This document shows positions 1 to 64,000 of a DNA stretch of 64,000 nucleotides, one piece after another. The translations under genes were made by a program, and so were the position numbers. The notes under the pieces are model-generated. The model ran no database searches and was not told the origin of the DNA. It worked only from the letters and a program-made list of their open reading frames with translations. The DNA lies in assembly GCF_000968135.1 (NCBI RefSeq), contig NZ_FO538765.1, forward strand, positions 744,001-808,000, read 5' to 3'. The stretch is from Magnetospira sp. QH-2. GTDB taxonomy: Bacteria; Pseudomonadota; Alphaproteobacteria; Rhodospirillales; Magnetospiraceae. Within the stretch, counting starts at the first letter, position 1, and each line of letters opens with the position of its first letter.

Positions 1-26
1 TCAAGGGTCGCGCGGTGGAGGCATAG
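1..26 (+). CDS. urtB: urea ABC transporter permease UrtB, last codons only
   Basis: The first 26 bases contain one open frame reading K-G-R-A-V-E-A followed by TAG at 24-26, three bases before the urtC start. Known urt operons run urtA-B-C-D-E, and UrtB proteins usually end in a short basic tail like this one. The identification therefore rests mainly on position. Nothing of the membrane domain is inside the window. Confidence 0.5.
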
Positions 27-29
27 GTC

Positions 30-1178
30 ATGGTACAGCATCCCTCACCCTTCGCCATCATCACCCGAGGTACCGGCGGCAAGGTCTTGCTGGTGACCAT
101 GCTGGGCGCCGCGATCCTGGTACCGTTGCTCAATCAGATGGTGCCGGAAAGCAGCTTCTTTCATGTGCCCACCTATATGGTCAGCCTGCTCGGCAAGTAT
201 CTGGCTTTCGCCCTGCTGGCCTTGTCGGTGGATCTGATCTGGGGTTACGCGGGCATCCTCAGCCTCGGCCATGGGGCCTTTTTCGCCTTGGGCGGCTATG
301 CCATGGGCATGCACTTAATGCGCCAGATCGGTGATCGGGGCGTCTATGGCAATGCCGAGCTGCCGGACTTCATGGTGTTCCTCAACTGGCAGGAACTGCC
401 TTGGTACTGGTACGGCTTCGATTCCTTTCCCTTTGCCCTGCTGATGGTGCTGTTGGTGCCTGGGGCCCTGGCCTTGGTGTTCGGCTGGTTTGCCTTCCGC
501 AGCCGGGTGACGGGGGTCTATCTGTCGATCATCACCCAGGCCATGACTTTCGCCCTGCTGCTGGCCTTTTTCCGTAACGACATGGGCTTCGGCGGCAACA
601 ACGGCCTGACCGACTTCAAGGACATCCTGGGCTTCGATATCCAGGCCACCGGTACCCGATTGTGGCTGTTCTCTCTCAGCGCCCTGGCGGTGGCCGGGGC
701 CTATGCCCTGTGCCGTTTGATCGTTGCCTCGCGGCTCGGGCGGGTGCTGATCGGTATCCGCGATGCCGAAAGCCGCTCGCGGTTCCTCGGCTACCGGGTG
801 GAGTATTACAAGCTGTTCGTCTTCGTGGTCTCGGCCATGCTGGCGGGGGTCGCCGGAGCGCTCTACGTGCCCCAGGTGGGGATCATCAATCCGTCGGAAT
901 TCGCCCCGGCGGCCTCCATCGAGATCATCATCTGGGTGGCTGTCGGCGGGCGCGGCTCGCTGCACGGGGCGGTGCTCGGCGCCATCCTGGTCAACTTCGC
1001 CAAAAGCTATTTCACCGGGGCGCTGCCGGAAGCCTGGCTTTATGCCCTGGGACTGCTGTTCATCCTGTCGACCATCTTCCTGCCCAAGGGAATCGTCGGT
1101 ACCCTGCCCAGCTTCGGCGGCGAACAGAGCCTGTTCAGTAAGTGGCGCGCCAAACGCGCTCTGGGAGAAACACCATGA
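30..1178 (+). CDS. urtC: urea ABC transporter, permease UrtC
   Basis: This 382-residue integral membrane protein belongs to the LivM-type branched-chain amino acid/urea permease family. It would form the urea channel in the inner membrane together with UrtB. Long hydrophobic stretches occur throughout, for example around residues 20-40, 48-70, 130-155 and 280-360. The family features 'GYAGILSLGHGAFFALGGYA' (near residues 71-90) and 'GGRGSLHGAVLGA' near residue 305 are present. The ATG follows GGAGG by eight bases. Its stop overlaps the urtD start (ATGA), which indicates translational coupling. Length is typical for UrtC. Confidence 0.93.
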   Translation: MVQHPSPFAIITRGTGGKVLLVTMLGAAILVPLLNQMVPESSFFHVPTYMVSLLGKYLAFALLALSVDLIWGYAGILSLGHGAFFALGGYAMGMHLMRQIGDRGVYGNAELPDFMVFLNWQELPWYWYGFDSFPFALLMVLLVPGALALVFGWFAFRSRVTGVYLSIITQAMTFALLLAFFRNDMGFGGNNGLTDFKDILGFDIQATGTRLWLFSLSALAVAGAYALCRLIVASRLGRVLIGIRDAESRSRFLGYRVEYYKLFVFVVSAMLAGVAGALYVPQVGIINPSEFAPAASIEIIIWVAVGGRGSLHGAVLGAILVNFAKSYFTGALPEAWLYALGLLFILSTIFLPKGIVGTLPSFGGEQSLFSKWRAKRALGETP

Positions 1179-1936
1179 GTACCGCCTCTCCCCGCAAGCA
1201 TGACACGATCCTCTATCTGGATGGCGTGTCGGTGAGTTTCGACGGCTTCAAGGCGCTCAACGAACTGAGCTTCTATGTGGAGGCGGGCGAGCTGCGCGCC
1301 ATCATCGGCCCCAACGGAGCGGGCAAGACCACCATGATGGACGTGGTCACCGGCAAGACCCGGCCCGATAGCGGCGACGTGCAATTCAACGGCGGCACCG
1401 ACCTGACCAAGCTGGACGAGGCGGATATCGCCAACCTGGGCATCGGTCGCAAGTTTCAAAAGCCCACGGTCTTTGAGACCCAGTCCGTCTTCGACAATCT
1501 GGAACTGGCCTTGCGGGGCCAGCGCAACGTTCTCCAGTCTCTGTTTTTCAAGCTCAGCCGCGAACAGTCCGATCACATCGAGGACATCATGGAGACCATC
1601 CGCCTGCATGATTTCCGTCATAAGCTGGCCGGTGACCTGTCCCATGGACAGAAGCAATGGCTGGAGATCGGCATGTTGTTGATGCAGGAGCCGGAACTGC
1701 TGCTGGTGGATGAACCGGCGGCGGGCATGACCGACGCGGAAACCATGGAAACCGCCGAGTTGCTGAAAACCATCGCCGGGGATCACTCGGTGGTGGTGGT
1801 CGAGCATGACATGGAGTTCGTTCGGGCGTTGGATTGCAAGGTGACGGTGCTCTGTGAGGGCTCGGTGTTGGCCGAGGGCTCGCTGGATGCCATGCAGGCC
1901 GACGAACGGGTCATTGAAAGCTATTTGGGGCGCTGA
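1175..1936 (+). CDS. urtD: urea ABC transporter, ATP-binding protein UrtD
   Basis: A 253-residue cytoplasmic ABC ATPase that powers urea import with UrtE. Visible motifs are Walker A GPNGAGKTT (about residue 44), the signature-like LSHGQKQWLEIGM, Walker B LLLVDEP, and the switch histidine in VVVVEHDMEF. LSHGQ instead of LSGGQ, with the following KQWLEI, is the usual UrtD/LivG form. I chose the ATG at 1175, which overlaps the urtC stop by four bases, over an upstream start inside urtC. The next gene starts three bases after the stop. Confidence 0.93.
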   Translation: MSTASPRKHDTILYLDGVSVSFDGFKALNELSFYVEAGELRAIIGPNGAGKTTMMDVVTGKTRPDSGDVQFNGGTDLTKLDEADIANLGIGRKFQKPTVFETQSVFDNLELALRGQRNVLQSLFFKLSREQSDHIEDIMETIRLHDFRHKLAGDLSHGQKQWLEIGMLLMQEPELLLVDEPAAGMTDAETMETAELLKTIAGDHSVVVVEHDMEFVRALDCKVTVLCEGSVLAEGSLDAMQADERVIESYLGR

Positions 1937-1939
1937 CGA

Positions 1940-2635
1940 ATGTTGCATGCTGAAAACGTCGATCTGTTCTATGGCGCCTCCCAGGCCCTGAAATCGGTCA
2001 ATCTGAACGCGGTACTGGGCCAGGTGACCTGCGTCATGGGCCGCAACGGGGTGGGCAAGACCAGTCTGATGCGCGCCGTGGTTGGACAACAGGCCATCCA
2101 ATCCGGCACCATCACCTGGGATAGCGAAGACATCACCCATATGGCGCCCTATGACCGGGCAAGAAAGGGCATCGCCTTCGTGCCACAGGGGCGTGAGATT
2201 TTTCCGCTGCTGACTGTTGAGGAAAACCTGCACACCGGCTACGCGCCGCTGCCCCGGGCCCTGCGCCATGTCCAAGACGAGATCTTCGATCTGTTTCCGG
2301 TGCTCAAGGATATGCTGGGCCGTCGCGGCGGCGATCTGTCGGGCGGCCAGCAACAGCAATTGGCCATCGCCCGCGCCCTGGTTACCCGGCCCCGGCTGCT
2401 GGTATTGGACGAACCCACCGAGGGTATTCAGCCCAGCATCATCAAGGATATCGAGCGGGTTATCCGGTTGCTCGGCAACAGGGGTGACATGGCGGTGGTT
2501 CTGGTGGAACAATACTTCGAATTCGCCCGCGACCTGGCCGACTCGTTTTTGGTCATGGACCGGGGAGAAGTGGTCATGCAAGGCAGCCGCGAGGAGCTGG
2601 TCGAAGACAATGTCCGTCGCTATCTCACGGTCTGA
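1940..2635 (+). CDS. urtE: urea ABC transporter, ATP-binding protein UrtE
   Basis: A 231-residue LivF-type ABC ATPase, the second nucleotide-binding subunit of the urea importer. It has Walker A GRNGVGKTSL, signature LSGGQQQQLAIARAL, Walker B LLVLDEPTEGIQPSII and a terminal VLVEQYFEFA switch region. The 'EPTEGIQPSI' string is characteristic of this family. The gene follows urtD after three bases, and its 3' end contains the ureD start in another frame. Importer and urease genes are therefore physically coupled. Confidence 0.93.
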   Translation: MLHAENVDLFYGASQALKSVNLNAVLGQVTCVMGRNGVGKTSLMRAVVGQQAIQSGTITWDSEDITHMAPYDRARKGIAFVPQGREIFPLLTVEENLHTGYAPLPRALRHVQDEIFDLFPVLKDMLGRRGGDLSGGQQQQLAIARALVTRPRLLVLDEPTEGIQPSIIKDIERVIRLLGNRGDMAVVLVEQYFEFARDLADSFLVMDRGEVVMQGSREELVEDNVRRYLTV

Positions 2636-3479
2636 GGTCGCTGAACCGCCCAAGGTTACCGTTGCGGGAGAGGGCCGCGTGTCCTTTGCTGCCGATGCCC
2701 AGGGCGTGACTCGCCTGAAAGACCTCTATCACAGCGATCCCATCCGGATCGTCTTTCCCACCCCGCCCAGGGGCGAGATTCCCTCGGCGGTGTTCGTCAC
2801 CACATCAGGCGGTTTGGTCGGTGGTGACCGGTTGGAGCTCTGCGCGTCGGTGGGGGAGGGGGCTTCCGCCCTGGTCACCGTGCAGGCGGCGGAGAAGATC
2901 TATCGCTCCGCTGGACAGGACTGCATTATTAACGTGTCCCTTGATTGCAGAGGCGACGCCTGGATGGAATGGCTGCCCCAGGAAACCATTTTGTTCGAGG
3001 GTGCCCGGCTGCGCCGCCGCACGTCGGTGGACCTGGCACCCGGCGGACAATTGTTGGCGGGCGAGCTATTGGTTCTGGGACGGGGCGCCATGGGGGAAAA
3101 GATCACCCGGGGGCTGGTGCGGGACCACTGGGAAATCCGCCGGGACGGCCAACTGGTCTGGGCCGATGCTCTGTGCCTGGAGGACGAGATCGAACGGGTC
3201 ATCGCCCATCCGGCGGGGCTGGGCGGGGCGACGGCTCTGGGCACCATCGTTTATGGCGCCGAGGATGCGCCGGAACGGCTGGACGCCGCCCGCGCCTTGT
3301 TGGAGAATGCGGACCGGGATGTGAGGGGCGGGGCAACGGTGGTCAACGGCCTTTTGCTGATCCGTCTGTTGGCCGAAGACCCCTATCCACTGCGTCGGGC
3401 CTATGGGGATTTCTGGGCGGCCTTTCGGAATCTGACCGGGGGACACGAAGCGCAACTGCCGCGCCTTTGGCATATCTAG
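2610..3479 (+). CDS. ureD: urease accessory protein UreD
   Basis: A 289-residue cytoplasmic urease maturation protein that binds the apo-urease with UreF and UreG during nickel insertion. The family pattern is visible: 'VFVTTSGGLVGGDRLEL' near residue 55, then 'AAEKIYRSAG' and 'WLPQETILFEGA'. The frame stays open upstream inside urtE. I chose the ATG at 2610 because it has GAGGAG upstream and gives a normal UreD length. The start overlaps the end of urtE by 26 bases, an unusually long overlap. UreA follows after 12 bases. Confidence 0.9.
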   Translation: MSVAISRSEVAEPPKVTVAGEGRVSFAADAQGVTRLKDLYHSDPIRIVFPTPPRGEIPSAVFVTTSGGLVGGDRLELCASVGEGASALVTVQAAEKIYRSAGQDCIINVSLDCRGDAWMEWLPQETILFEGARLRRRTSVDLAPGGQLLAGELLVLGRGAMGEKITRGLVRDHWEIRRDGQLVWADALCLEDEIERVIAHPAGLGGATALGTIVYGAEDAPERLDAARALLENADRDVRGGATVVNGLLLIRLLAEDPYPLRRAYGDFWAAFRNLTGGHEAQLPRLWHI

Positions 3480-3491
3480 GAGGGAGAATCG

Positions 3492-3794
3492 ATGAACCTG
3501 TCACCGAGGGAAAAAGACAAGCTGCTGGTGGCCATGGCCGCCGAGGTGGCGCGCAAGCGACTGGCGCGGGGGGTCAAGCTGAACTACCCCGAGGCCATGG
3601 CGCTGATCTCCGATTTCGTCGTCGAAGGGGCGCGGGACGGGCGCTCGGTGGCCGACTTGATGAGCGCCGGAGCCACGGTGCTGGGCCGCGATCAGGTGAT
3701 GGACGGCATCGCCGACATGATCCACGAGATCCAGGTGGAAGCCACTTTCCCCGACGGGACCAAGTTGGTCACCGTGCATCAACCCATTCGCTGA
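3492..3794 (+). CDS. ureA: urease gamma subunit UreA
   Basis: A 100-residue gamma subunit of nickel urease (urea to ammonia and carbamate), part of the cytoplasmic alpha-beta-gamma trimer. The start [20 protein letters not shown] and the segments '[10 protein letters not shown]' and '[18 protein letters not shown]' match the family closely along its full length. A strong AGGAGGGAG lies before the ATG. This subunit is encoded separately from UreB, as in most proteobacteria, not fused as in Helicobacter. Confidence 0.96.
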
Positions 3795-3802
3795 CGGACT
3801 CT

Positions 3803-3874
3803 CCTCACCCTTCGCCAAGCTCAGGGTGAGGGACACTGGAGCGATATCCTCATCCTGAGCCTGTCGAAGGATGA
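3803..3874. repeat. inverted pair of REP-like palindromes between ureA and ureB
   Basis: Two short palindromes lie in the only sizeable gap of the urease operon. The first (3803-3831) pairs CCTCACCCT with AGGGTGAGG around an 11-base loop. The second (3850-3874) pairs TCATCCT with AGGATGA around GAGCCTGTCGA. The reverse complement of the first resembles the second, so they are two copies in opposite orientation. This sequence type is widely dispersed in alphaproteobacterial genomes as a REP-like element. Confidence 0.8.
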
Positions 3875-3892
3875 AGACGCAAGGAGAACAAC

Positions 3893-4204
3893 ATGATCCC
3901 CGGAGAACTCTTTCCCGCCGCTGGCGCCATCGTCCTCAACGAGGGCTGCGAGATCCTCACCCTCAAGGTGGCCAATACCGGAGACCGCCCGGTGCAGGTG
4001 GGCTCGCACTATCATTTCTTCGAGACCAACCCGGCATTGGACTTCGACCGCGAGGCCGCCCGTGGCTTCCGGCTTGATATCCCTGCCGGGACCGCCGTGC
4101 GCTTCGAGCCCGGCCAGACCCGCGAGGTGACATTGGTGGCCTATCGCGGCAACCGCATCGTCAAGGGCTTCAACGCCCTGGTTCACGGCAAGCTGGAGGG
4201 CTGA
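3893..4204 (+). CDS. ureB: urease beta subunit UreB
   Basis: A 103-residue beta subunit of urease. It begins [13 protein letters not shown] and contains the diagnostic '[19 protein letters not shown]', '[19 protein letters not shown]' and '[11 protein letters not shown]' segments. AAGGAG precedes the ATG. It is separated from ureA by 98 bases holding the palindromic repeats, and from ureC by three bases. Length is normal. Confidence 0.96.
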
Positions 4205-4207
4205 TCC

Positions 4208-5913
<1,706 letters not shown>

Positions 5914-5917
<4 letters not shown>

Positions 5918-6361
5918 GCCTGCGCCGCGCCATCGCTGTTTTGCCCCAGGGCCATTGGACCGGCGATCCCGTCGGAACCATCACCCTGGCCTTTGCCGAT
6001 CGTCACAAAAGACGCATCCGCATGATCGATGACGGCGGCGAAGCTTTCCTGCTCGATCTGCCCGACGCGGTGCTGCTGGGCGATGGAGACGGGTTGGAAC
6101 TGGACGGCGGCGGGGTCATTGAAGTACGGGCGGCAGAGGAATCGGTGGTGGATATCGCCTGCACCGACGCCGCCCATGCGGCCCGCATTGCCTGGCATAT
6201 CGGCAATCGCCACACAGCGGTGCAAGTGTTAGATGGAGGCCGCCTGCGCATGGCCGATGACTTGGTGATGGTGCATATGGTCGAAGGTCTGGGAGGCGCG
6301 GTTAGCCGGACAACCGCGCCTTTCGAACCGGAGGGCGGCGCCTATGCGTCGGGAGGTGGAC

Positions 6362-6372
<11 letters not shown>
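5914..6372 (+). CDS. ureE: urease accessory protein UreE (nickel chaperone)
   Basis: A 152-residue UreE, a nickel-binding metallochaperone that delivers nickel to the UreDFG-urease complex. The frame opens with TTG at 5914, overlapping the ureC stop as TTGA. The middle part '[21 protein letters not shown]' contains the conserved WHIGNRH motif. The C terminus is only weakly histidine-rich (GGGHAH), unlike the long His tails of some enterobacterial UreE proteins. The end overlaps the ureF start. Confidence 0.92.
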
Positions 6373-7050
<678 letters not shown>

Positions 7051-7054
<4 letters not shown>

Positions 7055-7656
7055 GCAATCCTCTTCGCGTTGGTATCGGCGGTCCCGTGGGCTCGGGCAA
7101 GACAGCGCTGTTGGAGCGCCTGTGTATGGCCTTGCGCGACCGATACGATATCGCCGCCATCACCAATGATATCTATACCCGCGAAGACGCCGAGTTCATG
7201 GCCCGCTCCGGCGCCTTGGACCCCGAGCGTATCGCCGGGGTCGAAACCGGCGGTTGTCCCCATACGGCCATCCGCGAGGATGCCTCCATGAATCTGGCGG
7301 CGGTGACCGATATGACGGTGAAGTTTCCAGAACTGGAGATCGTGTTCGTGGAATCCGGCGGCGACAATCTTTCGGCCACCTTCTCGCCGGAACTGGCCGA
7401 CATCACCCTCTATGTCATCGACGTGTCGGCGGGGGACAAGATCCCGCGCAAGGGCGGACCGGGCATCACCCGCTCGGATCTTCTGATCATCAACAAGACC
7501 GATCTGGCGCCTCTGGTGGGAGCCGATCTCGGTGTCATGGATCGCGATGCGAAAAAAATGCGTGGCGAGCGCCCCTTTGTCTTCGCCCAGGTGAAAAAGG
7601 GCCAGGGCGTCGACGAGATTATCGCCTTCATCGAACAGGCAGGCGGGCTGCAATAA
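7051..7656 (+). CDS. ureG: urease accessory protein UreG (GTPase)
   Basis: A 201-residue SIMIBI-class GTPase that supplies GTP hydrolysis for nickel insertion into urease. It shows the P-loop [13 protein letters not shown], the nickel-binding '[12 protein letters not shown]' CPH motif, '[19 protein letters not shown]', and the guanine-specificity string '[11 protein letters not shown]'. The start overlaps the ureF stop. It is the last gene of the urea operon and is followed at once by a hairpin terminator. Confidence 0.97.
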
Positions 7657-7661
7657 AACTT

Positions 7662-7695
7662 CGGGCCGACTTCCCCTGGGAATCGGCCCGTTTGT
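7662..7695 (+). terminator. rho-independent terminator after ureG
   Basis: CGGGCCGA (7662-7669) pairs with TCGGCCCG (7683-7690), followed by TTTGTTGTT. It starts five bases after the ureG stop and closes the urt-ure operon. Confidence 0.85.
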
Positions 7696-7718
7696 TGTTC
7701 GAATTCGGTGAAGGCGTT

Positions 7719-8189
7719 TCAGGCCTCTGAGTCGATCCAGCGCTGGACCTGTTCGACGAAGTCGCGGGTCGGCGGCCAATTACCCTTCATGGCCAAGCCC
7801 AGACGCCGGTCCAAACGCTTGTAACCCATGAATTCCATCACATCGGCCTGATTCTGTCCGCGCGCAGCAATCAAGAACTTGATTCGGGCGACTGTCTGAC
7901 CGGTAAGGTAGCCATCGGGGCCGACCAAATCGGTCTTTTTCGTGGGGCCATTCCCAGAGGTTGATTTAGCCCATTCCAGGAATTCCGCACGGTGCTCCTC
8001 GGAGGCCTTCATCCATTCCCGACGCAGAATATCCAGTGGAGTCAGTTTCTTTATCAGACCCGCCTGGATACAAGCGGCGCGCACGCTGGGGATCTCTCCG
8101 GATTTAACCCGCGCATGGATGGACGGGTGCTCGGAGGACAGGCGTCCAAGCCAATAGCTGCTACCGCGATGATTCGTTTGTTCTCTCAT
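7719..8189 (-). CDS. hypothetical protein, possible DNA-binding
   Basis: A 156-residue soluble, charged protein that I do not recognise firmly. The middle 'LTPLDILRREWMKASEEHRAEFLEWA' (spread over about residues 50-78) resembles helical segments of phage or plasmid regulators. The C-terminal half ('NQADVMEFMGYKRLDRRLG') could be a helix-turn-helix. I chose the ATG at 8189, with AAGG about ten bases upstream. It stands alone, convergent with ureG and divergent from the Rieske-fusion gene. A role in regulation is a guess. Confidence 0.55.
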   Translation of the reverse strand: MREQTNHRGSSYWLGRLSSEHPSIHARVKSGEIPSVRAACIQAGLIKKLTPLDILRREWMKASEEHRAEFLEWAKSTSGNGPTKKTDLVGPDGYLTGQTVARIKFLIAARGQNQADVMEFMGYKRLDRRLGLAMKGNWPPTRDFVEQVQRWIDSEA

Positions 8190-8388
8190 GGGACACACAC
8201 CTTACAGGATTCGTTTAACGTAACAACTTGATTGCCATCGGGCTGGTTAAGATATCCACAATGGTGGGGCGTGGATCCTCTTTCGGCGCGGTTTTCTTTG
8301 CATTAGATTGTGGATAAGTCTGGGAATCATCCCGGGCAAAATCAAAAAAACCTTCTTTCAGTGAGCCCAAGACACAGGAGTCCAAAAA

Positions 8389-9015
8389 ATGAGTGACGCC
8401 CTCAATTACCTGATCGCCGCCCGACCGGAGGCGATGACCCACTATTTCCAGTTCCTCAAGGGAGCCGGAACCCACCTGGATACCAAGACCCGCGATCTGA
8501 TTTCGGTCATCACCAAGGTCGATGTACAGACCGAAGGCGGGTTGAAGCAGTATCTGTCGCGCGCCCTGCGCAACGGCTGCACCCCCAATGAAATCATCGA
8601 TGCCCTGTTGATGGCCTTCCCGACCCTGGGGCTGGCCAAGATCGTCTGGGCCACCGATATCATCCTGTCCATGAACATCACTGATTTCGCCACCGATGCG
8701 CTGAATGCCGAGCCCGCCTGGCATGACCTGGGCGCTTTGGCCGATTTCCCCGAAGGCGAGGCCACCTATGTCTCCATGGACTACCGCAACGTCTTCGTCT
8801 ATCGCGAGGGAGAGACCCTGAAGGTCTACAACAGCACCTGCCCACATCAGGTCACCGATATTCCGGAACTGGCCATTGCCGGTAAGCATCTGACTTGCCC
8901 CAAGCATGAATGGAAGTTTGATCTGGGCACCGGCGAGTGCATCGAAAAAGGCAACCATCCGCTGACCTCTTTCGAGGCCAAGGTCGATGGCGACCGGGTG
9001 CTCGCCTTCTGGTAA
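8389..9015 (+). CDS. carboxymuconolactone decarboxylase-like domain fused to a Rieske [2Fe-2S] domain
   Basis: A 208-residue two-domain protein. Residues 1-100 resemble the all-helical CMD/AhpD fold ('LDTKTRDLISVITKV', 'GCTPNEIIDALLMAFPTLG') but lack the CxxC thiol pair of AhpD. Residues 108-208 are a Rieske ferredoxin-type domain with the cluster ligands C151-x-H153 and C170-x2-H173 ('STCPHQ' and 'LTCPKHEWKFDLG'). The Rieske half is of the small soluble type used for electron transfer. The combination suggests a redox protein; substrate and partner are unknown. It appears monocistronic. Confidence 0.82.
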   Translation: MSDALNYLIAARPEAMTHYFQFLKGAGTHLDTKTRDLISVITKVDVQTEGGLKQYLSRALRNGCTPNEIIDALLMAFPTLGLAKIVWATDIILSMNITDFATDALNAEPAWHDLGALADFPEGEATYVSMDYRNVFVYREGETLKVYNSTCPHQVTDIPELAIAGKHLTCPKHEWKFDLGTGECIEKGNHPLTSFEAKVDGDRVLAFW

Positions 9016-9027
9016 CGGGAACAGCCG

Positions 9028-9066
9028 CCACCGGTGCTGCAACAGCGGGCCGGTGGTGTTTCAGTG
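9028..9066 (+). terminator. probable terminator after the Rieske-fusion gene
   Basis: CCACCGG (9028-9034) pairs with CCGGTGG (9050-9056), followed by a T-rich run (TGTTTCAGTGGTTTTA). It lies 13 bases after the stop. Confidence 0.55.
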
Positions 9067-9131
9067 GTTTTATTCCGCTAACAAAATGAAGTGGCCGATG
9101 CCATCCTTATGGGTAACAAAAAGGAGCGAGC

Positions 9132-9290
9132 ATGGACCACTTCATCTACATCATCCATCAAGGGAAAACGCCCGAGGATTGGTGCGTGAGCGTCAATGGG
9201 GTCCTGGTCAATTGCTTCGAGTCCAAGGACGCCGCCCGGCGAATGGTTGATAGCCTGCGCCGCCGCAATGGGCCTTCCGCGCATCAGTGA
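9132..9290 (+). CDS. small conserved-type protein, 52 aa
   Basis: A 52-residue open frame with a perfect AAGGAG four bases before its ATG. It begins MDHFIYIIHQGKTPEDW and contains 'VNGVLVNCFESKDAARRMV', a beta-strand then helix arrangement reminiscent of DUF2188-like small proteins. Function is unknown. Its last seven bases overlap the end of the convergent cca gene. Confidence 0.55.
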   Translation: MDHFIYIIHQGKTPEDWCVSVNGVLVNCFESKDAARRMVDSLRRRNGPSAHQ

Positions 9291-10558
9291 TCGGCGTTTA
9301 GCTCCCGCAGCCGCATCAGGCAGGCCGCCTTATCCGGCTGAAAATCCTCGTTGATCCACCAGGCCTCGACCTTTTTCAGCATCTTGCCCATGGCCGGACC
9401 ATGGGCCACGCCAACGGCCAGGGCGTCCTTGCCGCGCAGGGGAAAGGGGACCGGCTCCCAGGCCGCGCAGGCTCGCAAGTGTTCCATCCAACGTTCATTG
9501 TCGTCCAACCCTTGATCCGGGGTGGTGGCCAATTCGTGGGCCCAGGCCAACAGGAGGCGATCGCGGACCAAGTTCGATCCTTCCTTATAAAGCAGCTTTC
9601 GCAGATCATGGGGCGACCCATAAGGTTCCGGCCGCAAGGCCGGGTCGGCCAGAGTGGCCAGCCGGTTCCGCTGCCGGTTGGATAGATGCAGGCGATGAGC
9701 GAACGCGGCCACTCCCGCCGGATCGGTTTTCAACAAAGCTGAAAGCCTGCGTACGGAATCGGTCTCGATTCCCTCAATGCGCCAGGTATTGGCCTCCAGC
9801 CAGGAAAGCTGGCGCAGGGTTTCCGTCTCGCCGTCCCCCGATTCCGGAAGAATGGGCATGAGAGCACCTTGGGCGTGCATCAGATCGATGGCGCTGGCCG
9901 GGTCGGGGGCCAGCAAGATGTTGAACAATTCGTTGCGGATGCGCTCACCGGACAGGTCGGGTAACCGGGGCGCGAAAGCCCGGCAGGCGGCCAGGGCATC
10001 GGCATCCGGCGGTGGACGACCGTAATGGGCGTGGAAGCGGAAAAAACGCAGTACCCGGAGGATATCTTCCTCGCAGCGCTGGCGGGCATCACCGACGAAG
10101 CGCACCCGCCCCTCCCCCAGATCAATCAAGCCATCGAAGGGATCATGAATGGCACCGTCCAGGGTGCAGAACAGGGTATTGATGGTGAAATCCCGGCGCG
10201 CCGCGTCGGCGGTCCAGTCATCGGTGAAGGCCACCTTGGCCCGCCGCCCATCGGTCTCCAGGTCTTCGCGCAAGGTGGTGATCTCGAAGTGGGTCTTATG
10301 TATCACCGCTGTGACCGTGCCATGGGCCAATCCGGTGGGAATCACATGAATGTCCGCCGCTTCCAGCCGCCGGATAACCTCCGTCGGCGGCAGGTGGGTG
10401 GCGATATCGATATCCTTGACCGGTCGGTTTAAAACGGCGTCGCGGACGCAGCCGCCGACAAAGCGGGCTTCGTCCCCGGCTTTTTCCAGTGCCGCGAACA
10501 GGCTGCGCGTTTCCGGCGCCGTCATCCAGGGCTGCGGGGGAATCCGCGACCCGGCCAT
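9284..10558 (-). CDS. cca: CCA tRNA nucleotidyltransferase / poly(A) polymerase family
   Basis: A 424-residue class II nucleotidyltransferase that adds or repairs the 3' CCA of tRNA in the cytoplasm. The head domain shows 'RFVGGCVRDAVLNRP' followed by the catalytic 'VKDIDIATHLPP' DxD. 'RRDFTINTLF', 'IHDPFDGLIDL' and 'EDILRVLRFFRFHAHYG' (the RNA- and nucleotide-binding motifs) follow. I chose the ATG at 10558, two bases after the stop of the upstream membrane-protein gene. The frame stays open further upstream, but the added residues do not fit the family. It ends a four-gene leftward group. Confidence 0.92.
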   Translation of the reverse strand: MAGSRIPPQPWMTAPETRSLFAALEKAGDEARFVGGCVRDAVLNRPVKDIDIATHLPPTEVIRRLEAADIHVIPTGLAHGTVTAVIHKTHFEITTLREDLETDGRRAKVAFTDDWTADAARRDFTINTLFCTLDGAIHDPFDGLIDLGEGRVRFVGDARQRCEEDILRVLRFFRFHAHYGRPPPDADALAACRAFAPRLPDLSGERIRNELFNILLAPDPASAIDLMHAQGALMPILPESGDGETETLRQLSWLEANTWRIEGIETDSVRRLSALLKTDPAGVAAFAHRLHLSNRQRNRLATLADPALRPEPYGSPHDLRKLLYKEGSNLVRDRLLLAWAHELATTPDQGLDDNERWMEHLRACAAWEPVPFPLRGKDALAVGVAHGPAMGKMLKKVEAWWINEDFQPDKAACLMRLRELNADH

Positions 10559-10560
10559 GG

Positions 10561-10848
10561 TTATTCTCCCGGCTCGGCGGGGACGATGCGACCGGGGACG
10601 ATCTTGCCGTCCTCCCAGCGCGGCGACTGAAAGGTACCCTCCGTGTCGCCACTGCCCACAATGGCCAAAGTGCCGAGCACGGTCATGGTCAGGAGGAAAC
10701 CGGCCAACAGCAGCCAGAACCAAGGGCCTTTGGCGATGGTCACCAACAGGCCATCATCCCCGGCCTTTTTCGATACGATGACCCAGATCACATAGACCAT
10801 CAACGGGGCCAAAAGCGGCAGCAGGTATTGTAGCAGGATACGGGTCAT
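10561..10848 (-). CDS. small membrane protein (DUF6111-like)
   Basis: A 95-residue protein with two predicted transmembrane helices (about residues 7-27 and 42-65) and a polar, proline-rich C-terminal tail ('RWEDGKIVPGRIVPAEPGE'). The arrangement and its position between a Nudix hydrolase gene and cca match a small alphaproteobacterial family I recall as DUF6111. No function is known. Its start overlaps the end of the Nudix gene by four bases. Confidence 0.75.
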   Translation of the reverse strand: MTRILLQYLLPLLAPLMVYVIWVIVSKKAGDDGLLVTIAKGPWFWLLLAGFLLTMTVLGTLAIVGSGDTEGTFQSPRWEDGKIVPGRIVPAEPGE

Positions 10849-11483
10849 GCGGGGGTCCCCGGGTTCAGGAATTCATACAGGCTCATGAGCATCCCGGCGG
10901 TGGCGCCCCAGATGTAATGATCCTCGTAGGGCATGGCATGAAACATATGTTCCGCGCCGTTGACCGTATGCCGATGGCGTTGGTGATTGGCCGGGTCGAG
11001 CAAATGGTCCAGCGGTACCTCGAAGGCCTGAGCGACCTCGAAGGGATCCAGGCGCAGGGTAAAGGGCGGCGAGATGATACCGACCACCGGGGTGACGCGG
11101 AAACCGGTGCGGGTCTCGTAATCGTCCAGCAGTCCGATGACCGAAACTTGGCGCCGGTGCAGGCCGACCTCTTCTTCGGTCTCGCGCAGGGCGGCATTGA
11201 TGGCGCCTTGATGAGATCCGCTGACGTCAATGTCTTCGATACGACCACCGGGAAAGCTGATCTGCCCCGGGTGGTGTTCCAGGTGATCGGTGCGCTGGGT
11301 GAGCAAAACCGTGAGACCATCCGTGCGATCGACCAGGGGGATCAACACCGCTGCGGGACACAGATCGGCTTTGGGGCGCATGTGCGGATTGAGTTCCCGA
11401 TCCCCTCGGGGAGGCGGAAGCTGTTCGTCGGGGGTCGAAAATGCGCCACCCGTAAATCGTTCGATGATCGCCTGCCGGTTCAC
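10845..11483 (-). CDS. Nudix hydrolase, CoA pyrophosphatase type
   Basis: A 212-residue Nudix enzyme. It combines the CoA-pyrophosphatase signature 'LLTQRTDHLEHHPGQISFPGGR' (split across two segments) with a Nudix box running from GGRIED to RETEEEVGL, with the expected spacing. The likely reaction is cleavage of coenzyme A or its derivatives to phosphopantetheine and 3',5'-ADP. Length is normal for this branch. It is followed by the DUF6111-like gene and cca with overlaps. Confidence 0.88.
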   Translation of the reverse strand: MNRQAIIERFTGGAFSTPDEQLPPPRGDRELNPHMRPKADLCPAAVLIPLVDRTDGLTVLLTQRTDHLEHHPGQISFPGGRIEDIDVSGSHQGAINAALRETEEEVGLHRRQVSVIGLLDDYETRTGFRVTPVVGIISPPFTLRLDPFEVAQAFEVPLDHLLDPANHQRHRHTVNGAEHMFHAMPYEDHYIWGATAGMLMSLYEFLNPGTPA

Positions 11484-11492
11484 GCTTGTCCG

Positions 11493-12035
11493 TTATTCTT
11501 CCAAGGCGCCCAGGGGAAAAAAGCTGCCCATGCTCCAGATACCGTATTGGGATTCCCCGTCGAGTCGTTCCTCGATTCCCAATTCCACCAATTCATAATA
11601 CACGGAGCGTGATAAACGTGCATCCAACCCGGGACGAACTTCCACATAGGGGATGGATTGGCCGGTTTTCTCGTCAGCAACAAGGCGCAGGGGGTGGTCG
11701 CCGCAAAGCGTCACCATTTCGTCAACATTGGTGCGCACACTGACCGCTTGCTCGCGGCCCGATTGGCAGGTGAACAGCTCAACGGCGACAAAAGGGACGT
11801 CTTCCACCTCGATGCGCCCCATCTCCGCTGGGGTGATCATCCAGTAGGATCCGTCTTCCTCTCGATGCAATACTGAGGCGAATAAGCAAACCAACTCTTT
11901 CCGACCGATGGGAGAGCCGTGATAATACCAAGTGCCGTCCCTTGCGATGCGGATGTCCAGCTCCCCACATAATACCGGAGCCGATCCCGACTCGGATGCA
12001 GGGGCGGCGGCGAGTTGCGAGGGCGCAGGCTTCAT
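11493..12035 (-). CDS. DUF1285 family protein
   Basis: A 180-residue soluble protein whose body, from 'LDIRIARDGTWYYHGSPIGRK' through 'YWMITPAEMGRIEVEDVPF' to 'YVEVRPGLDARLSRSVYYEL', matches the DUF1285 family as I recall it. No catalytic motif is visible. It is the first gene of the leftward cluster and lies nine bases upstream of the Nudix gene, so the two are probably co-transcribed. It is divergent from the MoxR operon. Confidence 0.82.
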   Translation of the reverse strand: MKPAPSQLAAAPASESGSAPVLCGELDIRIARDGTWYYHGSPIGRKELVCLFASVLHREEDGSYWMITPAEMGRIEVEDVPFVAVELFTCQSGREQAVSVRTNVDEMVTLCGDHPLRLVADEKTGQSIPYVEVRPGLDARLSRSVYYELVELGIEERLDGESQYGIWSMGSFFPLGALEE

Positions 12036-12094
12036 GAAGATCCGGTCCTTCCGGTGTCTTGAGCAAGGGGCGAAATCACGGAGTGGATATCGGC

Positions 12095-13108
12095 ATGGAT
12101 CATATGGGTACTGATAAAGCGGACGCCAAGGGTGAAGATGCGGTGGCGGCGGCGGAAGCTCTTGCGGCGCGATTGCACGAAGTGCGCCGCGCCCTGGGCG
12201 AGGTTATTTTTGGTCAGGAACAAGTGATCGAGGACGCCCTGGTTACCTTGCTGTCTGGCGGTCATGCGCTGCTGGTCGGCGTGCCGGGCCTGGGCAAGAC
12301 CCGATTGGTGGAAAGCCTGGGCGCGGTGATGGGCATGGAAGAACGCCGGGTGCAATTCACCCCCGATTTGATGCCCGCCGATATCCTGGGATCGGAAGTG
12401 CTGGAAGAACCGGAGCCGGGCAAGCGCGCCTTCCGCTTTCTACCCGGTCCCGTCTTCAGTCAATTGCTGATGGCCGACGAGATCAACCGGGCCAGCCCGC
12501 GCACCCAATCGGCCCTCTTGCAGGCCATGCAGGAAGGCCGGGTCTCGGTGGCCGGGCATTATCACGACCTACCGCGTCCGTTCCATGTTCTGGCGACGCA
12601 GAATCCGTTGGAACAGGAAGGCACCTATCCGCTGCCCGAAGCTCAGTTGGACCGCTTTTTGATGCAAATCGATGTGACCTATCCCGAACTCGAAGCGGAA
12701 AAGCGGGTGCTCAGCGTGACCACCGGCAGCAACCAGGGCCGCGTTGGCACGGTCATGACGGCTCGGGATCTGCTCGCCGCCCAGGACATGGTTCGCGCCA
12801 TGCCGGTGGGCGAGAGCGTGTTGCAGGCCATTCTCGACCTGACCCGCGCCGGGCGCCCGGGGGAGTCGGCGTCTGATGACGTTAACCGCCATGTGGCCTG
12901 GGGTCCCGGGCCCCGCGCCGGGCAGGCTTTGATGCTGGGGGTGCGGGCGCGGGCGTTGCTGGATGGCCGCTTGGCGCCGTCGGCGGAGGATGTGCGGGCC
13001 CTGGCCAAACCGATCCTGCGCCATCGCATGGCGTTGAATTTCGCCGCCCGGGCCGATGGGGTATCCTTGCAATCGATCATTGATGGGCTGTGCGACGCCC
13101 TGCCATGA
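12095..13108 (+). CDS. MoxR-family AAA+ ATPase
   Basis: A 337-residue AAA+ ATPase of the MoxR group. Walker A is 'GVPGLGKT', and Walker B sits in '[23 protein letters not shown]'. '[26 protein letters not shown]' is the typical sensor region. MoxR ATPases act as chaperones for VWA-domain proteins, and VWA-like genes follow directly. I chose the ATG at 12095 with CGGAG upstream; an upstream TTG at 12059 is less likely. Its stop overlaps the next start (ATGA). Confidence 0.9.
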
Positions 13109-13986
13109 CCGATCCTCTCTCTCCCGCCATTCACCGTCAGGCCGCCCATCTGGGCGAGGAACTGCCACCATTGCTGGCGGCGGCGACCCGCATTGCCGAT
13201 GGAGTTCGGGCGGGCTTGCACGGACGGCGGCGAGCCGGGCCCGGGGAATCCTTTTGGCAATACCGCCCCTATCAGTCCGGGGATTCGGCTCGACGGATCG
13301 ATTGGCGGCGCTCGGCCCGTTCCGATGATCTGTTCATCCGTGAAAAGGAATGGCAGGCCGCGCAGACGGTGCTCATGTGGTGCGACGGGTCGCCCTCCAT
13401 GGACTATCGCTCGACCCGAAATCTGCCCAGCAAGCGGGAACGGGCGGGGGTGCTCTGCCTGGCCCTGGCCCTGCTTTTGGCACGCGGTGGCGAGCGGGTG
13501 GGGCTGTTGGGAGAGGGCGAGCCTACCGGCGGCAGCCGCGAGACCCTGAGCCAGATGGCCCTGGCCTTGGATCACGGCGGTCCCGCCATGGGCGACCCCC
13601 GGGTACGGGCCGGGGTGATGTCCCACGCGCGAGTCTTGCTGTTTGGCGACCTGTTGACCGATCCCGAGACCCTGACCCGCGACTTGACCGAACTGGCGCG
13701 GCGCGGCGGTTGCGGCCATCTTGTCGTGATCCGTGATCCGGCGGAAGCTTCTTTGCCTTTCGATGGGCGTTATCGGGTCAGCGGCCCGGAGAACGAGGGC
13801 ACCCTGCGTGTTGGTCGCATCCAGAGCCTGCGTCCCGACTACCAGACAGCGGTGGCCGACCAGCGCGCCACGGTGGAGGCCCTGGTGCGGGACCTGGGCT
13901 GGACGCTGACCTGGCATCATACGGACCGACCGGTGGAGCCGATCCTGCTGGCGCTGTACGAGAATTTGGCGGCGGTACCGTGCTGA
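13105..13986 (+). CDS. DUF58 domain protein
   Basis: A 293-residue protein with the DUF58 signature 'SFWQYRPYQSGDSARRIDWRRSAR' and 'LFIREKEWQ'. A VWA-like fold follows, with a DxSxS metal motif in 'WCDGSPSMDY'. DUF58 proteins are partners of MoxR ATPases. There is no obvious membrane segment. The start overlaps moxR by four bases and the end overlaps the next gene by seven, so the set is translationally coupled. Confidence 0.88.
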   Translation: MTDPLSPAIHRQAAHLGEELPPLLAAATRIADGVRAGLHGRRRAGPGESFWQYRPYQSGDSARRIDWRRSARSDDLFIREKEWQAAQTVLMWCDGSPSMDYRSTRNLPSKRERAGVLCLALALLLARGGERVGLLGEGEPTGGSRETLSQMALALDHGGPAMGDPRVRAGVMSHARVLLFGDLLTDPETLTRDLTELARRGGCGHLVVIRDPAEASLPFDGRYRVSGPENEGTLRVGRIQSLRPDYQTAVADQRATVEALVRDLGWTLTWHHTDRPVEPILLALYENLAAVPC

Positions 13987-16637
13987 GCGTCCTCGGATTC
14001 ACCTTTGCCGCGCCCTGGGCGCTGGTGGCGCTTATCGCCGTGCCGTTGCTGCTGCCTCTATTACGGCTGATGCCGCCGCCGGCGCGGGAGCTGCGCTTTC
14101 CAGCGATTCGTTTCTTGTTCGGGCTGCCGGGCACCGAGGAGACGTCGGCGCGCACCCCCTGGTGGCTGGTGCTGTTGCGATTGCTGCTGCTGCTCTGCCT
14201 GATTATCGGGGCCGCGCGTCCATTACTGGGTTCCCTGGACCCGGAGGGAGGTCAGGGGCCGGTCTTGCTGGTGGTCGATGATGGCTGGGCGGCGGCACGA
14301 AACTGGCCCGCCCGACAGCGCATGATGAGCGACCTGGTATCGCGATTGGAGCCCCAGGGGCGCGCCTTGGTTTTGCTCACCACCGCCCCGGCCAAGGTTG
14401 GGGGCGATGTTCCCGCCCCCCGGCGCCTGACCCCCGGTGGCGCCCGCCAGACACTCAAGGATCTGCAACCCCACCCCTGGCCCACGGATCGCGCGGGCGC
14501 CTCGGACCAACTGACCCAATGGCTCGTCGATCAACCGGACTTCAAAGCCGACACGGTCTGGCTGTCGGATAGCCTGCAAGAAGAAGACCCCAAAAGCCTG
14601 GTCGAACTGTTGTCATCCCTGGGAGAGGTCAGCCTGCATCGTGATGGGGTGCCGCTGGTCCGTCTGCTGCCACCCGAGCGGGACGGGGACGGACTACGCC
14701 TGGCGGCTCGACGACTGGCGGACAATGAATCCATCACCGCACGGGTGCAATTGCGCGATGGGGCGGGGACCCTGCTGGATCGGATCGATCTGACGTTCGC
14801 GCCGGGAGAAAGCGACGCGGTCGCCACCGCGCGCCCCCCTGCCGAACTGGCCCGGCAATTGGCTCGGTTGGACCTGGCGGTAGATGGGGCGGCGCGGACG
14901 GTGGGTGGCCTATACCTGCTTGATGATTCCTGGCGTCGTCACCCGGTGGGGCTGGCCACCTTTGATGGCGACGGCAGCGCTTCCCGGGTGCTTGATCCAT
15001 TGCACTATTTGTCCCGCGCCCTGGACGGCACGGAAGATGTGCGGCGAGGACCCTTGAACGATCTGCGGCAGCGTCCCCTGGCTTTGCTGGTGTTGGCCGA
15101 TCCGCCACCATTGTCTGATGCTCGACTGGCGGACCTGAATGGTTGGATCCGCCAGGGCGGCGTCCTGCTTCGATTTGCCGGACCGCGTTTGGCCGATGCG
15201 CCGAGCCTGCCTCTGCCGGTGGACCTGCGCGCCGGGGACCGATTGTTGGGTGGCAAGCTTTCCTGGACCAAGCCTTTGTCCCTGGCGGCATTCCCCGACG
15301 ATGGTCCTTTCGCGGGACTGGCCGTGCCGAGCGATATCAAAGTGCGCCGACAAGTGCTGGCTCGCCCGGAATCGGTGTTGCTTGCCCGTGTTTGGGCGCG
15401 GTTGAAAGATGGTACGCCGCTTGTTACCGCCCGGCGACAAGGGCGCGGCTGGCTGGTTCTCTTCCATACCACCGCCGATCCCCGTTGGAGCGATTTGCCT
15501 CTGTCCGGGCTGTTCGTGGAGATGATGCGCCGAATGGCACGGCTGGGGCCGGGTACCGCGGCGGCCCCCCAAAACGGGGAACAGCTATCCGCCGCGACCC
15601 TGTTGAACGGCTTTGGCCAATTGACCGACGTAGCGCCGGGCACCGCGACCTTGATCATGGGAGAGCCCGAAGCGGCGGCACCGGGTCTTTATGGACGGCC
15701 CCATCCTCTGGCCGTGGTCAACTTATCTTGGGACGAAGACCGCTTCCGGGGCCTCGAACCGCCCGCCACGGCGCGTCTGGCTGGTTATGGCAGCGAACCG
15801 GCGCGGGACTTGAGCGGGGTCCTATGGACCGCGGCCATGGTCTTGCTGCTGATCGATATGACCTTGTCCCTTTGGGCCCGAGGCTTGGCGGTGGCCGGAG
15901 TCATGTTGCTTTTCGCGGTCCCGGCCATGGCCGCGCCGGATCCATCGGCCTTGGCCAATCAACAACGCCTGGGTTACGTGGTCAGTGGCGATGCGCAGGT
16001 GGATGAAACGGCCAAAGCGGGAATGAACGGGCTCACCTGGATGGTCATGCGCCGCACTTCGGTACAACTGGCCGAGCCCTTGATGGTGAATCCGGCGACC
16101 GATGATCTGGCCTTGTTTCCGCTCATCTACTGGCCGTTGCCCGCCTCGCCGACGCCTTTGAATGCGGAGACCGCGCGGCGGGTGGAAGGATACCTGCGCC
16201 GAGGCGGGTTGATCCTGTTCGACGGGCGTGGCCTGCTGGCCCGGGACTCCGGCGAGCGATTGCGCCGCCTGACGGGGCCGTTGCGCGTTCCCCGGCTGAT
16301 GAGCCTGCCCGCCGGTCATGTGCTCGGGCGCAGTTTCTATCTATTACAGACCTTTCCCGGACGCCTGGACAGCGGAGCCCTGTGGGTGGAGCGACCCGAC
16401 CAACGCACCAACGACGGCGTGGCGACGGTGATCGTCGGTGACAATGATTGGGCGGCGGCTTGGGCGGTGGACGAGACCCTGCGTCCGCTGCATGCGGTTT
16501 CCCCCGGGGGTGAGCGGCAGCGGGAACTGGCCTTTCGCTTTGGCATCAATCTGGTGATGGTCGCCCTGACCGGCAACTATAAGGGGGATCAGGTGCATCT
16601 GGATGCCATCCTGGAAAGGTTGTCCGATGATTGGTGA
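13980..16637 (+). CDS. membrane protein with BatA-like N terminus and DUF4159 C-terminal domain
   Basis: An 885-residue protein starting with GTG at 13980. The N terminus has two hydrophobic helices (about residues 5-25 and 58-80) with the 'RELRFPAIRFLFGLP' segment seen in BatA-like aerotolerance proteins. A large soluble region follows, then another membrane helix pair near residues 615-650. The C-terminal part ('QRLGYVVSGDAQVDETAKAGMNGL', later 'GGLILFDGRG') matches DUF4159. It is probably anchored in the inner membrane with a periplasmic portion. The function of this widespread alphaproteobacterial operon is not established. Confidence 0.82.
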   Translation: MLSVLGFTFAAPWALVALIAVPLLLPLLRLMPPPARELRFPAIRFLFGLPGTEETSARTPWWLVLLRLLLLLCLIIGAARPLLGSLDPEGGQGPVLLVVDDGWAAARNWPARQRMMSDLVSRLEPQGRALVLLTTAPAKVGGDVPAPRRLTPGGARQTLKDLQPHPWPTDRAGASDQLTQWLVDQPDFKADTVWLSDSLQEEDPKSLVELLSSLGEVSLHRDGVPLVRLLPPERDGDGLRLAARRLADNESITARVQLRDGAGTLLDRIDLTFAPGESDAVATARPPAELARQLARLDLAVDGAARTVGGLYLLDDSWRRHPVGLATFDGDGSASRVLDPLHYLSRALDGTEDVRRGPLNDLRQRPLALLVLADPPPLSDARLADLNGWIRQGGVLLRFAGPRLADAPSLPLPVDLRAGDRLLGGKLSWTKPLSLAAFPDDGPFAGLAVPSDIKVRRQVLARPESVLLARVWARLKDGTPLVTARRQGRGWLVLFHTTADPRWSDLPLSGLFVEMMRRMARLGPGTAAAPQNGEQLSAATLLNGFGQLTDVAPGTATLIMGEPEAAAPGLYGRPHPLAVVNLSWDEDRFRGLEPPATARLAGYGSEPARDLSGVLWTAAMVLLLIDMTLSLWARGLAVAGVMLLFAVPAMAAPDPSALANQQRLGYVVSGDAQVDETAKAGMNGLTWMVMRRTSVQLAEPLMVNPATDDLALFPLIYWPLPASPTPLNAETARRVEGYLRRGGLILFDGRGLLARDSGERLRRLTGPLRVPRLMSLPAGHVLGRSFYLLQTFPGRLDSGALWVERPDQRTNDGVATVIVGDNDWAAAWAVDETLRPLHAVSPGGERQRELAFRFGINLVMVALTGNYKGDQVHLDAILERLSDDW

Positions 16638-18666
16638 ATGGATCTTCGAGCCGCTGATCCCCTGGTCCTGGTGGGGCGGATTCGCCGTGATTGCACTGGT
16701 CTTGTTGGTTTGGATGCTCATCCGGCGGGCCCGGGGCAGCGCTTGGCGGGCCCTCGTCCTATTGCTGCTTCTGCTGGCCTTGGCCGGGCCACGGGCGCAG
16801 TGGCAGGAGCGTGAACCACTGCCCGACATCGCCCTGATGCTGATTGATCAATCCGCCAGTCAGGAGCTGGAGAACCGTCGGCAACAGACCGAAGAAGCCG
16901 TTGCCCGACTGCGCCAGACCACCGGGGGCCTTACCGACCTGGAATGGCGTGAGGTGCGGGTGGGCGACGATGCCAATGGCGACGGGACCCGAGTCGCGGT
17001 TGCTCTGCGACGGGCCATGGCCGATCTGCCGCCGGACCGCTTCGCCGGGGCGGTGCTGGTCACCGATGGTCAGGACCGGGATCCGTCAGCCCTGGCGGAC
17101 CAACCACTTCCGGGCCCTGTACATCTGTTGTTGACCGGTCGTCCCCATGCCCGCGACCGGCGGATCGAGATCACCGCCGCGCCCGCCTTCGGCATGGTCG
17201 ACAAGACTGTTCCCCTGACGCTGCGGGTGCTCGATCCGGGTGCGCCGCCCAATAGCCGTTTGAGCGTGACCCTGCGCTTGGACGGGCAGCCCTGGCAAAC
17301 CATTGCCGTTCGCACCGGTCGTGAACAGACCCTTGATCTACCACTGTCCCATGCCGGGCCGTTGGTCGTCGAGGCCGAGGTGCCGACTCTGGAAGGTGAG
17401 GTATCGGCGTTGAACAACCGGGCAGCAAGGGTGGTGACAGGCGTACGCGACCGGTTGCAGGTCCTGCTGGTTTCCGGGCGCCCCCATCCGGGACAACGGG
17501 TCTGGCGCAATCTGTTGAAATCCGACCCGGGGGTGGATCTGGTGCATTTCACCATCCTGCGTCCGGCCAGCCGTATTGACCCGACGCCCTTGCGGGAACT
17601 GGCCTTGATCAGCTTCCCGACTCAGGAACTGTTCGAGGAGCGCCTGGACGATTTCGATCTGGTGATTTTTGATCGCTATGTGGTGCGGCACCTGATGGCG
17701 CCGGAGTATTACCGCAACCTGGTGGACTACGTGGAAACAGGCGGCGCCTTCCTGCTGGCCGCCGGACCGGAGTTCGCCGGCGAGGGCAGTCCCGCCGCCA
17801 CCGACCTGGGCGATCTGCTGCCGGCCTTGCCCGAAACAGGTCGGGTATTGGAACAACCCTATCGTCCCCGGGCCAGCAAGATCGGTCTGCGTCATCCGGT
17901 CACCGAGCCGCTACGGGGCAGCGAACCGGGACGTTGGCACCGCATCATCGCCGGGGCGGCGCGCCGTGGCGAGGTGGTGATGGAAGGACCCGACGATCTG
18001 CCTTTGCTGATTCTCGATCGCCAGGGAGACGGGCGGGTGGCTTTGATGCTCAGTGATCAGGTGTGGCTATGGGCCCGCGGCCATGACGGCGGTGGCCCTC
18101 ATGGGGAATTGCTGCGCCGCCTGATCCATTGGCTGATGAAGGAACCGGACCTGGAGGAGGAACGCCTTACCGCGCGCATGATTGAAGGAGAGCTCCGCAT
18201 GCGGCTGCGGACTCTGGAAGAAGCCACAAAGCCCCAGGTCCGGGTCATCGCGCCAGATGGATCCGAGCAACGGTTGGCCTTTGAGACGGTCAACCCCGGC
18301 CGCTTCGAAGCCCGCCTGGCCGCGCCTTTGCCCGGCACTTATCAGGTGACAAGCGGTTCCTTGAGCACCCTGGCAGTCGGACCGGAAACGCCGGAATTCG
18401 GCGAACCCCGGGCCACGGCGGAAAAGTTGGCCCCCCTCGTGGAGCGCACCGGCGGCGCGGTGGTGGTGCTAAATGAAGAGGGCATTCCCGCCATTCAACG
18501 CCGTCGGGTGGGCGGAGCGCAGAAGGGGCGTGGCTGGATTGGCCTGCAACGCAACGGCGTGACCAAGGTTACCGGAGCCCGCGACCTGCCCTTGTTGCCC
18601 GGCCTACTGTTCGCTTTGGTCATGATCGGGGGGCTGGGTGTTGCATGGTGGCGGGAAGGGCGTTGA
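16627..18666 (+). CDS. membrane protein with VWA-like / glutamine amidotransferase-like regions
   Basis: A 679-residue protein with two N-terminal membrane helices (about 15-37 and 44-62) and one at the C terminus (about 648-670). After the first helices, 'IALMLIDQSASQEL' carries a DxSxS metal-site pattern and 'VTDGQDRD' fits a VWA fold. The region around 'DFDLVIFDRYV' to 'GGAFLLAAGPEF' resembles the class I glutamine amidotransferase-like fold seen in homologues, without a clear catalytic triad. I chose the ATG at 16627, overlapping the preceding gene by 11 bases. It ends the MoxR operon. Confidence 0.78.
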   Translation: MIGEWIFEPLIPWSWWGGFAVIALVLLVWMLIRRARGSAWRALVLLLLLLALAGPRAQWQEREPLPDIALMLIDQSASQELENRRQQTEEAVARLRQTTGGLTDLEWREVRVGDDANGDGTRVAVALRRAMADLPPDRFAGAVLVTDGQDRDPSALADQPLPGPVHLLLTGRPHARDRRIEITAAPAFGMVDKTVPLTLRVLDPGAPPNSRLSVTLRLDGQPWQTIAVRTGREQTLDLPLSHAGPLVVEAEVPTLEGEVSALNNRAARVVTGVRDRLQVLLVSGRPHPGQRVWRNLLKSDPGVDLVHFTILRPASRIDPTPLRELALISFPTQELFEERLDDFDLVIFDRYVVRHLMAPEYYRNLVDYVETGGAFLLAAGPEFAGEGSPAATDLGDLLPALPETGRVLEQPYRPRASKIGLRHPVTEPLRGSEPGRWHRIIAGAARRGEVVMEGPDDLPLLILDRQGDGRVALMLSDQVWLWARGHDGGGPHGELLRRLIHWLMKEPDLEEERLTARMIEGELRMRLRTLEEATKPQVRVIAPDGSEQRLAFETVNPGRFEARLAAPLPGTYQVTSGSLSTLAVGPETPEFGEPRATAEKLAPLVERTGGAVVVLNEEGIPAIQRRRVGGAQKGRGWIGLQRNGVTKVTGARDLPLLPGLLFALVMIGGLGVAWWREGR

Positions 18667-18768
18667 TCTTCCCATTCATGGGATAATCCTTCCCGTTCTC
18701 GGCTCTCGCGCGGTCTGTTCCGTTCCCCATATAAAGGGAAACGGAACCCCTTTCAGACGGAGGCCGCC

Positions 18769-19464
18769 ATGATCACCATCACCCCGTTCGCAGACCTGGG
18801 CCGTGCCGAGCATGGCTGGCTATCGGCCCGGTTTCATTTCAGTTTCGCCGAGTACGTGGACCCGAACCGCATGGGCTTCGGCCCCCTCCGAGTCTGGAAC
18901 GATGACCTGATCCGGTCCGGGGGCGGCTTTCCCATGCATCCCCACAGGGATATGGAAATCATCACCTATATCCGCCAAGGCGCGGTCAGCCACGAGGATA
19001 ATCTGGGTCACCAGGGTAAGACCGAAGCCGGGGATATCCAGGTAATGAGTGCCGGACGGGGCATCATCCATTCGGAATACAATCACGAGGACGAAGATCT
19101 GCGATTGTTCCAGATCTGGGTCCAGCCTCATACCCGGCACCTGGAGCCCCGATGGGAAAGCACCACCTTTCCCCGCGGGGACCGGCGCGGGCGGCTGGTC
19201 CCCGTGGCCTCTGGGCAAGGGATCCCCGATACCTTGATGATTCACCAAGACGCCACCCTCTATGCGGCGGATCTTGCCGAAGGGGATGAGGTCATCCATG
19301 ACCTGGTCCCTGGACGCCGTGCCTATCTGGTTCCAGCCCGGGGGTCGGTGAGTATCAACGGCGAATCGGTGGGCGAAAGGGACGGGGCGGCGGTCCGTGA
19401 TGTGGACAAGCTTCGGATCGTGGCCGTAAAGGACGCGGAACTTCTGCTGTTCGATCTGCCGTAA
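18769..19464 (+). CDS. pirin family protein
   Basis: A 231-residue bicupin. The N-terminal cupin shows 'FPMHPHRDMEIITYIRQGAVSHEDNLGH' (split here by several residues) with the metal-binding histidines. 'MSAGRGIIHSEYN' supplies the remaining His/Glu pair. Pirins bind iron; some have quercetin 2,3-dioxygenase activity and others act as regulators, so the physiological role here is open. ACGGAGG precedes the ATG. It appears to be a single-gene unit. Confidence 0.9.
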   Translation: MITITPFADLGRAEHGWLSARFHFSFAEYVDPNRMGFGPLRVWNDDLIRSGGGFPMHPHRDMEIITYIRQGAVSHEDNLGHQGKTEAGDIQVMSAGRGIIHSEYNHEDEDLRLFQIWVQPHTRHLEPRWESTTFPRGDRRGRLVPVASGQGIPDTLMIHQDATLYAADLAEGDEVIHDLVPGRRAYLVPARGSVSINGESVGERDGAAVRDVDKLRIVAVKDAELLLFDLP

Positions 19465-19530
19465 TTCCTCTTTCAACATGCGGTGGCAGGCGGGTACACT
19501 CGCGGAACAGATATCCGACTCGGAGGCTCC

Positions 19531-19857
19531 ATGCCGTTTGCTCGCCGCAATGCCGATGGCCACATCGAAGCCATGTATGATGCTCCGCAAGTGGGGGCCG
19601 AAGAGGAAGTCAGCGGGGATTCCCCCGAGGTGGTGGAGTTCCTGCTCGGCCAGGGACAGGCCGATTGGATATCATCCGATTTGGCTCTGGCCCGCGTGCT
19701 GGAGGACCTGATCGACGTTTTGTTGGAACGTCATGTGATCACCTTTTCCGATCTGCCCCCGGCGGCTCAGCAAAAGCTGATCACGCGCCGTGGCCTGCGC
19801 AAGGAATTGGACTATGTGGCCAGCCTGTTTCCCAGTGGCGACGAGGACGAATACTAA
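19531..19857 (+). CDS. 'tryptophan synthase subunit beta-like' small protein
   Basis: A 108-residue protein with CGGAGG upstream of its ATG. The pattern MPFARRNADGHIEAMY, then 'SPEVVEFLL', then 'DLALARVLEDLIDVLLERHVI' and 'FSDLPPAAQQKLITRR' is a conserved proteobacterial family. Databases misleadingly label it tryptophan synthase beta-like, although it has no PLP-binding site. It is acidic, soluble and mostly helical. Function is unknown. Confidence 0.8.
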   Translation: MPFARRNADGHIEAMYDAPQVGAEEEVSGDSPEVVEFLLGQGQADWISSDLALARVLEDLIDVLLERHVITFSDLPPAAQQKLITRRGLRKELDYVASLFPSGDEDEY

Positions 19858-20048
19858 AGCCTTCGGATGAGCTCCTTGGATTCTGCATGGCTCCCATGTG
19901 GAATCCGCATTTGTAAAATTTACGATATTGCAATATTGTTACGCCCGTGTTCCAGCGGTATTCAGTCGCCGGGACCTATTTTTTTGACTGCGTGTGACCC
20001 AAAGCCGGTCAGGGACTTGGGTCGACGCCGAGATCGGGGAATAAGAAT

Positions 20049-20255
20049 ATGACCGTTGAAGCTCGGGCCACGCTGTTGGCCTATCTCCAAGATCGTGCCC
20101 GTGAACTGTTGCAGGACGCCACCTCCGCCACCATGCCCACCGGTGCCGAACTGCGTGCCGAGGCTGAAGAGTTGATGGCTTTGCACGGGATCATCTCTCA
20201 TCGCGAGATGCCCGCTCAGGAACAGTTGAATCTGCGCTTCCCGCAGGCCGCCTGA
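20049..20255 (+). CDS. hypothetical small protein, 68 aa
   Basis: A 68-residue, helix-prone acidic protein (MTVEARATLLAYLQDRARE...) that I do not recognise. It has GGGAATAAG before the ATG and high-GC third positions like its neighbours. A terminator follows 48 bases downstream. No domain can be assigned. Confidence 0.5.
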   Translation: MTVEARATLLAYLQDRARELLQDATSATMPTGAELRAEAEELMALHGIISHREMPAQEQLNLRFPQAA

Positions 20256-20303
20256 TTTTTCGGCGTAAGCCGAATCTTAAGCATCGACCTCCTATAAGAC
20301 GGT

Positions 20304-20331
20304 ATCGGCTTTGGCCGGTGCCGATTTTTTT
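20304..20331 (+). terminator. rho-independent terminator
   Basis: ATCGGC (20304-20309) pairs with GCCGAT (20320-20325), followed by TTTTTTG. It is downstream of the 68-residue gene. Confidence 0.75.
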
Positions 20332-20416
20332 GTTGTTGCGGTGCTATCCCCTTTGCGGAACACTGTCATTGGATCGGTGAGATCAGGTTCAGACCCATTG
20401 TGCGGAGAACATCAGT

Positions 20417-20740
20417 ATGCGGAGTGATATGCGCACCTCCAACCGCCTGCGGTTTATGATGGAGACTGCGGTCAAACAGGCCAACCGGGAAATTCTCGAT
20501 CCGATGATTCCCGAACTCACGGCGGAAACCATCAAGCCCATTGTCGATGCCACCGCGCGGATGCGGGGCGAATACCTGATGGCGCTTTTCGCGGTCGCCG
20601 ACACGGTATCCTCGGGCAATCTGTCCATGAGCTCCGTCGAGCGTCTGCGCGAACTGCGCGTCGCCTACGACGAACTGGCCCACGCGTTCCAGGCCCTGGA
20701 AACAGCCATTGAGCGAGGGTACCTGACCGTAAAAGGGTAA
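20417..20740 (+). CDS. hypothetical protein, 107 aa
   Basis: A 107-residue soluble protein predicted to be almost entirely helical ('METAVKQANREILDPMIPELTAETIKPIVDATARMRG', read in pieces). It has no cysteine and no recognisable motif. Codon use matches the chromosome. It lies between a terminator and the MITE-like element and is probably monocistronic. I do not recognise the family. Confidence 0.6.
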   Translation: MRSDMRTSNRLRFMMETAVKQANREILDPMIPELTAETIKPIVDATARMRGEYLMALFAVADTVSSGNLSMSSVERLRELRVAYDELAHAFQALETAIERGYLTVKG

Positions 20741-20809
20741 GGTGGGGTCAGCGGCCCTCGAAGGCCGAGGGTGACCGGCATTGCATCATTTTCGAGAGTT
20801 AAAGTATCA

Positions 20810-20970
20810 GAGGCGGATTCAAAAGTATTCCTTTGATCTCAAGGGCGTATATTTCCGCTCTGGCGGCGTCAAGACCTCCTAACGGGGCGCCGCCCCGTGT
20901 CGTCGGCCTTTCCTGGCCAGATCAAAAATCTACTGCCTTGATATCTAAATGATACTTTTAAATCCGCCTC
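20810..20970. mobile_element. 161-bp MITE-like element
   Basis: The element is bounded by imperfect terminal inverted repeats of about 55 bases (20810-20864 against 20916-20970, roughly 43 of 55 matching). It starts GAGGCGGATTCAAAAGTAT and ends in ATACTTTTAAATCCGCCTC. The same three bases, TCA, stand immediately outside both ends (20807-20809 and 20971-20973), a possible target duplication. The centre has a GGGGCGCCGCCCC palindrome. It holds no open frame, so movement would need a transposase from elsewhere. Confidence 0.7.
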
Positions 20971-20995
20971 TCAGTCCTTGATCAAGACGGATGCT

Positions 20996-22513
20996 TTAAG
21001 AGTTAGACTCCCCAGACTCCTCCGCCGTCCAGCGCAGCACCGGGTATCGGGCTGCCCCGGTTTCGTCGAGCCTGCGCCGAGGAGTATGGACCGGCGCTTC
21101 ATGGAAGAAGTCCTCGTCGCCATCGCGGGCGCGGGCGGCAAGGCCCAACACCAGATCGGCGAATTGATCCACCGAGGCGCGGCTTTCGGTCTCGGTGGGT
21201 TCCATGAGCAGGGCGCCCCGCACCACCAGTGGGAAGTACATGGTCATGGGATGGACACCTTCGTCGATCATCGCCTTGGCGAAGTCCAAGGTGGTCACCC
21301 CGGTATCCTTGAGGAAGCGATCGTCGAACAGGCATTCATGCATGCAGGGTCCTTCGAAGGACGGGCTCAGTTCACCGTCCAGACGGGCCATCAGGTAGTT
21401 GGCGTTGAGCACCGCATCCTCGGCCACCTGGCGCAAGCCGTCGCTGCCCAGGCTCATCATGTAGGACAGGGCGCGCACGAAGACACCGAACTGGCCGTGG
21501 AAGCCCTTGACCCGGCCTATGGGATCGCCGTCCACCGCGTCGGTGGTTTCGGCCAAGGTGAGGCCGTCTTTGCCATGCACGACGATGGGCAAGGGGGCAT
21601 AGGGCGCCAGGGCTTCCGACAGCACCACCGGGCCGCTGCCCGGACCGCCGCCGCCGTGCGGGGTGGAAAAGGTCTTGTGCAGGTTCAAGTGCATGCAGTC
21701 GATGCCCAGATCCCCGGGCCGCACACGGCCAACCAATGCGTTGAAGTTGGCGCCGTCGCAATAGACAAAGCCGCCCGCCGCGTGCACGGCGTCGGAAATT
21801 TTGATCATGTCTGGCTCGAACAGGCCGCAGGTATTGGGATTGGTGATCATCACCCCGGCGACGGAGTTATCAAGCTTGGCGATCAGGGCATCCAGGTCCA
21901 CCCGGCCCCGGTCGTTGGCGGGGATGGATTCCACCTTGTAGCCACAGGCATGGGCACTGGCCGGATTGGTGCCATGGGCCGATTCCGGAACCAGCACCTT
22001 AGCGCGGGCATCGCCTCGGGCTTCCAAGGCGGCGCGCATGCACATGAGTCCGGTCAGTTCCCCGTGTGCCCCGGCGGCGGGAGACATGGCCACGGCGGGC
22101 ATGCCGGTCAGGGTCTTGAGCCAATGGGCACAAGTATCGATCAATTCCAGCGCCCCTTGGGCGGTGCTTACGGGCTGCAAAGGATGTAAATCGCCCAGAC
22201 CGGGCAGCCGCGCCATGCGCTCATTGAGCCGTGGGTTGTGCTTCATGGTGCAGGAGCCGAGCGGATAGAAGCCGGAATCGATGGCATAGTTCTTCGAAGA
22301 AATGCGCATGTAGTGGCGGACCACCTGCGGTTCCGACAGACGTGGCAGACCAATGGGGACCTGGCGTTCCTGGCCCCCCAGATGGTCGGTGGTCACGTCC
22401 GGCTTGGGCAGGTCGACGCCGCATGTTCCAGGCGTGTCCTGTTCAAAAATCAGTGGTTCTTCGATTTGCAGTCCGCGATTACCGGTGACGGTGGTTTGGA
22501 TCGGGTCGCTCAT
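20996..22513 (-). CDS. gcvPB: glycine dehydrogenase (decarboxylating) subunit 2
   Basis: A 505-residue C-terminal half of the P-protein of the glycine cleavage system. It decarboxylates glycine with pyridoxal phosphate and transfers aminomethyl to GcvH. The PLP lysine lies in '[19 protein letters not shown]', and '[16 protein letters not shown]' and '[13 protein letters not shown]' are typical. In this organism the P-protein is split into two subunits. Its start overlaps the gcvPA stop by four bases. It is the last gene of the gcv operon. Confidence 0.95.
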
Positions 22514-23853
22514 GACAGCACCTCCGTCAGCGCCTGGGTAAAGGATTCCATATGGGCCGGGGTTGTGGTCTCTGTGGCGGCGACCAGCAACAGGTCGTCA
22601 AGGCCCGCATCGGGCAGCAGCCGGGATACAGGGACACCACCCAGAATACCCTTTTCGGCCAGGGCTTCCACGACGGGTGCCGCATCGGTGGGCAGGCGCA
22701 AGGTGAACTCATTGAAGTAGCTGTCGTTGAGAACCTTGACCCAGGGCAGAGCGCACAATTGTCCCGCCAGGCTGACGGCATTGGCATGATTGGTCTGGGC
22801 CAGCCGCCGGAAACCATCCTCGCCTAAAAGCGTCAAATGGATGGTAAAGGCCAGAGCGCATAGGCCGGAGTTGGTACAGATGTTCGACGTGGCTTTTTCC
22901 CGTCGGATATGCTGCTCGCGGGTATTCAGGGTCAGCACCCAGCCACGCTGTCCGTCCACGTCGGTGGTCTGTCCGGCCAATCGGCCCGGCATCTGGCGCA
23001 GCAGTTTCTGACGGGTGGCGAACAGGCCAACATGCGGACCGCCAAAGCTCGTGCCATTGCCCAGGGACTGGCCCTCGGCGGCGACGATGTCGGCGCCCAT
23101 CTCGCCCGGGCCGCGCAGCACGCCCCAGGACATGACTTCCGTGTTGACGGCGATCAGGAGCGCGCCCGCCTCGTGGCAGGCTTCGGCCAGGGCGGTGATA
23201 TCGCGAATCTGACCGAAAAAGCTCGGCACTTGAACCACCACGCAGGCGGTATCCTTGCCGATCCGGTTGACCAGCACTTCACCACCCAAGGGGTCGGGCT
23301 CGGCGGCATCCACCTCAAAGCCGTAGAATCGGGCATGGGTCTCAACCACTTCGCGGTAATGGGGGTGCAAGCCCCCAGACAGAATCGCCTTGCCACGCCG
23401 GGTGACCCGCAAGGCCATCAAGACCGCCTCGGCGGTGGATGTGGCGCCGTCATACATGGAGGCGTTGGCCACTTCCATACCCGTCAGCATGGCCACCTGA
23501 GTTTGGAATTCGTACAGGTATTGCAGTGTCCCCTGAGAGACTTCCGGCTGATAGGGGGTATAGGAGGTCAGGAATTCCCCACGCTGAATCAAATAGTCCA
23601 GTGACGCCGGGATATGATGGCGATAGGCGCCGGCGCCCAGAAAACTGGGGCAGCGCGATGGGCTCAGGTTCTTTCCCGCCATCTCCGTCAACGCCTGCTC
23701 TACCGCCATTTCGCCGGCATGGTGCGGCAGGTCCACCGGGGCATGAAGGCGGGCTTCTTCGGGGACATCCACATACAGATCATCCACCGAGGCAGCACCA
23801 ACGGTTGCCAGCATGTCCCGCCGGTCGGTCTCGTTCAGAGGCAGATAGCGCAT
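22510..23853 (-). CDS. gcvPA: glycine dehydrogenase (decarboxylating) subunit 1
   Basis: A 447-residue N-terminal-half subunit of the glycine cleavage P-protein, forming the heterotetramer with GcvPB. It starts [15 protein letters not shown] and has the family strings '[13 protein letters not shown]', '[19 protein letters not shown]' and '[13 protein letters not shown]'. There is no PLP lysine in this half, as expected. The start codon shares one base with the gcvH stop, so expression is tightly coupled. Confidence 0.95.
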
Positions 23854-24230
23854 TAACCAAGCCCTTCGACGTAGCCCTTGTAGTCGGCCTCGTCCAAGAG
23901 ATCGTCCAGTTCGGCGGTGTCACCAATGGTCATGCGGAAGAACCAGCCGCCGTCCATGGCCGAGGTATTGACCAGCGAAGGATCCGCTTCCAGATCCTCG
24001 TTGATTTCCAGGACCACGCCGCTGAGCGGGGCATAAATCTCGCTGGCCGCCTTGACGGATTCCACCACCGCGGCCTCGCCACCGGTCTCCAGGGCCGCGC
24101 CCACGGCGGGCAGATCGACGAACACCACGTCGCCCAATTGCTCCTGCGCATAGTCGGTGATTCCGACGGTGCCTTCGTTTTCCTCGATGCGGATCCATTC
24201 GTGATCCTTGGTGTATTTGATGGTTGCCAT
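23853..24230 (-). CDS. gcvH: glycine cleavage system H protein
   Basis: A 125-residue lipoyl carrier protein that shuttles the aminomethyl group between P- and T-proteins. The lipoylated lysine is in '[19 protein letters not shown]', and the opening '[24 protein letters not shown]' is canonical. I chose the ATG at 24230, the family start. It lies 22 bases after gcvT. Confidence 0.96.
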
Positions 24231-24252
24231 GACTTGAATTCCCCTTGATGGA

Positions 24253-25368
24253 TTAACCCCGATAATAGCGTTGCTCGACAAACGGCAGCTTGACCACGGT
24301 CGCGGGCAGCAGCTTGCCCCGAACGGACAGGATGACCGGCGTGTCTGCCTTTGCATGGGGGGCCTCTATATAGCCCATGGCTACCGGACCGCCGATCGAT
24401 GGACCAAAGCCACCGCTGGTAATTTCGCCGATTCGCGTGCCATAGGGATCGATGATCGGGTCCCCCGCCCTTGTTGGCATTCTGCCGTCCGGACGGATGC
24501 CCACCCGGCGGTGCTTGATCCCTTCAAAGATCTGATTTTGGATGATCATGTCGCCGGGATATCCCCCCTCGGCACGTCGGCGCTTGGATATGCTCCACAG
24601 CAACCCGGCCTCGACCGGCGTGGTGTATTCGGTGATATCTTGGCCGTACAGACACAGCCCGGCCTCCAGGCGCAGGGAATCGCGGGCCCCCAGACCAACC
24701 GCCTCGACTTCTGGTTCTTGGAGCAATTGCGCGGCGAAGGCCGCGGCTTCGGAGGCAGGCAACGAGATCTCGTAACCGTCTTCGCCGGTATAGCCGGACC
24801 GCGAGATGCGGCAGTCCACGCCCAGGATGTTCAAATGGGCCATGGTCATAAAGCCCATGATCCGTGTTGCGGGCGCATGGCGACCCATCACTTCGGCAGC
24901 CTTGGGGCCCTGCAATGCCAGGAGCGCGTGGTCCTCCAGGGTTTCCAAGGTACAGCCAAGAGGCAAGGCATCCCGCAGCAGATCAAAGTCATGCTCCTTG
25001 CGAGCCGCATTGACCACCAAGAACAGCTTGTCTCCCAGGTTGGTGACCATCAGGTCATCGAGGATGCCGCCGACCTCATTGGTGAATTGGGTGTAGCGCA
25101 TGCCGCCTTCGGCGAGTCCCTGGATATCGCCGGGTACGAGCAGTTCCATGGCCTTGGCGGCGTCTTGCCCATGCACCACCGCCTGCCCCATGTGACCAAC
25201 GTCAAACAGCCCGGCTTGCTCCCGGCAGTGTTTGTGCTCTTTGATAATTCCCATGCCATACTGAACGGGCATGTGGTATCCGGCAAAGGGCACCATTTTG
25301 CCGCCGAGTTCCTCGTGCAGGGCATGTAGGGGTGTTTGTAGCAAGGTAGCGTTTGTTGGGTTGGTCAT
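24253..25368 (-). CDS. gcvT: aminomethyltransferase (glycine cleavage T protein)
   Basis: A 371-residue tetrahydrofolate-dependent aminomethyltransferase releasing ammonia and methylene-THF. Typical segments are 'VPFAGYHMPVQYGMGIIKEH', 'LFDVGHMGQ', 'SRSGYTGEDGYEI' and 'GLGARDSLRLEAGLCLYG'. I chose the ATG at 25368 because GGAGG stands just upstream; a more upstream ATG at 25392 lies inside the leader. It is the first gene of the operon and is preceded by a glycine riboswitch. Confidence 0.95.
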   Translation of the reverse strand: MTNPTNATLLQTPLHALHEELGGKMVPFAGYHMPVQYGMGIIKEHKHCREQAGLFDVGHMGQAVVHGQDAAKAMELLVPGDIQGLAEGGMRYTQFTNEVGGILDDLMVTNLGDKLFLVVNAARKEHDFDLLRDALPLGCTLETLEDHALLALQGPKAAEVMGRHAPATRIMGFMTMAHLNILGVDCRISRSGYTGEDGYEISLPASEAAAFAAQLLQEPEVEAVGLGARDSLRLEAGLCLYGQDITEYTTPVEAGLLWSISKRRRAEGGYPGDMIIQNQIFEGIKHRRVGIRPDGRMPTRAGDPIIDPYGTRIGEITSGGFGPSIGGPVAMGYIEAPHAKADTPVILSVRGKLLPATVVKLPFVEQRYYRG

Positions 25369-25431
25369 GGGTCCTCCGATTCGTGTCAGCATGGCGGACG
25401 ACCGGAATCGCCCTTCACGCCCCCTCTGTCA

Positions 25432-25621
25432 TCGGACCTGAAAGAATCCCCTTCTCTCTTGGGAGGTCCGGGTTACATCTTCGGTGGACTCGCAGCCGAT
25501 ACAGGCAACGCGCCACTTTCCAGAGTTCCATCCCCTCGCGGTCCTTGGGCCTGAGAGATTACGGGGCCGTTGCTCCTTCGGCGCCGACGGATCATGCCGT
25601 CGGACTCTCCCGCGAGGGTCA
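25432..25621 (-). promoter_or_regulatory. tandem glycine riboswitch upstream of gcvT
   Basis: Read on the minus strand, the leader contains two consecutive glycine aptamers. The first runs from the CGGGAGAG element near 25611 through 'CGCCGAAGGAGCAA' to 'AATCTCTCAGGCCCAAGGACCG'. The second has 'AACTCTGGAAAG', 'CACCGAAGATGTAA' and 'TTTCAGGTCC', ending near 25432. These are the conserved core strings of the gcvT motif. The operon is therefore probably switched on by glycine. About 63 bases remain between aptamer 2 and the gcvT start for the expression platform. Confidence 0.92.
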
Positions 25622-25689
25622 CATGGATATTGCCTGAAGAGTGTATGTATTCATTCGTCGAAATCAACCACCGCCGACGGTTTTTTCCT

Positions 25690-26262
25690 TTATCGAAGCT
25701 GATTGAGACGCTTGCGGTTGAATTCTACCTGCGCCTTGTCCAGTTGGAAGCCCACATACACGTGATAGGCGGTTCCACCAATTTCAGGCCCGACGGGAAG
25801 GTTTATGGTGATGGTCTTGTCCTTGGCCACCATGCGTGTTGCGTTGCCTGTAAATTCCTTTGTGACCGGATAGGTCACTTTATCGCGGATTTTGCGCCCG
25901 GGCTCCGTGACGGCGATGAAATAGTTGAACGAGGCCTGACGGTCCTTGTTGGCGCTGCCACGCTCCAGTTCGAAGACCGGCGCGACCGCGAGGCTCATGG
26001 TTCCCTCGCTGGTTTTCTCATCTATTTCAAATTTGCAGGAGGTCTCCACTTCGCGAATCCGGCCCGTGTGGTTCACGTCAATTAAATCCCGGCCAGGACC
26101 ATCAAAGATCACGAAATCGGCAAGTTCGGCGGGAATGCTGGCACCGGCGCAGGGGCGACGTTGCGGTTTGTCAAAAAAAGACGAGCATGCGCTGGTCGCC
26201 AATAGGATCAACAGGCAGGTCGTGCGGACCAATCCCTTGCTTGTGGCGCCATGGATGTTCAT
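25690..26262 (-). CDS. putative lipoprotein
   Basis: A 190-residue protein with an N-terminal signal and lipobox: a short basic start, a hydrophobic LLILLATSAC stretch and then CSSFF. Signal peptidase II cleavage is expected before Cys26. AAGGAG precedes the ATG at 26262. The mature part is beta-rich with no recognised domain and contains several paired charged segments. It stands alone between the riboswitch leader and the divergent dehydrogenase gene. Confidence 0.75.
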   Translation of the reverse strand: MNIHGATSKGLVRTTCLLILLATSACSSFFDKPQRRPCAGASIPAELADFVIFDGPGRDLIDVNHTGRIREVETSCKFEIDEKTSEGTMSLAVAPVFELERGSANKDRQASFNYFIAVTEPGRKIRDKVTYPVTKEFTGNATRMVAKDKTITINLPVGPEIGGTAYHVYVGFQLDKAQVEFNRKRLNQLR

Positions 26263-26399
26263 TGCCGTCTCCTTGTTCACAGACGCCGACTTTAGGAAAC
26301 ATCCCGTGCGGGCACAAGGCGCCAATTGGTCTTGTTCCCAACCGTTCGAAGGGCCAATCTGGCGCTCTAGTTCATTCAAGGGATTCGGGAGACCTCGTC

Positions 26400-27854
26400 A
26401 TGCAGCTTCAGGACACCAAGCTATTGCGTCATCAGGCCTATGTGGACGGCGCCTGGAGCGATGCAAACGACGGCGGAACCTTTACCGTTACCAATCCGGC
26501 GGACAACATGCTGGTTGGCACCGTGCCGGACATGGGCGCGGATGAAACCCGGCGGGCCATCGAGGCGGCGCACAAGGCCTTTCCCGCCTGGCGGGCCATG
26601 ACGGCCAAACAACGGGCCGCCATTTTGCGCCGCTGGTTCGATCTGACAATGGATAACCAGGCGGACTTGGCCACCCTCATGACCGCCGAGCAAGGCAAGC
26701 CGTTGGCTGAATCCATGGGAGAGGTCGCCTATGGAGCGGCGTTCATCGAGTGGTACGGCGAAGAAGGCAAGCGGGTTTATGGGGACACCATACCCACCCA
26801 TGCGGCGGACAAACGGATTTTGGTGATGAAGGAGCCGGTAGGTGTGGTTGCCGCCATCACCCCGTGGAATTTCCCTAATGCCATGATTGCCCGCAAATGT
26901 GGTCCGGCCCTGGCCGCGGGCTGCACGGTGGTGATTAAACCGGCCGAAGATACGCCTCTGTCCGCCTTGGCCATGGCGGATCTGGCCGATCGTGCGGGTT
27001 TTCCGCCGGGGGTGATCAATGTGGTCACCGGAAGCGATCCAGCCGCCATCGGTGGCGAACTCACCGCCAACCCGCTGGTCCGCAAGTTGTCCTTCACTGG
27101 TTCTACCGAGGTGGGAAAACTGCTGATGAAGCAATGTGCCGACACGGTAAAGAAAGTCAGCCTGGAACTGGGAGGCAATGCACCGTTTATCGTATTCGAT
27201 GATGCCGACCTGGATGCGGCGGTGGCCGGAACCCTGGCATCCAAGTACCGCAATACCGGCCAGACTTGCGTCTGTGCCAATCGCATTATGGTGCAGGCGG
27301 GAGTCTACGAGGCCTTTGCCGAAAAGCTGGCGGCGGCGGTGAAGGCATTGAAAGTGGGACCCGGGCTGGGAGGCGATACCCAGCAAGGCCCGCTGATTAA
27401 CGAGGAAGCATTGGAAAAGGTCGAGCGCCTGGTTGCCGACGCGGTGGACCGAGGCGCCACGGTACTCAGCGGAGGGCGTCGTCATGATCTGGGAGGGACT
27501 TTTTATCAGCCGACGATCTTGAGTGGCGTGACCTCTGACATGGCCTGCGCCCGCGAGGAAATCTTCGGTCCGGTGGCCCCCCTGTATAAGTTCAAGACCG
27601 AAGACGAAGCCATTGCCATGGCCAACGATACTCCCTATGGCCTGGCTGCCTATTTCTATGGCCGCGACGTGGGGCGGGTATTCCGGGTCGCCGAGGCATT
27701 GGAGTACGGGATCGTCAGCGTCAACGAAGGCATCTTCTCGACCGAAGTGGCGCCCTTTGGCGGCATGAAGGAGTCAGGCATCGGTCGGGAAGGTTCCAAG
27801 TACGGCATTGAGGAATTCCTGGAAACCAAGTTCGTCTGCTTGGGTGGGATGTGA
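26400..27854 (+). CDS. gabD: NAD(P)-dependent succinate-semialdehyde dehydrogenase
   Basis: A 484-residue aldehyde dehydrogenase. It has the catalytic glutamate in 'SLELGGNAPFIVFDDAD' and the catalytic cysteine in 'YRNTGQTCVCANRI' (two cysteines spaced as in GabD). 'PVGVVAAITPWNFP', 'FTGSTEVGK' and the C-terminal 'APFGGMKESGIGREGSKYGIEE' are also present. These strings fit succinate-semialdehyde dehydrogenase (GABA shunt) or the closely related glutarate-semialdehyde enzyme. I chose the ATG at 26400; the frame is open further upstream but the family start is here. No gabT is nearby. Confidence 0.9.
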   Translation: MQLQDTKLLRHQAYVDGAWSDANDGGTFTVTNPADNMLVGTVPDMGADETRRAIEAAHKAFPAWRAMTAKQRAAILRRWFDLTMDNQADLATLMTAEQGKPLAESMGEVAYGAAFIEWYGEEGKRVYGDTIPTHAADKRILVMKEPVGVVAAITPWNFPNAMIARKCGPALAAGCTVVIKPAEDTPLSALAMADLADRAGFPPGVINVVTGSDPAAIGGELTANPLVRKLSFTGSTEVGKLLMKQCADTVKKVSLELGGNAPFIVFDDADLDAAVAGTLASKYRNTGQTCVCANRIMVQAGVYEAFAEKLAAAVKALKVGPGLGGDTQQGPLINEEALEKVERLVADAVDRGATVLSGGRRHDLGGTFYQPTILSGVTSDMACAREEIFGPVAPLYKFKTEDEAIAMANDTPYGLAAYFYGRDVGRVFRVAEALEYGIVSVNEGIFSTEVAPFGGMKESGIGREGSKYGIEEFLETKFVCLGGM

Positions 27855-28052
27855 GTCGAACAGGGGTCCTCGTCCTGTCGGTCTTTTGAGTTTGAATTGC
27901 GAACTCTCAAGGAGTCTATGAACAAAAAAGTTGTGTTCTACCCACAATGGATAATAGCCGTTACGATATCATAATGTTAATATTAGCTCAATCTAATGAG
28001 CCTTGAGCACAGGGCCGATAACTAACTATTTCAGCGAGGAGTTTACGGAATC

Positions 28053-28391
28053 ATGGGTGTGCAACAACAAACCGGAATGAGTGACGATACCCCGATAATC
28101 TTTGAATCCAAGGCGCAAGTCCCTTGTAGTCGTTGGTTGGAGAACATGTCCGCGTATCTGTATCAGGACAACCTGGAAATGGTGCAGGCCTCCCTGCGAT
28201 TCTGGACCGGTTGCTCGGATGAAAGGCCGGATGCTTGCAGCCATATCGGGACCTGCCCGGTGGATGCGGCCAAGGAAATGCTTGCTGCTTTCGGCCCTGC
28301 CGATTCCCTATCGGCGGAAACAATCGAAGAGGTATTCGAAACCTGTTTCGCGCCCCATGTGGAACGTCCGGATCCTTTGATTACCGGTTGA
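28053..28391 (+). CDS. hypothetical cysteine-containing small protein
   Basis: A 112-residue soluble protein with five cysteines, including the pair in 'CSHIGTCPVDAA', in a helix-rich context ('WLENMSAYLYQDNLEMVQASLRFW'). An internal ATG follows at residue 9 and could be the true start. It is preceded by about 200 AT-rich bases, probably its promoter, and followed by a strong terminator. No family is recognised. Metal binding is possible but unproven. Confidence 0.6.
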   Translation: MGVQQQTGMSDDTPIIFESKAQVPCSRWLENMSAYLYQDNLEMVQASLRFWTGCSDERPDACSHIGTCPVDAAKEMLAAFGPADSLSAETIEEVFETCFAPHVERPDPLITG

Positions 28392-28411
28392 GAATTCCCC
28401 ATAACGCGTAA

Positions 28412-28445
28412 ACGGCGCCGATCCGTTGATCTGGCGCCGTTTTTC
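28412..28445 (+). terminator. rho-independent terminator
   Basis: ACGGCGCC (28412-28419) pairs with GGCGCCGT (28433-28440), followed by TTTTCGTTTC. It separates the 112-residue gene from the convergent PDZ gene. Confidence 0.85.
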
Positions 28446-28464
28446 GTTTCATCGAAACCTGAAG

Positions 28465-29184
28465 TCAGCGGATCGGAAACAGCATGTAATAATAGCCGCT
28501 GGGCCGCTGGATCATCAGCAGCACCTGCTTTTTCCCCTTTTTCTTGGCTTCCGCGAGCTTGACCGTAAACTGCTTGGGCAGCCAGACGTCTTGCTGATTG
28601 ATCTGCAAAATGACGTCGCCAGGGACCAGGGAAATGTCTTCGCCCGCTTTTTTGGCATCGACAATGGTTACCAGTACGCCGGTGGTACCCCATCGTAGGG
28701 CAAATTTATCGCGAAAGCGCTCCTTGAGCTTCCCGGTCAAGGCCGACAAGGTGATGCCGTGGGTGGGCAGGGTGGCAAAGGCACCCCGGGTGATTGCCCA
28801 TGAATCATGCCAATCGGCCAAGGGAATCTGGATGGCCTGTTCCTTGCCATTGCGACGGATCACCAAGGTCAATGTATCGCCAGGCTTGGTGGTCTGCATC
28901 AGCTTGAGCAGGTCGGCATGGGCCGTCGGTTTCCCGTTGACCGAAAGAATCAGGTCGCCGCGTCGCAAACCGGCCGCAGCCCCCGGACCATCCGCCGCTA
29001 CATCGCGAACCAAGATGGCGTTCTCGTCCGGTAGATCGAGGATTTCAGCCAGGGATTTATCGATGCCCTGGATCTGGATGCCGACGAATCCATAGGCTGG
29101 CCCGGCATGGGATGTGCCGGGCATCGCCAAGGCGCCCGCCAATACACTCACCATCACCAAAGTCATCCGGGCCCATTGCCGCAT
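28465..29184 (-). CDS. periplasmic PDZ-domain protein without protease domain
   Basis: A 239-residue exported protein. A signal peptide (basic start, hydrophobic 'MTLVMVSVLAGALAMPGTSHA') precedes two PDZ-like regions. The first, about residues 30-105, has 'GFVGIQIQGIDKSLAEIL' and 'GAAAGLRRGDLILSVNGKP'. The second is at about 160-215, with 'GVLVTIVDAKKAG' and 'LVPGDVILQINQQDV'. There is no trypsin-like HDS triad, so it resembles the tandem PDZ part of DegP/HtrA without the protease. I chose the ATG at 29184, preceded by GGAGGGGG; one six codons upstream lies over this site. Confidence 0.75.
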   Translation of the reverse strand: MRQWARMTLVMVSVLAGALAMPGTSHAGPAYGFVGIQIQGIDKSLAEILDLPDENAILVRDVAADGPGAAAGLRRGDLILSVNGKPTAHADLLKLMQTTKPGDTLTLVIRRNGKEQAIQIPLADWHDSWAITRGAFATLPTHGITLSALTGKLKERFRDKFALRWGTTGVLVTIVDAKKAGEDISLVPGDVILQINQQDVWLPKQFTVKLAEAKKKGKKQVLLMIQRPSGYYYMLFPIR

Positions 29185-29232
29185 CAAGGCTACCCCCTCC
29201 ATCGATTGACGATCCTAACCGGCGCGCTCTTT

Positions 29233-30351
29233 TCACACAACCGAAGTCGTAGGTTCCGCCGTTGACAATAGTGCCTCGGCGGTTTTTCGGGCCGTTTCCT
29301 CCCAGGAATACAGGTGCGACCGTTCCAGGGCGCGGGAAGCATATTCGGCACGGAGCGTTTCATCGGTCCACATACTCTTGAGTATCATTGCCATATCCAC
29401 TGGTTCCGCGGGATCGAAATATTGCACGGCTTTTCCGGCCACTTCCGGCATGGCGGTGACTTCGGCGCAAGCCACGGGCGCACCACAGGCCATGGCTTCC
29501 ACCAACGGATTGCCGAAGGTTTCGGCCAGGGAAGGGAAAACGAACAGGCGGCACCGACGATACAGGTCCCGCAGCTCCTCTGCTGACTGGTGACCGAGAA
29601 AGGCGACCCGCCCACCCAGTCCCAGCTCCCGGATCCGGGATTCGATCCGTTGCAGATAGTCTCCGTCGATGGGGCGGCCGGCGATCTTCAGTGTCAGGTC
29701 CGGCAAGGCGTCCTTCAACAGGGCCAAGGCTTCCACCAATCCATGCAGATTCTTTTGAACATAGATATCTCCGACAGCCAGAAGAAACGCCTCCCGAGGT
29801 GCCCCGTCAGGGGAATAAAGAGGCGAGACTCCATGGGGTACCACCACCATTTTGCTTTTCTGTTTGGCGGGCAGGCCTTCGGTAAGAACGTCTCCGGCGT
29901 AGCGGGATACGGCCAGGGCCACCGGCGCCCGGCGGACCGACCAATGGGTCATCCACCCCAGCACCATCCAATAGATTTGCTTAGATAGCCGCCGGTCGGT
30001 TTGTCCGACGGCCAGCGTATTGCGCAACAATACCACCGGCTTAGGGGCGAACAGCGGTCCGAAATTGGCCGGGGAGTAGGTGACATCCGCCTTCAGGGTG
30101 TGGGCCAGAGCGGGCAGCTTCAATTGCTCCCAGATCAGCAACTTGGCGAAGCCACTGTCGAAATTCACCCAGTGAATGGCCATTTGTTCCGGGAGCTTCG
30201 GATAAAGCTCCCTCTGATTTTCATGCAGCAGCAGAGTGACATCCAAGTCCGCCCGGGCAGCCAATCGGGGCGTGAGCTCACGCAAATAAGTAACGCCGCC
30301 GCCGCTTTTCGCATGCAGGCCGTTAACCAGAACGCGCAGCGATTCATCCAT
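29233..30351 (-). CDS. glycosyltransferase family 4 (GT-B fold)
   Basis: A 372-residue cytoplasmic glycosyltransferase. The N-terminal 'LVNGLHAKSGGGVTYLREL' and the C-terminal donor-binding 'RRCRLFVFPSLAETFGNPLVEAMACGAPVACAEV' (in parts) carry the GT4 E-x7-E pattern. 'VVVPHGVSPLY' and 'LAVGDIYVQKNLHGLVEAL' are typical. The donor sugar and acceptor cannot be told. It is isolated from other polysaccharide genes and divergent from the virion-like cassette. The start could alternatively be seven codons upstream. Confidence 0.85.
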   Translation of the reverse strand: MDESLRVLVNGLHAKSGGGVTYLRELTPRLAARADLDVTLLLHENQRELYPKLPEQMAIHWVNFDSGFAKLLIWEQLKLPALAHTLKADVTYSPANFGPLFAPKPVVLLRNTLAVGQTDRRLSKQIYWMVLGWMTHWSVRRAPVALAVSRYAGDVLTEGLPAKQKSKMVVVPHGVSPLYSPDGAPREAFLLAVGDIYVQKNLHGLVEALALLKDALPDLTLKIAGRPIDGDYLQRIESRIRELGLGGRVAFLGHQSAEELRDLYRRCRLFVFPSLAETFGNPLVEAMACGAPVACAEVTAMPEVAGKAVQYFDPAEPVDMAMILKSMWTDETLRAEYASRALERSHLYSWEETARKTAEALLSTAEPTTSVV

Positions 30352-30392
30352 ACCTGAAATCAGTGTCCTCAATCGCTATCCCGTACCCCTTA

Positions 30393-30493
30393 GATCACGT
30401 CGTATTTGATCGGATTCGATCAAACACGAAAATCGTGATCGATCCCAATAGGGACGCGCGTGTCCAACGGGTCCGATTGGACCCGACACGCGC
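30393..30493. repeat. two long imperfect palindromes with GATT loops
   Basis: Palindrome 1 (30393-30440) pairs GATCACG, then TCGT, then TTTGATCG with CGATCAAA, ACGA and CGTGATC around the loop GATT (30413-30416), with a four-base bulge on the right arm. Palindrome 2 (30456-30493) pairs GCGCGTGT plus CGGGTCC with GGACCCG plus ACACGCGC around another GATT, with a four-base bulge (CCAA) on the left arm. The rest of the gap, 30494-30709, is increasingly AT-rich with no gene I can support. It probably holds the promoter of the following cassette. Confidence 0.75.
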
Positions 30494-30709
30494 TAGGCGC
30501 GGCGGTTTCATGCGCGTTGGCCGCATCATCCTATGGGTTCTTGCTGAAATCAACCGTGCTTGCTCAATCCCGTGACATGAGCAGCTTTTGCCGAAAAAAA
30601 GGAATAAAAACAATGAAAGAAAATTTAATCATAAAAAAAGTTTGACAGGAAAAAATGTTCCTGATAAATGCAGGAACATATACAAAACCTAAGCATAAAG
30701 GAGAGACTC

Positions 30710-31033
30710 ATGCTGCTAGACAAGGACGACAATGGGCATCCCATCCAGATATTGGGAATTATGCCCGGTACCGCTCAAAAGGTGACAGCGGGCATCAGCT
30801 CGAGCCGTATCGCCATTCCCGCCGGTGCCGTCGCGGTGACGTTCGTCGGGAAATCCAATGACGTGCGATATGCGCTCGGCGACGCCGACGTCGTGGCCAC
30901 CGATGACAGCGACTTTCTCTATGGCTCTCAGGGCGGCGACCGGCTGCTGATCGCCACCCGCAACCATTCTCACATCGCTTTCAAACGTGCGGATGCCGCC
31001 GATGTCGATGTCGAGATGTCATTTCTTGAATAG
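30710..31033 (+). CDS. virion-like cassette gene 1, hypothetical
   Basis: A 107-residue soluble protein, beta-rich by sequence ('ITAGISSSRIAIPAGAVAVTFVG'-like alternation), with AAAGGAG before the ATG at 30710. I do not recognise a family. Its size, spacing and position in front of four phage-like genes suggest a small virion or decoration protein. Seven bases separate it from the next gene. Codon use is close to chromosomal. Confidence 0.6.
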   Translation: MLLDKDDNGHPIQILGIMPGTAQKVTAGISSSRIAIPAGAVAVTFVGKSNDVRYALGDADVVATDDSDFLYGSQGGDRLLIATRNHSHIAFKRADAADVDVEMSFLE

Positions 31034-31039
31034 GAGGCA

Positions 31040-31312
31040 ATGATGTTTGGATTTGGACGCAAAAAAATCGTGCCGCAAGCCTCTCGCGACATCCGGATTC
31101 CCCGTTCCGAAAACGAAGCACGTCTTCGCAAGGAACGTGCCGCCCAACGCCTTGAGGACCTGCGGGCCGCCAAGGCGCAGGCACTCAAACGAGTCGAGAG
31201 CGGAACGCTGGCCCGGGATGCCTACAAAGGCCGGGTCAAGGATTTGGCCGCCAGCATTGATCGCTGGACCCGTGAATGGAAGGCCGCTGCGGCCCTCTTG
31301 GAGGAGTATTGA
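31040..31312 (+). CDS. virion-like cassette gene 2, coiled-coil small protein
   Basis: A 90-residue highly charged protein. After an N-terminal 'MMFGFGRKK' segment, residues 25-90 are a continuous Lys/Arg/Glu/Ala-rich helix, likely a coiled coil ('RLRKERAAQRLEDLRAAKAQ'). AGGAGG stands before the ATG. The family is not recognised. It may be a structural or chaperone-type component of the cassette, by inference from position only. Confidence 0.58.
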   Translation: MMFGFGRKKIVPQASRDIRIPRSENEARLRKERAAQRLEDLRAAKAQALKRVESGTLARDAYKGRVKDLAASIDRWTREWKAAAALLEEY

Positions 31313-31314
31313 TC

Positions 31315-31746
31315 ATGAGTATTTCAACGACATTCGTGCCCCACAAATGGGTCCACCATCAAATGCTGACCGGATTGGCGAGTATCGATTTCGATGTGGA
31401 CAGTTTTCAAGTCGGCCTGGTCACGGCATCGGCGACTTTTGATGCGACCGCCGAAACCGGCCAGGCCTGGAGCGATCATTCCGGCAATCAGGTGGCAGCC
31501 ACCGGCACGGCCTACACCGGCCCGATGACTCTGAGCGGTGTGACTTTTCCATGGTCCAGCAAGGCATTGGACTGTGACGACGTGGTCATCGACGAAGATG
31601 CGAGCGGATTCACCGATGCCCGCTATGCCGTGTGGTTTCACGTCGGTTCCGGATTGATCCTCGGGCATCAGGACTTTGGCCAGGACGTCGGCAACATCGA
31701 CGGCCCTTTGACTCTCGAGACGCCCAATGGGCTGTTCTCCATTTGA
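31315..31746 (+). CDS. phage structural-type protein
   Basis: A 143-residue beta-rich protein. It shows the layout of small phage structural proteins that include a 'G-x-AYTGPMTLSGVTF' segment followed by 'ARYAVWFHVGSGLILGHQDFG' and a C-terminal hydrophobic '...GLFSI'. The same arrangement (a GTGYT-like strand, then RYAV, then a G-x-x-DFG strand) recurs in tailed-phage virion proteins. I chose the ATG at 31315 with GAGGAG upstream. It is two bases after the preceding gene. Confidence 0.65.
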   Translation: MSISTTFVPHKWVHHQMLTGLASIDFDVDSFQVGLVTASATFDATAETGQAWSDHSGNQVAATGTAYTGPMTLSGVTFPWSSKALDCDDVVIDEDASGFTDARYAVWFHVGSGLILGHQDFGQDVGNIDGPLTLETPNGLFSI

Positions 31747-31758
31747 GGAGCCTGAATC

Positions 31759-32202
31759 ATGTCGGAACTTCTGATACAGGCGGTTAATCCCCTTGCGCAC
31801 CCCGGCACATTTGTTGCCGGGGACGTGCTGGCGGTCAAACCGGATGGCTTCGATTGGGGCTGGGGCGACCCGGAGATGCATCCGGGGCAATGGCATGGGC
31901 GGACCGTGCTGATCCGCTTGCCCGGGCTGCTCATCTCGCCTGATTTCCTATTGGAACAGGGTATGGATGCCATCACCTACGCTACCCACCAGCGTCGATA
32001 TCAATTCGACTATGCCGGGCTTGAACGACGCGATTTGGAGTCACGTTATGATCAATCAGGTGACGACGAGCATCCCCTGCATGGGCGGTATCGCGCCACC
32101 TTGCATCACTATTTCTGGATTAACCGACCTGATCTGACGGCCGTCACTCAGCAAGTCGACAAGCCGGGCATTGTGACCTATGTGCCCGAGGAGGACAGAT
32201 AA
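31759..32202 (+). CDS. virion-like cassette gene 4, hypothetical
   Basis: A 147-residue protein with 'LAHPGTFVAGDVLAVKPDGFDWG' near the N terminus and a tyrosine/arginine-rich middle ('YATHQRRYQFDYAGLERR'). It resembles small uncharacterised phage proteins encoded next to tail fibres, but no named domain is recognised. GAGGAG precedes its ATG. Its TAA shares a base with the ATG of the next gene (TAATG), showing coupled translation. Confidence 0.6.
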   Translation: MSELLIQAVNPLAHPGTFVAGDVLAVKPDGFDWGWGDPEMHPGQWHGRTVLIRLPGLLISPDFLLEQGMDAITYATHQRRYQFDYAGLERRDLESRYDQSGDDEHPLHGRYRATLHHYFWINRPDLTAVTQQVDKPGIVTYVPEEDR

Positions 32203-33395
32203 TGGCCACAAGAACCATTGGCCCCGGCCAACAGCACCCGACCATCTCTGATTGGATCTCCCACCTCGCATCGATCGACCCTTGGGACGAAGAACAGATT
32301 GGTGAGCTTGCCGATGATGTGTTTGATGAATTGGTCAATTTCTCCGGGTTTACCCCGACCAGTGCTTATCCCTGCACCCTTCGACCTGTTGCCGGCATTT
32401 CTCATGGTGGGACCTTTGGCGCGGGTGCCAGGATCGTGCTGGCCAAGAGCTATGGGTTTTTGGTTACCGTCGATGTCCCCCATATGACGATTGAAGATCT
32501 GGTCATCGACAATACCACGACCGGAAACAATGGCCGGGGGTTGACCTATACCGCCAACGGGACCAACGGAATCTTGCAACGGTGCCTGATCCGTACCTCT
32601 GGAGCCCATAATCTGTCCAACGGTATCGACAGTACCTATGACGATGGCAAAATCCTCAACTGTTATGTTGAATCTCAATCCACCCATGCGGGGAGTCATG
32701 CCATCAAAGCCTTCCAGTACAGCAAGGATGGCTATGTTTTGAACTGCATCATCAAGGCCAATGCCGGATACGGACTGCGCCGCCTGAACAATTCCAAATC
32801 CACGGTGGCCAACTGTGTCGTGATCGGATCGGGGGCGGGACTGGCATATGATTGGCCGGTCAGTAGCAATGGGGATGGGGCCTCAAGCAACAATGCCTCC
32901 CATGAAGGCGCGACCTATCTTCCGCCAGGCACAAGCCCGATCTCGGCCGATATCTCGGTGGCTGATGGCGTCGATTTCGTGTCCCCCTCGACCATGGACT
33001 GGTCCGCTCATAGTACGGGCCACCTGTATGGCGCTGGGGCTGATCAAAGCGCTATTTTTACAGATGACTTGCTGGGTCGGACACGCTCTCAGTGGGATAT
33101 TTCGGCCTGGGGCATCGCCGTGGCTGGAACGGTCATCGACGGCTTGGAAGGATCTCTCGCCCTGGTCGCCAAAGCCGTTCCCGTGACGGTGGCGGTTCAT
33201 GTTGTTGCCGCGCGGGGCCAGATTGACCTGATTTCCCGCATGGGCGCCCTAGGCATAGCAAAGGTGATTGGAACCGTCAGCGGCCTGGCGGCCCTTGTCA
33301 CTCAGGCGATAGTGGTTGACGGTCCCTTCGCCAGGAGGGTGAACAAAGGAATGACCTTGTTCGGGCGTCTTGCGGGAATAGGGATGCGCCGTTAG
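32202..33395 (+). CDS. right-handed beta-helix protein, tail-fibre/spike-like
   Basis: A 397-residue protein. Residues 90-230 show repeating strand patterns typical of a right-handed parallel beta-helix ('MTIEDLVIDNTTTGNNGRG', 'NGILQRCLIRTSGAHN', 'GKILNCYVESQSTH', 'GYVLNCIIKANAGYG', 'STVANCVVIGSG'). Such folds occur in phage tail spikes and polysaccharide lyases. The C-terminal 90 residues are hydrophobic and alanine/valine-rich, which is unusual for a spike and might contact a membrane or another subunit. No catalytic residues can be named. The TAG stop is the start of the right-hand repeat. Confidence 0.7.
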   Translation: MATRTIGPGQQHPTISDWISHLASIDPWDEEQIGELADDVFDELVNFSGFTPTSAYPCTLRPVAGISHGGTFGAGARIVLAKSYGFLVTVDVPHMTIEDLVIDNTTTGNNGRGLTYTANGTNGILQRCLIRTSGAHNLSNGIDSTYDDGKILNCYVESQSTHAGSHAIKAFQYSKDGYVLNCIIKANAGYGLRRLNNSKSTVANCVVIGSGAGLAYDWPVSSNGDGASSNNASHEGATYLPPGTSPISADISVADGVDFVSPSTMDWSAHSTGHLYGAGADQSAIFTDDLLGRTRSQWDISAWGIAVAGTVIDGLEGSLALVAKAVPVTVAVHVVAARGQIDLISRMGALGIAKVIGTVSGLAALVTQAIVVDGPFARRVNKGMTLFGRLAGIGMRR

Positions 33396-33423
33396 ATCAC
33401 ATCGTGTTTGATTCCAATAGGGT
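33393..33423 (+). repeat. shortened copy of the palindromic repeat, right of the cassette
   Basis: TAGATCACATCGTGTTTGAT followed by TCCAATAGGG matches 30391-30410 (18 of 20) joined to 30443-30452, in the same orientation. The loop and second arm of palindrome 1 are missing. The two copies therefore flank the five-gene virion-like cassette as direct repeats. Confidence 0.7.
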
Positions 33424-33428
33424 CGCAC

Positions 33429-35252
<1,824 letters not shown>

Positions 35253-35264
35253 GATCCTGTCTCC

Positions 35265-36623
35265 TTACTTTTTCTTGCGCGCCGCTTTTTCCGCCGCTTT
35301 GCGTTCGCGGAAGGGCGGGGCCCAGTCTTTAATCTCTCGGTGTTCGGCCCGGGTGACGGCCAGGGCATCCGCCGCCACATCACGCGCGACCACACTGCCC
35401 GCGCCGATGATGGCACCGTCGCCAATGGTGACTGGAGCGACCAGAGCGCTGTTGGAGCCGATGAAGGCGCCCGCGCCGATGTCAGTTTTATGCTTCAGGT
35501 AGCCATCATAGTTACAGGTGATGGTACCCGCGCCGATGTTGGCATCCGCCCCGATGCGGGCATCGCCGATATAGGTCAGATGGCTGACCTTGGCGCCTTG
35601 CTCCACGTCGGCATTCTTGATCTCGACGAAATTGCCCACCTTGGCCTGTTCACCGATTTTGGCGCCGGGACGCAGCCGGGCGAAGGGGCCAACCTGGGCC
35701 TTGGCGCCGATGGAGCAGCCTTCCAGATGGCTGAAGGCCTTGACGGTCACGCCGTCGCCAACGGTGACGCCGGGGCCGAAGAACACATTGGGTTGCAAGG
35801 TGACATCCTGGCCGATCTGGGTGTCCCAGTTGAACCAGACCGTGTCCGGCTCGATCATGGTGACCCCGGCGGCCAGGGCGGCATTGCGCATTTTTTGCTG
35901 CACCAACCGTTCGGCCTGGGCCAGTTCGACCCGCGAATTGACGCCGAGAAGTTCTTCCTCGTCACCTTCCGCCACCACGCAGTCCAAGCCTTCCGCATGG
36001 GCGATGGCGACGATGTCGGTGAGGTAGAACTCGCCTTTGGCATTGTCGTTGGTTACCTGACCCAACAGCCGGAACAGATGCTTGCCCGAAACACACATGA
36101 GCCCCGAGTTGCACAGATTGATCTTCAGTTGCTCGTCGCTGGCATCCTTGGCCTCGACAATGGCTTCCAATCGGCCATGAGACCCGGTGACCAGGCGTCC
36201 GTAAGCGCCGGGATCGTCGGTGCGGAATCCCAGGACCGCCACGGCGGTTCCCGGATGGTCGCGCCGGGCAGCCAGCATGCGGGTCATGGTCTCCGCCGTG
36301 AGCAAGGGAGAGTCGCCGAACATGATCAGCACATCACCTTCAAAGCCATCCAAGGCCTCCTTGGCGGCCAGAACGGCATGGCCGGTGCCCAGGCGGTCGG
36401 TCTGAACGGCCGTGGGATGGGGGGCCACGGCGGCGGCCAGATCATCCATGTCCGGACCAATGACGGCGACGATCTTGTCTGGGCTCAGGGTCTCCACGGT
36501 GGCCAGCAGGTGCTGGACCATGGGGCGACCGGCAACCCGATGCATGACCTTGGGTAAGGAGGACTTCATACGGGTGCCGAGACCGGCGGCAAGCACGATG
36601 GCGGCGGTTTTTTCCTTGGTCAT
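35265..36623 (-). CDS. glmU: bifunctional N-acetylglucosamine-1-phosphate uridyltransferase / glucosamine-1-phosphate acetyltransferase
   Basis: A 452-residue two-domain enzyme performing the last two steps to UDP-GlcNAc. The N-terminal pyrophosphorylase shows 'VLAAGLGTRMKSSLPKVMH'. The C-terminal half is a left-handed beta-helix of hexapeptide repeats ('IGDGAIIGAGSVVARDV', 'GAGTITCNYDGYLKHKT'). It ends in a lysine-rich tail. It starts the leftward glmU-glmS pair and is divergent from the phosphatase gene. Confidence 0.96.
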   Translation of the reverse strand: MTKEKTAAIVLAAGLGTRMKSSLPKVMHRVAGRPMVQHLLATVETLSPDKIVAVIGPDMDDLAAAVAPHPTAVQTDRLGTGHAVLAAKEALDGFEGDVLIMFGDSPLLTAETMTRMLAARRDHPGTAVAVLGFRTDDPGAYGRLVTGSHGRLEAIVEAKDASDEQLKINLCNSGLMCVSGKHLFRLLGQVTNDNAKGEFYLTDIVAIAHAEGLDCVVAEGDEEELLGVNSRVELAQAERLVQQKMRNAALAAGVTMIEPDTVWFNWDTQIGQDVTLQPNVFFGPGVTVGDGVTVKAFSHLEGCSIGAKAQVGPFARLRPGAKIGEQAKVGNFVEIKNADVEQGAKVSHLTYIGDARIGADANIGAGTITCNYDGYLKHKTDIGAGAFIGSNSALVAPVTIGDGAIIGAGSVVARDVAADALAVTRAEHREIKDWAPPFRERKAAEKAARKKK

Positions 36624-36719
36624 TTGAAATCAGTTCACTACATAGGCTGGAGAATGCCGCAGACTGACATAAGCCAGACGGCGCGCCAAGCGCCAAATTG
36701 ACTGAATAGGGGATGTTCC

Positions 36720-37382
36720 ATGAAGGCCATTATTTTTGATCTGGACGGTACGCTGGTGGACAGCGCACCGGACCTGATGAACGCGCTCAACAAGACCCTG
36801 GTCCAAGAGGGGCGCGCGGCGCTGCCCATCGAGTCCGTGCGCAACATGATCGGCGATGGGGTGCCGGTTTTGGTGGAGCGTGGCTTTGCCGCCACCGGCG
36901 AGGAAGCCACCGGGGAATACCTGAAGGCCCGCATTGAGGACTTCATGGGCTACTACGAAGGCCACAACACCGACGAGACCGTGCCCTATCCGGGTATCAT
37001 CAAGGTACTCGATGATCTGAAAGCCAGCGGTCATTACACCTTGGGGGTCTGCACCAACAAGCCTCAGGCGCCGACGGTGGAGATTTTGGCCGAACTGCAT
37101 CTGGCGCATTATTTCTCGGCGGTCCTGGGCGGCGATGCCTGTGACGTGAAGAAGCCGGATCCGGGCCATATTTTCGCTACCCTGGATGCCCTGGGCGTGG
37201 CGCCGGAGCACGCCCTGCTGGTCGGCGACAGTCCCAACGACGCCTATGCCGCCCGCGATGCCGGGGTGCCGGGGATCCTGGTATCTTTCGGCTATACGCG
37301 CATCCCGGTGAACGAACTGCCTTCGGTGGCGGTTATCGATCACTTCGATGAACTGCCGGCGTTGATCGAAAAGTTCCTCTAG
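36720..37382 (+). CDS. gph: phosphoglycolate phosphatase-like HAD hydrolase
   Basis: A 220-residue HAD-superfamily phosphatase. Motif I is 'IFDLDGTLVDSAPDL', motif II the threonine in 'LGVCTNKPQ', and motif III/IV 'KKPDPGHIF' and 'LVGDSPNDAYAARDAG'. 'DLMNALNK' and the helical cap fit Gph, which dephosphorylates 2-phosphoglycolate. It is the last chromosomal gene before tRNA-Val and the island. Confidence 0.9.
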   Translation: MKAIIFDLDGTLVDSAPDLMNALNKTLVQEGRAALPIESVRNMIGDGVPVLVERGFAATGEEATGEYLKARIEDFMGYYEGHNTDETVPYPGIIKVLDDLKASGHYTLGVCTNKPQAPTVEILAELHLAHYFSAVLGGDACDVKKPDPGHIFATLDALGVAPEHALLVGDSPNDAYAARDAGVPGILVSFGYTRIPVNELPSVAVIDHFDELPALIEKFL

Positions 37383-37469
37383 AAAACCGCGCAAGATCCC
37401 CGGCTTTCCTTGACAGAAGGTCGGGGGTTCCTTATACGAACCGTCCATCCATTGGGGTCATCCCCTTGG

Positions 37470-37544
37470 GGGCACGTAGCTCAGCGGGAGAGCACCGTCT
37501 TCACACGGCGGGGGTCACAGGTTCAATCCCTGTCGTGCCCACCA
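37470..37544 (+). tRNA. tRNA-Val (CAC)
   Basis: A 75-base cloverleaf including an encoded CCA. Acceptor GGGCACG/CGTGCCC, D stem GCTC/GAGC, anticodon stem CCGTC/GGCGG with loop TTCACAC giving anticodon CAC (valine, GUG codons), T stem ACAGG/CCTGT with loop TTCAATC. Gene content and composition change directly after its 3' end, so it is the probable attachment site of the island on its right. Confidence 0.95.
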
Positions 37545-37755
37545 TTTTTCCAAAGAAAATCAGTGTGTTAAGGGCGATTTTTCGAGATCGCTTGCTCGGG
37601 CGTTTTACTTTGCCCCCAGGATGTCCCCAGAATATTCCTGGAACCCCTTCAAAATAAAGGCGGTTTTCAGCCCTGGAATCAGCGTGAAATTGGGCTTGAG
37701 TAAGAGATTGAAGGCGATTGGACTCAGCTTCGAAACGCGGAGGTGTTTCTAGGAC
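37545..37755. other. non-coding stretch downstream of tRNA-Val
   Basis: About 210 bases with no supportable gene. It is the expected place of the left attachment junction. No direct repeat of the tRNA end is visible within it. Confidence 0.5.
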
Positions 37756-37978
37756 TCACCATGATCGCCCATGAGGTCCGAGGTTCTCGTCCAGGATGGA
37801 TGGCGGAGACTCTTTCAGTGGATCGAGGCGATCCGCTTGGCGACGCCCCCAACGCAACCATTCTTCCATCGCTTCATTGGTGTTAGCTGACACCTAGTTC
37901 GGCACTGACCTTCTTGAGAGGGGCTGCCCAAACACGTTGGTAAATATCGTCTCGGTAAAAACTGACCTTCTTCCACAT
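37756..37978 (-). pseudogene. decayed helix-turn-helix family gene
   Basis: On the minus strand from 37978 the frame reads MWKKVSFYRDDIYQRVWAAP and then LKKVSAELGVS before a TAA. This is the N terminus of a conserved family ('R-D-x-L-Y-x-x-V-W-x-x-P...K-V-A-x-x-x-G-V-S'). Just after, a second frame gives NEAMEEWLRWGRRQADRL followed by DPLKESPPSILDE, which matches the C-terminal end of the same family. The whole middle of the protein is missing. It is therefore an internally deleted, frame-broken remnant, not two genes. Confidence 0.65.
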
Positions 37979-38053
37979 TCCGTTTCTCCCCAGATGGAAT
38001 TCACCAGTCACTAGGTTATCGGATGTCGAGCCAATTGCTTATTAGGTCGGGTT

Positions 38054-38077
38054 CGCCCGGTGGTTACCCACCGGGCG
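38054..38077 (-). terminator. strong hairpin, probable terminator or stem-loop
   Basis: CGCCCGGTGG (38054-38063) pairs perfectly with CCACCGGGCG (38068-38077) around TTAC. It lies downstream of the leftward 61-residue gene. There is no T-run, so termination is inferred. A small palindrome, AACAGT/ACTGTT, lies beside it at 38086-38100. Confidence 0.45.
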
Positions 38078-38099
38078 GTTTCGCAAACAGTGGAACTGT

Positions 38100-38285
38100 T
38101 TACTTCCCTTTCGGCTTTTCCCGGCGAACACCCTTGAACTTGGTGCCATCGGCCTTGCCGTCCATGATGCGACCAGTATTCTCATCACGCTTGTACCAGA
38201 TACCGTTGTTCGGATTCTGGAACTGGGAACGGTCTCTCACCGCTCCATTCCGGCGATTATCACCGGTTGGGGGATTCGTAGCCAT
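38100..38285 (-). CDS. small basic protein next to HTH-ImmA gene, 61 aa
   Basis: A 61-residue protein (MATNPPTGDNRRNGAVRDRS... ending in KGVRREKPKGK) rich in Arg, Asn, Gly and Lys. I recall this type as a small conserved protein in islands, typically 'D-N-x-R-N-G-A-V-R-x-R-S-Q' followed by 'KRD...GRxMDxKADGxxFKGVR'. GGAGA stands before the ATG at 38285. It is divergent from the HTH-ImmA gene, and an additional role in that module is possible but unproven. Confidence 0.65.
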   Translation of the reverse strand: MATNPPTGDNRRNGAVRDRSQFQNPNNGIWYKRDENTGRIMDGKADGTKFKGVRREKPKGK

Positions 38286-38531
38286 TATCATCTCCATCGC
38301 TACGAGTTTGCGGTTCAGACTTTTCACGACGCCGATGTTTCGCTAGATTTCTCTAGCTATGGAATAGCGACATCGCCAGCCGCCCCAAACCATCAAGCGG
38401 CTGTCGAGATTTGATGACGGCATGGGCTGCAACCCATGCCGTCATTCGTTCGTATGCATTCCGCTTGACGAACGAATCCCGTAGGTTTACAAATAAAGAA
38501 AAAAATTCATTTTGTAAACCGGAGATGATCG

Positions 38532-39617
38532 ATGTTTGGTGAGAGGTTGAAGCTGGCCCGGAAAAAGGCCGGTCTATCGTTGCGTGCCCTCTCCGACGAA
38601 ATGGGAGGGATCGTTTCCGCACAGGCTATCGGGAAATATGAGCGGGACGAGATGATGCCCAACTCGACCGTGCTGATCTCGTTGTGCAAGACCCTTGGCG
38701 TGGGGATGGACTTTTTTGCTGCCCCGACCGGGGCCAAGCTGGTCGAAGTTGATTTCCGCAAACACTCAGGGACCAAAGCTCAAGAGCGAGCCGAGGTTGA
38801 AGCCCGTGTCATCGAGCATGTCGAACGCTATCTAATCATCGAGGAAATTCTCAATCTCGATAGTGCTGCGTGGCATGCTCCATTTAAGCGGCGTTCCATT
38901 GAAGACATCGAGGATGCAGAGGGAATTGCATCCGAGGTGCGTGAGCGATGGAATCTAGGTCTCGACCCAATCCCAAATCTGACTGAGTTGCTGGAAGAAA
39001 AAGGCATCAAGGTGATGATGCTCTCGCTTCCAAACAACGTTTCTGGACTGACCTGCATCGTTGAACGAAAGGGAGTACCGGATGTTCCGGTCATCGTCGT
39101 CAACAAGGACCATCCTTTGGAACGACGACGAATGACGCTCGCACATGAGTTGGGGCACCGTTTGTTTGAGGCTCCAAGCAAGATCGAGGAAAAGGCAGCT
39201 ACCCGTTTCGCTGGAGCGTTCTTGATGCCTAGCGAACACATCATTCGAGAGGTTGGAGATTACCGGCATTTCGTAGGTGTCGAAGAAGTGATGACCTTCA
39301 AGCGAATGTACCGGGTCAGTGCTGCTGCATTCATTGTTCGTCTGAGGGATATCGACATTCTCTCGAACGACAAACTGACCAGAATTTTCAGATCAGTTGG
39401 ACGAACTTGGAGAAGGACTGAGCCAAACCCCATCGAGTCTGAGGAACGCAGCGGCCACTATGAAAGACCTAAGCGGTTCCAAAGGTTGTGTTATCGAGCC
39501 TTGGCCGAGGACCTGATTTCCGTAACCAAAGCGGCTGAACTGCTGGGCGAACCTGTCAAGTTGGTCGAAACCGCCATGACCGAGGGATTGTCCGGTGCCA
39601 AGGATCGTCATCAGTGA
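38532..39617 (+). CDS. XRE-type HTH plus ImmA/IrrE metallopeptidase
   Basis: A 361-residue COG2856-type protein. Residues 1-60 are a Cro/CI helix-turn-helix ('RLKLARKKAGLSLRALSDEMGG'). Residues 150-270 are an ImmA/IrrE domain with the zinc motif HELGH at 205-209. A C-terminal region ends 'YRALAEDLISVTKAAELLGE', the usual tail of this class. Such proteins act as antitoxins or as repressor-cleaving regulators in mobile elements. The gene overlaps the following PIN-domain gene by 23 bases, indicating a two-gene unit. Confidence 0.88.
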   Translation: MFGERLKLARKKAGLSLRALSDEMGGIVSAQAIGKYERDEMMPNSTVLISLCKTLGVGMDFFAAPTGAKLVEVDFRKHSGTKAQERAEVEARVIEHVERYLIIEEILNLDSAAWHAPFKRRSIEDIEDAEGIASEVRERWNLGLDPIPNLTELLEEKGIKVMMLSLPNNVSGLTCIVERKGVPDVPVIVVNKDHPLERRRMTLAHELGHRLFEAPSKIEEKAATRFAGAFLMPSEHIIREVGDYRHFVGVEEVMTFKRMYRVSAAAFIVRLRDIDILSNDKLTRIFRSVGRTWRRTEPNPIESEERSGHYERPKRFQRLCYRALAEDLISVTKAAELLGEPVKLVETAMTEGLSGAKDRHQ

Positions 39618-40101
39618 CAGTTCTGTCTTGATGGATTTGGCTCTGGCAGGGTTGCTGGAAGCCACAGGGAAACTGCCTTTTCGATTTGAAATCCCGGACG
39701 TGATGTTCGTGGACGAGCTTCTAGACCTCGACAACTATGACCGTGATCAACTCGTCGAATTCGGTTTCCACGTCAGCGTTCTTGAAGGCAATGGTGTGTT
39801 GAAGGCGTTCTCCTATTTCGAGGAATATCGCACTCAACTCAGCGAACATGACTGCTTCGCTCTTGTCCTCGCCGAAGAGAAGAAGGCGATCCTGATGAGC
39901 GGCGATAGGCGTCTTCGGGAAATCTCGACGGAAAAAGGCATCGAGGTTCATGGCATCTTATGGATCGCCGATCTCCTGCACGAACACGACGTGATTGCCC
40001 CGAATGAACTGGCGGAGTGCTTGGTTCTGATTAAACAGCACCCCCGTTGTCGGTTGCCAGTGAGGGAACTCAACAGGCGGATTGCGGAATGGTCGGCTTA
40101 A
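39595..40101 (+). CDS. PIN-domain-like protein, probable toxin partner
   Basis: A 168-residue protein opening with 'IVISDSSVLMDLALAGLLE', the first aspartate of a PIN-like RNase fold. Then come 'FVDELLDLDNYD', 'LSEHDCFALVLAEEKKAILMSGDRRLR' (the second acidic cluster and the GD..LR motif), and a C-terminal helical region. It starts with GTG inside the end of the HTH-ImmA gene. COG2856-PIN pairs have been predicted as toxin-antitoxin systems, and this pair fits. RNase activity is inferred. Confidence 0.78.
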   Translation: MPRIVISDSSVLMDLALAGLLEATGKLPFRFEIPDVMFVDELLDLDNYDRDQLVEFGFHVSVLEGNGVLKAFSYFEEYRTQLSEHDCFALVLAEEKKAILMSGDRRLREISTEKGIEVHGILWIADLLHEHDVIAPNELAECLVLIKQHPRCRLPVRELNRRIAEWSA

Positions 40102-40123
40102 CCCAACAAGGTGGAGGTCTCCT

Positions 40124-41068
40124 TTGAAGGTTGCGTTCACTCTGCCGGTGACTGGGACCCTCCGAGTCCAGAAGGACGAGCCAATTCAGTTATATGATTG
40201 GTCGTTCTATTTTATGGCTGACGAGACTACTGGGTTCGTCAATTCGCTCGTCATCGAGTTGAGCAACATTCCCAAGGAGAAATGGCCTACCCTTGTCACC
40301 GTAGAGCAAGACCCGAACGCTGATATTCCGCAGTTCCCATTTTCCGTAAATCCAGACGCATTCCATTTTCAGATGATCGAGCAGCAGATTATCAATCTCG
40401 AAAGCTATCTCAGTGTCTATGGACTCGAAGAAATTCAGTTTCGGCACATTGATGTACGATGGATTTCTGAGGAGGGCGACGACCTGGACGAAGGGTTATT
40501 CGCTGGGTTCTCTATGCCGCCCAGTGAACCAGAAAGCAGGTACGATCCGCTTAATCACCTGTTTCTTGTGAAATGCATAGTGGCCTCGAACTCAACCGGG
40601 CCTGAAGCAGCGGCACTAGCTCATTACCGGGTCGGGGCATCTCACTACAACAATCGGCGATACATTGAAGCGATTAGAAATCTTTACCTTTGCATCGAGA
40701 CCCTTTTCGCAAATGGCAAAAGCAAGAGGGATGCAACGCTCAGTGAGTTCCGAAAATCAGCGATCCTCAAGAACGCTATCCAAGGCGAATTGCTAAACTC
40801 GCCCTCAAAGAGTTTGGCGATCATTCTGGAGAAATATCCCAAAATCTCGGACCACCCAGGCACCGAGGGAATTCTCAGGTTCATCTATAACCTTCGAGGT
40901 CTGGTGCAACATGCGAATGGGTTCACAAAAGGCCAGTGGCACCCGAGCCGTCAGCAAGATTTTGAGCATGAGGCGATTAGCCTAATCAACATTGTTGATG
41001 CGATTTGCTGGCAGATTGCTGAACGGGACATTTCCTCAATCAAGCCGAAAGAACCTGATCCCGGCTGA
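40124..41068 (+). CDS. HEPN-like C-terminal domain protein
   Basis: A 314-residue soluble protein starting with TTG at 40124. I chose this start because a good GGAGG sits seven bases upstream and the alternative upstream start lies in the PIN gene. Residues 1-150 are an unrecognised beta-rich domain ('KVAFTLPVTGTLRV'). Residues 160-305 are helical with 'YNNRRYIEAIRNLYLCIETLF' and an R-x4-H motif at R258-H263 ('NLRGLVQHA'), which is the HEPN RNase pattern. It follows the PIN gene by 22 bases and may belong to the same defence or toxin operon. Confidence 0.6.
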   Translation: MKVAFTLPVTGTLRVQKDEPIQLYDWSFYFMADETTGFVNSLVIELSNIPKEKWPTLVTVEQDPNADIPQFPFSVNPDAFHFQMIEQQIINLESYLSVYGLEEIQFRHIDVRWISEEGDDLDEGLFAGFSMPPSEPESRYDPLNHLFLVKCIVASNSTGPEAAALAHYRVGASHYNNRRYIEAIRNLYLCIETLFANGKSKRDATLSEFRKSAILKNAIQGELLNSPSKSLAIILEKYPKISDHPGTEGILRFIYNLRGLVQHANGFTKGQWHPSRQQDFEHEAISLINIVDAICWQIAERDISSIKPKEPDPG

Positions 41069-41094
41069 CCCGTCTCATTCGGGTACACCCAAAC

Positions 41095-41115
41095 AATGTC
41101 CGAATTTGAGACATT
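41095..41115. promoter_or_regulatory. palindrome upstream of the resolvase gene
   Basis: AATGTC (41095-41100) pairs with GACATT (41110-41115) across nine bases. Its position about 85 bases before the recombinase start and the TGTC/GACA arms resemble resolvase-binding half-sites. This is a candidate res site or operator only. Confidence 0.4.
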
Positions 41116-41200
41116 AAAACCGTCTTTTTCGGGTGCCTCGTATTGACGAATCTCCGGTTCGTGGCACGGTCTAAAGGTATATGAGACACCGGAGGGCGGA

Positions 41201-41746
41201 ATGGCGGTTTATGGATATGCACGGGTCAGCACGACCGACCAGGACCTGACCATCCAGGAGCAGGCGTTGCGTTCATACGGCTGCGACATCATCCGAGCGG
41301 AAAAGGTCTCCGGCACCAGTCGAGATGGCCGAAAGGAACTCGAAACCCTGCTCGATTTCCTCCGCAACGGCGACACACTGGTCGTCACCCGGATCGACCG
41401 GCTCGCCCGCTCGATTCGAGACCTCCAAAATCTTGTCCACGATTTGAAAGAACGCGGCGTGATCCTCAAAGCGACGGAGCAACCCATCGACACCGGCACG
41501 GCGGCAGGCAAGGCATTCCTCGACATGCTGGGCGTCTTCGCCGAATTCGAAACCAATCTTCGTTCTGAAAGGCAGATGGAGGGTATCGCCAAGGCAAAGG
41601 CTGCGGGTGTCTATAAAGGCCGGAAGCCGACCATCGATCGGGATGAGGTTGCTCGTCTGCGAGCCGAAGGAAAGGGAGTATCGGAAATCGCTCGCACCCT
41701 CAATATCGGTCGAGCGAGCGTGTATCGGGTGATGAACAGCGGGTGA
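41201..41746 (+). CDS. serine recombinase (resolvase/invertase family)
   Basis: A 181-residue small serine recombinase. The N-terminal catalytic domain has 'YGYARVSTTDQDLTIQEQAL' with the nucleophilic serine, 'VTRIDRLARSIRDLQNLV' and the long E helix 'GVFAEFETNLRSERQMEGI'. The C-terminal 45 residues form a helix-turn-helix ('VSEIARTLNIGRASVYRVM'). Length is that of Tn3-type resolvases or Pin/Gin invertases. No transposase or obvious invertible segment is next to it. GGAGGG precedes the ATG. Confidence 0.92.
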   Translation: MAVYGYARVSTTDQDLTIQEQALRSYGCDIIRAEKVSGTSRDGRKELETLLDFLRNGDTLVVTRIDRLARSIRDLQNLVHDLKERGVILKATEQPIDTGTAAGKAFLDMLGVFAEFETNLRSERQMEGIAKAKAAGVYKGRKPTIDRDEVARLRAEGKGVSEIARTLNIGRASVYRVMNSG

Positions 41747-41937
41747 CTGATCGCAGACTTCAAAATGTAAGCCATAGTATTTCTAGAAATTGCCGCGTGA
41801 GCGTCAAAAAACTTCAACAAGTCGGCCCGCAGGCCACGGCGGGAAGCAAATTGGTATCAGTCTTTATCTCTGGCCTTGGCCGGAGGTGATTTCAAACCGA
41901 CCTTGATCGTATAGAGCAACGACCAAGGAACACCTCA

Positions 41938-42096
41938 ATGACCACCCATCAAACAAGAACCAGAATCGTCCAGAATCCGTATGGGCTTGTGGATTACATC
42001 GATCAAACCGTCCGGGCTGTCGCCAAGCGAAAGTATGTCAACCTTCCTACCGACAAGCGACTGACTGTGATGCGACTCGAAATCTCCAAGCGTTGA
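41938..42096 (+). CDS. small basic hypothetical protein, 52 aa
   Basis: A 52-residue basic protein (MTTHQTRTRIVQNPYG... ending in RLEISKR) with AAGGA upstream. It is tyrosine- and arginine-rich and soluble. No family is recognised. It stands alone in a 430-base stretch between the resolvase and the YgjP-like gene; the rest of that stretch shows no gene. Confidence 0.4.
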   Translation: MTTHQTRTRIVQNPYGLVDYIDQTVRAVAKRKYVNLPTDKRLTVMRLEISKR

Positions 42097-42174
42097 ACAC
42101 CAGAATCAATCGGCAGAAAGGCGATTCTCTCAAGAAGAGAAGCAGGCACTCTAAGACGTGAACTCGTCGTTTCG

Positions 42175-42921
42175 TTAAGTCATAGTAGGTTCAATTCGTC
42201 TGACGGTCAGTAAGTTCTCGTTTCTTTGCAGCCAAGTTTTACGGGCTTCGAAGTCAGGAACTATAAAAGCGACCAAACCCCAGAACGACCGGTTATGTTT
42301 GCGATGTTGCAGGTGGCAGAGTTCGTGGGCGACAGCGTACTCCAGCACTGTTTTCGGGGCGAAGATGAGGTGCCAGTTCAAATTGATGATGCGATCCTGC
42401 CCGCAACTGCCCCAGAGGTGTTTCTGATCCTTGATGCGGAAATCCTTGGGAACGAGACCGTTGGGTTCGCCGTGGCGACGCACGAACTGGGCGATATCTA
42501 ACCGTAATCGCTTCTTCAGCCAGAGATTCAGAGCATCTTCGATCAGGATATCTCGGGTCGATTCCGGCAGCGATGTGGGGCATTCGATAAGAAAACCGTT
42601 CCGGTAGGAGACGTGGACGAGACTGTCGTCGGTCGGCACCACTTGCAGGCGGATCATCCTTCCCCGGTATGGAATCTTCGAACCTGATCTGAAACGATGG
42701 ATAGATGGAATGTTCGCCGCTGCTTCCTGCATACGGATGTGCTGCTCGAATATCCAAGCTCGCCGTCGATGCAAGGCACCATCGATTTGCTCGTCGAGTG
42801 TACCTTCGGGAACAATGACTTCGACCATCTCGGGGGTCACTGTAATTCTGGCACGCTCCCCGAAGCCGAACCTTTTCAGTACATAGGGAATATGGGTTTT
42901 GCCAACGGTGAGGATGGGCAT
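42175..42921 (-). CDS. YgjP/DUF45-type metallopeptidase domain protein
   Basis: A 248-residue protein of the YgjP (M48-like, formerly DUF45) family. The zinc motif is 'VAHELCHLQHRKHNRSFW' (HExxH with a following histidine). 'LWGSCGQDRIINLNWHLIFAP' is the standard family string. Proteins of this family are often encoded directly after hsdR in type I restriction operons, as here with only two bases between. A protease role is inferred; the family's function in restriction systems is unknown. Confidence 0.85.
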   Translation of the reverse strand: MPILTVGKTHIPYVLKRFGFGERARITVTPEMVEVIVPEGTLDEQIDGALHRRRAWIFEQHIRMQEAAANIPSIHRFRSGSKIPYRGRMIRLQVVPTDDSLVHVSYRNGFLIECPTSLPESTRDILIEDALNLWLKKRLRLDIAQFVRRHGEPNGLVPKDFRIKDQKHLWGSCGQDRIINLNWHLIFAPKTVLEYAVAHELCHLQHRKHNRSFWGLVAFIVPDFEARKTWLQRNENLLTVRRIEPTMT

Positions 42922-42923
42922 GC

Positions 42924-45900
42924 TTACGCCTTGGAGAAGGTCTTCAGGGCGAATTCCTCGATTTCCTCGGATAGAGCCTTCAAGTTTCCAAATCCCAGTT
43001 CATGTGCCATCTGACGGACCTGTTGCCGGAGTGTTTTTCGTAGTTCCGCCTTTTCCTGCCACAACGGCGGTGTATCGCCATAGATGCCCTCGATCTTTCG
43101 GGCGGCATCTGTCAGATCATCCAGTGCGAAGCCTTCGGGCAGGAAGGTTTCCAGCACCTTCATAATGCCATATGCGTCTTCCGACAATCCCGTACCCTTG
43201 TGAGCCTTGGCTTCGGCGTCGATGTCCTTTGCCAGTTCTTCCGCCACCTTGAGTTTATCCGCCCAAGACAGTTGAGCACCCTCCATCCGTTCCAGCAGTT
43301 CCTTCAGGCGGTCGGAGAATTTCCCATATCGATGCGGGTTCTCACCGAGTTTTTCGTAGACGGTCTTGCGAAGTTCCGTGGTCTTGCGAATGGCTGCGGT
43401 CTGGAGGTCATCCTCCGTCATGTCCTCGGTTTCGAAATCATCCCAGAATTGGGGATCGGTTATATGCCGCAGTTTGACGGTGACGCTCAAACCCGTTGCA
43501 TCCAAATGCTGTTCCAGCATGTCTCTGATCTTGCGGCTATAGGTCTGTTGGTCAAAGGCTTCGCGTTTCTCGAAAACCTGCGTGGCGTAGCGGAGGAAAC
43601 CTGCAACCCACTTCAGATCAAGCGTGAACTCAAGCACGGATGGATCAGGGCTGAGGGATTCATAGTGGGAGATGAAATCCCGAGCCTTTGACCGGAACAG
43701 GAACCATTGGTCCTCGCTGTTCAGCGTGCTGACCAGGGCATCGTATTCCTTCTTCAGATCGCCCTTGTTTCGCTTCACTCCCTTCATCAATCCGACAACC
43801 GTCGCATGGGTAGCCCGCAGTTGTGACCGGAGGTCGTCAAGGTTCCGCATTGCATTCTTCACGTCGTCGCTACGGTACGACGACAGGGCTTCGTCGAGCT
43901 TTTTGGAGACCCCGATGTAATCGACGATCAACCCGTTTTTCTTTCGCTCGTCCGCAACCCGGTTGGTTCGGGCGATTGCTTGCAGCAGCGAATGCTCTTT
44001 CAGCGGCTTGTCGAGATACATCACGGACTCGATGGGTGCATCGAACCCGGTCAATAACTTGTCGCAGACGATCAGGAAGTCGGGTGTTTCTCCTTTGCGG
44101 TTGAACGCTGCCTTGACGGCAGTCTCGACATCTCGATCCAGAAAGAGGCGGCGGAGATCGCTTCGGATGTCTTCAGTGCGGGCATCCTCTGACGGCTTGT
44201 CGTCTTCCTGGGATTGGGAGAAGACGCAGGCCGACATGGCGGTAGCTTGATCCCTGGCCTCGTCCGCAGCAAGCCCCTCTTTGACCAAATCCTCAGCGAT
44301 TACACGGTCCAAAGCCCGCTTGTAGAGAACGACCGATTCCCGGTCGATGGCGACGATCTGAGCCTTGAAGCCATCCGGGACGGCGTAGGCTTTGAAGTGC
44401 GTCCAGATGTCGAAGGCGATGAGGTCGATCCGTTTGGAGTGCTTCACCAGATCGGCGATGGTCACGCCCCGCTTCTTGACCTTCTCTAGTTCCTCGTTCG
44501 GCAGGTCGGCGAACCATTGGTCGAACAGAATGTCGATCTTGGCTTCGTCGATGTGCCAGTCGGCTTTGCGTCCGGTATAGAAGATCGGCACCGTTGCCCC
44601 GTCCGCCACCGCATCGTCGATACCGTACTTGTCGAGGTAGCCTTCCCCTTCGACGCCGAAGTTGCGGTAGGTGTCACGGTCGGTCTTTTTGACGGGTGTC
44701 CCGGTGAATCCGAAGAAGCGGGCATCGGGCAGCGTCGCTCGCAGGAGAGCCCCGAGGTCTTTTTCCTGGGTGCGGTGACATTCGTCCACCATGACGATCC
44801 AGCTTGCAGAATTCAGAACCGGCGTCTTCGACCCCTGGAACTTGAACACCGTGGACAGCACCGTCTGGCCGTCGATGCCGCTGCGAATGGTGTCGAGCAG
44901 ATCACCGATGGACTCCGCCCGTTCGGGATTGGGAAGCCCGCATGCCTGGAAGGTGCCGCTGATCTGATCATCGAGATCGATACGGTCGGTGAGTACCATC
45001 AGGTTGGGATTGGCGAGTTCGGGCGAGGTCTCGGTCAGATGCGTCTTCATCTTCAGGGCAGCGAACACCATGGTCAGCGACTTGCCCGATCCTTGGGTGT
45101 GCCAGATCAGCCCCCGGCGATGCTCGTTCTCGACCACCCGCTCGACCATCTTGTTGACCGCACGAAATTGCTGATATCGGCAGATTTTCTTGATCCGGCC
45201 TTCCTCAGTTTTCTCGAAGACGATGAAGTGGGCGATGAGATCGAGCAGCCGGGACGGCTCCAACAGCGACCACAGTCCCTTGGAAAGCTCATCGGGGAAA
45301 TCCGCCTCCAGCTTCGGCCAGGGATCACGCCAGGAGCCGTAGAACTTCGACGGGCTGCCGGTGGAGCCATAGAGGCAGTTGGTACCGTCCGTGATGATGT
45401 TGAAGCAGTTAGTATGGAACAATCGGGGGATGTCCCGCTCGTACCGCTTGATCTGATCGAACGCCTCGCCGCTCTTGTCCTTGGCGTTCAGCGGCGACTT
45501 GCATTCGATGACCACCACCGGGATGCCGTTCACGTAGACCACTACGTCGGGAATGCCCGGTTTCTCCGATTTGACGTAGAGTTGGCGGGTGACCGAGAAG
45601 GTGTTGTTGGCGGGGTTCTGAAAATCGATGACCCGGACGGTCTTGTGTTCCGCCTGCCCCGAGACCTTGCGGCTGTAATTACCCCGCAGAATGCCGAGCC
45701 ATTCCTCGTTGTCGCTCTTTGTCAGCAGATCGACGTAGGCGGCTCGGGCGTCTTCCTCCGACAGCCCGTTTAAGCGTCGCAGGGCATTGATCAGGATGGG
45801 GCGGAACAGCACCAGATTGTCGCCATCCCGCAGACCCACGTGGTCGGCGGGATTGACGAAGCCGTAGCCCATGCCCTCAAGGCACTGGATGGTCGGCTTT

Positions 45901-45926
45901 TCGGCGAGGTGCCATTCGCTGCTCAT
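42924..45926 (-). CDS. hsdR: type I restriction enzyme R subunit
   Basis: A 1000-residue motor-nuclease subunit. The N-terminal PD-(D/E)xK nuclease has PD at 126-127 and ECK at 141-143. The SF2 helicase motor shows Walker A 'TQGSGKSLT' (about 278-286), DECH at 381-384, 'FFGFTGTPVKKTD', and the helicase C-terminal 'AIARTNRVADERKKNGLIVDY'. The C terminus carries the usual helical HsdM-binding region. I chose the ATG at 45926 with GGGGGAAG upstream. All key residues appear intact, so the subunit should be active. Confidence 0.95.
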   Translation of the reverse strand: MSSEWHLAEKPTIQCLEGMGYGFVNPADHVGLRDGDNLVLFRPILINALRRLNGLSEEDARAAYVDLLTKSDNEEWLGILRGNYSRKVSGQAEHKTVRVIDFQNPANNTFSVTRQLYVKSEKPGIPDVVVYVNGIPVVVIECKSPLNAKDKSGEAFDQIKRYERDIPRLFHTNCFNIITDGTNCLYGSTGSPSKFYGSWRDPWPKLEADFPDELSKGLWSLLEPSRLLDLIAHFIVFEKTEEGRIKKICRYQQFRAVNKMVERVVENEHRRGLIWHTQGSGKSLTMVFAALKMKTHLTETSPELANPNLMVLTDRIDLDDQISGTFQACGLPNPERAESIGDLLDTIRSGIDGQTVLSTVFKFQGSKTPVLNSASWIVMVDECHRTQEKDLGALLRATLPDARFFGFTGTPVKKTDRDTYRNFGVEGEGYLDKYGIDDAVADGATVPIFYTGRKADWHIDEAKIDILFDQWFADLPNEELEKVKKRGVTIADLVKHSKRIDLIAFDIWTHFKAYAVPDGFKAQIVAIDRESVVLYKRALDRVIAEDLVKEGLAADEARDQATAMSACVFSQSQEDDKPSEDARTEDIRSDLRRLFLDRDVETAVKAAFNRKGETPDFLIVCDKLLTGFDAPIESVMYLDKPLKEHSLLQAIARTNRVADERKKNGLIVDYIGVSKKLDEALSSYRSDDVKNAMRNLDDLRSQLRATHATVVGLMKGVKRNKGDLKKEYDALVSTLNSEDQWFLFRSKARDFISHYESLSPDPSVLEFTLDLKWVAGFLRYATQVFEKREAFDQQTYSRKIRDMLEQHLDATGLSVTVKLRHITDPQFWDDFETEDMTEDDLQTAAIRKTTELRKTVYEKLGENPHRYGKFSDRLKELLERMEGAQLSWADKLKVAEELAKDIDAEAKAHKGTGLSEDAYGIMKVLETFLPEGFALDDLTDAARKIEGIYGDTPPLWQEKAELRKTLRQQVRQMAHELGFGNLKALSEEIEEFALKTFSKA

Positions 45927-46017
45927 GCTTCCCCCAATTGAAGGGCAACCCACCAATTTCTGAGTGACGACTTCTTATAATGAATAGTCCTGCCATACAC
46001 CCTGGTAAGTTCAACCT

Positions 46018-47184
46018 TCAGTCAAAGCGTCGTTCTTGATCGTTCCATCCTACTCTACGCAATTCTGGAACAGGAGACCTGTGAAGAATTGCAACCGTTC
46101 CGTCGCCGAACAAGGTGTAGTCATCGGCCCATTCAATCGGAAAGTCTTCGCCCCAGTCCCGGCGATTGACACTCCCATCATCCTCGTTAGGGTATTCTGC
46201 GAGTCTGTAAACTGGTTCCATGACTTCCTTCAGAAGGCCAAAAGTAATCCTGTAGGGACGACCGTCCCAGCAGATGGGCCAAGAAGAACGATGATGCGTC
46301 ATGAATTCTCTACCACCTGCTTCGAATACGCCAACTGCATCTCGTTTGTGAGTTTGCATGATAGGCTCGGAATCCATACGTCGCCGTAGCTTGCCAGCCA
46401 TTCGAGGCAATCGTAGCAATCGGGAAATTGCCGAGTAGTGATAGGGAATAAACGAAGCAGAAATCGAGTGCGGACCAAGTGGGTAGGTTGATGGAGAGAG
46501 GCTTGTACCTGTTGGAGACCGGTTCGTAGTAAAAAATAGCTCAATTGGATCGTTCTCAGGCAACCGGACTCCAATACACAAACCGTCAGAGATGGGTAAA
46601 CCACAAGCCCTCCCAATTAGATTACTCTGAATTTGACGACGCCACTCCGTCTTCAATCGTTGCTCAACCGTTGTAGGAGTGCCGGTCGATCCCTTCGTTT
46701 CACAGAGTGAAATCCCTAGCCCATCGGAGTAAACGAAATCGGGCGTTGCTCCCGATGAAGACCCGACCACCTCTTCCCAGTGGCCTTGCCATGCGAAACC
46801 GCAAGCATCCATGTAAAGGGTTCCCAGAGCCGCCCCGAACTGTCCCGTTACGCCGGTTCGCATGAAATCTTTCCAGGAAGCGAAGCCTCCGGGTCCAAGC
46901 GTTATTCCTGATCCGGTCTTTTTTGTTTGCGAAAGGAGTGCCATCGCAAAATGAAATGCAGCAAGGTTTATAGACTTGGAAGCTGATTTGAATGCCGAGC
47001 ATCTGATAGCTGAAGAGACGAAATTCCAAGGACTGATGCTGAACTGCTCACTGAAACCCAACGCATTATAGACATTTGGATATTTAGGGTAGAGTTCCCC
47101 CCAGCGGTTCCGACTAGCCGAGGGTGGGCTATCGGTTCTCCAGGCTGTTTCGACCTCTATGTTTTTTCGCCCCCAAAACCACAT
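46018..47184 (-). CDS. unknown protein with a PD-(D/E)xK nuclease-like motif
   Basis: A 388-residue protein located inside the type I operon between hsdS and hsdR. PD at 148-149 ('GATPDFVYSDGLGISLCETKG') followed by E162-T-K164 gives a PD-(D/E)xK spacing, preceded by a helical region with a conserved-looking 'GQFGAALGTLYMDACGF'. No family name is recognised. I chose the ATG at 47184, one base after the stop of the upstream gene and with GGGAG in front; an upstream TTG is less likely. It may be an additional nuclease or accessory factor. Confidence 0.7.
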   Translation of the reverse strand: MWFWGRKNIEVETAWRTDSPPSASRNRWGELYPKYPNVYNALGFSEQFSISPWNFVSSAIRCSAFKSASKSINLAAFHFAMALLSQTKKTGSGITLGPGGFASWKDFMRTGVTGQFGAALGTLYMDACGFAWQGHWEEVVGSSSGATPDFVYSDGLGISLCETKGSTGTPTTVEQRLKTEWRRQIQSNLIGRACGLPISDGLCIGVRLPENDPIELFFTTNRSPTGTSLSPSTYPLGPHSISASFIPYHYSAISRLLRLPRMAGKLRRRMDSEPIMQTHKRDAVGVFEAGGREFMTHHRSSWPICWDGRPYRITFGLLKEVMEPVYRLAEYPNEDDGSVNRRDWGEDFPIEWADDYTLFGDGTVAILHRSPVPELRRVGWNDQERRFD

Positions 47185-47185
47185 T

Positions 47186-47890
47186 TCACGCTCTCCCAAC
47201 GCCAATGAAAATCAGAAAGTCAAAACCCAAAGGGGTCAGATGAAACCGTCTCGAAACCAGTGGCGGCCCCATGTTGTCCAGGTCCGCATCCTCTTCGATC
47301 AATCCGAATGAGGAGAGGTGTCCAATCATCGCGGCATTTAACTGTAGTTCGGGGTCGCCCTCGTCGATTTCCTTGAGGCCATTCAACTCCTTGACAGACC
47401 GTCCTTCGCTGAGGGCGACGTAATATGACTGCTGAACTCTCTCCGCTGGAGACCTTTGTGGAAGGTTCTCCGGCAGGTAGTTGCTCAGCAGCACAATCTG
47501 CCGGTCATCGATCTGAGTCAGGATACGAAGGAAATGGCGAGCGGCAGCCTGTTTCGTGCCGTCCGACTTCAAGCCGACAGCAACAAGTTCCGCAATTTGC
47601 TGTTTTCGCTCGTCATTGAAGGCACGGGCCGCCTGCCAAATGCCTTCCTCGAATGTGTCCAGGCCCTCCGGGGTCTCCAAGGCGGCCTTCAACTGGAGTT
47701 CGTCGATACACCCCTGGAGATAGAGAAGGTATGCCTCGATCCGCTCCAGTCGGACGTTTGGGATCAACTCGGTGACTGCCGTTTGAATGACACCTCCCGC
47801 GAAGGGGACAGCCGAAGGAAGGCTGGCGACAACCCGCATCGCCCTGTTGCTGGCGGTATCACCAAGAGGGGGACGGTCATCGGCGGTCAT
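47186..47890 (-). CDS. unknown protein with N-terminal hydrophobic segment and C-terminal wHTH-like end
   Basis: A 234-residue protein that overlaps hsdS by 14 bases and is followed immediately by the nuclease-like gene. Residues 20-45 ('VVASLPSAVPFAGGVIQTAVTELIP') are hydrophobic and could form a membrane segment. They are followed by 'NVRLERIEAYLLYLQGCIDEL', which I recall from several proteins in defence neighbourhoods. The C-terminal 60 residues with 'FHLTPLGFDFL' look like a winged helix. Effector or sensor roles are both possible; nothing more can be claimed. Confidence 0.7.
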   Translation of the reverse strand: MTADDRPPLGDTASNRAMRVVASLPSAVPFAGGVIQTAVTELIPNVRLERIEAYLLYLQGCIDELQLKAALETPEGLDTFEEGIWQAARAFNDERKQQIAELVAVGLKSDGTKQAAARHFLRILTQIDDRQIVLLSNYLPENLPQRSPAERVQQSYYVALSEGRSVKELNGLKEIDEGDPELQLNAAMIGHLSSFGLIEEDADLDNMGPPLVSRRFHLTPLGFDFLIFIGVGRA

Positions 47891-49967
47891 AACGCACCTC
47901 CCGAAGCTCGTAGTGGTCACCCTTGTCTTCGGCGATGAACTCGTGATCCACCCCCAGAATTCCCTGGGGCAGAGGATTGTCGGCCAATGGATTGTGAACC
48001 AGGACAATTGGGGGTTTGCCACCACAAGCGGCATCGATCCCTGCCGGTGTCCCCAGCAAGGCACTCACTCCCGAGTAATCTGGATTGAGAAAGCTGTCGG
48101 TTGGGACATCAGCATCGTTTTGGTTTTTGATGAACCTTCGATTCGAATAACGCTGATCCACCGTCTTCATGGTTTGACGATCAATCACCAGTTCTATCGG
48201 ACCGACCGGAAACGCCGCCTCTACGGCAAAGGGAAGCTGGGAAATGCTATTGTGAAGATGAAGTGAGGTTGGCCCTAAACGGCAAGAGCTTACCGCCACG
48301 ACGTAGGGTTCACCGCCGCCTACGACTTCTTTTTCCAGGTACCCCGGCCTCCAGCCCCCGCTCCGTCTGGGCCGCCCCGTCAGCTTCTCTTTCTTTTCCT
48401 TGAGTGCGGCGGTCCAACGCAGCAACATCTGCTCATGGGGTACACTTTGTGCCCGAGGAGCTTCCCCCGCCTTGGAAATGCGAAGCCAATCCTCGGAAAG
48501 ACCTTCGGGGCCAGGACAAACAGCCTCGATCCAAATCTTCTGCCCCTTATAGAGAAAACCGAAGTCGGGACCTTCATCAGCGGATTGGAGGTCCAGCCCT
48601 AAGTTCTTCAAGTGGGATGCCAGGACCATTTCCCAGAGGTAGGCGAAAAAATCCGCATCACGGCCACTCGTGAACTTAGATTCGAACGAGGAGTCCTTTA
48701 GCCCCCATCTACCGTATCGACGAAACAGGTCTTTCAGGCATTCCATGACCTCCGTGTTGTCGGCGTATCTGGCTTCCAAGAATGTTTCAACCTGTCCTAT
48801 CACCCGAACCCGACCGGTGAGGAGGTCGGTCATTAGGGCTGATTTGAGACGCTGAAGATGATGTAGGTGACGTTGGTGTGTCTCCACACCTTTTGAGAGG
48901 CTGTCAAAGCGGTCAATTATTGCCTGTTGCTCTGCCAACGGTGGCACAACGGCAGGGAACTGTTTGACCTGCGTCGAATTGATAGAAGCCAAGTTGGTGG
49001 TGCGTTTCGAGCAACTAAGGAAGTATTGCTTGCCGTATTGCGAACCAGTAAGGGCTGCGAGGAAATCAGGTAATAATCTTTTTTGGTCGGGTCGAACGGC
49101 GAAAACATGGTTTTGATGGAGACAAGGGGAAATTTGGCCTCTCCACACGTCGCCACGCCCCAGCTTGTCGTAATCCCCACCTTCGGTCAGCAGGACATCA
49201 CCGACTTCGAGTGAATATCTCGCTATCTGCGATTTGGATACGGTAATCATCTTCATTTCCGTCAAATCAACAAATCCGTCCTGGACGTTCGCAACCCGCA
49301 GGTAGGGCAACTCAATAGGATCGGATACATCCTTCTTCCCTTTCGCCAGTCCGGTCTGAACTTTGGCGATATGAGACAGCGGGATGACCTCCCACCTCTC
49401 GGGGATTTTGCCGATTTCGGTTTGTTTGAAGCGGGTGTGGCCGATGCCCTTGGTCAGCAGGCGTTTCAGGACGCCCCGCTTAACCTTGCAGGTCTGCTCG
49501 ATCACCGCCTGCGTGGACTGAATGGCATCGTCCACCGACGAGAGGATTTCAGCGATGCGGCGTTGCTCGGGAAGGGGGGGGAAGATGATTGGTTCGGTGT
49601 GAACGACGTTCCGATTAAGTGTTGGTACTCCGGTACCTGTGGCAAATCTTGAAAGCCGAAAGTGCTCTAAGAATCTGAAAACAAAGGCCGGATCATTGCC
49701 GTGAAAATCTTTCACGTACAGCGTCGTATTGAGGGGCCAATACGCCCCATCAAAAAACAGAACTTTTCCAATAGTGCCGCTTCGCCCAGTGACGACACCT
49801 GGACCTTCAACTCTTGGCTCGTTGTGAGTTCCAACTATCCCATTCGAGGCAATAACAGGAAAGTCGCCCGTTTCCCTTCTTTGCACAGGTAGGTCAAACC
49901 CTCTTTGAAGAGTAACTGCCTCGTCAAATCGAACACTCTCCCACCCCTCCGGCACCTCAATCGACAT
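47877..49967 (-). CDS. hsdS: type I restriction specificity subunit fused to a PD-(D/E)xK-like C-terminal domain
   Basis: A 696-residue protein, about 290 residues longer than a usual HsdS. Residues 1-390 are a complete two-half HsdS: target domain 1, the conserved 'PPLPEQRRIAEIL' with its coiled coil (130-175), target domain 2, and the second 'PPLAEQQAIIDRF' coiled coil ending 'LMTDLLTGRVRV'. From residue 391 a further domain follows in frame. It contains 'GPDFGFLYKGQKIWIEAVCP' with D468 and E481, a PD-(D/E)xK-like core in which the lysine is replaced by valine. The start at 49967 overlaps hsdM by 11 bases. Confidence 0.88.
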   Translation of the reverse strand: MSIEVPEGWESVRFDEAVTLQRGFDLPVQRRETGDFPVIASNGIVGTHNEPRVEGPGVVTGRSGTIGKVLFFDGAYWPLNTTLYVKDFHGNDPAFVFRFLEHFRLSRFATGTGVPTLNRNVVHTEPIIFPPLPEQRRIAEILSSVDDAIQSTQAVIEQTCKVKRGVLKRLLTKGIGHTRFKQTEIGKIPERWEVIPLSHIAKVQTGLAKGKKDVSDPIELPYLRVANVQDGFVDLTEMKMITVSKSQIARYSLEVGDVLLTEGGDYDKLGRGDVWRGQISPCLHQNHVFAVRPDQKRLLPDFLAALTGSQYGKQYFLSCSKRTTNLASINSTQVKQFPAVVPPLAEQQAIIDRFDSLSKGVETHQRHLHHLQRLKSALMTDLLTGRVRVIGQVETFLEARYADNTEVMECLKDLFRRYGRWGLKDSSFESKFTSGRDADFFAYLWEMVLASHLKNLGLDLQSADEGPDFGFLYKGQKIWIEAVCPGPEGLSEDWLRISKAGEAPRAQSVPHEQMLLRWTAALKEKKEKLTGRPRRSGGWRPGYLEKEVVGGGEPYVVAVSSCRLGPTSLHLHNSISQLPFAVEAAFPVGPIELVIDRQTMKTVDQRYSNRRFIKNQNDADVPTDSFLNPDYSGVSALLGTPAGIDAACGGKPPIVLVHNPLADNPLPQGILGVDHEFIAEDKGDHYELREVRYDRR

Positions 49968-51447
49968 AGCCCAACTCCTTGAGGAAGCCGAGCATCCGCT
50001 CCTCCGCCCGGTCCCGCTGCTCCCGCAGTTCGAGCAGTTTCTCCACCTCCTCGGCGACATCCAGGTCCTCCTCCTCCTCGCCGATGTGGACGTAGCGGGA
50101 AATGTTGAGGTTCCAGTCGTTGGTCTCGATCTCAGTCAGACCGACCACACGAGCCAAACGCTCCTTGTCCTGGTAGTCGAGGAATGCCTCGGCCAGGGTG
50201 GCGACGTTTTCGTCCGACAGGTGGTTCTGGGCCTTGCCTTCGACGAAGGTCTCCGCCCCGTTGACGAACAGCACACGGCCACGCCGCTCGGCGGGCTTGG
50301 TCTTGCGGATGATGACGATGCAGCCGGGAATGCCCGCCCCGTAGAACAGGTTGGGAGCGAGGCCGATCACCGCTTCGATGATGTCATCCTTCAACATGCC
50401 CTGGCGGATTTTGGCTTCCTGACCGCCCCGAAACAGGATGCCGTGGGGCAGCACCACGCCCAGCATGCCGTCGTCCTTCAGGCTCGCCACCATGTGCTGG
50501 ACGAAGGCGAGGTCGGCGTATGACTTGGGCGGGCAGCCGTACTTGTCCCGCCCGAACCGGTCGCCCGCCGTCCAGACCTCGTGGCCCCACTGCTTGAGCG
50601 AGAAGGGCGGATTGGCGAGAACCCGGTCGAAGGTACGGATCGCCTTCACGCCGTCGCCGGCCAGGTGCTTCGGATCGATCAGGGTGTCGCCCCGCTCGAC
50701 AAAAGCGTCGTCGATGTCGTGCAGGAACAGGTTCATCTGGCAGATGGCCCAGGTGTTCAGGTTCCGCTCCTGCCCGAACAGGCTGAGGGCTTTCGGATTC
50801 TTGTCGTGGCGTTCCAGGTAGTGGACCGCCTCCAGCAGCATGCCGCCCGAGCCGCAGGTGGGATCGTAGACCGACATGCCTTCCTCGGGCCGCAGACATT
50901 CGACGATCAGCCGCACGACCATCTTCGGCGTATAGAACTCGCCGCCCTTCTTGCCCGCATCGTCGGCGAACTGGGAAATCAGGTACTCATAGGCGTTGCC
51001 CAACATGTCCGGCTCCACGTCGGTGCGGCGGAGGCGGTGGGTCTCGAAGTGCTGGAGCAGCTTCTCCAGGATGGCGTCGGGGAAACGCTGTTTGTTGTTG
51101 AAGTCCACGTCCTGGAAGACGCCCTGAAGCCGGTGATTGGCGTCCTCGATGGCGTGGAAGGCGACGTTCAGGTGTTCACCGATGTTGGTTGTGTGCTGCC
51201 GCACGTCCTTCCAGAAATGGCCTTCGGGAATGTGGAAGCGGTGTTCGTCGGGATCGGCGGCGAGGTCTTGGTCGCCGTATTGTTCCAGCTTCTGTTCGTA
51301 CTCTTCCTCCCATACGTCGCAGAGGCGTTTGAAGAACAGCAGACCGAAGATGTAATGCTTGTAGTCACCAGAATCGATGGACCCCCGCAGGATGTCTGCG
51401 GCTCCCCACAAATGAGATTCCAGTTGTTGCAAGGTTAGGACAGGCAT
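49957..51447 (-). CDS. hsdM: type I restriction enzyme methyltransferase subunit
   Basis: A 496-residue N6-adenine methyltransferase subunit. It has the N-terminal HsdM_N region ('LWGAADILRGSIDSGDYKHYIFGLLFFKRL'), 'GGEFYTPKMVVRLIVE', AdoMet motif 'VYDPTCGSGGML' and catalytic 'VLANPPF'. The C terminus is helical and acidic. I chose the ATG at 51447, the family start. The frame is open another 145 codons upstream, but those residues do not resemble HsdM. It is the first gene of the leftward hsdM-hsdS-x-y-hsdR-ygjP operon. Confidence 0.95.
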   Translation of the reverse strand: MPVLTLQQLESHLWGAADILRGSIDSGDYKHYIFGLLFFKRLCDVWEEEYEQKLEQYGDQDLAADPDEHRFHIPEGHFWKDVRQHTTNIGEHLNVAFHAIEDANHRLQGVFQDVDFNNKQRFPDAILEKLLQHFETHRLRRTDVEPDMLGNAYEYLISQFADDAGKKGGEFYTPKMVVRLIVECLRPEEGMSVYDPTCGSGGMLLEAVHYLERHDKNPKALSLFGQERNLNTWAICQMNLFLHDIDDAFVERGDTLIDPKHLAGDGVKAIRTFDRVLANPPFSLKQWGHEVWTAGDRFGRDKYGCPPKSYADLAFVQHMVASLKDDGMLGVVLPHGILFRGGQEAKIRQGMLKDDIIEAVIGLAPNLFYGAGIPGCIVIIRKTKPAERRGRVLFVNGAETFVEGKAQNHLSDENVATLAEAFLDYQDKERLARVVGLTEIETNDWNLNISRYVHIGEEEEDLDVAEEVEKLLELREQRDRAEERMLGFLKELGYVD

Positions 51448-51615
51448 GAGCGTTTGAATTCCGATTCGTTGATTCTTGTGGGCATTTGGGAACCGGCCAC
51501 ATGATGCCCCCTGACACCTTGGACGGCAATCCGATCCCATATTGGCGTGACGCAGCAAATCACTCAAGTGTAGGATGTGAATCCAATCTAAACACATCAT
51601 GAAGGATTGTAGGGC

Positions 51616-52800
51616 ATGGATGCCGGAAAGGTCGAGCGAGTCAGGAAACCGATCTACCCACTGTACAGGGATGTGCGGATGTTGCTCGGCATTTTCGACG
51701 GAATCACCAAGAAGGACGTGCGGAAGCTCATCGACACCATCCACGGCCTCACCGGAACACCTCAGAATCCAGTTGATTGGTCGGACCCGGATAGCTGGAT
51801 CGACGAACGCCTGAGCGGGGGCAATGCTGCTCTGGCCCATCGAATTTGGAAAGAGACCGAATGGACCGTGAATCCCCGTCACATTTACGGCGACTACATG
51901 TTCGTCAACAGCTACGAACTGCTCACTCCCGATGCGACTGGGATTTACCGGCTCACTGACAGGGGAAAGGATTTCCTTGCCGGTGACGAGTCGTCCGTTG
52001 TCCGGGAGATCGATGACCTCGAAGGCATTCCGAAACTGCTGGAAATCCTGTCCACCAAGACCTCGGCCCGCAAAGCGGACCTGATCGGCGAATGGAGCGA
52101 GTTCCTTGCGGAAAACTCCAAGTGGTCCACTCCGAAGGGCATTGCCGATACCATGCGTCGGCGACTGAACAACCTGATTGGTAGAGGATACGTTTCAAGG
52201 ACGGGTAACGCCTACCAGATCACGCCTGCCGGGATCACCTATCTGGGTGAACATGCGGGTGGTGCTGCTTCCGAGAAGATCTCGATGCGGAAGACGATCT
52301 CCGACTACAACGGCAATCGGTTGGAGGAATTTCGATCCCGTCTGATATCCATGGACCCATACGCTTTCGAAGCCTTGGTCGGGAGCCTTCTTGAAGCAAT
52401 GGATTACGAAGATGTGGTCGTCACCAAGCAGAGCGGCGACAAGGGCGTGGACGTGGTGGCCCGCTATCAGTTCGGCATCACCGAGATCACCGAAGTCGTG
52501 CAGGTCAAACGCCAGCAGGGAACCATCACCCGCCCGATCCTCGATCAACTCAGGGGAGCCTTGCACTATCACAACGCCATCCGAGGCACGATCATCACGC
52601 TGGGTAAATTCGCCAAGGGAACGAAGGATGCGGCGATCCATCCCGGTGCCCCACCGATCACCCTGATCGACGGCGACAAACTGATCGAACTTCTGGTCAA
52701 GCATGGAATCGGCATCAAGAAGCGTCAGGAGGTTTTACTTGAGGTTGATGAGGCGTTTTTCAAGGATGCGGAAGAAGAACCGATGTCCGAGGACGATTGA
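51616..52800 (+). CDS. Mrr-like restriction endonuclease
   Basis: A 394-residue protein. The C-terminal Mrr catalytic domain covers about residues 245-350 with 'DPYAFEALVGSLLEAMDY', 'GDKGVDVVARY' (D279) and 'VVQVKRQ' (QVK, 296-298). The first 240 residues are two winged-helix-like regions ('WTVNPRHIYGDYMFVNSYEL', 'LTDRGKDFL', 'QITPAGITYLGEHAG') typical of Mrr-type DNA-binding parts. Mrr-type enzymes usually cut methylated DNA, so coexistence with several methyltransferases is notable. It is divergent from hsdM. Confidence 0.85.
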   Translation: MDAGKVERVRKPIYPLYRDVRMLLGIFDGITKKDVRKLIDTIHGLTGTPQNPVDWSDPDSWIDERLSGGNAALAHRIWKETEWTVNPRHIYGDYMFVNSYELLTPDATGIYRLTDRGKDFLAGDESSVVREIDDLEGIPKLLEILSTKTSARKADLIGEWSEFLAENSKWSTPKGIADTMRRRLNNLIGRGYVSRTGNAYQITPAGITYLGEHAGGAASEKISMRKTISDYNGNRLEEFRSRLISMDPYAFEALVGSLLEAMDYEDVVVTKQSGDKGVDVVARYQFGITEITEVVQVKRQQGTITRPILDQLRGALHYHNAIRGTIITLGKFAKGTKDAAIHPGAPPITLIDGDKLIELLVKHGIGIKKRQEVLLEVDEAFFKDAEEEPMSEDD

Positions 52801-52802
52801 AG

Positions 52803-53837
52803 CTAATCAGCCTTCAGAGGTCCGTCGCCAATGACTGTTCCAATACGGTTTGTGAGTTTCGTACAGAGGTCTTCGGCATCGGACCAAACAATGTGATTGA
52901 ACTGCCGAATATCGAAGTGAAGATGGTCGGTCATATCGTGCCGACATGTCCAAATAATTGGGATATCAAGGCCATGGGCAAAACCAGCCTCGAAGTAGAC
53001 GCCACCCCGTGCTTCATAGATTTGACCATCGTCTAGTTCCAAGACACGGGCCGTAAAATCTGCAACGAGAAATCTTGACCGCCGAATATCAGCAATGATT
53101 TCATCGTCGATCTTGTTGATATGCTCTTTGCGATCAATGCGAATTGGATCATACCCGGATTCTCTGATCGCCTTTTCAAAGCCCAGTTCATAAACCTCGT
53201 CCATGGACGGATCAAACCACATGGCAACAAAGGCTTCGTGGGATACGGAAGGTCGCGAACTCCGCTCCGCTACATGGGCAAACCCTTCAGGTTGAACGAC
53301 AATATCAGGGATTGGGCCATTTGAGCCTAGTTCCAGATATCCGCGTCTCTCCAAGAATTTTAAGAGGAACTGCAACTCCTCATGTTGTGCCGATGCAGAC
53401 CACGCCAGCAGATAGTTTGCACTATCTGAATAGGTTGTCATCGAGATTGAATGGAGGTTGCCACCTCCATCTTGTTGAACATCCAACAAAGGCAGGAAAC
53501 TAAGATTCTGTCCAATGTGTTGGCTTATTCTGACCAGATAACCAAGGAGCCATTCGGCCCTATCGTTCGGGTGGGGAAGCGACCGTCCACGAACTTCTTT
53601 GAGCGTCGTAGATGTAACGAGTGCCTCTGCTCCAATGAGGTTTTGCTCGACGATCCACTGAGTAATGCTCATGCGTTCATCGTCGGACAGATACTCGATC
53701 ATGGCTCTGGCCGTACCTGTAAGTATGTACCGCCCACCGGCTCGCGGGGACTCGATAACCTGTTGGTCCCCGAAATCTCCGCTATGAACAAGACTTGCTG
53801 CCGTTTTCCAAATTGGGCACTCAAAATTCTCGGACAT
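52803..53837 (-). CDS. nucleoside 2-deoxyribosyltransferase/TIR-like C-terminal domain protein
   Basis: A 344-residue protein. Residues 190-330 have 'AFVAMWFDPSMDEVYELGFEKAIRE', 'DDEIIADIRRSRFLVADFTA' and 'GGVYFEAGFAHGLDIPIIWTC'. This is the flavodoxin-like fold of nucleoside 2-deoxyribosyltransferases, related to TIR domains, including the glutamate in 'YFEAGFA'. The N-terminal 180 residues are unrecognised and may be a sensor. Such proteins are common in defence islands, where a nucleotide- or NAD-degrading role is suspected. ATGs at 53843 and 53837 are both possible; I prefer the latter for its AAGG spacing. Confidence 0.7.
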   Translation of the reverse strand: MSENFECPIWKTAASLVHSGDFGDQQVIESPRAGGRYILTGTARAMIEYLSDDERMSITQWIVEQNLIGAEALVTSTTLKEVRGRSLPHPNDRAEWLLGYLVRISQHIGQNLSFLPLLDVQQDGGGNLHSISMTTYSDSANYLLAWSASAQHEELQFLLKFLERRGYLELGSNGPIPDIVVQPEGFAHVAERSSRPSVSHEAFVAMWFDPSMDEVYELGFEKAIRESGYDPIRIDRKEHINKIDDEIIADIRRSRFLVADFTARVLELDDGQIYEARGGVYFEAGFAHGLDIPIIWTCRHDMTDHLHFDIRQFNHIVWSDAEDLCTKLTNRIGTVIGDGPLKAD

Positions 53838-53896
53838 ACTCATACCTTGCTGAGGTTGAGGAACTGTCAAAGTAAACTCGATCCCGATATCGCCAA

Positions 53897-54244
53897 TTAC
53901 CGTCGCCTGGAGTCCAACACACCAATCACGCCTACCAGGATTTCCAGATCGCTTTCCGGTAAGAGTTCCGCCGCATTCCTGACTGTCTTGGCGTTGTCCG
54001 ATAGGGTGTCGTCGTCGGTCGAGCGGATCGCTACGTCCTCGAAAAAGTCCAGAATATTTACATTCAGCCTGCCCGCCACCTGTTCCAGGGTGACCAGGGA
54101 GGGGAGAGTTTTTCCTCTCTCGAAGTTACTGATCGTCTCGACTGATTTTCCCAATAGCTCTGCAAGCTGAACCTGGGTGAGGCCACGTGCCTCCCTGAGT
54201 TCCTTCAACCTGCGTCCAAGCTGTATTCCAAGTGATTCCGTCAT
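53897..54244 (-). CDS. XRE family transcriptional regulator
   Basis: A 115-residue Cro/CI-type DNA-binding protein. The helix-turn-helix is 'RRLKELREARGLTQVQLAELLGKSVETISNFERGKTLPS' (read in parts, residues 9-50). The remaining helical tail probably dimerises. I chose the ATG at 54244. It lies 59 bases upstream of the deoxyribosyltransferase-like gene in the same direction and may control it. The opposite promoter region feeds the lipoprotein gene. Confidence 0.85.
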   Translation of the reverse strand: MTESLGIQLGRRLKELREARGLTQVQLAELLGKSVETISNFERGKTLPSLVTLEQVAGRLNVNILDFFEDVAIRSTDDDTLSDNAKTVRNAAELLPESDLEILVGVIGVLDSRRR

Positions 54245-54368
54245 GTCCCGAACCTTGATCTGTAGTTCCGGGCTTGACCATTGACGCAATTTTCCGTCTT
54301 ATATAGTTGATGTAATATTCCGTGTTATCGAGTCGAAAATCTCGCTCTACCATTTCAAGGGGGTTTCA

Positions 54369-54689
54369 ATGCAACGCATCGTCACGCTGATTTCCGCTAT
54401 TGCTCTGACTGGAGCTTTGGCTGCCTGCCAGACCACCGGGTCATCCACGTCCACGTCTTCGTCTTCGGCATCCAGCGGGTCGTCGGATGTGGCGAAAGTA
54501 GTCGCTCAAGTCAAATCCGATAACGACTTCGCTGCCCTTTGTGCTGCGTCGGCATCGAACCCCGCTGCCGGTCGGCAGGCCGTCACCAATGCCGTGGGCA
54601 AACTGGTTGCCGGTGGTGAGATCGATGGCAGCCCCGGTCAGGTCGGGCAGGAAGCTGGTAAGCAGATTGCCATGGAATGCCGCCGCTAA
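54369..54689 (+). CDS. putative small lipoprotein
   Basis: A 106-residue protein with a signal peptide ending in the lipobox 'GALAAC', so Cys20 should be lipidated. A serine/threonine linker follows ('TGSSTSTSSSSASSGSS'), then a short helical domain with two cysteines. A TTGACG/TATAGT pair at 54281-54307 with a 15-base spacer is a weak promoter candidate. No family is recognised. It is followed by the exported hydrolase gene. Confidence 0.7.
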   Translation: MQRIVTLISAIALTGALAACQTTGSSTSTSSSSASSGSSDVAKVVAQVKSDNDFAALCAASASNPAAGRQAVTNAVGKLVAGGEIDGSPGQVGQEAGKQIAMECRR

Positions 54690-54722
54690 GGCGACGCTAG
54701 GACAGGTTCCGTGGGGAATGGA

Positions 54723-55730
54723 ATGCGACGAACTACTGGATTTCTTATCGTCATGGCGGCTTTGGTAGCGTCTCTGGCGACGACAGCCGAAGCAGGCGAA
54801 ATCATTACCTTCCAGTCGCCAGTATTCCATTCCCCAACTTATCTTTACCGTCATGATTTCAAGAAGACGCGACCGGCGACTCTCGAAATCTTCCTCCCGG
54901 AAGATTTCCGCAAGGATCGTAAATATCCCGCCCTGGTCATCGCCCACGGTGCGGGTGGGGTGAACGGGCGGAATCGCTGGTGGCGGGATGAGTTTCTGAA
55001 GCGGAGTTTCATCGTCGGCCAGATCGATAGCTATCGTCCGCGTGGCGTAAAGAACACGCTCCTCGATCCGTTTTCCGTCACCAACGACGAGATGATCGCC
55101 GATGGGTTCATTGCCCTGAAGGAAATTGCCAAACACCCGAATGTGGACCGCCAACGCATCGGCATCATGGGCGGTTCGAAGGGAGGCATCGTCGCGTTGT
55201 ATACCGCCATGGAAGCATTACGACGGAATTTCATCGCCGATGATCTACGCTATGCCTTCCATGTCGCCAAATATCCGTACTGTGGCTACTACCCTTTAAA
55301 CATGACCCTGACCGGCTCACCGGTTCTGATGATGACGGCGGGGAAGGATCGTTTGACGTGGCCGGTCCACTGCCGCCGATTTGTCGAACGGACGGAAAGT
55401 CCGTCCATCGAATACCTCGAATATCCTGGCCTCGGGCATTCGTTCGACACCCCCAGCCTGCTCACTCTCCCAGTGCCGTCATTCGAAGTTCCGGTGTGGT
55501 CGCCAAATGCCTGCTTTTTCGAGCAAAGAGCGGATGGCGTCTTCATCGAAGGGACTTCGGGTCGAGCTACGCTTACCAAGGAAGATCGGGAGGCTATTCG
55601 TGCTAAGGGAGGGATGTGCGAGCCGGATACCAATCCGACCGAGACGCTCTACAAAACGCCACTTGATGCGATGAACAAGGCACGACTACGGATTTTCAAT
55701 TTTGTGAAGCCGTTCAGAGGGCCGTCGTGA
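54723..55730 (+). CDS. exported dienelactone hydrolase-like alpha/beta hydrolase
   Basis: A 335-residue protein with an N-terminal signal peptide ('TTGFLIVMAALVASLATTAEA', about residues 4-24). An alpha/beta-hydrolase core follows: 'KYPALVIAHGAGG' (oxyanion strand), nucleophile elbow 'IGIMGGSKGG' with the serine, an acid candidate in 'LMMTAGKDRLTWP', and the histidine in 'YPGLGHSFD'. The likely location is the periplasm. Substrate is unknown. It looks like metabolic cargo among defence genes. Confidence 0.82.
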   Translation: MRRTTGFLIVMAALVASLATTAEAGEIITFQSPVFHSPTYLYRHDFKKTRPATLEIFLPEDFRKDRKYPALVIAHGAGGVNGRNRWWRDEFLKRSFIVGQIDSYRPRGVKNTLLDPFSVTNDEMIADGFIALKEIAKHPNVDRQRIGIMGGSKGGIVALYTAMEALRRNFIADDLRYAFHVAKYPYCGYYPLNMTLTGSPVLMMTAGKDRLTWPVHCRRFVERTESPSIEYLEYPGLGHSFDTPSLLTLPVPSFEVPVWSPNACFFEQRADGVFIEGTSGRATLTKEDREAIRAKGGMCEPDTNPTETLYKTPLDAMNKARLRIFNFVKPFRGPS

Positions 55731-55942
55731 ATACCGGGGATTCCGTTGCCGTCTGCCTCTACAGGGAAATCGATGCTGTCGATCCGCTTCTGATCAGGCT
55801 CGGAGCCATCAAGCTCGTCGAGATCAATGGTGCCAACCGGGCGAGGTCGAAGTGCCGTTGGTACATCGAAGAGTGCGGAATATCAGAGATGGCTGACCAT
55901 TGGCGGACCTTATTGGTCGAGATAAATTTGATCGTTCAATAA
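55727..55942 (+). CDS. small hypothetical protein, 71 aa
   Basis: A 71-residue frame beginning with GTG that overlaps the hydrolase stop (GTGA). It reads as a soluble alpha/beta protein with three cysteines. The coupling to the upstream gene supports it, but no family or ribosome-binding site stands out. It could be non-coding. Confidence 0.4.
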   Translation: MNTGDSVAVCLYREIDAVDPLLIRLGAIKLVEINGANRARSKCRWYIEECGISEMADHWRTLLVEINLIVQ

Positions 55943-56149
55943 AACGGCATCCCGTTCGGCTGCTCCGTTCAACAAAGATTCTCAATATATCTTTTCTTGA
56001 TATGGTCAAATATAAATAATGATTTCCACGTGGTGTCTTCCATATAATCGAAGTTTATAAATAGAAATGGTGTCGGAGTAGAAACCGTTCCAACATATTC
56101 GTTAGGTATTTTCACATACCAACCTCTATTGAAGTTGTGCTGATCTTAC

Positions 56150-56203
56150 GAACCTCGTTGGCTGTTTTCTACCCCGTGCCGGGAGCCGACGAGGTTCTTC
56201 TTT
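56150..56203. terminator. long hairpin, probable bidirectional terminator
   Basis: GAACCTCGTTGGCT (56150-56163) pairs with AGCCGACGAGGTTC (56184-56197), with one G-T pair, followed by TTCTTTTATC. It lies in the 305-base gap 55943-56247. The rest of that gap is AT-rich, with no gene I can support. Confidence 0.6.
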
Positions 56204-56247
56204 TATCAACATATGGCAGTCAGCGACGAGAGGAGGTGTAGAGATAA

Positions 56248-56799
56248 ATGGTGAATTCAGTACGATGGCAATTCGTCTCGTGTTTGAGCGAGATGAACTG
56301 GCGGGATGGGTTGGCGTATACGTTGACCTTTCCATTTCAGATGGCTGAAAGTCGAAAACGGGTAGAAAAAGAACTCAGGTTCTTTTTCAACGTACTCGAC
56401 AAAGCCGTCTTCGGACGACGCTCGCTTCGTAGCGACGCCCATCGGTGTCAGCGGATCAACATGATCGAAGGTGGGCCGCTGGGCGACAATTTCCATTGCC
56501 ATGGATTGATACGGCCTTCGAGTCATCCCGAAGCGAAGATTATCGAAAGCTGTACCCTGCAACAAGCAATGGAGGAAATATGGAACAACAAAATGAGGAG
56601 CGTTCTCACCTTTGACAGAGAGTATTTCGGCAACAAAGCCATCCCTGCGAGGATCGAGATCAATCCGGCTTTCGACAATGGCAACACGCCCGGTAAGTGG
56701 GCGAACTACATATGCAAGACGATATCGGCTGAAAACAGTGAAGCACTGTGTCCGAAAACTTCTTGGTTTCACGATGGACCGGTGAACAAGGCAAGATAA
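56248..56799 (+). CDS. possible HUH-endonuclease/replication-type protein
   Basis: A 183-residue protein. Two features resemble HUH single-strand nucleases: 'GDNFHCHGLIRP' with H83-C-H85 in the place of His-hydrophobic-His, and 'GKWANYICKTIS' with Y154-x-x-K157 in the place of the nicking tyrosine. The order and roughly 70-residue distance fit small Rep proteins. The fit is only motif-level and the protein is short. GGAGG lies upstream. It opens a run of rightward phage/ICE-like genes. Confidence 0.5.
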   Translation: MVNSVRWQFVSCLSEMNWRDGLAYTLTFPFQMAESRKRVEKELRFFFNVLDKAVFGRRSLRSDAHRCQRINMIEGGPLGDNFHCHGLIRPSSHPEAKIIESCTLQQAMEEIWNNKMRSVLTFDREYFGNKAIPARIEINPAFDNGNTPGKWANYICKTISAENSEALCPKTSWFHDGPVNKAR

Positions 56800-56919
56800 A
56801 AGGCTCGAAAAACCATGGCGTCATTTTGAATGCGTGAGTATCTCCGCGTGATGAATTCGCCTGAAATATCAATATCAACTGGCGTCTAGAAGGGAGCTAG
56901 ATGATCTCTACATACGGAC

Positions 56920-57120
56920 ATGAGAAGAAACGATAGTAAACTTAATACTACTGAAAATCCGAGACCTTCGATGAACCATCCCCTCGTCTCTCGTTTCGAA
57001 GAAACACAACCCGATCCAACCATTGAGCAGACAATCACGGACAGCTTGTTGAGGCAGGCGATGTGTCGCCGCTGCCAGGAAAGACTGGACATGATCCTCG
57101 GCGACGAGGGCGGCAGATAA
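56920..57120 (+). CDS. small hypothetical protein with CxxC, 66 aa
   Basis: A 66-residue frame with a 'CRRCQERL' CxxC pair near its C terminus and an acidic end. Two starts are possible (56920, or 56971 at MNHPL). The ribosome-binding site is weak for both. It could encode a small metal-binding protein. The family is not recognised. Confidence 0.42.
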   Translation: MRRNDSKLNTTENPRPSMNHPLVSRFEETQPDPTIEQTITDSLLRQAMCRRCQERLDMILGDEGGR

Positions 57121-57153
57121 ATACCTCCAGTTACAATAATCTGGAGGACAAAC

Positions 57154-57471
57154 ATGTTGGATTGGAGAGACATCTATACACGCTGCAAAGACCTGGATAT
57201 TTGCCAGAGCCAGTACCAGTTTAGTCGGGAGGTAATGGGGCGAAAGCCAAGTACGTTCTCTGCCGCCATGGCAGAAGATCGAACATTTTCGATGGAAACA
57301 CTCACCCGAAGCTTTGTCCGAATTCAGGACATAATTACGAACAGCGAGGAGGAGGTGGAAACCACCGAAGGAGACGACCGGGAAGCCCTGATCGGTGGGA
57401 TTGAGGACCTGGATGGCATCCTTGATGAGATTTGGCAGGAAATCCGTCAGCGGGTTTATGACGATGAGTGA
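57154..57471 (+). CDS. small acidic protein (DUF6626-like), 105 aa
   Basis: A 105-residue protein with an N-terminal region 'SQYQFSREVMGRKPSTFSAAMAEDR' that reads like a helix-turn-helix for DNA binding. A strongly acidic helical tail follows ('EEEVETTEGDDREALIGGIEDLDGILDEIW'). I recall similar proteins as DUF6626, without certainty. GGAGG precedes the ATG. Its end overlaps the next gene by eight bases. Confidence 0.6.
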   Translation: MLDWRDIYTRCKDLDICQSQYQFSREVMGRKPSTFSAAMAEDRTFSMETLTRSFVRIQDIITNSEEEVETTEGDDREALIGGIEDLDGILDEIWQEIRQRVYDDE

Positions 57472-58414
57472 GCCATGCTTCCGGCCTGATCCGGTGACCG
57501 AGTTGCTGCTCTGGCGATTCATGCGGGGTCATCGCCGCCGGTACAAATTCCAACATGTGGTCACTGGTTTTTCCCTGCCCAATGAGGAGAGGGACACCAG
57601 CATTTTCATCATTCGAGGTTCATTCATGGGTCAAGAGTTCGCTGCTGAGTTTGGCGAACGGTCAACGGACGCCACCCACGGGTGGTGGGTTCGCAATACT
57701 CCGGCTCTCCTTGATTGGATGACGTTCCAACGGCTGAAAACGCCTGAGATTCTTCCCGAGATTCGCCGGTCGGCAAGGGGGACGATCACGGAAGACCATC
57801 GTTTCGTCCATGCCGGGGCCATGGCGTATGGCGTCGCCATCAAATACATCCCGGAATTCTATCAATGGATGATCGATAATCTCGACCCTAGGTTCATTAA
57901 CTTCGTATTGGACCACGAGCAGGACACCGAAGGCCGGGACGCCATTGCTTCGTATCAGTTTACCAATCTGCATGCGAAATGTTTCGTGAGCATTCGCCAG
58001 CGACAGATCGAAGGAAAATGGATTTACCGTCTTCTCCTACCCGTATCCGCCGACCTCGCCACGGCGTTTAACCTGCTGCTGGTCGCCAGAATCAAAGCCC
58101 AGGGTATTGAGATCATCGGGTGCAGTCAGGATGACCGCCATCTGGGAACACGCTGCTCCCCCGACCTGAACGACAGCCTGCTGACCAGTGAAATGAACAA
58201 GCTTTCGCACTGGATTCGTCAAAGAGCGGAAGAGGACTTGACGGTCCTTCAGGAACTATTGGACTGGTCGCCGCCACCGACTCCTAAATTCTTCCCAAGC
58301 AAAGATACGAATGTGGCCCCATTACCCCAGCCAAGCATCATGAATCTTGTTGGAGATATTTTTAAAGGCGAAAGTATTGACGGAATCATAAATTGTGAAA
58401 TCATGAATATATGA
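57464..58414 (+). CDS. unknown protein, 316 aa
   Basis: A 316-residue soluble protein without a recognised domain. It has an aromatic-rich N-terminal half ('RRRYKFQHVVTGFSLPNEER', 'HGWWVRNTPALLDWMTF') and a C-terminal part with 'SADLATAFNLLLVARIKAQG'. I chose the ATG at 57464, overlapping the preceding stop by eight bases. The last 25 codons are AT-rich and followed by AT-rich spacer. Its coupling to the small acidic gene suggests a joint function. Confidence 0.6.
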   Translation: MSEPCFRPDPVTELLLWRFMRGHRRRYKFQHVVTGFSLPNEERDTSIFIIRGSFMGQEFAAEFGERSTDATHGWWVRNTPALLDWMTFQRLKTPEILPEIRRSARGTITEDHRFVHAGAMAYGVAIKYIPEFYQWMIDNLDPRFINFVLDHEQDTEGRDAIASYQFTNLHAKCFVSIRQRQIEGKWIYRLLLPVSADLATAFNLLLVARIKAQGIEIIGCSQDDRHLGTRCSPDLNDSLLTSEMNKLSHWIRQRAEEDLTVLQELLDWSPPPTPKFFPSKDTNVAPLPQPSIMNLVGDIFKGESIDGIINCEIMNI

Positions 58415-58439
58415 TCGATTTTTATTAATGGAGTCGTCA

Positions 58440-58880
58440 ATGAAATTCAAATTGAGTTCGACAAAACGTCCCTCGGCAGTCGAACGCCGCAAGAAAAACC
58501 CGCGTGATATCGTGACGGACGGCATCGATGTTCAGATCGAGTCCATCCAGGCCGCTGAAAAGGGCGAGGTGTTCACCGTGACCCGTCATCGGTACTTCGA
58601 TGTGACCGAAGATGGCGTCACGAAGAAGGTAAAAAAGGAAATCCAGTCCAAACCGAAGCAGTGGTGGTGGCAGGATGGCGACCTGTTCCTGACCGAAATC
58701 CGCTACGGTTCTTCCGCCGTCGTTCAGCTTGAGGAAGGTATGCCCAGCATCGAATGCGGCAAGTCCTTGAAGGACGTGATTAAAACCCTCGAAGAGATCA
58801 AGAAAGCCGTCTTGGTCGGGGAGTTCGACGACCGCATTGCCGTCGCCCGTCAGCAAGCATCCCGCAAGAAGACGGCGTAG
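58440..58880 (+). CDS. unknown protein (DUF6641-like), 146 aa
   Basis: A 146-residue basic protein. An N-terminal 'STKRPSAVERRKKNPRD' is followed by beta strands with a 'KPKQWWWQDGDLFLTEIRYGS' tryptophan cluster and a C-terminal helix ('SLKDVIKTLEEIKKAVLVGEFDD'). I recall this layout as DUF6641, a family of phages and ICEs, with modest certainty. I chose the ATG at 58440 with GGAG six bases upstream. It ends one base before the convergent methyltransferase gene. Confidence 0.65.
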   Translation: MKFKLSSTKRPSAVERRKKNPRDIVTDGIDVQIESIQAAEKGEVFTVTRHRYFDVTEDGVTKKVKKEIQSKPKQWWWQDGDLFLTEIRYGSSAVVQLEEGMPSIECGKSLKDVIKTLEEIKKAVLVGEFDDRIAVARQQASRKKTA

Positions 58881-60530
58881 CTACGCCGCCTTCCTGTTCG
58901 CCCTGGCGGCGGCAATCCGTTGTTCGGCGAGCTTGATGAACTTCCCTTCGAGTTCGAAGCCCAGATAGCGACGATCCAGTTCGACCGCAGCAACTCCCGT
59001 CGTCCCCGACCCCATGAAGGGATCGAGAACGAGGTCACCTTCACCGCTGTAAAGCTTGATCAGACGGCGGGGAAGTTCGACGGGGAATGGGACGGGATGA
59101 CCAACACGGGTTGCCTTCTCAGGAGTAATGTTCCAGATCGAGCGGGTTAAATCGGCGAAATCGTCGCTGGAAATCGGTTTGATCCCTCGATACCGGTCAC
59201 GCAGATCGGTGCGGCAGTAATCCCCTTTTGAGAAGACAAGCACGTACTCGTGAACATCCCGCAGTACCGGATTGGACGGCTTCCCATGCGACCCCCACCC
59301 AAAACCGGCAACGCCTCCGCCCTTGTTCCAGATGATTTCTCCACGAGGCAAGAAACCGACTTCCTCCATCATCAAATGGATATGGGCGGTCAAAGGAATA
59401 TAGGGCGAGCGACCCGTGTTGTTGATGTTGATACAGACCCGGCCACCTACAACGGTGACCCGATGGATTTCCACGAACACCTTGCGAAGCCAATCCAGGT
59501 AGTCGTCGAACGGACGGTCGTCGTCGGTGTTTTCGCCATACCCGATCCCCACGTTGTACGGTGGCGAGGTGACTGTCAGATGGATCGAATCGTCCGGCAA
59601 CAGCGACATGTCCTCGCAGGACTGGTTGAAAACACAGTCCATGAGAGGGCGGGCATCGTTGTCGTTCGCCACGGCAGGGACTGGTTCAGGCAATCGCTCC
59701 CCGATCTGGCGGGCATAGATATCGAGCAGAGGCGTCTGGTAGGTCGGAATGATCACTTCTTGCCCTTGCTGATTTCCACTCACGGAATAGCCGACTTGAT
59801 GGACAATCGGGCGGTGCTGGGAGAAAGCCTCTCGAACTGTCCGTGAATCGTTCAAGGTAATCAGAACATCGTGCTGGCATGCCTCGACGGCTAGAGTGAA
59901 GCCCTCCAGGTCGAAATCCCCGAATTCATACATCCGATTGCCGACTTCTTCGTATGGAGGATCGGCGAAACAGAACACGTCGTTTCCCGGAGCCGACAGA
60001 ACATCGCGGTAGTCTTGGCAGGTGATATGGATGCCTTGCAGCAGTTCAGAGAAACCGTTGAGGCGTTCGATCTTCGACCGGGTGACCGCCTCGCCCGCTT
60101 CGACCCGCTTGCGAGCGAATCCGTATCCTGTGTTTTTTGTTCCCCGCACGATCTGGTGCTTCAAGAACGTTGCGACTGCCGTATCCATCAAGTCTTCGCT
60201 TTCGTTCCAGTCGAGCCATTGGCGGTACAGGTCTTCCGAGCCACCGCCATGAATATCGTAGAGGTACAGGAGACGACCGATCAGGTCTGCCGGTTGCTGC
60301 TGCAAAATGTTGTGGAAAGCGAAGACCTGCGGATCGAGGTCGTTGATCCAATACCGTTCGCAAGGATGATGGCGGCGGATATGGAAGAACATCGCCGCTC
60401 CACCCGCGAAACACTCACGGTATTCGCGGTAGCCATCGGGACGCAGCCCCGACAGCGTTTCCGCCATCTTTGCTTTACCACCGGGGTAGGCGAGCGGCGT
60501 GCGTTGATGATCAGCCAATCGTATCAACAT
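58881..60530 (-). CDS. bifunctional DNA methyltransferase: D12 (Dam-like) domain plus beta-class N4/N6 domain
   Basis: A 549-residue protein containing two complete-looking methyltransferase domains in one frame. Domain 1 (about 1-285) is D12-class adenine type: 'YPGGKAK' (15-21), 'ECFAGGAAMF' (39-48), catalytic DPPY at 190-193. Domain 2 (about 295-545) is beta-class with the catalytic motif first, 'TSPPYN' (321-326), and the AdoMet motif last, 'LDPFMGSGTTG' (502-512). A linker with ANDND joins them. I chose the ATG at 60530, which shares one base with the stop of the upstream paralogue. Specificities cannot be read. Confidence 0.85.
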   Translation of the reverse strand: MLIRLADHQRTPLAYPGGKAKMAETLSGLRPDGYREYRECFAGGAAMFFHIRRHHPCERYWINDLDPQVFAFHNILQQQPADLIGRLLYLYDIHGGGSEDLYRQWLDWNESEDLMDTAVATFLKHQIVRGTKNTGYGFARKRVEAGEAVTRSKIERLNGFSELLQGIHITCQDYRDVLSAPGNDVFCFADPPYEEVGNRMYEFGDFDLEGFTLAVEACQHDVLITLNDSRTVREAFSQHRPIVHQVGYSVSGNQQGQEVIIPTYQTPLLDIYARQIGERLPEPVPAVANDNDARPLMDCVFNQSCEDMSLLPDDSIHLTVTSPPYNVGIGYGENTDDDRPFDDYLDWLRKVFVEIHRVTVVGGRVCININNTGRSPYIPLTAHIHLMMEEVGFLPRGEIIWNKGGGVAGFGWGSHGKPSNPVLRDVHEYVLVFSKGDYCRTDLRDRYRGIKPISSDDFADLTRSIWNITPEKATRVGHPVPFPVELPRRLIKLYSGEGDLVLDPFMGSGTTGVAAVELDRRYLGFELEGKFIKLAEQRIAAARANRKAA

Positions 60531-62188
60531 TACGCCGCCTCCTTCATCGCCGGTTTGGTGGCTTTCCGTTTGACGCCGATGCGGCGGAACTCGTCGGCTT
60601 CGATCAACCACTCGACCGGAGTCACGACACTGGGCCGGGTCGTGATCTTCGACCAATGGTGCTTGATCGGAATATCGGGAATGGTCGGATGGGAGCGATC
60701 CGCCACGTGGAGCATTCCCGGTAAAGCCGAATTGAAATAGTCGGTGAACGGACGGTGATTGCCCCAGATGACCAGGGCGAGGCCCTCGGGAAAGGCGGTC
60801 TTGGCGGTTTGCAAGTCGCCGATACGCCCTTTGCGGAACTTGACCTTGCCGTGGAAGAACCAGACTTTCGCATGATAGGCGACGTAGTGTTGCCAATAGC
60901 GGTTATGCTGACGAGCCGGAATCAAGCCGACAATGCTTTCGCATGCAGGAGCCTTGCAGCGAGCAGCGTCCCTGGTCGGGGCATTGGGAAATTCGCCGCA
61001 CCAAGTGGACTCCGCTGCCTTCTTCAGCCAAGGCTTCAGATCGTTGAAAGGCGGATTGATGAACATCCGACCCTGCCACGGTTGGGTCAAGCCGTCATCT
61101 TCGACGGTATAGTGGCGGTTCGCCCAAACAGGGGCCTGCGGTCCCTTGATCGGCGAACAGGGATCAATGTCAAACGGTTGGTCGCCATTGGCGGCGTACA
61201 GATGATCCAGAATCCAATCCGGCGTGTACCACTCGGGGTTACGCTTTCCCCGTTTCGGGTCGAGGAACAGTTTTTGCGTGTCTTCACCGACCGGCACGGA
61301 TTTAGGCAATTCGCGGATGTTGTCGTTTGCCGGAGCTTCCAGATCAAACAGCGGCTCTCCAATCTGGCGGGCGTAGACCGAGTACAGCGGAGCATCATAG
61401 TTCGCCGCCAGGAGTTCTGCCTTTTCTGAATGTTCGCCCATGCTGCTGTGATAGGTCCGCAGGATGGGTTTCATGTCGGCGAAGCGTAAGCGGTTCGCGG
61501 GACTGTCGTTGACCTTCACGAGGCAATCGTGGGAGCAGTTACGGACCAAGGCGGAAAGTTCCTCCAAGTCCTCTTCACCGAACGGGTACATGGTAGGGCC
61601 AACGTCTTCGAACGGCGGATCAGCATAGTTGAGAACGCCGTCACCCGGTTCCGCCAACACGTCGCGGTAATCCAAATTGGTGATCTTCACGCCTTGGAGA
61701 AGCTCAGAGAAGCCGAGGATGTTGTCGATGAAATGCTTCTTCACCCCACGACCTTCGCGGACATAGCTCGGATTGTAACCGGATTTCCCGTTGGTTCCCC
61801 CGTAGTCCAGGCGATTGCGAACCCAGAATCCCGCCGCCGCCTCGATGGCGTCGTCGGAACCGACCATGCTTTCGGCCAGCTTGAACAGGTCCTCGCTGCC
61901 GAGGCCATGTTCGCCTCGGATGGCGTGCAGACGGCCAACCAGATCGTCGGCCCGATCCCGGACCATGGTCCAGAAGTTGACCAGATGAGGGTCAAGGTCG
62001 TTCCACCAAAAACGCTCGGCAAGACCGCGACGGATCATGGTGAAGGTCATAGAGGCTCCACCGCCGAAGGCTTCGCGGAATTCCGTGACCACGGTCGGAC
62101 GCAGGTTCACCTTCAAGTCGGCGGTGCGATAGTCCCCACCGGCATTGCGGAGGGAACTGGAGCAGGTATCGTGGAGGCGGACAAGCAT
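60530..62188 (-). CDS. bifunctional DNA methyltransferase: D12 (Dam-like) domain plus phage N6-adenine domain
   Basis: A 552-residue protein whose residues 1-285 align almost without gaps to domain 1 of the next gene: 'GFSELLQG', 'DYRDVL', DPPF at 190-193, 'YARQIGE' near 272-278. In this copy the PGGK motif is replaced by 'NAGGDYR'. The C-terminal domain (about 310-552) is different. It begins 'NPEWYTPDWILDHLY' and has 'FDIDPCSP' and NPPF at 378-381, matching phage-type DNA N6-adenine methyltransferases (PF05869-like). The start overlaps the preceding gene by one base. Whether both domains are active is unknown. Confidence 0.83.
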   Translation of the reverse strand: MLVRLHDTCSSSLRNAGGDYRTADLKVNLRPTVVTEFREAFGGGASMTFTMIRRGLAERFWWNDLDPHLVNFWTMVRDRADDLVGRLHAIRGEHGLGSEDLFKLAESMVGSDDAIEAAAGFWVRNRLDYGGTNGKSGYNPSYVREGRGVKKHFIDNILGFSELLQGVKITNLDYRDVLAEPGDGVLNYADPPFEDVGPTMYPFGEEDLEELSALVRNCSHDCLVKVNDSPANRLRFADMKPILRTYHSSMGEHSEKAELLAANYDAPLYSVYARQIGEPLFDLEAPANDNIRELPKSVPVGEDTQKLFLDPKRGKRNPEWYTPDWILDHLYAANGDQPFDIDPCSPIKGPQAPVWANRHYTVEDDGLTQPWQGRMFINPPFNDLKPWLKKAAESTWCGEFPNAPTRDAARCKAPACESIVGLIPARQHNRYWQHYVAYHAKVWFFHGKVKFRKGRIGDLQTAKTAFPEGLALVIWGNHRPFTDYFNSALPGMLHVADRSHPTIPDIPIKHHWSKITTRPSVVTPVEWLIEADEFRRIGVKRKATKPAMKEAA

Positions 62189-62832
62189 TATGCGGCCTCC
62201 TTCTCATCGTCGTTGGCGGCGAGGAATGCCGCCACGGCGGTCTCGTCGCTCTCGACCACACGCAGCACGGTGATCGAGCCGTCCTCGGCGATCTCGCCCA
62301 GGAGCAGGACCTTGCGGGCGGAACCCTTCGGAGCGGGAGAGATTTCCATGATGTCGGCGGACGGGGATGCCGTGAATTCGTCGTTGGCGACGCTCGGGGT
62401 AGCGGCGGCGGTCTTGGCGGTCGGCACCGACGCCTTGCGGGCGGCGTGATACTGCTTGACGCAATGATCAACGCCGCCGTTGGCGAGGTAGGTCTCAGCC
62501 ATCTCGACCGGCACGCCCGCCTCGTCCAGGTGGGCGAGGACCAGCGACCAGTTGCCGTGCTTGCGGCGGTGATCGTACTTGAAGTCGCTGAGATTGTGGA
62601 ACACGAGCTTGATGACCAGCAGGGCGAGCGGTTCGCTCGCCTGCCCGGTGACACGCACACCCGCCTCGGTGGCGAGGGCGACGAATGCGTCGGGTGACTG
62701 CTTGGCGGTCAGGTACAGGTCGCACGCATGAGCCAGGACCTGATACAGAGCCGCATGGCTGCCGTCGAGGGCGACGGCATAGGCGTTGACGCTGGCGATG
62801 GTTGTGGTGAGTTTGTCATGAAGCTGGGTCAT
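62188..62832 (-). CDS. unknown protein, 214 aa, phage/ICE type
   Basis: A 214-residue protein directly upstream of the two methyltransferases, sharing one base with the second. It has a helical N-terminal domain ('LYQVLAHACDLYLTAKQS', 'HRRKHGNWSLVLAHLDEAG'), an alanine/serine/proline linker (about 135-165) and a small C-terminal beta region ('KVLLLGEIAEDGSITVLRVVESDE'). GGAGGAG precedes the ATG at 62832. It may be an accessory of the DNA modification operon; no family is known to me. Confidence 0.65.
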   Translation of the reverse strand: MTQLHDKLTTTIASVNAYAVALDGSHAALYQVLAHACDLYLTAKQSPDAFVALATEAGVRVTGQASEPLALLVIKLVFHNLSDFKYDHRRKHGNWSLVLAHLDEAGVPVEMAETYLANGGVDHCVKQYHAARKASVPTAKTAAATPSVANDEFTASPSADIMEISPAPKGSARKVLLLGEIAEDGSITVLRVVESDETAVAAFLAANDDEKEAA

Positions 62833-62846
62833 ATCGATCTCCTCCA

Positions 62847-63011
62847 TCAAGCCGCCGCCTTGAGGGCGGCTGCGGCAGGTTCACAATTGAGGGGATCGTT
62901 ATCGTTGGCGGCGATGGGAGCCGGGGCGGTCTTGCTGACCGTGGGGGCGATCCAGGTGATCGCAGGGGCGTTCAGAGCGGTGTTCTTGGTGATTTCGAGA
63001 TGCTTCGTCAT
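62847..63011 (-). CDS. small Ala/Pro/Thr-rich protein, 54 aa
   Basis: A 54-residue low-complexity protein (MTKHLEITKNTALNAPAI... ending AAALKAAA) with AGGAGG before the ATG at 63011. It contains 'AANDND', a string also found in the linkers of the two downstream methyltransferases. It is the first gene of the leftward modification operon. Function is unknown and it may be a leader-type peptide. Confidence 0.55.
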   Translation of the reverse strand: MTKHLEITKNTALNAPAITWIAPTVSKTAPAPIAANDNDPLNCEPAAAALKAAA

Positions 63012-63063
63012 GGAGTCCTCCTGTTGTTCAAGATGACTCCATGGGATCACAGATCCAGAATCC

Positions 63064-63109
63064 GTCAATACTGAGCAGATCGAAAATATTTCTCTCCGAA
63101 AGTATTGAC
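63064..63109. repeat. inverted repeat in the promoter region of the modification operon
   Basis: GTCAATACT (63064-63072) and AGTATTGAC (63101-63109) form an inverted pair with 28 bases between them. They sit 50-100 bases upstream of the 54-residue gene, in the 145-base AT-rich gap to the recombinase. They are candidate operator sites or part of the recombinase's own DNA site. Confidence 0.5.
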
Positions 63110-63156
63110 ACGAAAATTGTCCAACAAATATCCGGGCCTAGCCGAGAATTTTTTTC

Positions 63157-64000
63157 TCAATTTTGTAGCCGCTTATGCCGCCCCCAGTTCGCGAAGTAGG
63201 TCTTCAGCTTCTCCGCAGTTTCCAAGTCTGGGGGAGGTAGCATATCTTCGCCGGTAACCAAATTCTGGAGGTGGAAAGGCAAAACGATGGGGCTGAATGG
63301 CTCCTGTTTTTCCTGTCGAAGGTCCCGATCATTTTCCGCATGTAGGTAGAACCGCTCTAGCATGCGAAACGACGTTCCCATCCATCGGCGAACCTTGTCG
63401 GCGGGAACTTCTTCATATGCTCGTTCCGTCGCATAGGTATGCCTCCAGGAGTAATAGGCCAGTTCCTCGGACATGCCCCCTGTATCACGCATGCCTGCCA
63501 GATCAAGCAAGGTCCTGAAGGAACGATTGGCTTTCTTGATCTGCGTGCCGTCCGGGTTATGAAAGATGTAGTCACTCGGTTCGGTGTCGTGCTTGTCGAA
63601 GTGGCGATAGACTTTCTGGATTTCGCTCAACAGGCTTGCGAAACCGGCAAGAGGCACGACGATCCGGGCGTGCTTCTTGTTCTTGCAATGGCGGGGCTTC
63701 AGGTCGATGCCAAAACTGACTCCACCCTGTGTATCGAATCCTTCAACGAGATCGGAGAACCGCAGCTTCTTTACCTCTGACGGACGACATCCCGTCAAGT
63801 AGATGAACATCATCATGTAATGGCAGAGAATCCATGGGCGTTTCGTCGGCTCGTGCGGACATCGCAGAATGCGACGGATCGAGTATTCCTGAAGCCGAAC
63901 AACCTCGTCTCGATCAAAGGCACCCCTCCGATCTCCTTCGCCTTCGAGCTTTGGGAACTCTGGAACCTGGGTCTTGCTGAGGTATTTCCGGCTGACCGCC
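63157..64000 (-). CDS. tyrosine recombinase/integrase, C-terminal part (runs off the window)
   Basis: The visible 280 residues form the catalytic domain and remain open to the window edge, so the N terminus is missing. Motifs are 'YLTGCRPSEVKKLRFSDL' (first arginine), 'LAYYSWRHTYATERA' (box II, with tyrosine in place of the usual first histidine), 'VRRWMGTSFRMLERFYLHAE' (histidine/tryptophan position and nucleophilic tyrosine). This is a phage/ICE-type integrase and could be the enzyme that inserted the island, or a nested element's own. Confidence 0.88.
   Translation of the reverse strand, partial: AVSRKYLSKTQVPEFPKLEGEGDRRGAFDRDEVVRLQEYSIRRILRCPHEPTKRPWILCHYMMMFIYLTGCRPSEVKKLRFSDLVEGFDTQGGVSFGIDLKPRHCKNKKHARIVVPLAGFASLLSEIQKVYRHFDKHDTEPSDYIFHNPDGTQIKKANRSFRTLLDLAGMRDTGGMSEELAYYSWRHTYATERAYEEVPADKVRRWMGTSFRMLERFYLHAENDRDLRQEKQEPFSPIVLPFHLQNLVTGEDMLPPPDLETAEKLKTYFANWGRHKRLQN

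Follow-up and report, generated by a model that had tools for sequence, protein, structure and literature searches.

The island and its genes

The window, the whole 64,000-nt stretch of the Magnetospira sp. QH-2 genome that was analysed, carries an island of about 27.3 kb (window 37500-64847) seated in tRNA-Val. The island is bounded by an exact 58-bp repeat, at 37500-37557 and 64790-64847, the second copy just past the window end. An inner 23-bp repeat lies at 37611-37633 and 64624-64646. The features, in window coordinates, are as follows.

37500-37557, (+): left island end repeat, the 3′ part of tRNA-Val and following bases
38532-39617: RmrA-like regulator, on the island
41201-41746: resolvase, on the island
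42924-45956, (-): HsdR of a type I RM system
47877-50060, (-): HsdS, longest frame; the true start is probably later
49957-51882, (-): HsdM, longest frame
51616-52800, (+): Mrr_cat protein (PADLOC PDC-S02, 1e-170)
56248-56799: 183-aa frame with FHCHG and YICK motifs
57154-57471, (+): 105-aa frame, with relatives close to the cassette in G054, G263 and G264
58428-58880, (+): p7, convergent to the cassette (phrog_31551, 3e-17; weak DUF6641)
58881-60530, (-): protein B, D12B-N6_N4, 549 aa (D12B about 59661-60530, N6_N4 about 58896-59642)
60530-62188, (-): protein A, D12A-Dam, 552 aa (D12A about 61319-62188, Dam about 60644-61270)
62188-62850, (-): p4, unknown helical protein, whose stop codon overlaps the protein A start by one base
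62847-63068, (-): p5, small open frame of 73 aa, putative gene, upstream of p4
63157-64605 (window ends at 64000), (-): tyrosine integrase, 482 aa, adjoining the repeat at 64790-64847

By its tRNA-Val repeat and integrase the island with its cassette is a mobile element, and the several methyltransferase domains thus do lie on a mobile island, in line with an earlier note on this DNA. That note also reported 'no dedicated nuclease', which is right for the operon and wrong for the island, with its HsdR, HsdM, HsdS and Mrr-type genes. In profile searches neither the operon genes nor p7 matched a nuclease family, that is, no cognate nuclease of the kind that goes with a type II RM system was found.

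The same kind of search gave no family match for p5 or for the 183-aa frame, whose two motifs resemble those of HUH replication proteins. A Magnetospirillum relative of the 105-aa frame matches DUF6626. The p7 gene adjoins the cassette in 11 of 12 genomes, the exception being G193, and has no match at 1e-5 in the phage and plasmid records.

Around most cassette copies, 12-16 kb of DNA was read. Among loci with the cassette or its remains, seven have a resolvase relative (about 60-62%), L047 and L048 each have a relative of the RmrA-like protein (66%), and HsdR has relatives in L103 (72%) and L047 (71%), so these elements have more in common than methyltransferases. In Magnetospirillum-group elements (L044 2939-13346 and relatives) the cassette is accompanied by a common set, at about 90% identity, of an 871-aa helicase/primase-like gene, a UmuDC pair and a resolvase.

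Two fused methyltransferases

Both frames are uninterrupted, and the genes overlap by one base, the ATG of protein B at 60530 overlapping the protein A stop codon. The 671-aa frame listed for protein B extends upstream of this start. Two overlapping genes thus hold four methyltransferase domains of three classes. The claim of two adjacent two-domain methyltransferases is borne out by the open frames and by profile and fold matches for the domains.

Residues 1-290 of protein A are D12-like. PF02086 is absent at E 0.1 in the Pfam profile search; phrog_56 matches at E 4e-36 and TIGR00571 dam at 3e-11, under its curated cut-off. In the AlphaFold model (mean pLDDT 72.6; D12 blocks mostly >80, Dam blocks 59-87) the D12 part aligns with 7m6b and with E. 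coli Dam along about 260 columns. Fold match, phrog_56 and TIGR00571 agree on the D12-like identity, and the seven distinct PDB sequences matched by a profile of the protein A family all belong to D12 enzymes. The PF05869 Dam profile matches residues 319-394 at 4e-10, above the cut-off, with an NPPF motif; the match of the Dam part to TIGR01712 is below the TIGR01712 cut-off, and no fold match comparable to that of the D12 part was seen for the Dam part of the model.

Residues 15-226 of protein B match PF02086 at 3.5e-19, above the Pfam cut-off, and residues 316-536, which carry TSPPY and DPFMGSGTT, match PF01555 N6_N4_Mtase at 3.5e-45. The best NCBIfam match is PRK11524 (YhdJ), below cut-off. 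Against the PDB the first part matches 7m6b and D12 enzymes; 2zie is the best match of the protein, which also finds further beta-type enzymes, CcrM and RsrI among them, and the second domain distantly resembles CcrM.

The motifs GFSELLQG, DPPF/DPPY and YARQIGE and the ANDN linker stand where they had been reported, and protein A does have AGGD in place of the PGGK of protein B. The two D12 domains, proposed to be shared, were aligned: 116 of 291 positions are identical (40%, E 1e-65, one gap), so the likeness is not due to chance.

Distribution and architectures

A search of 317 genomes of the order with protein A hit 15 at E 1e-20. Twelve of these, the own genome among them, contain D12A as well as Dam, and the remaining three, G018, G038 and G051, have single-domain matches only. 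A scan of named genome contigs, which uses short peptide patterns and can miss relatives, gave 12 loci, in Magnetospirillum moscoviense, three Paramagnetospirillum species, a Phaeospirillum MAG, Terasakiella brassicae, T. pusilla and three further MAGs. Among 385 genomes drawn from the class, the own genome is the sole match at E 1e-30. Among 50,697 phage records and 72,556 plasmid records, none reaches 80% coverage of protein A at E 1e-5, and protein B is so covered only in two records of Geobacillus virus E3. Single-protein scans of viral contigs found no relative, and alignment scans of these contigs gave one and two loci with D12 matches, at 28% identity.

The architectures below have rough domain borders in the relatives.

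D12A-Dam alone: G159, G144, G167, G161 (frameshifted) and G162 (over two contigs)
D12A-Dam plus D12B without N6_N4: G193 C268, and G156 over two contigs
D12A-Dam, then D12B-N6_N4: the window and G147 (Dam frameshifted in G147)
D12A-Dam-N6_N4 as a single protein: G054 (807 aa), G263 (806 aa) and G264 (912 aa)
D12B remnant: G193 C52
Dam and D12 as separate genes: second locus of G054 (L022)
Lone N6_N4 next to a p7 relative: G156 locus L109

The DNA order D12A, Dam, D12B, N6_N4 is kept wherever at least two of these co-occur, with L022 as the sole exception. The G156 contig ends within Dam, and D12A and the first 115 Dam codons share that contig. Protein A is not a sequencing error that joined separate genes, a refutation suggested earlier, since its D12-Dam architecture recurs in other genomes. 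Damaged copies comprise the frameshifts in G161 and G147, the D12B remnant in G193 C52 and a truncated D12A in G164. Phase variation was considered for the G161 split and rejected: there is a one-base difference at the site and no repeat stood out by eye, so the split is a plain frameshift or a sequencing error.

Relatives of p4 at E <1e-60 were found in 14 places in 13 genomes, and in 13 of the 14 p4 stands ahead of D12A. At the exception, in G164 (L103 7537-8424), p4 is followed by a D12A cut to about 77 residues that runs in frame into DUF7168, on an element that also carries HsdR. The p4 protein has no Pfam match at E 0.1; searched with 11 p4 members, none was convincing at E 1 (best 0.012). 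Its model (mean pLDDT 71) is helical with a C-terminal beta hairpin of low confidence, and a fold search of the PDB gave nothing at E 0.001. In G143 a 581-aa protein, encoded near a relative of the 871-aa gene, joins a p4-like part to a D12, and in G062 (L105 4605-5966) such a part is fused to a PAS_5 domain; because of the latter fusion, p4-like domains are not confined to methyltransferase cassettes. From gene order, overlap and the one fusion to D12, p4 probably serves the methyltransferases as partner or loading factor.

Origin of the D12 pair

A tree was built from 24 D12 domains, leaving out two outgroup rows and the long row L070. In this tree a single change accounts for the 13 D12A rows (modest support, 75/76), and the window D12A falls among D12A of other genera. 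The D12B domains of the window, G147 and G156 form a group (98/97); with that of G193 unplaced, the D12B rows together do not make a firm clade. By this phylogeny the D12A/D12B split is older than these species. The earlier note had proposed a tandem duplication; one special to this locus is not supported, and a recent one in this genome is contradicted, by the tree and by the same tandem in G147. Because the D12B rows are not firmly united, D12B may have arisen from D12A or have been recruited separately.

Exchange of domains between elements

Codon-aligned nucleotide identities were computed for six Magnetospirillum-group elements. There are two D12A types (89-98% within, 76-80% between) and two Dam types (89-100% within, 69-71% between, ignoring the G161/G156 Dam comparison, whose 13 codons span different halves), and the two do not track each other. 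The flanks stay similar, rep at 89-94% (10 pairs) and p7 at 84-94% (15 pairs). On single contigs, D12A type 1 occurs with Dam type 1 in G159 and G144 and with Dam type 2 in G167, and D12A type 2 occurs with Dam type 1 in G161 and, for the first half of Dam, in G156. Paramagnetospirillum kuznetsovii LBB-42 and Magnetospirillum moscoviense BB-1 carry type 1 of both domains, and the Phaeospirillum protein joins D12A type 1 to Dam type 2. The fourth combination, in G162, spans two contigs and was not counted because the contig ends do not overlap exactly. G159 and G167 are 93% identical in D12A and 69% in Dam, while G159 and G161 are 77% and 90% identical, and sliding windows put the change in identity near the linker.

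L060 was compared, as query, with L058 and L050. Of the informative sites, 180 of 207 in D12A favour L058 (180:27), 162 of 184 in Dam favour L050 (22:162), and rep is even (119:115). The observed maximum was reached by 0 of 2000 shuffles, and the breakpoint, at L060 position 8906 (about residue 317), falls between D12A and Dam. The domain counts for L057 as query agree (169:33 in D12A, 22:162 in Dam); here rep is uneven (87:146), and the strongest break is upstream, at 7632. Domain replacement, which the earlier note had invoked as a process, is thus supported by exchange among related elements.

In the Terasakiella-type pair L061/L062, dS is 0.36 for D12A, 1.21 for Dam and 0.40 for N6_N4, and 0.56 and 0.84 for the flanking p4 and p7. 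This mosaic is not a simple swap, as the flanks (p4 and p7, 83% nucleotide identity) are less alike than D12A and N6_N4. The p4 of G156 is only 65-74% identical to six others, and p4 and the gene after it recombine as well. Exchange is therefore not confined to the parts that would set specificity, and the block is a recombination hot region rather than a matter of the methyltransferases alone.

Catalytic motifs and selection

The D12 motifs (GGK, an F-x-G-x-G-like motif, DPPY/F) are all present in protein B; protein A has FGGGAS and DPPF with GGD. Among D12B domains, those of the window, G193 and G147 have GGK, FAGGAA or FVGGGA, and DPPY, and that of G156 has GSK, FVGSGA and DPPY. Among D12A domains, GGK and DPPY are found in G144, L058, L060, L059 and L065; L064 has GGK, FCYSAS and DPPY, and L061 and L062 have GGC, FCNSAA and DAPY. 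Dam motif IV is NPPF in the window, NPPY in G144, L060, L059 and L065, NAPF in L058, NAPY in L061, NGPY in L062 and NPEY in L064. The N6_N4 motif is TSPPY, or TSVPY in L064. As rRNA N6-adenine methyltransferases carry NLPY or NIPY at this motif, N-x-PY need not mean a dead Dam domain.

By NG86, dN/dS in the single pair L061/L062 is 0.083 for D12A, 0.098 for N6_N4 and 0.078 for Dam, and other pairs with dS >0.2 give 0.11-0.26 for methyltransferase domains. The sole outlier is D12A of the very close pair L057/L060, at 0.39 with dS 0.06. These values bear on the idea that the cassettes are decaying remnants of RM systems that now have no function. Frameshifts and truncations at several loci, and the altered catalytic motifs of some domains, are what decay would leave; the low ratios, 0.08-0.10 in L061/L062 and 0.11-0.26 elsewhere, and the open frames of the window argue against it, and we regard it as very unlikely.

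The value of 0.083 suggests that D12A of L061/L062 is kept by selection, with or without catalysis. The earlier proposal of a structural or target-recognition module gains some support from this pair, which combines GGC and two further changed motifs with strong purifying selection. The AGGD change that had prompted the proposal is confined to the window D12A, GGK being kept in L057, L058, L059, L060, L064 and L065. A degenerate partner has a parallel in METTL3-METTL14, where a methyltransferase fold with a degenerate active site is retained as partner (PMC5023411). D12A of L061/L062 may be comparable, although METTL3-METTL14 is a eukaryotic RNA enzyme of separate chains and no relation is claimed. 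Taken further, D12A could, in at least one lineage, be a non-catalytic selected partner that chooses or holds the target for the adjacent Dam or N6_N4, with recombination in the linker giving new specificities and p4 acting as loading factor. We consider such a combinatorial methyltransferase unlikely.

Function and relation to known systems

We favour, with a probability of about 0.5, a solitary-methyltransferase cassette on mobile elements whose specificity is changed by domain exchange and which would mark DNA against restriction. It draws, at the level of sequence, on the architecture, mobile context, old D12 split, domain exchange and purifying selection described above. Mobile elements of the order would carry the cassette as a set of solitary DNA methyltransferases, its two- and three-domain proteins combining methyltransferases of differing classes; with several classes bundled in each protein, methylation by the operon would fall on several DNA sites. 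Related elements would swap single domains by homologous recombination, with breaks in the interdomain linker or neighbouring genes, and a swap, seen as such in the sequences, would alter the combination of specificities. Marks on element and host DNA may then let the element survive when its next host or a competing island restricts DNA, probably their likeliest use. Such protection is plausible, and type I RM or RmrA-like relatives lie near some other cassette copies.

The main rival, in our view rather unlikely, makes each fused pair one enzyme for one non-palindromic site, with one domain per strand. This is the pattern of fused type II methyltransferases such as MhoVII of Mycoplasma hominis, whose YhdJ-branch and D12-branch methyltransferases mark GATG and CATC (PMC12898733). 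Protein B likewise is a single protein joining the same two kinds, in reverse order with D12 first, and is preceded by the D12-Dam protein. MhoVII (PMC12898733) has a nuclease and one complementary motif pair, whereas the cassette operon lacks a nuclease, and among the loci read no nuclease gene is conserved next to the cassette. Independent exchange of D12A and Dam would separate matched partners, unless the types share a single target. A strand pair also sits poorly with D12B lacking N6_N4 (G193, G156) and with N6_N4 directly after Dam in three proteins.

Alternatively, the marks could serve not to evade restriction but for replication, copy control or expression of the element, as Dam or CcrM marks do. 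The Magnetospirillum-group cassette lies near the helicase/primase-like gene, and the CcrM likeness of protein B, distant as it is, points the same way. A mark at an origin or regulatory site should, however, keep its specificity, while here domains are exchanged and some copies are lost from elements that stay; we hold this to be quite unlikely.

For the exchangeable solitary cassette that we favour, the closest precedents are partial. Helicobacter pylori RM systems exchange target recognition domains, so that there too recombination in coding sequence alters the methyltransferase make-up; they move recognition domains, whereas the cassette exchanges whole methyltransferase domains of a fused protein (PMC3983042). 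Phages and plasmids have the single domains of the cassette as solitary D12, Dam and N6_N4 methyltransferases, and Geobacillus virus E3 has two of these kinds as adjacent genes that jointly cover 90% of protein B at 25% identity. Among the papers listed by literature searches, no title and abstract opening describes this cassette, which may still be described in print. Fused methyltransferases and moving recognition domains are already known; their combination in the cassette is a new variation on them, as whole methyltransferase domains of a nuclease-less fused protein reassort on mobile elements. Natural strains that pair D12A and Dam types differently in nearly the same background are a ready-made experiment, and the combinations of these carriers could show which domain makes which mark, and whether a motif-altered domain matters.

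A tmRNA-tag motif in the operon

The (A)ANDN motif in the operon proteins (window 58881-63068) is the start of the tmRNA tag of the own genome, ANDNEAFAVAA, as found by ARAGORN (locus L110, C1 846501-846831). A reading of the -KEAA/-RKAA protein ends as degradation tags was set aside: at the end of protein A these residues are encoded by a purine-rich stretch ahead of the protein B start, a likely ribosome-binding site. The ANDN DNA pattern occurs 22 times in the genome, against eight for the control order ADNN; three of the 22 are in the operon and one is the tmRNA itself. Relatives of p4 frequently carry ANDN close to the C-terminus.
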